From positions 1 through 36,335 of the forward strand of contig CANIIC010000020.1 of NCBI GenBank assembly GCA_947467395.1: a DNA stretch of 36,335 nucleotides, in the 5' to 3' direction. Positions 1 to 36,335 of the stretch are shown in pieces. A model generated the notes under the pieces. The model saw nothing but the letters and a program-made list of their open reading frames with translations. It did not search any database and had not been told where the DNA came from. Each line of letters begins with the position of its first letter. Positions within the stretch are counted from its first letter, which is position 1. This DNA comes from Bryobacterales bacterium. GTDB lineage: Bacteria > Acidobacteriota > Terriglobia > Bryobacterales > Bryobacteraceae. A program made the translations under genes and the position numbers.

Positions 1-645
<645 letters not shown>

Positions 646-647
646 CC

Positions 648-1238
648 ATGGGTCGCTTTCGGGAAATGTTGATCGCCTGGGGTCCGTTCGGGATCTTCGC
701 GGCGGCTCTGATCGAATCGGCGGGCGTGCCCAGCCCCAGCGGTACGGATGCACTCATCCTGCTGGTTACGATCGCCAAGCCAGACTCCTGGCTCGTCTGC
801 GGCTTGCTCGCTGTGCTGGGATCGGTGCTCGGTTCGGTGATTTTCCACGCCATCGTCAGCAAGGGCGGCGAGAAGCTCCTGGAACGGAAGACCTCCACAC
901 CGCGCGGTGCCAAGCTGAAGGCCTGGTTTCTGCGCTACGGCATGGCCAGCGTCTTCGTGTGTGCGCTGGTTCCCCTGCCGTTCATGCCCCTAAAAGTGAT
1001 GGCGGTCTGTGCCTGCGGTCTGGGCGTCACCCGGGCCCGGTACCTGAGTGTGATCGCCGCTGCCCGTTTTCCGCGGTATCTTGCGATCGCCTACTTGGGT
1101 GCACAGCTCGGGGAGAACTCTAACGCGTGGCTGAAGAGTCACTTATGGCACATGGGCGGCCTCGCTCTGACCCTGTTTGTCGGCATCTACGCCCTGCTGA
1201 AGTTCTCCGACAAACAGCAGTCAGCGGCCTCCCGGTAG
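648..1238 (+). CDS. VTT/DedA-like (YqaA-type) membrane protein
   Basis: This 196-residue integral membrane protein resembles the VTT (DedA/SNARE-associated) family, whose members have been linked to lipid flipping and membrane homeostasis. An early hydrophobic segment is followed by the typical EsaGvPSPsGtDaLI stretch (about residues 22-40). A second segment (LLAVLGSVLGSVIFHAIVS) comes next, and a charged loop is followed by the second re-entrant-type motif RYGMASVFVCALVPLPFMPLK. One or two C-terminal helices end the protein. The ATG is two bases after the ligA stop codon. Substrate and exact subfamily cannot be read from the sequence. Confidence 0.85.
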   Translation: MGRFREMLIAWGPFGIFAAALIESAGVPSPSGTDALILLVTIAKPDSWLVCGLLAVLGSVLGSVIFHAIVSKGGEKLLERKTSTPRGAKLKAWFLRYGMASVFVCALVPLPFMPLKVMAVCACGLGVTRARYLSVIAAARFPRYLAIAYLGAQLGENSNAWLKSHLWHMGGLALTLFVGIYALLKFSDKQQSAASR

Positions 1239-1254
1239 GTCGAATTTTCATCGC

Positions 1255-1287
1255 TTCGTAACACTTGCTCGGTATCCTGTAACAGAA
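1255..1287 (+). promoter_or_regulatory. Candidate Pho-box-like direct repeat before pstS
   Basis: Two GTAACA copies (1258-1263 and 1279-1284) lie 21 bp apart, about two helical turns, in the 54-bp gap before pstS. PhoB/PhoP-type regulators bind direct repeats spaced by about one turn, and PhoP half-sites are TTAACA-like. This is therefore a plausible operator for the response regulator encoded at 7255. The second copy sits only a few bases from the pstS start codon, which is unusually close. Match to the E. coli CTGTCAT consensus is weak. Confidence 0.4.
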
Positions 1288-1292
1288 CATTT

Positions 1293-2321
1293 ATGACAAA
1301 ACGATTCTTGTCCGCTGCCGTGGCAGCCTCTCTGTTCCTCGCTTCCTGTGGCTCCTCTGAGCAGCCGCAAAACCTGACCGGCGCTGGCGCTACTTTCCCC
1401 TATCCCATGTATTCCAAGTGGTTTAGCGAATACCAGAAGGCGCATCCGCTGGTTCAGATCAATTACCAGTCGCAAGGTTCCGGCGCGGGTATCCGCCAGG
1501 TGACCGAAGGCACCGTCGATTTCGGAGCCTCGGACCAGCCGATGACCGACGAACAGATCGCCGCGTTCCAGACCGCCCGCAAGACCCCCGTGCTGCACTT
1601 CCCCACGGTGATGGGCGCCGTCGTCCCGACCTACAATCTTCCCGGTGTCACCGCCGATCTCAAGTTCACCCCCGCCGCGCTCGCAGGCATCTTCCTGGGC
1701 AAAGTGAAGAAGTGGAACGATCCGGCAATCGCCTCCGCCAATCCCGACGTGAAGCTCCCGGGCGATGACATTGTCGTGGTGCACCGTTCGGACGGCAGCG
1801 GCACTAGCTTTGTCTTTACCGACTTCCTGACCAAAGTGAGCCCCGATTGGGCCGCCGGTCCGGGCAAGGGTAGCGCCATCAACTGGCCGGTTGGCCTGGG
1901 TGGCAAGGGCAACGAAGGCGTCGTCGGCCTGCTGAAGCAGACCCCCAACTCCATCGCCTATACCGAGATGATCTACGCAGTGCAGAACAAGCTGCCTATG
2001 GGCGACGTGCAGAACGCCGCCGGCAAGTTCGTCAAGGCCTCCCCTGAATCCGTCACGGCCGCTGCGGCCAACATGCAGATGCCGGACGACTTCCGCGTAT
2101 CGATCACGAACGCTGCGGGCGAAGCGGCCTACCCGATCTCGTCGCTCACGTGGCTGCTGGTTCCGCAGACCATCCAGGACGCCGGCAAGCGTCAGGTCAT
2201 CACCGATTTCCTGACCTGGATGCTGACCACCGGCCAGGGTATGGCTCCGGCTCTGCAGTACGCGGCCCTTCCGGCCGCGGTGGTCGAGAAGGAAAAAGCG
2301 GCCATCGCGCAAATCAAGTAA
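1293..2321 (+). CDS. pstS: Phosphate ABC transporter substrate-binding lipoprotein
   Basis: PstS captures inorganic phosphate in the periplasm and hands it to PstCA. The 342-residue product begins with a lipoprotein signal (MTKRFLSAAVAASLFLASC; lipobox LASC with lipidated Cys near 19). The family signature follows: LTGAGATFPYPMYSKW, YQSQGSGAGIRQ, DFGASDQPM, VVHRSDGSGTSFVF, and the distal YPISSLTWLLVP. The SGSG/GSGT loops and the DFGASD aspartate are the phosphate-contact motifs of the family. The start is fixed by the signal peptide, although no clear Shine-Dalgarno precedes it. It is first in pstSCAB-phoU-phoR-phoB and is separated from pstC by a stable hairpin. Confidence 0.97.
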   Translation: MTKRFLSAAVAASLFLASCGSSEQPQNLTGAGATFPYPMYSKWFSEYQKAHPLVQINYQSQGSGAGIRQVTEGTVDFGASDQPMTDEQIAAFQTARKTPVLHFPTVMGAVVPTYNLPGVTADLKFTPAALAGIFLGKVKKWNDPAIASANPDVKLPGDDIVVVHRSDGSGTSFVFTDFLTKVSPDWAAGPGKGSAINWPVGLGGKGNEGVVGLLKQTPNSIAYTEMIYAVQNKLPMGDVQNAAGKFVKASPESVTAAAANMQMPDDFRVSITNAAGEAAYPISSLTWLLVPQTIQDAGKRQVITDFLTWMLTTGQGMAPALQYAALPAAVVEKEKAAIAQIK

Positions 2322-2337
2322 CCGTACATTCATTACA

Positions 2338-2375
2338 GGCGGGGGAGACTAGGGTAAACTGGTACTTCCCCCGCC
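2338..2375 (+). repeat. 9-bp perfect hairpin between pstS and pstC
   Basis: GGCGGGGGA (2338-2346) pairs perfectly with TCCCCCGCC (2367-2375) across a 20-base loop. No T-run follows, so it is not a classical intrinsic terminator. A stem here would protect the pstS 3' end or attenuate read-through, giving more binding protein than permease, as intergenic structures do in many ABC operons. The right arm ends nine bases before the pstC ATG, which has no visible Shine-Dalgarno, so it may also affect pstC translation. Confidence 0.75.
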
Positions 2376-2384
2376 GAAAACCGA

Positions 2385-3347
2385 ATGGCGACACAACCGG
2401 CAACACTCTCCCCCAGTTCGGAGAGGTCTTTCCTCCAGCGGATTCGCTCCGGTGATGCCGTCGCGCATACGTTGACCGGAATGGCGGCCTCTACCATCCT
2501 GGCCGTCACCATCCTGCTTGCCTACCATCTGTGGAGCGGGTCATCCTTACCGCGTTCCGCCTTCGGCTGGAGCTTCGTCACCGGATCCGACTGGGACCCC
2601 GTCGCCGAAAAGTTTGGAGCTTTGCCCTTCATCTTCGGAACCCTCACCACTTCTTTATTGTCGTTGTTGATCGCAGTCCCCGTCGGCCTCGGAGCCGCCA
2701 TTTTCCTCGCCGAACTCGCCCCGCGCGGTGCGTCAGATGCGCTCACGTTTATGATTGAGCTGCTCGCCGCCGTGCCCAGCGTCATTTACGGCTTGCTCGG
2801 CATCTTCTTATTAGTCCCGTTCCTGCAGAGCACCCTGGTTCCCGTCCTCGTATCGACGCTAGGGTTCCTGCCGATTTTCCAGGGCCAGTTCTTCGGCGTG
2901 AGCGTATTTTCCGCCGGGATCATCCTGGCGATCATGATCGTCCCGTTCATCATCTCCGTGTCTCGCGAAGTGCTGCTGGCCGTGCCGCAGGATCAGCGCG
3001 AAGCGGCGCTGGCGCTGGGCTCTACCAAGTGGGAATCCACCTGGAAGATCGTGGTTCCGTACGCGATGCGCGGCATCATGGGTTCGGTGTTCCTGGCGTT
3101 GGCCCGCGCGCTGGGTGAAACGATGGCCGTCACGATGGTCATCGGCAACAAGCCGCAGATCGCAACCTCGCTGCTGGCGCCCGGTTATTCCATCGCCGCC
3201 GTGATCGCGAATGAATTCGCCGAAGCCACCGGAAACATGCACCAACAGGTGCTGATCGAACTCGGCTTGGTGCTGTTTGCCCTGACCGTCCTGATCAATG
3301 GCGCGGCGCGACTGCTGATCCTCTCTACCAAGGCGGGCGGCAAATGA
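2385..3347 (+). CDS. pstC: Phosphate ABC transporter permease PstC
   Basis: PstC is one of the two inner-membrane permeases of the high-affinity phosphate importer. The 320 residues show six hydrophobic segments, beginning with AHTLTGMAASTILAVTILLAYH near residue 30. The family features are ATFFLAELAPRG-like AIFLAELAPRGASDALTFMIELLAAVPSVIYGLLG and the ATPase-contacting EAA loop DQREAALALGSTKWESTWKIVVPYAMRGI. The ending NEFAEATGNMHQQVLIELGLVLFALTVL is also typical of PstC. The stop overlaps the pstA start (ATGA, 3344-3347), which implies translational coupling. It follows pstS after the intergenic hairpin. Confidence 0.96.
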   Translation: MATQPATLSPSSERSFLQRIRSGDAVAHTLTGMAASTILAVTILLAYHLWSGSSLPRSAFGWSFVTGSDWDPVAEKFGALPFIFGTLTTSLLSLLIAVPVGLGAAIFLAELAPRGASDALTFMIELLAAVPSVIYGLLGIFLLVPFLQSTLVPVLVSTLGFLPIFQGQFFGVSVFSAGIILAIMIVPFIISVSREVLLAVPQDQREAALALGSTKWESTWKIVVPYAMRGIMGSVFLALARALGETMAVTMVIGNKPQIATSLLAPGYSIAAVIANEFAEATGNMHQQVLIELGLVLFALTVLINGAARLLILSTKAGGK

Positions 3348-4188
3348 CCTTGAGCTTCCGCCGTCGCGCGGTGAACGCCGTGATGCTGACCCTCACAGGG
3401 GTCTGCACGTTCCTGGTCGCTGGCGTCTTGCTGGTCATCCTGGGCTACCTCGCCTGGAACGGTGCCACTAGTCTGAGCCTCGATTTCTTCACGAAGCTCC
3501 CCGTGCCCGTCGGCGAAACCGGCGGCGGCATGGCCAACGCGATTCTGGGCAGCGCCAAGGTGTTGTTGCTCGCGATGTTGATCGGTGTGCCGATCGGCTT
3601 CTTCGCCGGTGTTTACCTGGCGGAGTTCGGCGACAGCGCTTACTCTGGCGTGATTCGCTACGCGACCGACTTACTGAACGGCGTGCCGTCCATCGTCATT
3701 GGCATCTTCGCCTACGCGCTGGTTGTCCAGCCGATGAAGCACTTTTCGACTTTGGCGGGCGGCGTTGCGCTGGGCATCATGATGATCCCCATCTCGCTGC
3801 GCACCACCGAGGAGTTCCTGCGAGCCGTCCCTGTTAGCCTGCGTGAAGGCGCCATGGCTCTGGGCGCCAGCCGCTCCCGCACCATCTTTACCGTAGTGAT
3901 CCCGGCCGCCAAGAACGGCATCTTGTCAGGTTTGATGCTGAACCTGGCGCGCGTTGCGGGCGAAACCGCTCCACTTCTGTTTACTGCTTTGGGAAATCCC
4001 TTTTGGAGCTCCGGTTGGCTGCAGCCGACCGCGACTCTTCCTTCCATGATCTACAACTACGCGATCGCTCCTTACGACGACTGGCACCGGCAAGCGTGGG
4101 CTGCCGGCTTCGTGTTATTGGTGTTAGTGCTGACTGTGAATGTGGCAGCTCGTTTTGCGATCGGCCGTGGTTCCGCGCGAGGCCGTTC

Positions 4189-4192
<4 letters not shown>
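3344..4192 (+). CDS. pstA: Phosphate ABC transporter permease PstA
   Basis: PstA is the partner permease of PstC. The 282-residue product has the usual opening helix and the [36 protein letters not shown] stretch. It also has the [19 protein letters not shown] helix pair and an EAA loop ([27 protein letters not shown]) that docks on PstB. The [16 protein letters not shown] motif is characteristic of PstA. Start and stop both overlap neighbours by four bases (ATGA with pstC, ATGA with pstB), so the three membrane-complex genes are translationally coupled. Length is normal for the family. Confidence 0.96.
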
Positions 4193-5040
<848 letters not shown>

Positions 5041-5047
5041 GACCACC

Positions 5048-5716
5048 ATGCGCCATTTCGCAGAAGAACTGGAAGAGTTAAAGCAAGCGCTGCTCGAAAT
5101 GGGCGCTCTGGTGGAATCGTCGATTCACACCAGCGTGCAAGCATTGACGGAGCGTGACGACCGTCTGGCTCGTCGTGTCAAAGAAGACGAAGGCCTCATC
5201 AATAAGATGGAGCTGGATCTGGACGCGCGCGTCACCCGTTTATTGGCGCTGAATCAGCCGGTCGCGGGAGACCTGCGCCTCCTGGTCATGTGCCTCAAGA
5301 TCAACACCGATCTGGAACGCATGGGCGATCTCTCCGTCAGTATCGCCGAACGCGCTATTTCTCTGAATAAGCTCAACGCGCCGCTGGGTCAGCCTTTGCT
5401 CGAAATGCCGCGCATGGCCTCGATCGTCGAGGACATGCTACACCGCACGCTGGATGCGTTCGTGAAACGGGATGCGGACCTGGCTCGCGCAATCCTGCGT
5501 ACCGATGACGAAGTCGACGCGCTGCGCGACACGGTGTACAAGGCTTTGATTGCCACCATGCGGACGGAGCCTCACTTGGTCGATGCCGCGGTCCACCTAA
5601 TGTTCATAGCGCGCAGCCTGGAGCGCATCGCCGATCACTCCACTAACATCGCCGAGGATGTGATCTATCTGGTTCGCGGAATCGACGTGCGACATCACGC
5701 GGCCGAGGAAATTTAA
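5048..5716 (+). CDS. phoU: Phosphate signalling regulator PhoU
   Basis: PhoU links the Pst transporter to the PhoR kinase and holds Pho signalling off when phosphate is plentiful. The 222-residue, all-helical product contains two PhoU repeats. The first has the metal-contact motif KINTDLERMGDLSVSIAERA and the second has FIARSLERIADHSTNIAEDVIYLVRG; both E-R-x-x-D signatures are intact. The start is the ATG at 5048 (MRHFAEELEELKQ), which fits the conserved N terminus; the frame extends upstream inside pstB but that part is non-homologous. It lies between pstB and phoR. Confidence 0.95.
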   Translation: MRHFAEELEELKQALLEMGALVESSIHTSVQALTERDDRLARRVKEDEGLINKMELDLDARVTRLLALNQPVAGDLRLLVMCLKINTDLERMGDLSVSIAERAISLNKLNAPLGQPLLEMPRMASIVEDMLHRTLDAFVKRDADLARAILRTDDEVDALRDTVYKALIATMRTEPHLVDAAVHLMFIARSLERIADHSTNIAEDVIYLVRGIDVRHHAAEEI

Positions 5717-5744
5717 TTCCGAGATCTGGTCTGTTGCTTAAGCC

Positions 5745-7214
5745 ATGACCGCCCGCATCTTTATCAAACTGATCCTGGCGGTCACGGGCGTTCTCGCCGT
5801 TGCCCTTACCTCCGTCAACATCATCGCCACGCCACGTGTGCGCGCCAGTTTCCTGAATTCGCTGCATGGCGAACTCCAGGAAAAGGCCCAGGCTCTGGAG
5901 CTTCTGCTGCCTCGCGATGCCGCCGAGTTCCCGCATATCGCCCAACTCGCCGGCGGCCGCCTCACCTGGATCGCCCCCGATGGCAAGGTGTTGGCCGATT
6001 CCGAAGCCGACGCCGCCCGCATGGACAACCACGCCAACCGCCCGGAGGTCGCTCAAGCGCTCGCGGGCAAGACCGGTTCTAGCCTGCGCATGAGCCCCAC
6101 GGTCGGCATCGATTTCTTCTATGTCGCGATTCCGGTGAAGGTCCCTGCTCCCGGGAGCGTTCTGCGCTTGGCTGTCTCTGCCGCTGAGGTCGATGAGCGC
6201 GTTCGCGAACTCCGCAACGCCGTGCTCCTAGCCACCACGCTGGCCTTTATCCCGGCTGTGTTGCTGGCTGGTTGGTTCGCGCGAAGAGCCTCTGGGCGGT
6301 TAGGCCGGATCATCGATTTTACTCGCGGCCTCACGCTAGGAAACTTTACGTCGCGACTGGACGGCAGCAGCCGCGGCGAACTCGGACTGCTGGCTGCAAA
6401 TCTTAACGAAACCAGCGAAAAACTCCAGTTCATGCTGCAGCGTATCGAAAGCGAGCACGCGGAACTGGAGAAGGTCGAACGCATTCGCAAGGACTTCGTG
6501 ATCAATGTTTCGCACGAACTTCGCACCCCACTGGCCTCCATCCAGGGCTACACGGAAACCTTACTGGACGGGGCAGTGGAGCAACCGGAGCTGGCCAAGA
6601 AATTCCTCAACATCATCCGCCAGAACGCCGAACGGTTGACCCGGCTGACGGCGGATCTGTTGGTTTTGTCTCGCGTTGAACTCGGTCAGCAGACGTTCAA
6701 ATTTGCCTCCTATGCCGTGAACCGATTGCTGGATGACAACGCTGATTCCATGCTGCCTCTGGCGCAGCGGAAGGGGATTGGCGTGCACGTGGATCGCGTT
6801 GCGGATTCGGTGGAAGTGTTCTGCGATGCCGAGGCGGTTCATCAGATCCTAACCAATCTCATGGAGAACGCCATCAAGTACACTCCGGAAGGCGGCTCCG
6901 TCACGCTGGGCGCGCGACCCGCAGGGACGGACAAGGTCGAATTCTTCGTGCAGGACTCGGGAACCGGCATCCCGGCCGAGGATCTCAGCCGACTGTTTGA
7001 GCGCTTTTATCGCGTGGACAAGGCGCGCTCGAAGGCGCTGGGTGGAACCGGCCTGGGTTTGGCGATCGTCAAGCACCTGACGCTGGCGCAAGGAGGCGAT
7101 GTGCGCGTTGAAAGTCGGGTGAATCAGGGTTCAACGTTTTATTTCACCCTGCCCACGCAGGACCTGGGAATCTCCGAATCCGGAGCAATTCAACAGGAGT
7201 TTACGGCCTCGTAA
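5745..7214 (+). CDS. phoR: Phosphate-regulon sensor histidine kinase PhoR
   Basis: This is a 489-residue membrane histidine kinase, assigned to PhoR by sequence type and by its place between phoU and phoB. A first transmembrane helix covers about residues 7-28, and an extracytoplasmic region of about 125 residues has a PAS/Cache-like segment (GGRLTWIAPDGKVLADSE). A second helix follows (LLATTLAFIPAVLLAGWFARR), then a HAMP linker. The H box is FVINVSHELRTPLASIQGY (phospho-His near 256). The N box NLMENAIKYTPEGG and G boxes DSGTGIP and GGTGLGLAIVKH complete the ATPase. It lacks the cytoplasmic PAS of E. coli PhoR and resembles the long-periplasmic PhoR form. Confidence 0.93.
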   Translation: MTARIFIKLILAVTGVLAVALTSVNIIATPRVRASFLNSLHGELQEKAQALELLLPRDAAEFPHIAQLAGGRLTWIAPDGKVLADSEADAARMDNHANRPEVAQALAGKTGSSLRMSPTVGIDFFYVAIPVKVPAPGSVLRLAVSAAEVDERVRELRNAVLLATTLAFIPAVLLAGWFARRASGRLGRIIDFTRGLTLGNFTSRLDGSSRGELGLLAANLNETSEKLQFMLQRIESEHAELEKVERIRKDFVINVSHELRTPLASIQGYTETLLDGAVEQPELAKKFLNIIRQNAERLTRLTADLLVLSRVELGQQTFKFASYAVNRLLDDNADSMLPLAQRKGIGVHVDRVADSVEVFCDAEAVHQILTNLMENAIKYTPEGGSVTLGARPAGTDKVEFFVQDSGTGIPAEDLSRLFERFYRVDKARSKALGGTGLGLAIVKHLTLAQGGDVRVESRVNQGSTFYFTLPTQDLGISESGAIQQEFTAS

Positions 7215-7232
7215 TCGTGTTGTAATCGTCTG
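7211..7232 (+). promoter_or_regulatory. 11-bp direct repeat, candidate Pho box before phoB
   Basis: GTAATCGTGTT (7211-7221) is followed immediately by GTAATCGTCTG (7222-7232), an exact one-turn tandem with nine of eleven positions identical. OmpR/PhoB-family regulators bind 11-bp tandem repeats, and a CTGTCGG block just downstream resembles the PhoB half-site. The element overlaps the phoR stop codon and lies about 25 bp before phoB, so it may give phoB its own autoregulated promoter. No convincing -10/-35 pair is visible. Confidence 0.4.
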
Positions 7233-7254
7233 TCGGTTACTCTGTGTGTAGAAG

Positions 7255-7953
7255 ATGAAGAAAATCCTACTAATCGAGGACGACGCGGATCTTTACTCCC
7301 TGATCCAGTACAACCTGGAAAAGGAAGGGTTTCAGTTCGCGGGTGCCCAAACCGGCAAAGGTGCCGTAGAACTGTGCCGTCGGGAGAAGCCCGATCTGGT
7401 CATCCTCGATATCATGCTGCCCGATTCCGACGGGCTCGATATCTGCAAGCGCATCCGCGCGCATCCGGAACTGTCGCATCTCCCGGTGATCTTCCTGACG
7501 GCGCGAGCCTCGGAAACCGATCGTATCGTCGGCCTGGAACTGGGCGCGAACGACTACATCGTCAAACCGTTTTTCGTGCGCGAACTGATCGCGCGCATCA
7601 AGATCCACTTCCGAGGACAGCAAGCTCCGCCGAAGATCCTCAAAGCCGGCGAATTGGAAGTCGACGGCGAACGTTGCCAGGTGAAGCTGGCCGGCCACGA
7701 AGTCACGCTGACCGCCACCGAGTTTCGCTTGCTGGAGTTCCTGATGAGCCGTCCGGGCATCGTCTTCAGCCGTGAGCAACTGCTCGACGCGGTGTGGGGC
7801 CATGACCGCGCCGTGACGGATCGCACCGTCGACGTCTACATTCTGCGCCTTCGCCAGAAGATCGAATTGGAAGAAGGACGCTCCTACATTCGAAGCGTCC
7901 GTGGCTTCGGCTACAGCTTTAACGCCGACGCTTTGGAGCTGGCCCGGGCGTAG
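7255..7953 (+). CDS. phoB: Phosphate-regulon response regulator PhoB
   Basis: PhoB is the OmpR-family DNA-binding partner of PhoR. The receiver domain (about 1-120) has the acidic pair E8/D9, phosphoacceptor Asp52 in LVILDIMLPDSDG, the switch Thr in VIFLTARA and Lys in IVKPF. The winged-helix domain (about 130-228) shows LTATEFRLLEFLMSRPGIVFSREQLLDAVWG and DRTVDVYILRLRQKIE. The 232-residue length is standard. Unusually, phoR precedes phoB and both end the transporter operon. Its 3' end overlaps the convergent 105-residue gene by 35 bp. Confidence 0.95.
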   Translation: MKKILLIEDDADLYSLIQYNLEKEGFQFAGAQTGKGAVELCRREKPDLVILDIMLPDSDGLDICKRIRAHPELSHLPVIFLTARASETDRIVGLELGANDYIVKPFFVRELIARIKIHFRGQQAPPKILKAGELEVDGERCQVKLAGHEVTLTATEFRLLEFLMSRPGIVFSREQLLDAVWGHDRAVTDRTVDVYILRLRQKIELEEGRSYIRSVRGFGYSFNADALELARA

Positions 7954-8236
7954 GCTCGGGTTCTTCCACCACGACGGTTGCCGCGCCCGACCGGCGCAGG
8001 CGTTCGCTCTTGGCCTGTTTCACCAACACCTTCTCGTGAGCGTGGTGCGCCTGCACTTCTTCCTCCGTAGCGACGCGGTGGGATTTGGCGCTCAGCAGCC
8101 GTGCTGCCACGATTGCCGGAACCTCCGTGACAAACCCCGCGCTGTTTGCCGCGGTGCTGACCAGCCACACAAACTCAGGTAAGCGGTCTTCCAACGCGCG
8201 AATCCCGCGCCAATACTCCTGGATGCTGAAGCTCAT
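7919..8236 (-). CDS. Hypothetical protein, third gene of coupled trio
   Basis: I do not recognise this 105-residue protein. It begins MSFSIQEYWRGIRALEDRLPE, has a mildly hydrophobic middle (FVWLVSTAANSAGFVTEVPAIVAARLL), then a charged stretch and a Pro/Arg-rich tail ending APKRRR. No signal peptide or clear membrane helix is present. The start overlaps the stop of the 57-residue gene (ATGA), which supports it as a real gene despite lacking homology I can name. Its 3' end overlaps phoB by 35 bp on the opposite strand. Function unknown; the basic tail would suit nucleic-acid or membrane contact, which is only a guess. Confidence 0.6.
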   Translation of the reverse strand: MSFSIQEYWRGIRALEDRLPEFVWLVSTAANSAGFVTEVPAIVAARLLSAKSHRVATEEEVQAHHAHEKVLVKQAKSERLRRSGAATVVVEEPEPTPGPAPKRRR

Positions 8237-8406
8237 GCTTCCCCCCTCAGCACGCGCAGGATTTCATCCAGCGCCCGCTGTCTGTCGGATTCGCTCATTG
8301 AGGGCTGGATGTCTTCCATGCGAACTGCTTCGGGCTCCGGTGGATCGCGACGCAGTTCATTGGTGAGAAGCTCTAGTTCTTGTTCTTCGTGCATGTCGTA
8401 GCTCAT
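8233..8406 (-). CDS. Small acidic hypothetical protein (57 aa)
   Basis: I read this 57-residue gene directly from the reverse strand: it starts MSYDMHEEQELELLTNELRR and ends DRQRALDEILRVLRGEA. It is very acidic and probably helical, with no recognised domain. Support comes from context: its start lies three bases after the stop of the 217-residue gene and its stop overlaps the next start as ATGA, so it fills the gap between two co-directional genes exactly. It may be an adaptor or regulatory subunit of the trio, but that is inference. Confidence 0.6.
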   Translation of the reverse strand: MSYDMHEEQELELLTNELRRDPPEPEAVRMEDIQPSMSESDRQRALDEILRVLRGEA

Positions 8407-8409
8407 GAT

Positions 8410-9063
8410 TTACGCTCGATTCTGGTAGCTGAGTTCGCGTTCTTCGGCCTCTCGCGCTAACTGCACCGCGCGATACCGCATATCCTTAGCCTTGGCCAGC
8501 AGCGCTCCGGAAACGCCCTTCGAAAGGTCCACGGGCAGCACCATCTCGCCGCTGACGGCCTCGCGGATCTGCCCCAGTAACTTCTCCGCACGTTCCTGCG
8601 CGACGCCTTCGAGCGCGCGTGCGTGAGCTTCCAATGAATGAGACTCGTTGCGCAGCGTCTCGATCTGCGCCAGCGGGATCAGGTGCTCGGCCAGCCGCTC
8701 AATCGCGCGCCCCGCGTAGCGAATCTGCGTTTCGATCGCAGCCGCTTCGTCGGTCTGCTTCCAGTCGGGCGTGGCACCGCGAGCCGCGCTTTCCACCAAC
8801 GCATCCAGCGCGGCTTGTCCGATGGCGTCGAACCGCTCGCGAGCCTCCTTCGCCAACTGGTGCAGCGCTCGCTCCGCCAGCCGCAGATTGTCGAAGCGCT
8901 CGGCCGCGATGCGCGCGGTCTCGATCGCCTCAGTCACTGTGGGCTGGGCCTCGACCTGCGTCATCGCTTCGGCAACGCGCGCTTGAATGTCTTGTGTGAG
9001 TTGCTGCTCGTCGTCGGTGGCGACGGCTTCTAGGGTAGGGGTTTGGGTGAGGTGAAAACTCAT
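8410..9063 (-). CDS. Hypothetical helical protein (217 aa)
   Basis: This unrecognised 217-residue protein is rich in Ala, Glu, Arg and Leu and looks almost entirely alpha-helical, with coiled-coil-like stretches (for example RIAAERFDNLRLAERALHQLAKE and ETLRNESHSLEAHARALEGV). It has no signal peptide, membrane segment or obvious catalytic motif. It heads a three-gene minus-strand cassette with the 57- and 105-residue genes. No clear Shine-Dalgarno is visible and the ATG lies in one arm of a small inverted repeat (9062-9081). A structural or scaffold role is possible; nothing in the sequence proves it. Confidence 0.6.
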   Translation of the reverse strand: MSFHLTQTPTLEAVATDDEQQLTQDIQARVAEAMTQVEAQPTVTEAIETARIAAERFDNLRLAERALHQLAKEARERFDAIGQAALDALVESAARGATPDWKQTDEAAAIETQIRYAGRAIERLAEHLIPLAQIETLRNESHSLEAHARALEGVAQERAEKLLGQIREAVSGEMVLPVDLSKGVSGALLAKAKDMRYRAVQLAREAEERELSYQNRA

Positions 9064-9081
9064 CGGCGTATCTCAGCCGAT
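9062..9081 (-). promoter_or_regulatory. 6-bp dyad overlapping the start codon of the 217-aa gene
   Basis: ATCGGC (9062-9067) and GCCGAT (9076-9081) are perfect inverted arms around an 8-base loop, and the arm includes two bases of the minus-strand start codon. On the mRNA this would place the initiation codon in a stem, so it could lower or regulate translation. It could equally be a transcription-factor dyad or chance. Confidence 0.35.
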
Positions 9082-9105
9082 AGTCTTCGCGGTGGGAAAG
9101 GGAAT

Positions 9106-9132
9106 GCCCGCGCAACAGCGCGTCACGCGGGC
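9106..9132 (-). terminator. Hairpin after the Sel1-repeat gene
   Basis: GCCCGCG (9106-9112) and CGCGGGC (9126-9132) form a perfect GC stem with a 13-base loop just beyond the stop codon at 9139, read on the minus strand. A pyrimidine-rich run follows (TTCCCTTTCCC) rather than a true U-tract, so termination strength is uncertain. It separates the Sel1 gene from the hypothetical trio downstream. Confidence 0.5.
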
Positions 9133-9138
9133 GGGGAA

Positions 9139-10248
9139 CTACTTGGCTTTTGCTGCAGTTGTCGGTTTCAAGCGAGCTTTTGCCTGCGCGTGACCCTGCT
9201 TGGCCGCCTTCTCAAACCAACTGGTAGCTTCCGCGTCGCTTTGCGGAACGCCCGTACCCGCTGCGTACATGCGGCCATAGTGATACTCGCCCGCCGCATT
9301 GTTCTGTAGCGCCGCCTCGCGATACCAGGACACCGCTTCGCTTACCAGCTTCGGAACTCCACGCCCGTTTTCGAACGCCAGTCCCATTTCCACCTGCGCC
9401 GGCGCGTAGCCTTCCTCGGCCATGGCTCGGATGGCACCCAATGCTTCCGGGAACTTCTGCCCATTCGCCTTGCTGAACCACGTCAGCGCCTGAGCTTTGT
9501 CCTTGGTCACGCCCTGCCCGTTGATGTACATCAGGCCCAGGTTCATCATGGCCTGCGGGTGACCCTTGTCGGCCGCCTTCTTCGTCCAAGCCAACGCTTC
9601 CGTGGGATTCTTCGCGACGCCCTGACCAGCGAAGTACATCGCGCCCAGGTTGAACATCGCGTCCGGCATCCCGGTATTGGCCGCCTTCGTATACCAACTC
9701 AGCGACTCGTTCATGTCCTTCGTAACGCCGCGACCGGCCGCGTACGCCGAACCCATCGCGAACTGCGCTTCCGGCAACCCCTGATTCGCGGCCTTGCGAT
9801 AATACTCCGCGGCCAGTGAGTAGTCGCGCTTCACGCCTTGGCCACCTTCGTACATGGACGCCGTATCGCGCTGCGCCTCCGGCATGTTCTGGTCCGCCGC
9901 CGCCTTGATCCACTTGAACGCTTCCGCGTAATCCCGCTTCACTCCACGACCCGTAGCGTACAGCAAGCCGAGGTTGTACTGCGCCGGAGCGTAGTTCTTG
10001 TCCGCCGCCTTGCGCCACTGCGCCGCCGCTTCCGTGAGGTTCGCCTTGACCCCCAGCCCGTCCGCATAGAGCCCGCCGAGCATCGCCAGCGCCTGCGGAT
10101 CACCCTGATCCGCAATCGGCTTGACCAGCTTGAAGGCCGTCGCGTAGTCCTTCTTGTCCAGTGCAGCCTGGATCGGATCCGCGGCTTGGGCGAAGGCAGA
10201 GGCAGTGAGCGCCAATAAAATCAGGGCTCGGGAGAGCAGAGAACGCAT
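9139..10248 (-). CDS. Secreted Sel1-like (TPR-type) repeat protein
   Basis: This is a 369-residue protein with a cleavable signal peptide (MRSLLSRALILLALTASAFA, likely cut before QAADP) and then about eight Sel1 repeats of 36 residues, each with the pattern A-x-x-x-L-G-x-x-Y-x-x-G-x-G-V-x-x-D-x-x-E-A. Examples are AQYNLGLLYATGRGVKRDY and AMFNLGAMYFAGQGVAKNP. One repeat near residue 270 is irregular (LGAIRAMAEEGYAPAQVEMG). Sel1 repeats form superhelical protein-binding scaffolds, so it probably assembles periplasmic or envelope complexes; its partner is unknown. A bidirectional-looking terminator separates it from groEL upstream, so it probably has its own promoter. Confidence 0.9.
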   Translation of the reverse strand: MRSLLSRALILLALTASAFAQAADPIQAALDKKDYATAFKLVKPIADQGDPQALAMLGGLYADGLGVKANLTEAAAQWRKAADKNYAPAQYNLGLLYATGRGVKRDYAEAFKWIKAAADQNMPEAQRDTASMYEGGQGVKRDYSLAAEYYRKAANQGLPEAQFAMGSAYAAGRGVTKDMNESLSWYTKAANTGMPDAMFNLGAMYFAGQGVAKNPTEALAWTKKAADKGHPQAMMNLGLMYINGQGVTKDKAQALTWFSKANGQKFPEALGAIRAMAEEGYAPAQVEMGLAFENGRGVPKLVSEAVSWYREAALQNNAAGEYHYGRMYAAGTGVPQSDAEATSWFEKAAKQGHAQAKARLKPTTAAKAK

Positions 10249-10280
10249 CTTTCTATTCTACTGTTCCGGGAGAGACCAAA

Positions 10281-10315
10281 GAAAAAGGCCGCCCCTTTCG
10301 GAGCGGCCCTTTCTT
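10281..10315 (-). terminator. Intrinsic terminator after groEL
   Basis: The core 10287-10308 forms GGCCGCCCC/GGAGCGGCC arms with one mismatch and a TTTC loop. It is flanked by an A-rich run (AAAGAAAAA side) and a T-rich run (CCTTTCTT), so it works as a minus-strand terminator for groESL. It lies between the groEL stop (10373) and the Sel1 start (10248). Confidence 0.8.
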
Positions 10316-10372
10316 CACTACTAGGTTGCGCGACGCGTCTGCGCCAGGGGCGCCCTGCCGCCGCGCAGCGGC

Positions 10373-12022
<1,650 letters not shown>

Positions 12023-12028
12023 TTAAAC

Positions 12029-12343
12029 CTAGGCCTTCGTCTTCTTGCCGGTGCTCTCGATCACGCCGAGCACTTCGTCTTCGCGCATGATCAGGTACTC
12101 GTTGCCGTCCATCTTGATGTCGGATCCGGAGTACTTGCCGAACAGGATGCGATCGCCGACCTTCACGTCGAGCGGGATCAGCTTGCCTTCGTCATTGCGC
12201 TTGCCCTGGCCAGCGGCCACGACTTCACCTTCCTGCGGCTTTTCTTTCGCCGAGTCAGGAATGAACAGCCCGCCGGCCGTCTTTTCGGCGTCGTTGTCGA
12301 GCCGTTTGACCACGATGCGGTCATATAGCGGTCGAATGTTCAT
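12029..12343 (-). CDS. groS: Co-chaperonin GroES (Hsp10)
   Basis: GroES caps the GroEL ring. The 104-residue product opens with [13 protein letters not shown], and carries the mobile loop region [20 protein letters not shown], the [34 protein letters not shown] barrel core and a short C-terminal extension. A strong Shine-Dalgarno (AAGGGAGG at 12351-12358) precedes the ATG. It is first in the groES-groEL operon, with a promoter and CIRCE element about 95-125 bp upstream. Confidence 0.97.
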
Positions 12344-12436
12344 GGAAGAACCTCCCTTGATGATGTTTGGAGTTGAGTTGCTTAGACTAAATCTCGATGA
12401 TGGGGCGCGGCTAAGCAGCCACTGCCCACAGCCGTA

Positions 12437-12466
12437 TTATTAGCACACTCCGGGGAGGAGTGACAA
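12437..12466 (-). promoter_or_regulatory. Sigma-70-type promoter with embedded CIRCE operator for groESL
   Basis: On the minus strand, -35 TTGTCA (12461-12466) and -10 TAATAA (12437-12442) are separated by 18 bp. Overlapping them on the plus strand, TTAGCACAC (12440-12448), a 9-base spacer and GAGTGACAA (12458-12466) match the CIRCE consensus TTAGCACTC-N9-GAGTGCTAA at 15 of 18 arm positions with the exact spacer. CIRCE is the HrcA repressor site, so groESL should be released from HrcA on heat or unfolded-protein stress. No hrcA gene lies in the window. Confidence 0.85.
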
Positions 12467-12523
12467 TAAGGTTCTGTATATGATTGATTCGTAAAGGAGT
12501 GTAAGTGTAAATCTGGCCGAACG

Positions 12524-13756
12524 CTACTGTAAGACATCCGTCATCTGTTCGATCACCCAGCTTGCTTCTTCCGGGGCAATGCAGTAGGGCGGAAGGAAGT
12601 ACACCACATTGCCGAGCGGGCGCAGCAAGATACTCCGCTTCAGGAATTCCGCCGCGAGTTTGGGGCCCGATTTATCCAGATACCCGCCACCGGACGCGAG
12701 TTCGACCACGCCCACGCCGCCGAGCACTCGAACATCGGCAACATGCGGCAGCTTGCGGAGCCGTTCGAGTCCTTCGCGGAGTTGTTGCTCCAGCTGTGCG
12801 ATCCGTTCGAGCACCGGCTCCTCTTTGAAGATCTCCAAACTTGCGCACGCGACCGCGCAAGCCAGCGGGTTGGCCGTGAAGGAATGCCCGTGGAAGAACG
12901 TCTTCGCTCGATCGTCACTGAGGAACGCGTTATAGATCGCCTCGGTCGTGACCGTCGCACCCAACGGCATGTACCCCGCAGTGAGTCCCTTCGAGAGGCA
13001 GATCAAGTCCGGCGTGATCCCGGCGTGTTCGCACGCGAACATCTTACCGGTGCGGCCGAAGCCGGTGAAGACCTCGTCGGCGATCAGCAGGGCGCCTGTG
13101 CGGTCGCATAACTGACGAACGCCGCGCACGAATTCGGCCGGCCACATGAGCATGCCGCCCGCGCCTTGCAACATCGGCTCGATCAGCACGGCAGCCACCT
13201 CGCCGCTCGACAGCGCGGCATCCATCTGCTCCAGCGTCGCGACGTGAACTATCTCAAACATCAGCGGCTCAAACGCCGCCGTGAAAATACTGCGTCCGCT
13301 CGCGGACATCGCCCCGACCGTGTCGCCGTGATACGCGTTTTCCAGTGCGATGAACTTGCGCCGAGGCTCGCCGCGATTCGACCAATACTGCATTGCCATC
13401 TTCATCGCGACCTCGACCGCCGTCGAGCCGTTGTCGGAGTAGAACACCCGCGCGAGGCCTTTGGGCAGGACTTCGAGCAATCCTTCGGCGAGCTTCACCG
13501 CTGGCTCATGCGTGCAGCCCGCGAAGATCACCTGTTCCAGCACACGCGCCTGCTCGGCCAGCGCTTCATTTAACTTTGGATGCGAGTGCCCATGAATATT
13601 CACCCACCAGGACGAGATCCCGTCCAGGATCTTGCGGCCATCGGCCGTATGCAGCCACACGCCCTCACCACGCACGATCTCCAGCGGCGCGGGCGCCGTC
13701 TGCATCTGCGTGTAGGGATGCCACAAAACTTTGCGATCGCGATCGGCGAGGCTCAT
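12524..13756 (-). CDS. bioA: Adenosylmethionine-8-amino-7-oxononanoate aminotransferase
   Basis: BioA is the PLP enzyme that uses S-adenosylmethionine to convert 7-keto-8-aminopelargonate (KAPA) into 7,8-diaminopelargonate (DAPA) for biotin. The start is the ATG at 13756 (MSLADRDRKVLWHPYTQMQ), overlapping the bioD stop as ATGA; the open frame continues upstream over bioD but that part is antisense-like noise. The 410-residue product shows HPYTQM, WWVNIHGHSHPKLNEALAEQ, DNGSTAVEVAMKMA, YHGDTVGAMS, the PLP aspartate in LIADEVFTGFGRTGKMFACE and the Schiff-base lysine in LICLSKGLTAGYMPLGA. It is last in bioBFDA. Confidence 0.96.
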   Translation of the reverse strand: MSLADRDRKVLWHPYTQMQTAPAPLEIVRGEGVWLHTADGRKILDGISSWWVNIHGHSHPKLNEALAEQARVLEQVIFAGCTHEPAVKLAEGLLEVLPKGLARVFYSDNGSTAVEVAMKMAMQYWSNRGEPRRKFIALENAYHGDTVGAMSASGRSIFTAAFEPLMFEIVHVATLEQMDAALSSGEVAAVLIEPMLQGAGGMLMWPAEFVRGVRQLCDRTGALLIADEVFTGFGRTGKMFACEHAGITPDLICLSKGLTAGYMPLGATVTTEAIYNAFLSDDRAKTFFHGHSFTANPLACAVACASLEIFKEEPVLERIAQLEQQLREGLERLRKLPHVADVRVLGGVGVVELASGGGYLDKSGPKLAAEFLKRSILLRPLGNVVYFLPPYCIAPEEASWVIEQMTDVLQ

Positions 13757-14334
13757 AGTGTGTGTGCGCGCACTCCTTCGGGTGTCAGTGGTTCCATCCA
13801 GGGCAGTTCTTCCACCACCACATCGCCATAGAACTCGATCGCGTCCTTGTTGTCCGGATTCGGCTCGCCCACCATCACGACTTTCTCGACCTCCAGCCCT
13901 TGCGCGCGCAGTGTCTGCAGCGTCATTAGTGTGTGATTGATGGTCCCGAGCGTGGTCCGTGCCGCGACGATTACCGGCAGGTTCAGCATCACCATCAGAT
14001 CGATCATCTTGACCGCATCGTTGATCGGTACCAGCACGCCGCCCGCGCCTTCCACGACCCACTGCCCGGAGAACGGAGCCTGCGCGACGATCGCATCGAC
14101 ATCAATCTCTTTGCCGACGCGTTTCGCGGCGAGATGCGGCGACACCGGATCCGGCAGTCGCTCCCCGCGATCCCAGACGCGGCATCCCGTCAGCCGCGCG
14201 ACCTCGGCTGTGTCACTCTCTGCGCCGGTTTGGATCGGCTTCCAGTAACCCCACCCGCGCGACGATGCCAACACCGCCGCGGTGACGGTCTTGCCTACAC
14301 CTGTATCCGTACCCGTTACGAAGACACCGCGCAT
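13753..14334 (-). CDS. bioD: Dethiobiotin synthetase
   Basis: BioD makes dethiobiotin from DAPA, CO2 and ATP. The Walker A-like loop [19 protein letters not shown] sits at the N terminus, and the substrate motifs include PIQTGAESDTAEVARL and VVEGAGGVLVPIND. I choose the ATG at 14334 (193 residues) because AAAGGG lies just upstream and it places the P-loop at the usual position; a GTG at 14352 would add six residues. The gene overlaps bioF by 19 bp and bioA by 4 bp, so the operon is translationally coupled. Confidence 0.94.
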   Translation of the reverse strand: MRGVFVTGTDTGVGKTVTAAVLASSRGWGYWKPIQTGAESDTAEVARLTGCRVWDRGERLPDPVSPHLAAKRVGKEIDVDAIVAQAPFSGQWVVEGAGGVLVPINDAVKMIDLMVMLNLPVIVAARTTLGTINHTLMTLQTLRAQGLEVEKVVMVGEPNPDNKDAIEFYGDVVVEELPWMEPLTPEGVRAHTL

Positions 14335-15398
14335 TTCGCCCTTTCTAAACACGCCACGAAGCGATCCAGGATGGCTTCGCTCAGATTCACGTTCAACGAG
14401 ACCCGCAATCGCGATGTCCCGACTGGAACCGTCGGCGGTCGAATGGCGCGCACGTCGAATCCATCGTGTTGTAGCACCTCCGCTAGCCTCACGGCGCGGT
14501 CGTTATCGCCGACCATAATCGGAAGAATTGGCGAATCACTCTCCGGCATGCCGAGCTTCGCCCGTAGATAGCGCGCTAGTTCGCGAAGCCGCGCGCGGCG
14601 CTCGGGTTCGGCGGCGATCACATCCAGGCTCGCCTCCAGCGCAGCCGCTACTGCCGGAGGCGGTGCCGTGGAGAAGATGAACGTTCGCGCTCGCTGGACC
14701 ATGTACTCGATTGCCCAAGCCGGCCCGCACACAAACGCACCAGCGACCCCCAGAGCCTTGCCCGCTGTGTTGATGGATAGGAACGGATCGATGCCGGTTT
14801 CTTCGACCAGCCCTGATCCACGTGCTCCGTACAGCCCCACGGCATGTGCTTCATCCACGATGAGATTGGCGCCCACGTTGGCCAGTTCACCCAGCGGAGC
14901 GCGGTCTCCGTCCATGCTGAACAGCGATTCGGTGACCAGGAACTGACCCTGCGCCGCAGGCACCGTCGCGTGTGGATACACCTGCCGCGTCGCGCGCGAC
15001 AATCGCACTCCATCGATCAAGCTCGCATGGTTCAGTTCGTCCGAATACACCACGTCGCCTTGCTCGGGAAACGTGGTCAATACCGCGAGGTTGGCCAGGA
15101 AGCCGCTCGAGAAATAGAGCGCCCTTTCGGTGCCTTTGAATCTTGCGAATCGAGTCTCAACGGCCTCGAAGCACTCCCGATCTCCGCGCAACAAGCGCGA
15201 ACCGGTGCTCCCCACACCGAGTTGACGAACCGCCTCTGCCATCCGCTCCTTGATAAGAGGATGCGAAGCGAGGCCCAAGTAATCGTTCGATGAGAGATCG
15301 ACGCCCGAAGGTGGCCGCATGACGCGGCGCAGCCCGGTGCGCTCAATCTCTGCGAGATGCGCGCGTACCCGGGCTTCGAGTTCTTTAGTTCCCGACAT
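14316..15398 (-). CDS. bioF: 8-amino-7-oxononanoate synthase (KAPA synthase)
   Basis: BioF condenses pimeloyl thioester with alanine to form KAPA. The 360-residue PLP enzyme shows [31 protein letters not shown], the ring-stacking region [47 protein letters not shown] and the lysine motif [16 protein letters not shown]. This operon has no bioC or bioH/bioG, so pimelate priming must be encoded elsewhere. It overlaps bioB by 14 bp and bioD by 19 bp. Confidence 0.95.
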
Positions 15399-16350
15399 TC
15401 GCGGGTTGCAGTGTGACCCCGAGCTTCTGGAACAACGCCTGATCCGTGTCTTGTTCCGGGTTCGGCGTGGTCAGCAACTTCTCGCCGAGGAATACCGAGT
15501 TCGCGCCCGCCAGGAAGCACATCGCCTGGGCTTCATCGCTGAGCGACATGCGGCCCGCGCTGAGACGCACCATCGATTGCGGCATCAGAATACGCGCCGT
15601 CGCGATCATGCGCACCAGTTCGAGCGGGTCCTCTTTCGGACGGTCCGCCATGGGCGTCCCCTCAACCGGCACCAGCAAATTGACCGGGACACTCTCCGGA
15701 TGCGGCGTGAGGTTCGATAATTCCCGCAGAAGGCCGTAGCGCTGGGTGCGGCTTTCGCCCATCCCGATGATGCCGCCACTACACACCGTGATTCCCGCTT
15801 GGCGCACGCGAGCCAGGGTATTCAAGCGATCCTGATACGTGCGCGTGGTGATGATATTGCCGTAAAACTCGGGCGACGTGTCGAGGTTGTGGTTGTACGC
15901 GCTCAAGCCTGCATCGGCCAGCGCCTGTGCCTGTTCCTCATTCAGCATGCCGAGCGTGCAGCACGCTTCCATTCCGAGCTCACGAACACCGCGCACCATG
16001 TCCAGCACGCGCTCGAAGCGTCCGTCCTTTGGAACATCGCGCCATGCTGCGCCCATGCAGAAGCGCGTCGCGCCCTGCGCCTTGGCCGCGCGCGCGGCCT
16101 CCAGCGTTTCGTCGAGCGGCATCAGCGGCTGATGATCCACATGCGTGTCGTAACGCGCCGACTGCGGACAGTAGCCGCAATCCTCCGGACATCCGCCCGT
16201 CTTGATCGAAAGCAACATGCAGCCTTGCACTTGATTGGGCGCGTGAAACTCCCGATGCACGGTCGCGGCGCGATACACCAGCTCCGTCAGCGGCAGCGTG
16301 TAAATCGCTTCAATTTCGGGGAGGGTCCAATCATGACGAAGTGACTGCAT
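15385..16350 (-). CDS. bioB: Biotin synthase
   Basis: BioB is the radical-SAM enzyme that inserts sulfur into dethiobiotin. The 321-residue product carries the SAM-binding cluster [11 protein letters not shown] (CxxxCxxC, about residues 56-63), followed by [59 protein letters not shown] and GGIIGMGES. The Arg ligand region ([16 protein letters not shown]) for the auxiliary [2Fe-2S] cluster is intact. GAGGGAA precedes the ATG at 16350. It is first in bioBFDA and divergent from the RsbW-like gene; no BirA-like palindrome is evident. Confidence 0.97.
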
Positions 16351-16416
16351 TTCCCTCTATTCTAGAACGCGGGCAGCCTCCGCCGACGCGCGTTGTATAC
16401 TCGGAACTTATCCTGC
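16351..16416. promoter_or_regulatory. Divergent promoter region bioB / RsbW-like gene
   Basis: The 66-bp gap separates bioB (minus) from the anti-sigma-type kinase (plus) and must carry both promoters unless transcription enters from elsewhere. A TATACT hexamer (16395-16400) could be a plus-strand -10 and TAGAAT on the minus strand (near 16359-16364) a -10 for bioB, but neither has a good -35. Confidence 0.3.
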
Positions 16417-16845
16417 GTGAGTTCTTCAACCCCAGCCGCTATTCGCCTACGTAACGAAACGGCCGAACTGGCCCGGCTGAGTGCGTTCATTTCCGAATTC
16501 TGCGAGCGCGAAGAACTGCCTCCGGATTTCGACATGGCTCTGAATCTGGTCGCCGAAGAGGCCTTCATGAATGTGGTGATGCACGGCTTCGAACAGCAAG
16601 GCGGGAACGAATTGTCCTTTACTCTGACGCGGGACGAACAGGCTGTGACGCTGATCGTTGAAGATTCGGCGAAAGCGTTCAATCCTCTGGAAGCCCCTGA
16701 ATTCGACCCGGCTACGCCCATCGAGCAACGGCGCGCCGGAGGACTCGGAATTCACCTGCTGCGCAATCTCATGAGCGAACTGAAATACGACCGCGTCGAC
16801 GGCCAGAACCGCCTGACCATGCGCAAACTCATCCCTTCTAAATAA
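16417..16845 (+). CDS. RsbW-like anti-sigma factor serine kinase (HATPase_c_2)
   Basis: This 142-residue single-domain GHKL ATPase belongs to the SpoIIAB/RsbW anti-sigma kinase family, whose members bind a sigma or output protein and phosphorylate a STAS antagonist on serine. The start GTG (MSSSTPAAIRLRNET) is preferred; an upstream TTG at 16393 would add eight residues. The N box is NLVAEEAFMNVVMHGF and the G2 box is RRAGGLGIHLLRNLMSE. The G1 box is degenerate (VEDSAKAFNP, where a Gly is usual), so ATP binding might be altered. No sigma factor is adjacent; three STAS proteins lie in the same gene run and are its likely partners. Confidence 0.88.
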   Translation: MSSSTPAAIRLRNETAELARLSAFISEFCEREELPPDFDMALNLVAEEAFMNVVMHGFEQQGGNELSFTLTRDEQAVTLIVEDSAKAFNPLEAPEFDPATPIEQRRAGGLGIHLLRNLMSELKYDRVDGQNRLTMRKLIPSK

Positions 16846-16860
16846 GGATCCATCATCGCT

Positions 16861-18831
16861 ATGACGGCCGTACGTTATTTTCGCCACTTGATCCTCGGGC
16901 TGCTGCTGATTGCGGCGACGTCTTCGGTGCTGCTGTTTTCTGACTGGAGCCAGCGGCGCTCCGGCGACACCAAGATCCCTCGCATCGCGGTCCTGCAGCA
17001 TGCCTCACAAGCGGCTCTGGATGACGGTGTTTCCGGGATGATCGACGAACTTGCCGCCCAAGGCTTCATCGATGGCAAGACCGCGGTGATTCAGAAATTT
17101 AACGCCCAGAACGATCTGACCACGGCCAATTCGATCGCGAAGCAAGTGGTGAGCGGCGACTTTGACTTGATCCTCACCTCCAGCACGCTCTCGATGCAGA
17201 CTGTCGCCAACGCCAACAAGAATCGCGGCGTCAAGCATGTCTTCGGCATTGTGGCCGACCCACTCCACGCCGGGGTGGGCATCAACCCGGAAAACGGGGC
17301 AGACCATCCTCCTTATATGACCGGCATCGGCAGCCTGATTTCGGTGGAGCGCGTGTTGCAGCAGGCCAAGGAGCTGTACCCGGGCCTTTCGAAGATTGGA
17401 TTGGCTTGGAATGCCGGTGAGTCGAATTCTCTGACGTACACCAAAGCGACCCGCGCGGCTTGTATGAAGCTGGGCCTCACGTTACTGGAAGCGAACGTCG
17501 AGAGCACGTCCGCAGTCAGCGAGGCTGCGAACTCATTGGTGTCGCGCGGGGCCGACGCTCTACTGTTGACTGGCGACGTCACGGTCCTGGTGGCCTCGGA
17601 CGCGGTGGCCGCAGCGGCGAAGCGTGGCCACATTCCCGCGTTCTCGGTCATTCCGCCCAATGTGAAGAAGGGCATGCTGTTCGACATCGGCGCGAACTTC
17701 TATGAGGTAGGCCGCCAGATCGGCGATCTCGCCGCCAAGGTCCTGCGCGGCACGAACCCGAAGGACGTTCCGGTCGTCAACTCCGTGCCGGAGAAAATCG
17801 CAATCAACACCACGGCGCTCGCGGGCTTGAAGGCACCGTGGAAGTTGCCGGAATCCTTCCTGGCGCGTGCGGCTCTGTTGATCGACGAGGCTGGCATCCA
17901 CGATAAGGCCGCGCCAGTGCAGAGCACCCGCAATTACAAGATCGGGATCGTTTACTTCGCTCCCGAAGAAGGCGCGGATACGGCGCTGCGCGGCTTGGCC
18001 GATGGCCTGAAATCGCAGGGGCTTGAGGAAGGCAAGAACTTACAGGTGCTGCGCTCGCACGCACAGGGTGAAATCGCCAACATTCCCGCGCTGCTGCAGA
18101 ACTACGATAGCCAGGATGTGGATCTGATCGTGACGCTCACCACGCCGTGTCTCACCGGAGCTTGCTCCGTGGTGAAGAAGAAAAACGTTGTCTTCCACTA
18201 CGTCTACGATCCGATCGCGGCCGGAGCAGGGAAGTCTCGCGAGGATCATCTCCCCAACATCACCGGCGTAGGTTCGTTCCCGCCGGTCAATGACACCGTC
18301 ACCACGATTCAGCAATTGGTTCCGGGCGTGAAGAAGGTCGGCACTTTGTACAACAGCTCAGAAGCGAATTCACGCAAGGTGATGAGCGTCGCGCGCGAGG
18401 CGTTTTTAAAAGCAGGGATTCAACTCGAAGAAGTGACGGTGACTTCTTCGAGTGAAGTCTTGCAGGCAGCGCAGACACTGCAATCGCGCGGCATCCAGGC
18501 GATGTGGGTTACCGGCGACAACACTGCGTTGCAGGGCTTCACGGCCATCGGCAAAGCGGCGCGCGATGCAAAGTTACCGCTCATCATCAATGATCCGGAG
18601 TTCACCGGCAAAGGCGCCGCGGTCGCTGTTGGGTTGGGCTGGTACGAATCTGGCCTGGCAGCGGGGAAGATCGCGGGACGAGTGTTGCATGGAGAGAAGC
18701 CCGCGGCCATCCCGTTTGAAGAAGTGGCCGTGCAGCAGTTGGTGATCAACGACGACGCGGTTGCTCGGCTCAACCTGCGCGTTCCCCCTGCGATGAGTCA
18801 GAAGGCGACCCACGTGAAGGACACCAAGTAA
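16861..18831 (+). CDS. Membrane-anchored substrate-binding protein with two tandem ABC_sub_bind domains
   Basis: The 656-residue product starts with an N-terminal hydrophobic anchor or uncleaved signal (FRHLILGLLLIAATSSVLLF) and then carries two copies of the ABC_sub_bind (COG2984, TrpX-like) fold, about residues 38-330 and 358-650. The halves align: TGIGSLISVERVLQQAKEL with TGVGSFPPVNDTVTTIQQL, and SKIGLAWNAGESNSLTYTKA with KKVGTLYNSSEANSRKVMSV. Usual family members are about 320 residues with a single domain, so this is a duplication/fusion. Known relatives bind aromatic amino acids or related ligands; the ligand here is unknown. Permease and ATPase genes for this transporter class follow, interrupted by a STAS gene. 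Confidence 0.9.
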   Translation: MTAVRYFRHLILGLLLIAATSSVLLFSDWSQRRSGDTKIPRIAVLQHASQAALDDGVSGMIDELAAQGFIDGKTAVIQKFNAQNDLTTANSIAKQVVSGDFDLILTSSTLSMQTVANANKNRGVKHVFGIVADPLHAGVGINPENGADHPPYMTGIGSLISVERVLQQAKELYPGLSKIGLAWNAGESNSLTYTKATRAACMKLGLTLLEANVESTSAVSEAANSLVSRGADALLLTGDVTVLVASDAVAAAAKRGHIPAFSVIPPNVKKGMLFDIGANFYEVGRQIGDLAAKVLRGTNPKDVPVVNSVPEKIAINTTALAGLKAPWKLPESFLARAALLIDEAGIHDKAAPVQSTRNYKIGIVYFAPEEGADTALRGLADGLKSQGLEEGKNLQVLRSHAQGEIANIPALLQNYDSQDVDLIVTLTTPCLTGACSVVKKKNVVFHYVYDPIAAGAGKSREDHLPNITGVGSFPPVNDTVTTIQQLVPGVKKVGTLYNSSEANSRKVMSVAREAFLKAGIQLEEVTVTSSSEVLQAAQTLQSRGIQAMWVTGDNTALQGFTAIGKAARDAKLPLIINDPEFTGKGAAVAVGLGWYESGLAAGKIAGRVLHGEKPAAIPFEEVAVQQLVINDDAVARLNLRVPPAMSQKATHVKDTK

Positions 18832-18840
18832 GGGATCCAG

Positions 18841-20073
18841 ATGGAAATCAACAAACAGCACGTGGAGGGATTCCTGGAGGTCCGGGCCACCGGCCGCCTC
18901 GACGCCCATTGGGCGGACCACCTCTCGAAGGCGCTTGAGGAGATCATCCGGCAGGGCGATGACCGCATCCGGATGAACCTGCGTGGCGTCGACTACATCA
19001 GTTCCATGGGGATCCGGGTGCTGGTGACGTTCTACCAGAAGCTGCTCGCGATCAACGGCGCGTTTATTGTTGTGGATCCGTCTGAGGCCGTCGAGAAAGT
19101 GTTGGAGATGGTCGGCCTCAAGGCCACCTTGATGGCGTCGACTCCCTCCGCCCTCGAACAGGCCGCGCCCGAACCCACGCGTCAGATCGAACGAGCCACC
19201 GCGCGCATGGACGTGTTCCGGCTGTCCGGTGGCGGCGAAGTTTCCTTCCGATCGGTGGGTGACTCGTCGCGGATCGCTGCCGGCTACTCGGCCGCCGACT
19301 GTCAAACAGTGAACTTCCCGGAGAGTTCCTTCGGTCTCGGACTAGGCGCCTTCGGAGCCAACTTCGAAGAAAGCCGCAATCGTTTCGGTGAGTTCCTGGC
19401 CGTCAGTGGCGCCGCAGCGTATCAACCTTCAGATGGCTCGAACGCACCGGACTACCTGCTGGCCGAAGGCTCCTACGTCCCCGAACTGCAGGTCCTATAC
19501 GGGTTGGTCTGCCAGGGGTCGTTCCAAAGTCTGGGCCGGTTCGAAGTGAACGGTGACGCTCGAGCCGTCGGGCTTTCGACGCTGGCGGACATGGCGCTGG
19601 AAGCGTCCGGAGCCGAGCAGGCTACCTTCGTGATGGTCGGCGAATCTGCGGGCTTGGTGGGCGCATCTTTACGCAAATCGCCTGTACAAGATGGCAAGCC
19701 CGTCTCACTCTTCTCCCATCCTGAAATCCGCACGTGGCTTTCGTTCACCACCGAGCGCGCCTTCAGCCGAGCATTGACCGTCGCCGTGGGTGTGATCGCA
19801 CGCCGGCCCGAAGCGGCGTTGGCTCCGTTGGTGCGGCCCCTGTATGGACCGGATTCCGTGCTTGGACACGTCCACGCCGCTGCGTTTCCGTATCGGCCGC
19901 TGCAGCGCGGGAGGATCGACCTTCGCAAGACCGTGCGCCTACTGTTCGAACAAGAGAGCTTACTCGGACTTCTCCATCTACTCGGCGACGACCGCGGTTC
20001 AAGTGGCGTCTCTGAGAGTGAATTCGTCCGCGGAGCATGCTGGATCGCGCCGTTGAAGGCTGCCCGCCCGTAA
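18841..20073 (+). CDS. STAS-domain protein with unrecognised 300-residue C-terminal region
   Basis: Residues 1-105 form a STAS (anti-anti-sigma) domain, with the putative phosphoacceptor serine in NLRGVDYISSMGIRVLV. The remaining 300 or so residues match no family I recognise; they include FPESSFGLGLGAFGANFEESRNRFGEF, a Gly/Ala-rich soluble region with no membrane helix, and a closing RGACWIAPLKAARP. The gene starts nine bases after the binding-protein gene and precedes the permease, so it is embedded in the transporter operon. I infer that the STAS part interacts with the RsbW-like kinase at 16417 and that the C-terminal region is the output or transporter-coupling part. Confidence 0.8.
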   Translation: MEINKQHVEGFLEVRATGRLDAHWADHLSKALEEIIRQGDDRIRMNLRGVDYISSMGIRVLVTFYQKLLAINGAFIVVDPSEAVEKVLEMVGLKATLMASTPSALEQAAPEPTRQIERATARMDVFRLSGGGEVSFRSVGDSSRIAAGYSAADCQTVNFPESSFGLGLGAFGANFEESRNRFGEFLAVSGAAAYQPSDGSNAPDYLLAEGSYVPELQVLYGLVCQGSFQSLGRFEVNGDARAVGLSTLADMALEASGAEQATFVMVGESAGLVGASLRKSPVQDGKPVSLFSHPEIRTWLSFTTERAFSRALTVAVGVIARRPEAALAPLVRPLYGPDSVLGHVHAAAFPYRPLQRGRIDLRKTVRLLFEQESLLGLLHLLGDDRGSSGVSESEFVRGACWIAPLKAARP

Positions 20074-20089
20074 CCGAGGATCAATCAAC

Positions 20090-21028
20090 GTGACACTACT
20101 CATTGGCGCACTGACGATCGGCTTCATCCTCTCGCTGCTTGCACTCGGCGTTCTGATCAGCTTCCGTATCTACTCGTTCTCGGACATCACCGCAGAGGGC
20201 TCGATTACGCTGGGCGCGGCCGTGGCGGCGACCCTGCTCACCAAGGGCACGAATCCACTGCTGGCGACCGGTATCGCTGTCTTTGCTGGGATGCTGGCAG
20301 GGGCGTGCACCGGCATCCTCCACACACGCTTCAAGATCAACGGACTGCTCTCCGGCATCCTGGTGATGACCGCGCTCTATTCCATCAACCTCCACATCAT
20401 GGGGCGCAGCAACGTGCCCCTGCTTTCGGCGACCACTCTCATGACGTGGGCTGAGGGTGCCGGCAACGGGCTGTTCGGTGGCGCCGAAAATATCAACGTG
20501 GCGGGTTGGGAAGTCAGCGCTCGCGAACTGTCTGTGCTCGGCTTCAGCTTCCTGGCGGCTGCGCTTGTCGGGATCATTCTGTACATCTTCTTCCGCACGG
20601 ACCTGGGAACCGCCATGCGCGCGACCGGCGACAATCCGCAGATGGTCCGCGCCATGGGGATCAGCGATGGCAACATGATCGTGTTTGGATTGGCCGTTTC
20701 AAATGGCCTCGTCGCCTTGTCGGGAGCACTGCTCGCCCAATATCAGGGTTTCTCCGACGTGCAGATGGGCATCGGCATGTTGGTCTGGGGCCTCGCCAGC
20801 GTGATCATCGGCGAAGCGCTTGTCGGGCTGAAGCAACTGAATCTGCTGATCACCGGCGCACTGATGGGCTCTGTCCTCTTTCGATTGCTGGTCGCCATTG
20901 CACTTCGATGGGGCATGGACCCCAACGATCTAAAACTCATCACCGCGGTCTTCGTGTTCCTGGCGCTCATTGTTCCGGGCCTGATCGCCAAAGCAGGATG
21001 GAAGAAAGTGGGGGTGCGCAATGCTTGA
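20090..21028 (+). CDS. ABC transporter permease (COG4120/TrpY-like, BPD_transp_2)
   Basis: This 312-residue protein with eight or so hydrophobic segments is of the branched-chain/sugar permease type seen in TrpXYZ-like importers (LISFRIYSFSDITAEGSITLGAAVAATL, KINGLLSGILVMTALYSINLHIMG, MRATGDNPQMVRAMGIS, LIVPGLIAKAGWKK). MRATGDN...AMGIS is the cytoplasmic loop that contacts the ATPase. Translation starts at a GTG with GAGGATC upstream. The stop overlaps the ATPase start by eight bases. With the duplicated binding protein and ATPase it would make a complete importer. Confidence 0.92.
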   Translation: MTLLIGALTIGFILSLLALGVLISFRIYSFSDITAEGSITLGAAVAATLLTKGTNPLLATGIAVFAGMLAGACTGILHTRFKINGLLSGILVMTALYSINLHIMGRSNVPLLSATTLMTWAEGAGNGLFGGAENINVAGWEVSARELSVLGFSFLAAALVGIILYIFFRTDLGTAMRATGDNPQMVRAMGISDGNMIVFGLAVSNGLVALSGALLAQYQGFSDVQMGIGMLVWGLASVIIGEALVGLKQLNLLITGALMGSVLFRLLVAIALRWGMDPNDLKLITAVFVFLALIVPGLIAKAGWKKVGVRNA

Positions 21029-21833
21029 GTTGACCGGAGTTCGCAAGACCTTCAACGCAGGAACGCCCAACGAAGTCCGTTCCCTGCAAGGCATCGACCT
21101 CAAACTGGATGAAGGCTCCTTCGTCATCGTCATCGGCACCAATGGCTCCGGGAAATCGACGCTATTGAACGCCGTCGCGGGAACCTTCTTTGTTGACGAA
21201 GGCTCGATCCGCCTGGCCGGCCACGATACGACGCGCTGGCCGGAGCACAAACGCGCGCAGTTGATCGGTCGCGTGTTCCAGAACCCCTTTAGCGGCACGG
21301 CCCCGGAGCTTTCTATCGCCGAAAACCTGGTCTTGTCCGCACGTCGCGGTCAAAGCCGAACCCTCGGTTGGGCTCTGAACGCATCGCTACGCGAGCAAGT
21401 CTTCGAAACCGTGAAGAGCCTCGGCATGGGCCTGGAAAACCGTCTCGACAACGCCATCGGTAGCTTGTCCGGCGGCCAGCGCCAAGCCCTGACCTTGCTG
21501 ATGTCGACGTGGCTCAAACCGAAATTACTGCTGCTCGACGAACACACCGCTGCGCTCGATCCGAAAAGCGCGGACCAAATCATTCAACTGAGCGATCAAG
21601 TGATCGCGCGCGATAAACTGACGACGCTCATGGTGACCCACTCGATGCATCAAGCGGTCAACTTGGGCGACCGCCTGATCATGATGCACCGCGGCCAGAT
21701 CATCTGCGATTTCCGAGGTGCGGAGAAGCGCCGGCTGCGCGTCGACGATCTGCTGAACCGCTTTGAAGAAGTCCGTCGCGGCGATTTGTTGGATGAGACT
21801 GCGGCCGAGATGCTGCAGCGCACTTACGTCTAA
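21021..21833 (+). CDS. ABC transporter ATPase (COG1101/TrpZ-like)
   Basis: The 270-residue nucleotide-binding subunit shows Walker A GTNGSGKSTLLN, Q-loop GRVFQNPFSGTAPELSIAENL, signature SLSGGQRQALTLLMSTWLKPKLLLLDEHTAALDP (LSGGQ and Walker B) and H-loop VTHSMHQAVNLGDR. The LLDEHTAALDPKSA form is typical of the ATPase that accompanies COG2984 binding proteins. It overlaps the permease gene. A 61-bp gap with a strong Shine-Dalgarno (AGGGGAGG) then leads to the second STAS gene. Confidence 0.93.
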   Translation: MLELTGVRKTFNAGTPNEVRSLQGIDLKLDEGSFVIVIGTNGSGKSTLLNAVAGTFFVDEGSIRLAGHDTTRWPEHKRAQLIGRVFQNPFSGTAPELSIAENLVLSARRGQSRTLGWALNASLREQVFETVKSLGMGLENRLDNAIGSLSGGQRQALTLLMSTWLKPKLLLLDEHTAALDPKSADQIIQLSDQVIARDKLTTLMVTHSMHQAVNLGDRLIMMHRGQIICDFRGAEKRRLRVDDLLNRFEEVRRGDLLDETAAEMLQRTYV

Positions 21834-21894
21834 GGCAGCTTGATCAGACCCGCATGCTAGAATCACGACTTACCCACGTCAGGGGAGGCAATCT

Positions 21895-22209
21895 ATGGAG
21901 ATAAAACAGGAATCGCGCGGTGGCTGGTGTATTGTTGCCGTCACGGGGCGCGCGGACGCGACCACGGCGGATGCGCTGGAAGCCGCTCTCGTGTCCGCTG
22001 TGCAGGCCAACGCGAAAGTAGCGGTCGATTTTTCTGGGCTCGACTACATCTCGAGCGCTGGTCTGCGCTCGATCCTTCAAGGCGCGCGAGCCGCCCAGGA
22101 GAGTAAGGCCGAATTCATGGTTTGTGCGCCCAAGCCCAACACCAAAACTGTATTGGATGTGAGCGGTATGCAGCACGTCGTCCGGATCGAGGCGAACCTC
22201 CCATGCTAA
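21895..22209 (+). CDS. STAS-domain anti-sigma factor antagonist
   Basis: This 104-residue single STAS domain belongs to the SpoIIAA/RsbV class. The opening EIKQESRGGWCIVAVTGRADATTADALEAAL and the phosphorylation-site loop DFSGLDYISSAGLRSILQ (acceptor serine the second S of ISS, by alignment with SpoIIAA Ser58) are intact. Its start is preceded by AGGGGAGG and its stop overlaps the GPP34 gene by seven bases. I infer that it is a substrate of the RsbW-like kinase at 16417, in a partner switch with the other two STAS proteins. Confidence 0.92.
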   Translation: MEIKQESRGGWCIVAVTGRADATTADALEAALVSAVQANAKVAVDFSGLDYISSAGLRSILQGARAAQESKAEFMVCAPKPNTKTVLDVSGMQHVVRIEANLPC

Positions 22210-22853
22210 CGATGCTTGAAGAAGTGGTTCTGCTGGCGGTCGATGAACAGACCGGCCGCGTGCAGACTTCGCAGGGGTATGGCACCGGTTACGCGCTCGC
22301 GGGCGCTGTATTTTTTGACCTGGCTCTGGCCAAGAAAATTGACACAGACACCGATAATGTCTTGATCCTGGACCCGACCCCGACCGGCATCGCGGTGCTC
22401 GATAAAGCTCTGTTGACGATGGCGAAGCACCCGGACAAGAAGACCGTTCGCTCTTGGATCGAAGAATTAAAGAGCTTGGATCAGGAACTGGAAGAGGCCG
22501 CCCTGCAACTGTTGGTGGAACGCGGCGTGCTCCGTCATGAAACCAGCAAGCGCCTGTGGATCATCGACGTGGAACGCTTCCCCGTGGTGGACGACAAGCC
22601 GCAGCGCCACGTGAAGCTTCGTCTGGCGCAGGCCATTCTAGGGGACGAGATTCCGGACACCCGCGACATCATGTTGGTGAGCATCGCCGAAGCCTGCGGC
22701 CTGCTGAGCCTGGTCCTGCAGCCGCATGAATTGGAGCTTCGCCGTCAACGCATCGATATGTTGTGTGGCCTGGAGACCATCAGCCGTACCGTGAAAGCCG
22801 CGATCGACGATCTGTACCAGCACATCCGCAGCGCCTCGATCCAACCGATGTAG
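22203..22853 (+). CDS. GPP34 (Golgi phosphoprotein 3-like) family protein
   Basis: This 216-residue protein matches the GPP34/GOLPH3 family: MLTMLEEVVLLAVDEQTG, YALAGAVFFDLALAKKIDTD, a central helical block with LELLVERGVLR-like ALQLLVERGVLRHE, and DIMLVSIAEACGLLSLVL near the C terminus. In eukaryotes the fold binds phosphatidylinositol 4-phosphate at membranes; bacterial members are common in actinobacteria and scattered elsewhere, with unknown roles. Here it is sandwiched between two STAS genes (overlapping the first by 7 bp, 6 bp from the next), so it may be a membrane-associated output of the switch. Function is inferred only from context. Confidence 0.85.
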   Translation: MLTMLEEVVLLAVDEQTGRVQTSQGYGTGYALAGAVFFDLALAKKIDTDTDNVLILDPTPTGIAVLDKALLTMAKHPDKKTVRSWIEELKSLDQELEEAALQLLVERGVLRHETSKRLWIIDVERFPVVDDKPQRHVKLRLAQAILGDEIPDTRDIMLVSIAEACGLLSLVLQPHELELRRQRIDMLCGLETISRTVKAAIDDLYQHIRSASIQPM

Positions 22854-22859
22854 GTCTCG

Positions 22860-23198
22860 ATGACCCTCACCCAAACTACTGTTGGCGACGTGGAAATCGT
22901 TCACGTCCAGGGGCGTCTGGACGCCCAGACCGCACCAGAGCTCGAAGCCGTCGTCCAAGCGGTTCTCGATGCCGGCGCTCGCAAACTCTTGCTCGATTGT
23001 CAGGGCATGACCTACGTCAGCAGCATGGGCCTGCGTGTGTTTATGGTGGCGGGGAAGCTGCTTGGCGCGCGCGATGGTGTCCTCGCGTTCGCCAGCCTGA
23101 ATCCTCAGAACAGCCAGATTTTTGAGATGACCAGTCTGTCGAAACTCTTCCCTTGCTTCGCCGACAAGGATGCCGCGCTGTCCGAACTCGGGAAATAG
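22860..23198 (+). CDS. STAS-domain anti-sigma factor antagonist
   Basis: A third STAS protein, 112 residues. It shows TTVGDVEIVHVQGRLDAQTAPELEAVV and the acceptor-serine loop DCQGMTYVSSMGLRVFMV, then NSQIFEMTSLSKLFPCFADKDAAL, all typical of RsbV/SpoIIAA proteins. It is the last gene of the run that begins with the RsbW-like kinase; the next gene starts 176 bp later. Three STAS proteins with one kinase suggest competing substrates or a graded switch. Confidence 0.92.
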   Translation: MTLTQTTVGDVEIVHVQGRLDAQTAPELEAVVQAVLDAGARKLLLDCQGMTYVSSMGLRVFMVAGKLLGARDGVLAFASLNPQNSQIFEMTSLSKLFPCFADKDAALSELGK

Positions 23199-23199
23199 T

Positions 23200-23254
23200 C
23201 TCGGAGGTCGGTCAGTTCGCTCGTGCGCGGCCGACGCCATGGTGACCCTCCGAG
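23200..23254 (+). terminator. Imperfect inverted repeat after the STAS/ABC run
   Basis: CTCGGAGGTC (23200-23209) can pair with GACCCTCCGAG (23244-23254) with one bulge, enclosing a smaller GTCGG/CCGAC pairing. It starts two bases after the stop codon at 23198 and lies in the 176-bp gap before the next gene. There is no U-tract, so it may be a weak terminator or RNA-stability element. Confidence 0.4.
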
Positions 23255-23374
23255 TCGACATTCTAGAGTGAAGGGATCTTCGACCTAAAGAACCTTACGA
23301 TCTCTGGAATCAGCGGTTCGGAGGAACTACACTAGATCTAATCTTGAGAGGCGCATTCAAAACGGGAGCCACGG

Positions 23375-26300
23375 ATGGCGAAGCGCGTTAAGAACACTGT
23401 CATCGCTCGCCGGGCCAAGGCGGAACTGCCACCTTTGGAAACCCCAGTCATCGTAGGCATCGGCGCCTCAGCAGGTGGCCTGGAGGCGTTCACTCAGTTG
23501 CTGCAAGCGCTTCCGGCGAACACCGGGATGGTGTTCGTGCTGGTGCAGCACTTGGAACCCAAGCACGAGAGCGTGCTAACCCGGTTACTGGCCAAAGAGA
23601 CCAAGATGGCGGTCCTGGAAATTCAGGACGGCGTGCGTGTCGAACCGGACCACGTGTATGTACTGCCGTCGAATACGGATGTGCTGCTTGAAGGCGGGGT
23701 CCTGCGCTTGGTGCCCCGCAAGGCGGCCGCTGGGCATCATTTGCCGATCGACAGCTTCTTCCGATCTCTGGCCGAGGCGCAAGGCGTTCGCTCAATCGGC
23801 GTCGTTCTTTCCGGAACAGCTTCGGATGGCACTGTTGGGCTGGGAGCGATTAAGTTGGAAGGCGGCTTTACGCTGGCGCAGGATCCGGAGACCGCGAAGT
23901 TTGACGGGATGCCGCGCAGCGCCATCGCGGCGGGGTGTGTCGACCTGGTTCTTCCACCAGATCGCATCGCCAAGGAATTGGTGCATATCTCTCACCATCC
24001 GTTTGTCCGCTTGGCGCCGATCGAAGGTGTCCCGGTCATTCCGGCGGAGGATGAAGATTGGCGCCGGTTCTTCCGGATGCTGCGCACTAATTCCGGAGTT
24101 GATTTTTCGCGTTACAAACAATCTACCATCCGGCGTCGTCTGGCACGGCGGATGGCGTTGCACAAAGTGGAAGATCTGAAGTCCTACCTGAAGGTTCTCG
24201 ACACCACGCCCGAAGAGACGGATGCGTTGTTCCAGGAAATCCTCATTCATGTGACTTCGTTCTTTCGGGATCCCGAAGTCTTCGTCGCTCTGCGGGAACA
24301 CATTCTGCCGCAGATTTTCAAAGAAAAAATGGCAGGTGAGGCGCTCCGTATCTGGGTGGCTGGCTGCTCCACCGGCGAAGAAGCGTATTCCATTGCGATC
24401 TGTGCGGTGGAGTATCTGGACCAGCAGCATGCCTCTTTCCCGATCCAGATTTTTGCGACGGACATCAGCGAGACTGCGATTCAGAAGGCTCGCTTGGGGA
24501 AGTATTCGACGGAGGCTTTGGCGGGCGTGTCCAAGGAACGCCTGCGCCGGTATTTCACGGCGGTGAATGGCGAGTATCAGATCAACCACGACCTGCGCGA
24601 CATGTGCGTGTTCGCCCGTCATGATGTCACCAAGGATCCTCCGTTCTCAAAATTGGATCTGATCAGTTGCCGCAATGTCCTGATCTACTTTGAATCGGCC
24701 TTACAGAAAAAGGTGTTGGGCTCCTTCCACTACGGCCTGAAGAGCACGGGCCTGCTGCTGTTGGGGAAATCCGAGAGCCTCAGCGCGCATACGGATCTGT
24801 TCACCATCCAGGACAAGAAGAACAAGGTGTTCTTCAAGAACAATGCGGTGGCCGTTCCACTGAGCGTGGCGAGGCCACAACTGGAAGCCGCCAAGCTTGA
24901 AACCAAGCCACAACGTCCGTTGATCGGTCAGGATTTGGAGCGGGAAGCCGACCGGATTGTGTGGGAACGTTATGCGCACGCAGGCCTGGTGGTGAATCAG
25001 GATCTGCAGATTCTTCACTTTCGCGGCGACACCAGTCCCTATCTGCGTCCCGCGCCGGGTCGCGCCACGTTCCAATTGCTGCGGATGGTGCGCGATGAAT
25101 TGTCCCTGGAGTTGCGCGCCGCTGTTCAGGAAGCCCGTAAAACGGGCCGCAATGTTCGGAAAGAAGGGGTGCAGCTGAAGCAGGATGGACAAGTGCGGGT
25201 GGTGAACTTGGAAGTTCGCCCGATGCCCGTGTCGGGGGAGCGCGAAAGATCGTTCCTCATCCTGTTTGAAGACTCCGGTTTGCGGGATGAAAGCACCCCG
25301 AAGCCCCGGCTATCTGTCCGGAAGCGGGGTCAGGTTCGGGATGAGGAACTGCTCAGCGCCAAAGCGGAACTGGCCAAGGCTCGCGAGTACGTGCAGGCGG
25401 TTCTTCGCGATCAGGACGCCACCAACGAAGAACTGACGACGGCGAACGAAGAGGCTCTTTCCAGCATGGAGGAGCTGCAAAGCACCAATGAAGAGTTGGA
25501 GACCGCGAAGGAAGAACTTCAGTCCACCAACGAAGAACTGATCACGCTGAATGAACAGCTCCAGAACCGGAATACGGAACTGGGCCGCCTCACCGACGAT
25601 TTGACCAATGTGCTGAATGGCGTGAACATCCCGATTCTGATCCTGAACAAGGATCGGCGCATTCGGCGCTTTACGCCTCCCGCAGAGAAGTTGTTGCGCC
25701 TGCTGCCGGGCGACGTCGGACGCCCCATCGGGGACCTCCGCATCGGGATTTCGATTCCGGACATGGAAACGTTGATCACGACCGTCGTCGAAAAAGCGCT
25801 GGAAGTCCGGCGCGAAGTGCAGGGCGACGAGGACCGACGCTGGTACATGCTGTCGATCCGGCCTTTCCGCACGTCGGGGGGCAAGGTGGACGGTGTCCTC
25901 ATGGCCTTCGTGGACGTGGATCAGCTGAAGCGCGAGCAGGATTCGCTGCGGCGCGAACGCGACATCAATTCATCCATTCTGGAAGCTGCCAAGGACCTGC
26001 TGGTGATGGTGGTGGATGCCAAAGGCCGGATCGTTCATCTGAATAGGGTGGCGGAGCGGGTGACTGGATACGCTCTCAAGGAAGTGAGGGGGAAAGCGTA
26101 CACCTGCTTGCTGGTGCCTGAAGAGAGACCAGGCAGCCTCGACATTATCACGAACGTTTTAAAAGGTGAATCAATCCGGCGCGAAGGTCACATTCTCACG
26201 AAAGACGGGCGACGAGTGACCATCAGCGGTTCGATGGGGACCGCCACCACGGATCGAGACGTGCAGTACGTGATCGCCACCAGCATCGACATTACGGAAA

Positions 26301-27382
26301 TGCGGGAGATCGAAGGTCGTGCCGCCGACACCGATGCCGCGATGCGGGCGCTGTTGGAAAATGCGGCCCAAGCGATTCTGGCCATCGATCAACGGGGGGA
26401 GATCGTCCTGGCGAACGCGGCAGCGGAGGCGATGTGCGGGTACGACCGGTCCGAACTCATCGGCCAGCCTCTGTCGCGACTGGTGCCCACCAACGCTGTG
26501 GCCAGACACGCGGTCCACGTATCCCGCTGGTTCCGAGAGCCGATGCGCCGCCCCATGGGCAAGGGCGGGGAGTTGTTCGGACTGCGCAAGAATGGGACCG
26601 CGTTTCCTGTCGAGGTCAGCCTGAGCTCTGTCGAAACGCGCGACGGAATCCTGGGCGTTGCATTTATTTCGGACATCAGCGAGCGGCGGAAGAACGAATT
26701 GTCGTTGCAGACGTACCATACGCAGCTACAGCAACTCACGGCGAACCTGATTTCCAGCCAGGAAGGCGGGAACCGGGAACTTGCCCGCGAGCTGCATGAC
26801 GTGTTCAGTCAGGAATTGGCGGCGGCGAGCATGGAAGTGTCCGCGCTGCTGGCTTCCGCCGATCAAGGCGGTCCCTTTGCCGAGCGGTTGAAGTCCGTGG
26901 GAAACCGGATCGCGCGACTGGCGGAGGACATCCATGGAACTTCACGCCGGCTGCATCCTGCGATTCTGGACGATCTGGGTTTGCCGACTGCTCTGCGTGA
27001 GGAATGCAGGAGTTTCCAGCAGCAGGTGGGAATTGCCGCGGACTTTGCCAAACAGAACCTTCCGGAAATCCTTCCCAAAGACGTGGCACTGTGTCTCTAT
27101 CGCGTGGCCCAGGAAAGTCTGCGCAACATCCGGAAGCATTCGCAGGCAACCCACGTACATGTGCAGTTGGCCGGCACCCCGTCGGCTGGGCCCCCGGATG
27201 GAATTCTGCTCCGGGTTGTGGATGAGGGGAACGGGTTCGAACTGGAGCAGGCGCTGAAGAAAGGCGGCCTGGGGATCATCAGCATGGAAGAACGTGTACG
27301 ATTGCTGGGTGGCCAACTCACCATTCACTCGCAACCGGGCTTAGGGACCACGGTGATGGCTTCGGTTCCTTTGACATCATGA
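23375..27382 (+). CDS. CheB-CheR-coiled coil-PAS-histidine kinase hybrid
   Basis: This 1335-residue multidomain sensor starts with a CheB methylesterase (about 23-205; GIGASAGG, VQHLEP, SGTASDGT carry the Ser-His-Asp triad). A CheR methyltransferase follows (about 220-490; HVTSFFRDPEVF, AGCSTGEEAYSIA, LISCRNVLIYF). A coiled coil with heptad-like NEELxTxNEEL repeats covers about 680-735. Three PAS domains lie near 738-848, 862-978 and 988-1105. The kinase end is of HisKA_3 type (NRELARELHDVFSQEL, H near 1140) with a HATPase (VAQESLRNIRKHSQ, GGLGIISMEERVRLLGG). No receptor or membrane segment is present. The stop overlaps the LuxR regulator (ATGA, 27379-27382), a natural partner. Confidence 0.94.
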   Translation: MAKRVKNTVIARRAKAELPPLETPVIVGIGASAGGLEAFTQLLQALPANTGMVFVLVQHLEPKHESVLTRLLAKETKMAVLEIQDGVRVEPDHVYVLPSNTDVLLEGGVLRLVPRKAAAGHHLPIDSFFRSLAEAQGVRSIGVVLSGTASDGTVGLGAIKLEGGFTLAQDPETAKFDGMPRSAIAAGCVDLVLPPDRIAKELVHISHHPFVRLAPIEGVPVIPAEDEDWRRFFRMLRTNSGVDFSRYKQSTIRRRLARRMALHKVEDLKSYLKVLDTTPEETDALFQEILIHVTSFFRDPEVFVALREHILPQIFKEKMAGEALRIWVAGCSTGEEAYSIAICAVEYLDQQHASFPIQIFATDISETAIQKARLGKYSTEALAGVSKERLRRYFTAVNGEYQINHDLRDMCVFARHDVTKDPPFSKLDLISCRNVLIYFESALQKKVLGSFHYGLKSTGLLLLGKSESLSAHTDLFTIQDKKNKVFFKNNAVAVPLSVARPQLEAAKLETKPQRPLIGQDLEREADRIVWERYAHAGLVVNQDLQILHFRGDTSPYLRPAPGRATFQLLRMVRDELSLELRAAVQEARKTGRNVRKEGVQLKQDGQVRVVNLEVRPMPVSGERERSFLILFEDSGLRDESTPKPRLSVRKRGQVRDEELLSAKAELAKAREYVQAVLRDQDATNEELTTANEEALSSMEELQSTNEELETAKEELQSTNEELITLNEQLQNRNTELGRLTDDLTNVLNGVNIPILILNKDRRIRRFTPPAEKLLRLLPGDVGRPIGDLRIGISIPDMETLITTVVEKALEVRREVQGDEDRRWYMLSIRPFRTSGGKVDGVLMAFVDVDQLKREQDSLRRERDINSSILEAAKDLLVMVVDAKGRIVHLNRVAERVTGYALKEVRGKAYTCLLVPEERPGSLDIITNVLKGESIRREGHILTKDGRRVTISGSMGTATTDRDVQYVIATSIDITEMREIEGRAADTDAAMRALLENAAQAILAIDQRGEIVLANAAAEAMCGYDRSELIGQPLSRLVPTNAVARHAVHVSRWFREPMRRPMGKGGELFGLRKNGTAFPVEVSLSSVETRDGILGVAFISDISERRKNELSLQTYHTQLQQLTANLISSQEGGNRELARELHDVFSQELAAASMEVSALLASADQGGPFAERLKSVGNRIARLAEDIHGTSRRLHPAILDDLGLPTALREECRSFQQQVGIAADFAKQNLPEILPKDVALCLYRVAQESLRNIRKHSQATHVHVQLAGTPSAGPPDGILLRVVDEGNGFELEQALKKGGLGIISMEERVRLLGGQLTIHSQPGLGTTVMASVPLTS

Positions 27383-28014
27383 CGCCAGTTCGTATCTTGC
27401 TCGCCGATGACCATCCCGTTGTGCTGGACGGCTTGGTGCGGATTCTGGACCGGCCGGAACTGGAGATCGTGGGTGCGGTTCCCGATGGTCAGGCTCTGGT
27501 GGATGCCGCCGTGGAGCGACAGCCGGATCTGATCCTGCTGGATATTTCGATGCCCGTACTCGGCGGTATGGACGCAATTCGCCGCCTTCGCAAGCTGGGC
27601 GTGCCGAGCAAGATCATCGTTCTCACCATGCACTCGGGAATCCCGTATGCAGTGGAGGCTTTACGGGCGGGAGCCTCCGGCTACCTTCTCAAGAGCTCCT
27701 TTGGCGACGAACTGATGCAGGGGATTCGAGAGGTTTTGGACGGGCAGACCTTTATCGCCGAAGCCATCCGCCAGCCGGTCCTCTCCGCACTGGAAGGGCT
27801 TCCCGGGAAAGGTGCCATTCCCCTGACGCCCCGGCAGCGGGAAGTCTTACGGCTGCTGGCCCAAGGGTTGCAAGCCAAAGAAGTGGCGGATAGATTGAAT
27901 ATTTCTCCCAAGACCGTAGAATTTCACAAGCAGCAGATGAAGCAGCTGCTCGGAATTCAGACCGTCGCCGAACTCGGCGTCTATGCGGCCCGCAACGGGA
28001 TCCTAGAGTCATAA
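27379..28014 (+). CDS. NarL/FixJ (LuxR-type) response regulator
   Basis: This 211-residue regulator has a receiver domain with ADDHP, phosphoacceptor Asp near 55 in LILLDISMPVLGGMDAI, the VLTMHS switch and LLKSSF lysine. The C-terminal LuxR helix-turn-helix is LTPRQREVLRLLAQGLQAKEVADRLNIS followed by PKTVEFHKQQMKQLL. It overlaps the CheBR-PAS-kinase gene by four bases, and HisKA_3 kinases normally pair with NarL-type regulators. Its targets are not known, but the region just downstream has two dyads with TACG/CGTA half-sites. Confidence 0.94.
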   Translation: MTPVRILLADDHPVVLDGLVRILDRPELEIVGAVPDGQALVDAAVERQPDLILLDISMPVLGGMDAIRRLRKLGVPSKIIVLTMHSGIPYAVEALRAGASGYLLKSSFGDELMQGIREVLDGQTFIAEAIRQPVLSALEGLPGKGAIPLTPRQREVLRLLAQGLQAKEVADRLNISPKTVEFHKQQMKQLLGIQTVAELGVYAARNGILES

Positions 28015-28037
28015 CCCCCCTCCCCCAAGACTATTAA

Positions 28038-28060
28038 CGGTTACGTATCGTAATTAACCG
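28038..28060. promoter_or_regulatory. Nested dyad CGGTTACG..CGTAA..TAACCG, candidate operator
   Basis: TTACGTATCGTAA (28041-28053) is a perfect 13-bp dyad, TTACG-TAT-CGTAA. It lies inside a wider pair CGGTTA (28038-28043)/TAACCG (28055-28060). It sits in the intergenic region just after the LuxR-type regulator gene and ahead of the CBS gene, so it may be an autoregulatory or target operator of that regulator. Together with the second dyad it is the most structured part of this 196-bp gap. Confidence 0.4.
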
Positions 28061-28142
28061 AGAAGTTTTGCCAGTAGCACTGTCTCTGCGCTCGATGTAT
28101 TCTACCTTCACCTTAGGCATGATCGGTTAACGCAAATCGGGC

Positions 28143-28159
28143 GCTACGTTAATCGTAGC
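28143..28159. promoter_or_regulatory. Second TACG/CGTA dyad upstream of CBS gene
   Basis: GCTACG (28143-28148) and CGTAGC (28154-28159) are perfect 6-bp inverted arms around TTAAT. It shares the TACG-N-CGTA core with the dyad at 28041, spaced about 100 bp away, and lies 52 bp before the CBS-domain start codon. Paired operators of this kind are consistent with a regulator binding both sites, but a stem-loop or chance cannot be excluded. Confidence 0.35.
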
Positions 28160-28210
28160 TGGGTCGACTAAGCCGAATGGGTGTGAATACTTGTCAGCGA
28201 GGAGACAGCG

Positions 28211-28699
28211 ATGCAAGTAAAAGACATTATGACCACGGATGTACAGGTCTGCAGCCCTGACACGAACGCCGCCAGTGCGGCCGAACTGATGTGGACGCAT
28301 GACCTTGGCCTCCTGCCGGTGGTGGGGGATGGCGGGCGCCCGGTAGGCGTGGTGACCGATCGGGATCTTTTTATCGCCTTGGGCACCCGCAATCGGCCGG
28401 CGTCGGAGGTTTCCGTGTCGGAGGTGATGCGGACGGGTTTGGCGTTGTGTTCGCCGGAGGAGGACATCCACGCCGCGCTGAACACGATGGCGCAGCAGCA
28501 GCTGCATCGGCTTCCCGTGGTGGATGAAAGCGGCGCGGTGAAGGGCGTGTTGTCGTTAAACGATGTCGCTCTCCGAGCCGGGAGTAACGGCCTGACCCGG
28601 GATGACGTCGCGCGGACCATGCAGGCGATCTGTGCCCACCCGGCTGGATCGAAGGCCGTCCAACGCGCTTCGCGCAAGGCGAAGTCGGTCGCGGCATAG
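28211..28699 (+). CDS. CBS-pair domain protein
   Basis: This 162-residue protein is almost entirely one CBS pair: the first motif is VKDIMTTDVQVCSPDTNAASAAELM with GVVTDRDLF, the second is VSEVMRTGLALCSPEEDIHAALNTM with GVLSLNDVAL. CBS pairs bind adenine nucleotides such as AMP/ATP or SAM and act as energy-state sensors. The remaining C-terminal residues (AICAHPAGSKAVQRASRKAKS) are basic. A Shine-Dalgarno (GAGGAG) precedes the ATG. It lies between the kinase/regulator pair and the sigma-54 activator and shares orientation, which suggests a linked energy-sensing circuit. Confidence 0.92.
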   Translation: MQVKDIMTTDVQVCSPDTNAASAAELMWTHDLGLLPVVGDGGRPVGVVTDRDLFIALGTRNRPASEVSVSEVMRTGLALCSPEEDIHAALNTMAQQQLHRLPVVDESGAVKGVLSLNDVALRAGSNGLTRDDVARTMQAICAHPAGSKAVQRASRKAKSVAA

Positions 28700-28861
28700 A
28701 GCGATGCAACTGTTCTTTCGGCCTGGGCAGCAACTGGACTCGGAGGTCCTTCGGAGGCGCGCGAATCGGCGGGCGGAGACGATTGTACTGTCTCTCGCCT
28801 CCATTCGCGACGCGGGCCAGCGCTGCTTCGGTGACGGAAAAAATGCGATGAAGGAGAGTCT

Positions 28862-29950
28862 ATGAACGTCAACACCAGTTCGGTGGCGGCACCGATCTCG
28901 ACCAGCACCGCATCCGCGTTGCTGGAGCCCCGCCCGGAATCCCCCGGAAGCGCTGCGGAACCGCCACCATTCCATGGAATGGTGGGGAATGGTCCCCAGA
29001 TGCAGAGTGTGTTCGGGCTCATGGGGCGGATTGCCCCACATTTTTCGACAGTGCTGGTGACCGGCGAGACGGGCACAGGTAAAGAACTGGTGGCGCGAGC
29101 GCTTCACAATATGAGCCCCGCCCGGCGTGGACACATGGTTGTGCTGAACTGCTCCGCCGTCGTGGAAACGCTGTTTGAGAGTGAATTGTTCGGCCACGTG
29201 CGGGGAGCATTCACGGGAGCCACGTCGGACAAAGTCGGACTGCTGGAATTCGCCAACGGCGGAACTCTGTTTTTGGATGAGATCGGCGACATGCCCTTGT
29301 CGACGCAGGCCAAGCTGTTGCGGGTGCTGCAGAGCAGGGAAGTGCAGCGAGTGGGCGGCTTGTCCACCAAGAAGGTGGACTTCCGGCTTGTCGCGGCCAC
29401 CAACAAAGATCTGCGCAAAGCAGTGGCCGACAAGCAGTTCCGTGGCGACCTGTTCTACCGGCTCTCGATGGTGGAAGTGGAACTGCCTCCTTTGCGCGAC
29501 CGCATTGAGGATCTGCATCCCCTGATCGCGCACTTTATTCAGTCCTGGTCGATGCGGTTCGGCAAACACATCGATGGTGTTTCGGCCAATGTGATGCGCC
29601 TATTGGAGCAGCATGAGTGGCCGGGCAACATTCGTGAGCTGGAAAATGCGCTGGGTCACGCCTGCATGATGAGTGCAGGACCACAGTTACAGCTTCGGGA
29701 TTTCCCCACCTATCTGTCTCCGATCGGAAAACCCGTGAAGGGGCGGATGGAGTTGCCTTCCGTCATCAGCGCGGAAGCCTCGGATGCGATCGAAGACGTG
29801 GAGTTGCGCCTGGTTCGTCAGGCGCTGCAAGATACGGACGGCAATCAAGTCCGCGCGGCGCGCCTCCTGCACACCACGCGGGACCGGCTGCGCTACCGGA
29901 TGAAGAAATACGGACTGGCCGGTGAGAAGGGATTCGCCGCTACAGCTTAG
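28862..29950 (+). CDS. Sigma-54-dependent transcriptional activator without sensory domain
   Basis: This 362-residue enhancer-binding protein has an AAA+ domain from about residue 40: Walker A GETGTGKE (about 67-74), the sigma-54-contacting loop GAFTGA (about 116-121), Walker B GGTLFLDEIGD, sensor RLVAATNKDL and arginine finger FRGDLFYRLS. A Fis-type helix-turn-helix (DGNQVRAARLLHTTRDRLRYRMKKYG) ends it. The first 40 residues are a low-complexity Ser/Pro/Ala linker, with no receiver, PAS or GAF domain. It could be constitutively active, or controlled by a partner such as the CBS protein or the upstream kinase. Three downstream genes have candidate -24/-12 promoters. Confidence 0.94.
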   Translation: MNVNTSSVAAPISTSTASALLEPRPESPGSAAEPPPFHGMVGNGPQMQSVFGLMGRIAPHFSTVLVTGETGTGKELVARALHNMSPARRGHMVVLNCSAVVETLFESELFGHVRGAFTGATSDKVGLLEFANGGTLFLDEIGDMPLSTQAKLLRVLQSREVQRVGGLSTKKVDFRLVAATNKDLRKAVADKQFRGDLFYRLSMVEVELPPLRDRIEDLHPLIAHFIQSWSMRFGKHIDGVSANVMRLLEQHEWPGNIRELENALGHACMMSAGPQLQLRDFPTYLSPIGKPVKGRMELPSVISAEASDAIEDVELRLVRQALQDTDGNQVRAARLLHTTRDRLRYRMKKYGLAGEKGFAATA

Positions 29951-29972
29951 GGCAGATTTTGGATCGTTGGGC

Positions 29973-29990
29973 TTGGTCCCAAACCTGCAT
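29973..29990 (+). promoter_or_regulatory. Candidate sigma-54 promoter before the phosphoribosyltransferase
   Basis: TTGGTCCCAAACCTGCAT has GG at 29975-29976 and GC at 29987-29988 with the required ten-base spacing, plus the T before GG and the TGCA at the -12 box. About 9 of 12 conserved positions fit. Transcription would start near 30000, very close to the Shine-Dalgarno (GGAG) of the gene at 30012, so the leader would be unusually short. Confidence 0.45.
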
Positions 29991-30011
29991 GGAGTTTGTA
30001 GGAGTTCTTCT

Positions 30012-30725
30012 ATGTGGAACGGTCCTGAGTATCCTGTAGAGCCCGCAAAATTCGCCAGCAGAGCCGAAGCGGGTAGCTTGTTGAGTTCTCTGCTGGCCCC
30101 CTACGCCGGGCAACCCGACACTACCGTCATCGCGATTCCGCGTGGTGGTGTGCCGGTTGCGATGGAGCTGGCGAGTATCCTCCGACTACCACTGACCTTG
30201 CTGGTGGTGGAAAAGATTCGAATCCCCGTACACGAAGTGTGGCAATCGATCCGTTCGATCGGCGCCGTGGCAGCCGGGGTCGCGCCGGTCCTGGCCTCGC
30301 GCAAGATCGAGGCTCTGCACATTCCACCCCACGACGTGGAGCGAGCGATCGGCATCGCCCGAAACGACCAGGTTCACAAGACGGAGATTTACCGGTCCGT
30401 GTGCCCGCCTGCGAACTTGCGCGGCCAGCGGCTGGTGGTGGTTGACGATGCTGTGGACAGCGGGGCAACCATGGAAGCGGCGATTCGGTCGCTGCGCTTG
30501 CATGCACCAGCCATGATCGTGATCGCTGCGCCGGTGGGATCGACGGACGCAATCCAGCAGTTAAGTGCGCTCGCGGATCGTGTAGTTATCCCCATTCAAG
30601 CTGCGGAAGGTGCCGCAGTCCATGAGTGCTACGCACACTTCCCCCCGATCGACGACACGGAAGTCTACACACTGTTCGAAGGATTTCTGCATCAAACGCC
30701 CCCGGCCCGAGTGGTCGGGAGATGA
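30012..30725 (+). CDS. Phosphoribosyltransferase-domain protein
   Basis: This 237-residue protein of the PRTase type I fold carries the PRPP-binding loop LVVVDDAVDSGATMEAAIRSL (about 140-160) and an N-terminal substrate loop IAIPRGGVPVAMELA. Members of this stand-alone group often lie in stress or dormancy loci beside CBS and universal-stress proteins, and the nucleobase substrate is rarely known. I choose the ATG at 30012 because the upstream in-frame extension has no homology. A candidate sigma-54 promoter lies directly upstream. Confidence 0.88.
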   Translation: MWNGPEYPVEPAKFASRAEAGSLLSSLLAPYAGQPDTTVIAIPRGGVPVAMELASILRLPLTLLVVEKIRIPVHEVWQSIRSIGAVAAGVAPVLASRKIEALHIPPHDVERAIGIARNDQVHKTEIYRSVCPPANLRGQRLVVVDDAVDSGATMEAAIRSLRLHAPAMIVIAAPVGSTDAIQQLSALADRVVIPIQAAEGAAVHECYAHFPPIDDTEVYTLFEGFLHQTPPARVVGR

Positions 30726-30745
30726 TTCTCGGCTGTTTTCTCCCG
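30716..30745 (+). terminator. Hairpin at the 3' end of the phosphoribosyltransferase gene
   Basis: CGGGAGA (30716-30722) and TCTCCCG (30739-30745) form a 7-bp stem with a 16-base loop directly over the stop codon (30723-30725). No long U-tract follows. It could terminate the transcript or simply stabilise the mRNA end. Confidence 0.4.
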
Positions 30746-30956
30746 TCTGAATTCGGCCCGCTGTTCGTGCGTTATCCGGCACTGTCCCGGTTGGAGCGAG
30801 CACTGTCATTATCCGCCCTTCGACTTCTCTTGAACTGCGTGTTCCGCCACTGAGCGTCCTGTGCTCACCCACTATAGAGCGATCGCGCGAAAACGCCCAA
30901 AGAGTTGGATGGATTCAGATCGTTCAGAATACATCGTGATTGAGCCGCGGTGAGTC
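30726..30956. other. Intergenic region with no recognised gene
   Basis: Between the phosphoribosyltransferase and the 63-residue gene there is about 275 bp. Apart from the hairpin at 30716-30745 and the strong sigma-54 promoter at 30957, I see no gene. Activators of this class bind enhancer sites about 80-200 bp upstream of the promoter, so this stretch is where such a site would be expected; I did not find an obvious dyad. Confidence 0.4.
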
Positions 30957-30974
30957 TTGGCACGTTGCGTGCAG
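30957..30974 (+). promoter_or_regulatory. Strong sigma-54 (-24/-12) promoter before the 63-residue gene
   Basis: TTGGCACGTTGCGTGCAG reads against the consensus TGGCACG-N4-TTGCW with only one deviation (GTGCA for TTGCA): -24 GG at 30959-30960 and -12 GC at 30971-30972, ten bases apart. Transcription would begin near 30984, leaving an 18-base leader that contains the AGGAGG site of the ATG at 31002. A sigma-54 activator is encoded 2 kb upstream. This is the best promoter match in the window after the groES one. Confidence 0.85.
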
Positions 30975-31001
30975 TAAAGACACCGGAAAGAGGAGGGCCT
31001 A

Positions 31002-31193
31002 ATGAGCTTCCATACAACACTTCCGCTGATGGTTCTGGCATTCAAGGACAACTTGGATGCGGCAGTCACCGTGCCGCCAGGCAAGGTGATTGAGGTGATG
31101 GGGCCGGCCGACGATGACCGCTTCGCGATCATTCGAGTGGATGGCGAAGAGTTCCTGGTCTTTGAGTCGGACTTGGCGCAGCTTGTCGCCTAG
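31002..31193 (+). CDS. Small hypothetical protein under sigma-54 control (63 aa)
   Basis: This unrecognised 63-residue protein has a short hydrophobic start (FHTTLPLMVLAFKDN), then a beta-rich core PPGKVIEVMGPADDDRFAII and VDGEEFLVFESDL. It might form a small barrel-like domain. A perfectly spaced AGGAGG precedes the ATG and a near-consensus sigma-54 promoter stands upstream, so it is very likely expressed. Its stop overlaps that of the convergent phosphorylase by four bases (CTAG). No function can be assigned. Confidence 0.75.
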   Translation: MSFHTTLPLMVLAFKDNLDAAVTVPPGKVIEVMGPADDDRFAIIRVDGEEFLVFESDLAQLVA

Positions 31194-32884
31194 GCTGGCA
31201 CATAGGCGTTCTCCACGTACTGCGCCAGCATGCGCTGCGTGTTGAAGAAGGAACCGTTGAGTGCAATCGCGCCTCGCATGACATGGGTGTAGTCGTCATG
31301 CCGCTGGTAGAATAGCGCGGTGATCGCCGCGAGCTTCTCGTATAACGACTCCGCTTCGCCGGCGGTGGCTTCCCGAACTTCGCCATCCTGGCCGATCGCC
31401 CAACCCGTGATTCCTTCCAGGCAGCCTTCGATCCACCAGCCGTCGAGGATGCTCAGGCTGGGTACGCCGTTGAGCGCAGCCTTCATGCCGCTGGTTCCCG
31501 ATGCTTCCTGCGGTCGCAAGGGCGTATTGAGCCACAGGTCGACGCCTGCGGTGAGTAGCTTGGCCCAAGGCAGGCGATAGTCCTCCAGGTAGACGATCTT
31601 CAGCTTGGGGCTCCGCAGCTTCGCGGCAAATTCATAGACTCTCCGGATCTGCTCTTTTCCGGCTTCGTCCTTGGGATGCGCCATCCCTCCGTAGAGGATC
31701 TGCACCGGCCCCACATCCTCCGTGATCTTTCGGAGCCGTTCAGGATCCGAAAAGAGGAGATCGAAGCGCTTGTAGGCAGTCGCGCGGCGGGCGAATCCGA
31801 TGGTGAAGACGTTGGGATCCAGAGTCACTCCCGCTCTCGTTCCCACCTGTTGAAACAGTCGTAGTTTGGCTGCCTGGTGTGCGGCTTGGATTTCGTCGCG
31901 CGCGATCCCGATGGCGTAGCGAAGATAGAGGTTATCTCGATGCCACTCCGGCATGTGCCGGTCATAGAGGGCGTGAAACTCCGGTGAGGTCCAGGTTTCC
32001 GCGTGCACTCCGTTGGTGATCGCGCGAATCGGGTACTCCGGGAACATGTCATGCGAGACGGCGCCGTGGTGCATCGCGACGCCGTTAATGTAGTGCGAAA
32101 ACCGCAGCGCGAGAAACGTCATATTCAGCACGGATTGAGGGCAGCAGTGCGTGGCATCCAGGATCCCGAGCCGGTCGTGACCGAGGACCTGTTCCACCAA
32201 GTCTCGCGGGAACTGATCGTGTCCCGCGGGCACCGGGGTGTGCGTCGTGAAGACGCACTTGGTTCGCACCTCGCGAATATCGGCCTCGGTAGCCTCGCTC
32301 AGTCGGGGGTGGCCCAGTTTCTCCTCGAGCAATTGAAGTGTAAGGAGCGCCGCGTGGCCTTCGTTCATGTGGAACGTGGCGAGCTCGGAATACCCGAGTT
32401 CCCGCAACAGGCGGATCCCGCCTATGCCCAAGACCACTTCCTGACAGAGTCGATAATGTTCGTCGCCTCCGTAGAGGGAGTCCGTGAGCGAACGATCCCA
32501 CTCCGTATTTTCCGGCCAATCCGTATCCAGAAGAAACACGGGTATGGTGCGGTCCTTGTGTCCCACGATGGTGTAGCGCCATGCGCGGATGCGGACCTGC
32601 CGGCCTTCGAGGGGGATCTCGACCGATGGACCCAGTAGATCCGCATGCTGGCTTGGATCCCACGGCTCAGGCGCTTCGCTTTGGTGGCCGGACTCGTCCA
32701 GAATCTGATCGAAATAACCGTGGCGATGCGCCAGCGTTACGGCCACCATGGGGACGTCCAGATCCGCCGCGGATCGCAACATGTCGCCAGCGAGAACGCC
32801 CAGTCCCCCGGAGTAAGTGGGGATTTCGGGCTCCAGTGCGATTTCCATGGAGAAATAGGCGACGCGCGTGCGATTTGTATCCAT
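31190..32884 (-). CDS. glgP: Alpha-glucan (glycogen/starch) phosphorylase, short type
   Basis: This 564-residue phosphorylase releases glucose-1-phosphate from alpha-1,4-glucans. The start is MDTNRTRVAYFSMEIALEPE at 32884, with AAGGAAG just upstream; a start at 32920 is less likely and would lie over the putative promoter. Conserved features are FSMEIALEPEIPTYSGGLGVLAGD, FHMNEGHAALLTLQLLEE, CVFTTHTPVPAGHDQF, ITNGVHAETWTSPEF, FARRATAYKRFDLLFSD and the PLP/active-site end LNTPLRPQEASGTSGMKAALNGVPSLSILDGWW. It is shorter than the E. coli enzyme (about 815), as in the GlgP family of thermophile/actinobacterial type. It likely mobilises glycogen reserves. Confidence 0.93.
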   Translation of the reverse strand: MDTNRTRVAYFSMEIALEPEIPTYSGGLGVLAGDMLRSAADLDVPMVAVTLAHRHGYFDQILDESGHQSEAPEPWDPSQHADLLGPSVEIPLEGRQVRIRAWRYTIVGHKDRTIPVFLLDTDWPENTEWDRSLTDSLYGGDEHYRLCQEVVLGIGGIRLLRELGYSELATFHMNEGHAALLTLQLLEEKLGHPRLSEATEADIREVRTKCVFTTHTPVPAGHDQFPRDLVEQVLGHDRLGILDATHCCPQSVLNMTFLALRFSHYINGVAMHHGAVSHDMFPEYPIRAITNGVHAETWTSPEFHALYDRHMPEWHRDNLYLRYAIGIARDEIQAAHQAAKLRLFQQVGTRAGVTLDPNVFTIGFARRATAYKRFDLLFSDPERLRKITEDVGPVQILYGGMAHPKDEAGKEQIRRVYEFAAKLRSPKLKIVYLEDYRLPWAKLLTAGVDLWLNTPLRPQEASGTSGMKAALNGVPSLSILDGWWIEGCLEGITGWAIGQDGEVREATAGEAESLYEKLAAITALFYQRHDDYTHVMRGAIALNGSFFNTQRMLAQYVENAYVPA

Positions 32885-32902
32885 CTTCCTTCTTCCTTTG
32901 CG

Positions 32903-32921
32903 TTGCACCTCAAGCACCATT
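32903..32921 (-). promoter_or_regulatory. Candidate sigma-54 promoter before the phosphorylase gene
   Basis: On the minus strand the sequence ATGGTGCTTGAGGTGCA has -24 GG (complement of 32917-32918) and -12 GC (complement of 32905-32906), ten bases apart, with the T before GG and GTGCA at the -12 site (about 8 of 12 conserved positions). It lies in the 84-bp gap after the TonB gene, and transcription would start only about ten bases ahead of the ATG at 32884. It is weaker than the one at 30957. Confidence 0.4.
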
Positions 32922-32968
32922 GCTGGTGGATGGAACTGCCTGCCCCGAGCCGAGCTCCGGCGGGAGTC

Positions 32969-34372
32969 TTAGAACGTCCCAGATGGAATGGCCAGCAGGA
33001 ACTCGACCTTGACGGGTGCGCCTTGGCGCGCCGCAGGACGGAAGGTCCATTGGTTCAGCGCGGATATGACGATGTCCGCAAGGTCCTGTCTCGCCGGAGG
33101 AATCACCCGCAGGTCGCTGACCGTCCCGGTTTCAGTCACAAAGCCATGTACCAGAATGTACTTCTGATACGCGGAGATGGTGACTTTCGGGCGGAGCAGT
33201 TTATACGGATAGGGCGGATCCAGCGGCTTGCCTTGGACTTCACTCTTCGCGGCCACGGAACCTTCGCCCTGGATGCAAAAATACATGGCCCAATCCTTCC
33301 CGACGCCAACCGAGATATAGACCGTGAAAATTGGGCGACCGTGCAAGAGCGTATTCCCGGAAGGAAACTGATCCAACGGTGAAGACTGCACCACGATGGA
33401 GTCGAAGTGCCCATCTGGGGAGCGCGTGATCACGGCTGGATCGTTGCTTGTACTGACTGCGGTCGCGCCACGTTCTGCGCTCCGTTCTCCAGCGGCTCCA
33501 CGAACGGTCCCTGTGCCCGGTGCGGAGTTCCCCTCATTCGGTCCGGCGCCCGGTTGTTTGCCTGAACCGCCTCCGGCGACGCTCCGATCCGCAGCAATCT
33601 CGGTGGCCTCCCCGCCAGTCAGCCCGACCACGTTATCGGGCGGGATCACCAAACGATCCGGCTTGTTCTCAGATCGCGGTGTTGCTGAGATCACATTGAT
33701 TGGATCTCCTGTTGTACGGGCAGGCGTGGGCATCTCCACTGCCGGTAGCGTTGCGTCCACGATAGGCAGAGCTGCCATCAACGGAAGCTTCGACGTGGTC
33801 ATGCTTTCCAGCGAACTGGTGAGCACGGGGTTCCGGAGATCCGGTGGGGCCTCGATTTCGACGGTTTGAACGTGTGGGGCGCTACGCTGACCCGGCACGA
33901 CGAACTCGCGCCGGAATGGCGCGAGCCGCCCGGTCCAGGCCTGGAAGGATGGCAACTGGGCGGATTCCGGTGTCACGTGGATCGTCAATAGATCGGCCTG
34001 TACCAGAGTGTCGAGCCGCGTCGGATCGCGTCGCGTCTTCGGGGGGATCATCGCCTCGGGTACCTTGGGTGCGCTGAGCTGGCCGACGGGTGTGTCTCCT
34101 TTTCTAGAGTTGGACAGTGGCGACGGTCGGCCCGCGCGTTGGACTAAAGCGGATGGTGACAGCTGTGAGACATAGTACAACTTGTCATCCAGGATGATCT
34201 GCGTGTATTGCGGCACTGCCGCCTTGGGTCTCATGGGCACAGAGACGACAGCGCCTGGAAGCGTCGCTAGAACGATCACGGCTCCGTGAAGAAGTAGAGA
34301 CACGGCGAGTCCGCTCTCTGAGTGAGACGACTGCTCGGCGAGGCGAACCTCGGTAATAGGTAGGCGGATCAC
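32969..34372 (-). CDS. TonB-like energy transducer
   Basis: This 467-residue protein has a cytoplasmic start, one transmembrane helix (GLAVSLLLHGAVIVLATLPGAVV, about residues 22-45), a long Gly/Pro/Ser-rich periplasmic linker and a TonB-like C-terminal domain (YILVHGFVTETGTVSDLRVIPP followed by LNQWTFRPAARQGAPVKVEF). TonB couples the proton-motive force to outer-membrane receptors; no exbB/exbD or receptor is in the window. I choose the GTG at 34372 because GGAGG lies about six bases before it; a GTG at 34402 would add ten residues. A TonB-like family without canonical partners is possible. Confidence 0.8.
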   Translation of the reverse strand: MIRLPITEVRLAEQSSHSESGLAVSLLLHGAVIVLATLPGAVVSVPMRPKAAVPQYTQIILDDKLYYVSQLSPSALVQRAGRPSPLSNSRKGDTPVGQLSAPKVPEAMIPPKTRRDPTRLDTLVQADLLTIHVTPESAQLPSFQAWTGRLAPFRREFVVPGQRSAPHVQTVEIEAPPDLRNPVLTSSLESMTTSKLPLMAALPIVDATLPAVEMPTPARTTGDPINVISATPRSENKPDRLVIPPDNVVGLTGGEATEIAADRSVAGGGSGKQPGAGPNEGNSAPGTGTVRGAAGERSAERGATAVSTSNDPAVITRSPDGHFDSIVVQSSPLDQFPSGNTLLHGRPIFTVYISVGVGKDWAMYFCIQGEGSVAAKSEVQGKPLDPPYPYKLLRPKVTISAYQKYILVHGFVTETGTVSDLRVIPPARQDLADIVISALNQWTFRPAARQGAPVKVEFLLAIPSGTF

Positions 34373-34402
34373 TGTTGCCTCCAGAATCGAAGGCTGCTCC
34401 AC

Positions 34403-34808
34403 ACAAGTCGTTTATCCCGCGCCATCCTTCTGCGTTCTAGTACACGTTGTGGGCCACTGCGTCCCTATACGCACTTTCAACCTGGGGGCCCGCATCTCGG
34501 CGGTCTGGTGGGGAAAGCTGCGGCGAGGTTGGGCCTAGGCGCACACCAACCCTGGGGGAAAGTGCTCAGTTCGCTGCCCCACCGGGTGCACAGCCGGAGT
34601 GCTCGGTCCTAAATCACTGGCCAAATCGACCCGTCTGGAGTGGCCAGCTTCCTGGAAATAGAACGCCCAAAGTCAATATTTCCTTGCGCTTGGTGATGCA
34701 GCCGTCCGGCCTTGGAATCCTCCGGCGGGCTCGCCTGAGAAAGTCTTGCCTCAATTGGCTGTGAGCGTGCCTTGAAATAGGTGCTCACGGTAGTCGGAGT
34801 TTAGGTCC
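34403..34808. other. 400-bp non-coding stretch before the Tad pseudopilin genes
   Basis: I find no credible gene here; the small open frame at 34447-34764 is Pro/Arg/Ser-rich, begins with GTG without a Shine-Dalgarno and has no family features. Two CCTGGGGG copies lie near 34481 and 34550. A GG-N10-GC pair (TTGGCTGTGAGCGTGCC at 34757-34773) fits a sigma-54 promoter at about 8 of 12 positions and would place a start near 34783, 26 bases ahead of the TadE gene; confidence in it is low. The rest is probably promoter/regulatory DNA for the divergent TonB and Tad genes. Confidence 0.4.
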
Positions 34809-35291
34809 ATGAGAAAGCGGAATCCAGAAAAAGGAAACGCGGTGATTGAGACGGCATTAATGTTGCCGTGGCTGTTCTTCCTGTTTGTCGGAATTATCGA
34901 TTTTGGGTTCTTTACCTACGCGGCCATTTGCACGCAGGGAGCGGCCCGCGTGGCAGCGATGGAGGCGGCCGCTACTTCGGAGTCTGCGACGCAGTCGGTC
35001 GCGTGTCAGGCGGCACTCGGGGAAATGAAGACCTTGCCGGGGGCTTCTGGGCTCACGGGCTGCGCAACAGCGGCGAGCCAGTTGAGCGATGCGCTTCCTG
35101 TGTATGTTGGGGTGCCCGTGGTGCGTGACAACGCAACGACGCCACCATGCGCCGATTGCGATGGCACGACGCCTACGCGTAAGTCGGTGGTGGTTTCGGT
35201 AACGTATCGCACGTTGCCAATGATTCCGATTCCGGGCCTGATGCAGGGACGGTGGCATTTTACGCGGCACGCGGAAATGAGGTTGCCATGA
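34809..35291 (+). CDS. TadE-like pseudopilin/minor pilin
   Basis: This 160-residue protein has the TadE/TadG signature near its start: KGNAVIETALMLPWLFFLFVGIIDFGFFTYA, with a processing-type Gly-x-x-x-x-Glu followed by a hydrophobic helix. The rest is a Cys-bearing, Ala/Ser/Thr-rich periplasmic domain (CADCDGTTPT near 115). TadE proteins are minor pseudopilins of Flp-type (Tad) pili used for adhesion. Its stop overlaps the next gene's start (ATGA). The rest of the Tad machinery is not in the window. Confidence 0.86.
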   Translation: MRKRNPEKGNAVIETALMLPWLFFLFVGIIDFGFFTYAAICTQGAARVAAMEAAATSESATQSVACQAALGEMKTLPGASGLTGCATAASQLSDALPVYVGVPVVRDNATTPPCADCDGTTPTRKSVVVSVTYRTLPMIPIPGLMQGRWHFTRHAEMRLP

Positions 35292-35800
35292 GGCGGAATC
35301 CTGCACAGCGTGGCAACGCGATGATCGAGATGACATTGGTGGGAATCCCGCTGATGTTCATGCTGCTCTGCATCTTTGAAATCTCTCGCGCCATGTGGGT
35401 CTACAACACGATGGCGCACGCCGTGAAAGAAGGAGTTCGGTTTGCGGTTGTGCATGGGCAGACCTGCGTGAGTAATCCGCCATCGATCACGAATTCTTGC
35501 GCGAAAACGGTGGCTGATGTGGCGAACCGGATCAAATACATGGGCATCGGGATCGATGGCTCAATCACGACGGTGCGATTCACGTCTGATGCGGGCGCCT
35601 TCGACTGTTTGCTGAACGATTGTGTGAATGACGTGAGTCTGTGGCCGCCTGCCGGGGGGAATGGGGTGGGCCACTGGGTTGGGATCAAGATTTCTGCCCC
35701 GTTTCCGACCGCGCTCGCGATGCTGTGGCCGGGTGTTCGACAAGTATCCTTCGCGCCCTTTCACGTCGGTGCGAGCGCTGGGGAACGGATTCGATTTTGA
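35288..35800 (+). CDS. TadE-like pseudopilin, second copy
   Basis: This 170-residue protein begins MRRNPAQRGNAMIEMTLVGIP and continues LMFMLLCIFEISRAMWVYN, a TadE-type N-terminal helix with the conserved Glu after the RGN motif. The start ATG at 35288 overlaps the previous stop as ATGA; an upstream in-frame ATG at 35252 would lie inside the previous gene and lacks the motif position. The remainder has several Cys (QTCVSNPPSITNSC, DCLLNDCVNDV), suggesting disulfides in the periplasm. It is a paralogue of the gene before it and is translationally coupled to it. Confidence 0.85.
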   Translation: MRRNPAQRGNAMIEMTLVGIPLMFMLLCIFEISRAMWVYNTMAHAVKEGVRFAVVHGQTCVSNPPSITNSCAKTVADVANRIKYMGIGIDGSITTVRFTSDAGAFDCLLNDCVNDVSLWPPAGGNGVGHWVGIKISAPFPTALAMLWPGVRQVSFAPFHVGASAGERIRF

Positions 35801-35811
35801 GGGCCGTTGTG

Positions 35812-36335
35812 ATGCATAGTCAAGTTCAAAACAGCAAACGCACACAGCGGGGCCAGGCGATGTTCATGCTGACCATTGCCCTGCTGGCCTTGTGCGGCAT
35901 GATGGGCCTGGCGGTGGATCTGGGGTGGTCTTTCTTCGTGAAGAAAGCCGCGCAGTCTGCTGCGGACGCGGCTGCGATGGCCGCGATCCGCGAAGCCCTC
36001 CGCTACGGCGTTCCGGGAGGCTTTACGTGCGGAAGTTCTGACAAGATCTACTGTGCCCCCGCTCCGGTGGACTGTGGCACGGTGATCGGGGCAGCTGGAA
36101 CATATCTGAATCTGGCGAGCGGGTGCAAGTACGCCGAGACGAACGGATTCACTAGCAACGGTCACGGCAATCGGCAGGTAGTCAGGATTCAGTCGAATGA
36201 CATTTCCACCCCTCCGCCGAACGCCCCGGGTGTGAACGATGTCCGATATTGGGTGACCGTCACCATCACGGAGACCGTACCTCAGATGTTCTCCGCGGTG
36301 CTGGGGAACTCAAACGGTCAAGTCACGGCGAGAGC
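35812..36335 (+). CDS. TadG-like pilus assembly protein (partial, runs off the end)
   Basis: I read this frame directly; it stays open to the last base (about 174 codons). It begins MHSQVQNSKRTQRGQAMFML with the hydrophobic helix TIALLALCGMMGLAVDLGW and the Ala-rich KKAAQSAADAAAMAAIREAL, the TadG N-terminal (Flp pilus assembly) pattern. It then continues with Cys-containing extracellular sequence (CGSSDKIYCAPAPVDCG). The ATG is 11 bases after the previous stop; GAGGG is the only Shine-Dalgarno-like site. Full-length TadG proteins usually continue well past this point, often with a von Willebrand-type domain. Together with the two TadE genes it marks the start of a pseudopilin operon. Confidence 0.82.
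   Translation, partial: MHSQVQNSKRTQRGQAMFMLTIALLALCGMMGLAVDLGWSFFVKKAAQSAADAAAMAAIREALRYGVPGGFTCGSSDKIYCAPAPVDCGTVIGAAGTYLNLASGCKYAETNGFTSNGHGNRQVVRIQSNDISTPPPNAPGVNDVRYWVTVTITETVPQMFSAVLGNSNGQVTAR

Follow-up and report, generated by a model that had tools for sequence, protein, structure and literature searches.

A gene run linking an RsbW-type kinase, STAS proteins, an ABC importer and a GPP34 protein in an acidobacterium: a candidate partner-switch-regulated transporter

Organization of the gene run

The window analysed here, a 36,335-nucleotide stretch of an acidobacterium contig, carries eight tightly packed genes encoded by the + strand. All eight were found where the original prediction had placed a set of co-directional, partly overlapping genes. 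The first (16417..16845, +) codes an RsbW/SpoIIAB-type serine kinase of the GHKL group (HATPase_c_2, PF13581, 1.5e-23). Its GTG initiation codon at 16417 agrees better, by eye, with the amino-termini of homologues than the alternative TTG at 16393. It is followed by the genes of a tandem-duplicated TrpX-like substrate-binding protein (16861..18831, +), in which PF04392 (ABC_sub_bind) matches two stretches (1.2e-97), of the STAS-C protein described below (18841..20073, +), of an ABC permease resembling TrpY/COG4120 (20090..21028, +; PF02653, BPD_transp_2, 1.1e-25) and of an ABC ATPase resembling TrpZ/COG1101 (21021..21833, +; PF00005, ABC_tran, 3.9e-27). A first stand-alone STAS protein with acceptor Ser54 (21895..22209, +; PF13466, STAS_2, 7.7e-16, and PF01740) is paired with a GPP34 protein of the GOLPH3/Vps74 family (22203..22853, +; PF05719, 1.2e-40), whose ATG at 22203 falls inside the 3′ end of that STAS gene. 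The second stand-alone STAS gene (22860..23198, +; PF01740, 1.6e-16; acceptor Ser55) starts after a gap of 6 bp. The gaps from the kinase gene through the first stand-alone STAS gene are 15, 9, 16, −8 and 61 bp.

Promoter-like and terminator-like sequences occur at the level of shuffled sequence. The Rfam scan of positions 15000–24000 returned no family, T-box included, at gathering score. PADLOC gave no match for seven of the eight proteins (all but the ATPase submitted). Directly downstream of the run, and omitted by the original prediction, are the genes of a histidine kinase with CheB, CheR, PAS and HisKA_3 domains (23375..27382, +; Pfam) and of a LuxR-type response regulator (27379..28014, +; Pfam), which overlap and are possible inputs. 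The regulator matches Sigma70_r4_2 only via its HTH (Pfam).

Transporter, STAS-C and switch proteins

The structural relatives of the binding protein are 3lkv, 3lft and 6hni. It falls below the TrpX NCBIfam equivalog cut-off (312 against 390 bits). Its amino-terminus has a hydrophobic stretch and no lipobox Cys, as judged by comparing amino-termini by eye, and the protein is probably held at the membrane by a signal-anchor. The Walker A, signature, Walker B and H-loop motifs of the ATPase are intact. An MlaE-type permease is absent, the permease belonging to PF02653, and Pfam found no MCE domain in the eight proteins (for the ATPase, among its best 25 of 28 families).

STAS-C is the hallmark gene of the system, with 40 homologous loci. 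Its product has a STAS domain at residues 1–108 (PF01740 at residues 3–96, 6.9e-17; acceptor Ser55) whose fold resembles RsbV/SpoIIAA and, more weakly, MlaB. Pfam found no match over the roughly 300 residues that follow. This extension, noted without a fold in the original prediction, is now predicted with high confidence to be a domain of the acetolactate decarboxylase (ALDC)/PTD012 fold at residues 110–410 approximately. The AF2 model has a mean pLDDT of 90.9 (92.5 for the C-terminal domain alone), and, among the families listed by VIA-align, the domain matches 6j92_A (VIA Z 17.3, 202 residues, 2.9 A) and 1xcr_A (VIA Z 14.5). Foldseek TM-scores to this fold are moderate (0.42–0.48 by query length), the best ALDC being 5yho_A (6.2e-6, TM 0.47 by query length). 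A profile comparison with one acidobacterial ALDC (L159) found no sequence similarity and no alignment of the domain, so the relation to ALDC is one of fold only. H343, H345 and H379 are invariant in 35/35 sequences; the ALDC metal site consists of three His (HxH plus His). A plasmid search with STAS-C returned only two partial matches, both over the STAS part. An apparent natural STAS-C/permease fusion in locus L080 was rejected as an assembly gap of N read through.

The acceptor-serine loops of the three STAS proteins are intact, as originally claimed, and in each it is the second Ser that corresponds to the acceptor of SpoIIAA in the alignment. In STAS-C this residue, Ser55, is invariant in the 35/35 aligned sequences. 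The corresponding alignment (A2), the tree and the Ser/His counts cover the window and 34 of the 40 loci (L080, L084, L090, L094, L102 and L108 were left out as gapped, fragmentary or not chosen), while alignment A4 covers the window and 30 loci. The conserved Ser pair could also reflect structural reasons.

The closest solved chains to the kinase are RsbW (6m36) and SpoIIAB. The protein scores above the PF13581 cut-off and does not reach the NCBIfam RsbW/SpoIIAB equivalog cut-offs. Its G1 box reads DSA, against DxG in ten other aligned homologues, and its activity is for this reason not certain. The 4.07 Mb genome has two strong RsbW-like PF13581 matches (93 and 83 bits, the latter being the window kinase) and 13 weaker ones, as well as one GPP34 protein and one permease of this type. 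No SpoIIE match (PF07228) lies on the window contig; six, five of them strong, lie elsewhere in the genome. The GPP34 protein (PF05719, 140 bits against a cut-off of 29.1) has Vps74 and GOLPH3 as nearest solved chains. Where Vps74 has Arg in its “YALRG” stretch, the window protein has Ala (ALRG versus ALAG); PI4P binding in the GOLPH3/Vps74 family involves Trp/Arg.

Conservation in related loci

The exact eight-gene order is found in none of the 40 named related loci (0/40), but its constituent parts recur, and the STAS protein and transporter genes stay linked in several bacterial phyla. The core of binding protein, STAS-C, permease and ATPase is found wherever the contig permits. By rule, the permease follows STAS-C in 38/40 loci (the others being L080, where it is behind the N-gap, and L096, at a contig end), the ATPase is present in 37/40 and the binding protein is adjacent in 35/40. 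Individual inspection traced the core exceptions to contig ends (L077, L084, L088, L090, L096), to the N-gap of L080 and to overlapping ORFs that made the rule miss the gene in two loci (L079, L081). The L084 contig has the same length as that of G037 and is apparently identical with it. This is a recurring system, and no description of it was found in the literature searched, in line with the original claim that the combination was undescribed.

An RsbW kinase is encoded within 6 kb in 13/40 loci and SpoIIE within the same distance in 10/40, all ten among those 13; Pfam confirmed one or more SpoIIE domains in each of the ten. The remaining 27/40 loci have STAS-C and the ABC core with no linked RsbW. 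Some of their contigs are short, but among the loci with more than 4 kb upstream and more than 3 kb downstream the fraction without RsbW is 13/22. The Planctomycetaceae loci L087 and L093 have about 8 kb on both sides and no linked RsbW, yet they retain the acceptor Ser, which would require a kinase encoded elsewhere. These loci fit a reading in which the importer has STAS-C as a constitutive component, structural or enzymatic, and in which the genes for kinase, STAS and GPP34 belong to a different switch that is often located nearby. It is also consistent with the finding of STAS-GPP34 genes in G001 (with RsbW) and G010, two genomes in which no STAS-C was found, and with MlaB, which functions with no known kinase (PMC7367683). 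We nevertheless regard this reading as quite improbable. RsbW linkage occurs in several well-supported STAS-C subclades (Verrucomicrobiota; L083/L089; L073/L079; L078/L081; the window with L071), although a single ancestral linkage followed by losses is an alternative explanation of that pattern. Gene arrangements differ among loci, strong RsbW matches are rare in the window genome, and the order in L083 and L089 is REC-SpoIIE, RsbW, STAS, STAS-C, permease, ATPase and binding protein. In another acidobacterial genus, a nucleobase permease may carry a fused RsbW-like domain of degenerate sequence; hhalign of nucleobase-permease C-termini gave a weak match without paralogues (E 0.014, probability 3%) and E 6e-6 with two paralogues.

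The sensory domains of the linked phosphatases are diverse. Cache-HAMP-SpoIIE proteins are encoded in L076 and L078, GAF-SpoIIE proteins in L078 and L079, REC-SpoIIE beside REC-CheB in L083 and L089 (the former also with a CheA-like hybrid), and REC-SpoIIE with a hybrid kinase in L099 and L102. In L073, a Cache-HAMP-HisKA_3 kinase adjoins the kinase and STAS genes; an earlier “CheBR” label for this gene was rejected on the basis of its Pfam domains. The original statement that neither a sigma factor nor a SpoIIE-type phosphatase is adjacent stands for the window; in the relatives, SpoIIE is adjacent in 10/40 loci. No sigma factor was found in the operon or among the selected neighbours of related loci that were scanned with Pfam; one that is not linked may still be a target.

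Two directions of signalling had been proposed at the outset, ligand uptake feeding the switch or the switch gating the transporter. The second is favoured, because the sensor domains of the phosphatases vary while the transporter stays constant. In the opposite direction, the transporter and its binding protein would be the sensor, with ligand binding or flux passing via STAS-C to RsbW, which would act away from the transporter, on a sigma factor, on GPP34 or on an enzyme of c-di-GMP metabolism. The doubled and probably membrane-tethered binding protein, the GPP34 gene and the histidine kinase/response regulator pair downstream, and the second domain of STAS-C, which could pass on a signal, are compatible with this scheme. 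We consider it unlikely: the SpoIIE phosphatases of the relatives carry their own, differing sensors, which would be redundant, the Pfam-scanned neighbours include no sigma factor, and the ATPase has preserved all its motifs, as would a functional importer.

The GPP34 genes have a patchier distribution. STAS-GPP34 pairs were found in G001, G006 and G010, same-genus relatives of the window genome. In G006 the pair and the ABC module are on separate contigs, in G001 and G010 only GPP34 was found and in a further relative, G011, only STAS-C. In three of the five genomes with both STAS-C and GPP34 (G103, G128, G301; loci L150, L152, L157) no STAS was called beside GPP34. In genus g100, a STAS gene after GPP34 was called in 4/14 loci (L132–L145), overlapping frames having been picked in some others. 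Together with the 61-bp gap between the two modules, the separate contigs, the single finds and the missing STAS calls could mean that two unrelated operons, one for the ABC module and one for STAS-GPP34, are neighbours in the window by chance. This appears very improbable in view of the Verrucomicrobiota, where 5/5 loci have kinase, STAS and GPP34 genes directly after the ATPase, as well as REC-SpoIIE after it, and occupy a separate place in the tree; these loci are closely related and cannot count as independent, and the tree program flagged a possible joining of long branches between them and L107/L109. Furthermore, in the 396 Acidobacteriota genomes GPP34 is found in 5/11 with STAS-C against 34/396 overall, more than expected (hypergeometric p 0.001; 0.006 without the window genome; 0.03 with one genus also collapsed, the only handling of kinship in this statistic).

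Proposed mechanism and relation to known systems

We propose, giving it about an even chance of being correct, that these genes form an undescribed ABC importer controlled after translation by a partner-switching module. Its principle would resemble that of MlaFB, and GPP34 would be an accessory branch. The observed part of this explanation comprises the gene set with its conserved linkage, the conserved acceptor serines and the predicted folds. The RsbW-type kinase would phosphorylate the STAS proteins, their phosphorylation state being set by sensors outside the operon in the window and by adjacent SpoIIE-type phosphatases in the relatives. STAS-C would be the coupling subunit. Its unphosphorylated STAS domain may bind the ATPase/permease in the way MlaB binds MlaF, and it may also, or instead, be captured or phosphorylated by the kinase; phosphorylation of Ser55 would switch importer assembly or activity. 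The ALDC-fold domain could act in the cytosol, by ligand binding or as an enzyme, to report on the imported compound, possibly an aromatic-amino-acid-like one, delivered by the putatively membrane-tethered double binding protein. The STAS/GPP34/STAS genes would form a second branch of the same switch, in which GPP34 may be a membrane adaptor. On this basis, phosphorylation may serve bacteria as an on/off control of some importers. More tentatively, partner switching might be a general way to gate bacterial transporters, acting here on an ABC importer via the STAS/ALDC-fold coupling subunit and elsewhere on a nucleobase permease, with GPP34 as the adaptor common to both, holding or sorting the transporter at the membrane.

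Partner switching is most familiar from the control of sigma factors. Known modules include SpoIIAB/SpoIIAA/SpoIIE and RsbW/RsbV/RsbU, and others, among them SypE/SypA, act without a sigma factor. They have in common with the present system an RsbW-type kinase and STAS proteins with a conserved acceptor Ser, as well as SpoIIE in the relatives of the window. The differences are that no sigma factor is found among the tested neighbours, that the partner which stays constant is an ABC importer, combined with a STAS fusion protein, and that GPP34 is present in some lineages. ALDC and PTD012 (C11orf54) share the predicted fold of the STAS-C C-terminal domain, but this domain is fused to STAS and its histidine pattern differs by eye; the system would give the ALDC fold a regulatory use. 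The GPP34 domain is that of GOLPH3/Vps74, the window protein being distinguished by the linkage of its gene to STAS and RsbW genes. Little was found on bacterial GPP34 proteins in the literature searched, SCO4440 of Streptomyces being one (PMC12402492), and the system would provide them with a concrete context. The aromatic amino acid importers of the TrpXYZ and CD0873 type share the binding protein family PF04392, and binding protein, permease and ATPase are encoded in one TrpXYZ operon as in the window (PMC9382623). In the window, however, the binding protein is doubled and probably signal-anchor-tethered, and the STAS-C gene lies between it and the permease.

In MlaFB/MlaFEDB, as in the system described here, a STAS protein is encoded with an ABC ATPase. 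There, MlaB is bound to the ATPase MlaF, and the Thr at its acceptor site lies close to the middle of their interface (PMC7367683). MlaFEDB is an MCE lipid transporter, whereas the present system is a binding-protein-dependent importer of the BPD_transp_2 type, in which STAS is fused to an ALDC-fold domain and the genes of a kinase and, in relatives, of a phosphatase are linked. Control of STAS proteins on ABC transporters by phosphorylation was raised as a possibility for MlaB (PMC7367683). The question becomes directly testable here, because transporter, STAS subunit, kinase and, in the relatives, phosphatase are encoded in one gene cluster.

Organization of the operon

All eight genes of the original prediction are present, in the order and at the places proposed. 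They encode an RsbW-type kinase (16417-16845), a doubled TrpX-like binding protein (16861-18831), the two-domain protein STAS-C (18841-20073), a permease (20090-21028), an ATPase with intact motifs (21021-21833), a first stand-alone STAS protein (21895-22209), GPP34 (22203-22853) and a second stand-alone STAS protein (22860-23198). The gaps from the kinase gene through the first stand-alone STAS gene are 15, 9, 16, −8 and 61 bp; the GPP34 start overlaps the end of the preceding STAS gene and the last STAS gene starts 6 bp after GPP34. The acceptor serines of the STAS proteins are intact, as had been proposed. The window is one entire contig of a 4.07 Mb acidobacterial genome in 278 contigs. 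A CheB-CheR-PAS-HisKA_3 histidine kinase gene lies 176 bp past the operon, followed by a LuxR-type regulator gene and, downstream of the latter, by a sigma-54 activator (PF00158) gene at 28862-29947. Immediately before the operon, the minus strand (10373-16350) carries groEL/groES-like genes and a biotin-synthesis-like run, named from translations only.

STAS-C and the binding protein

The AlphaFold2 model of STAS-C (35 sequences) has a mean pLDDT of 90.9 and a pTM of 0.84, and its C-terminal domain modelled alone reaches 92.5 and 0.92. In the predicted fold, residues 1-108 resemble RsbV/SpoIIAA and, more weakly, MlaB, while the remainder matches acetolactate decarboxylases (ALDCs; VIA Z 17.3, 202 residues, 2.9 Å) and human PTD012 (VIA Z 14.5), followed by the putative DNA-binding protein 3htn (9.3) and the PPC protein 2dt4 (7.2). 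Foldseek assigns these matches moderate TM-scores of 0.42-0.48, normalized by query length. Pfam gave no match in the C-terminal domain, and its profile comparison with L159, an acidobacterial ALDC, gave no alignment. Ser54, Ser55, E184, D204, E268, H343, H345, H379, D383, E394 and R397 are invariant in all 35 sequences. Compared by eye with the HxH stretch of L159, only H379 appears to coincide, with H343 and H345 seemingly in the preceding strand.

The nearest solved relatives of the binding protein are 3lkv, 3lft and 6hni, which bound phenylalanine, tryptophan and tyrosine (PMC6816091). As judged by eye, most homologues begin with a hydrophobic stretch that frequently terminates in LLxSD and contains no lipobox cysteine, which suggests that the binding protein is membrane-tethered. 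One binding-protein gene (L079:4984-7977, 997 aa) apparently encodes three ABC_sub_bind-like units.

Distribution of the transporter core and its linked genes

The ABC core with STAS-C is conserved across phyla. One STAS-C profile scan of named genomes gave 40 loci from Acidobacteriota, Planctomycetota, Verrucomicrobiota, MAGs labelled Deltaproteobacteria (two) or Proteobacteria (one) and one "uncultured bacterium". The permease gene follows STAS-C in 38 loci and the ATPase gene in 37, and by rule a binding protein gene adjoins in 35; where a core gene is missing, the contig ends, an N-gap intervenes (one case) or overlapping ORFs defeated the rule. Most loci are arranged as binding protein, STAS-C, permease, ATPase; L083, L089, L107, L108 and L109 have a binding protein gene behind the ATPase gene. 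Distant STAS-C paralogues with permeases downstream of them occur at L127 and L128, in genomes (G081, G122) that also carry a typical STAS-C.

In same-genus relatives the eight-gene run falls into two modules. Among 61 genomes compared for GPP34 and STAS-C, 16 have GPP34 relatives and four (G000, G006, G011, G037) have strong STAS-C matches (>100 bits), the remaining STAS-C matches (≤33 bits) being attributable to the STAS domain. In G006 the STAS-GPP34 pair lies on a different contig from the ABC module. G011 carries the RsbW, binding protein, STAS-C and permease genes and the first part of an ATPase gene, and no GPP34 match was found there; G001 holds STAS, GPP34 and RsbW and G010 holds STAS and GPP34, with STAS-C found in neither genome. 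In G037, of another family, one contig bears RsbW, a fragmented binding protein gene and the beginning of STAS-C, and another bears STAS-C, permease and ATPase.

All five verrucomicrobial loci (L098, L099, L102, L103, L104; four labelled Opitutae, Opitutia or Opitutaceae) share the order binding protein, STAS-C, permease, ATPase, RsbW, STAS, GPP34, REC, REC-SpoIIE, the single REC being Pfam-confirmed in L099 only and REC-SpoIIE in all five. A maximum-likelihood tree built from 35 STAS-C sequences (L102 left out), with a warning from the tool that long branches meet, puts the GPP34-bearing loci in two places, separated by starred branches relative to the other RsbW-linked rows. Therefore, the GPP34 linkage either arose twice or is ancestral and was often lost. 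Of 396 Acidobacteriota genomes, 11 have STAS-C, 34 have GPP34 and five have both (p 0.001 to 0.03 by what is omitted, kinship being little corrected). No STAS was called beside GPP34 in three of these five (G103, G128, G301). STAS adjoins GPP34 also in G081 (L131) and, in the acidobacterial genus g100, in at least L132, L133, L140 and L141. A GPP34-cytochrome P450 fusion is found in another acidobacterial family (L009, Pfam-confirmed only there; similar loci among L006-L020 have a similar ORF length in most cases).

Within 6 kb of STAS-C, 13 of the 40 loci have RsbW and ten have SpoIIE, the ten being a subset of the 13. Where more than 4 kb upstream and 3 kb downstream of STAS-C are available (22 loci), each occurs in nine and neither is nearby in 13. 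The SpoIIE domain is Pfam-confirmed in each of the ten loci, as are its partners: dCache-HAMP (L076), sCache-HAMP plus a second, GAF-linked SpoIIE (L078), GAF (L079), REC-SpoIIE adjoining REC-CheB (L083, L089; L083 also has a CheA-like hybrid), REC-SpoIIE accompanied by a Cache/PAS hybrid kinase (L099, L102) and REC-SpoIIE (L098, L103, L104). Because these sensors differ between loci while the transporter stays constant, we infer that signals enter via the phosphatases and that transporter and STAS-C would be the output. The kinase G1 box reads DxA in all six clusters holding the ABC module and GPP34 (the window and the five verrucomicrobial loci), which stem from two lineages only, and DxG in the ten other aligned kinases, including L060 (GPP34 present, no STAS-C).

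In g100 the gene preceding GPP34 encodes a nucleobase permease (PF00860 in L133; ten more alike). Its C-terminal domain scores 39.3 (E 6e-6) against the RsbW profile, the best of 60 column shuffles reaching 17.8, with an alignment much weaker without paralogues. The N-box asparagine is absent by eye, and the domain probably lacks kinase activity. This permease hints that a second transporter class may also be combined with a switch and GPP34. Permeases with such a degenerate domain (L132-L145, L175-L179), some adjoining GPP34 and STAS, give one to four matches per genome in 20 genomes of one genus.

Comparison with known systems

The system is real and conserved. A literature search, with most subscription journals outside its scope, found no account of it, and the proposal that it is undescribed holds within the literature searched. 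"ABC transporter" and "MlaB" were absent on term search from the available text of a review on STAS-only proteins (PMC8256260). Its parts and logic have precedents. Streptococcus suis encodes TrpX, TrpY and TrpZ in a three-gene operon (PMC9382623), and Streptomyces SCO4440 has been mentioned as a bacterial GPP34 protein (PMC12402492). The most likely reading is that the importer is gated directly, to which we give an even chance. According to the MlaFB study, the STAS protein MlaB binds the ABC ATPase MlaF with its acceptor-site residue T52 near the interface centre, and T52E lowers this binding; its authors left phosphoregulation open and suggested that regulation of a similar kind might extend to further members of the ABC family (PMC7367683).
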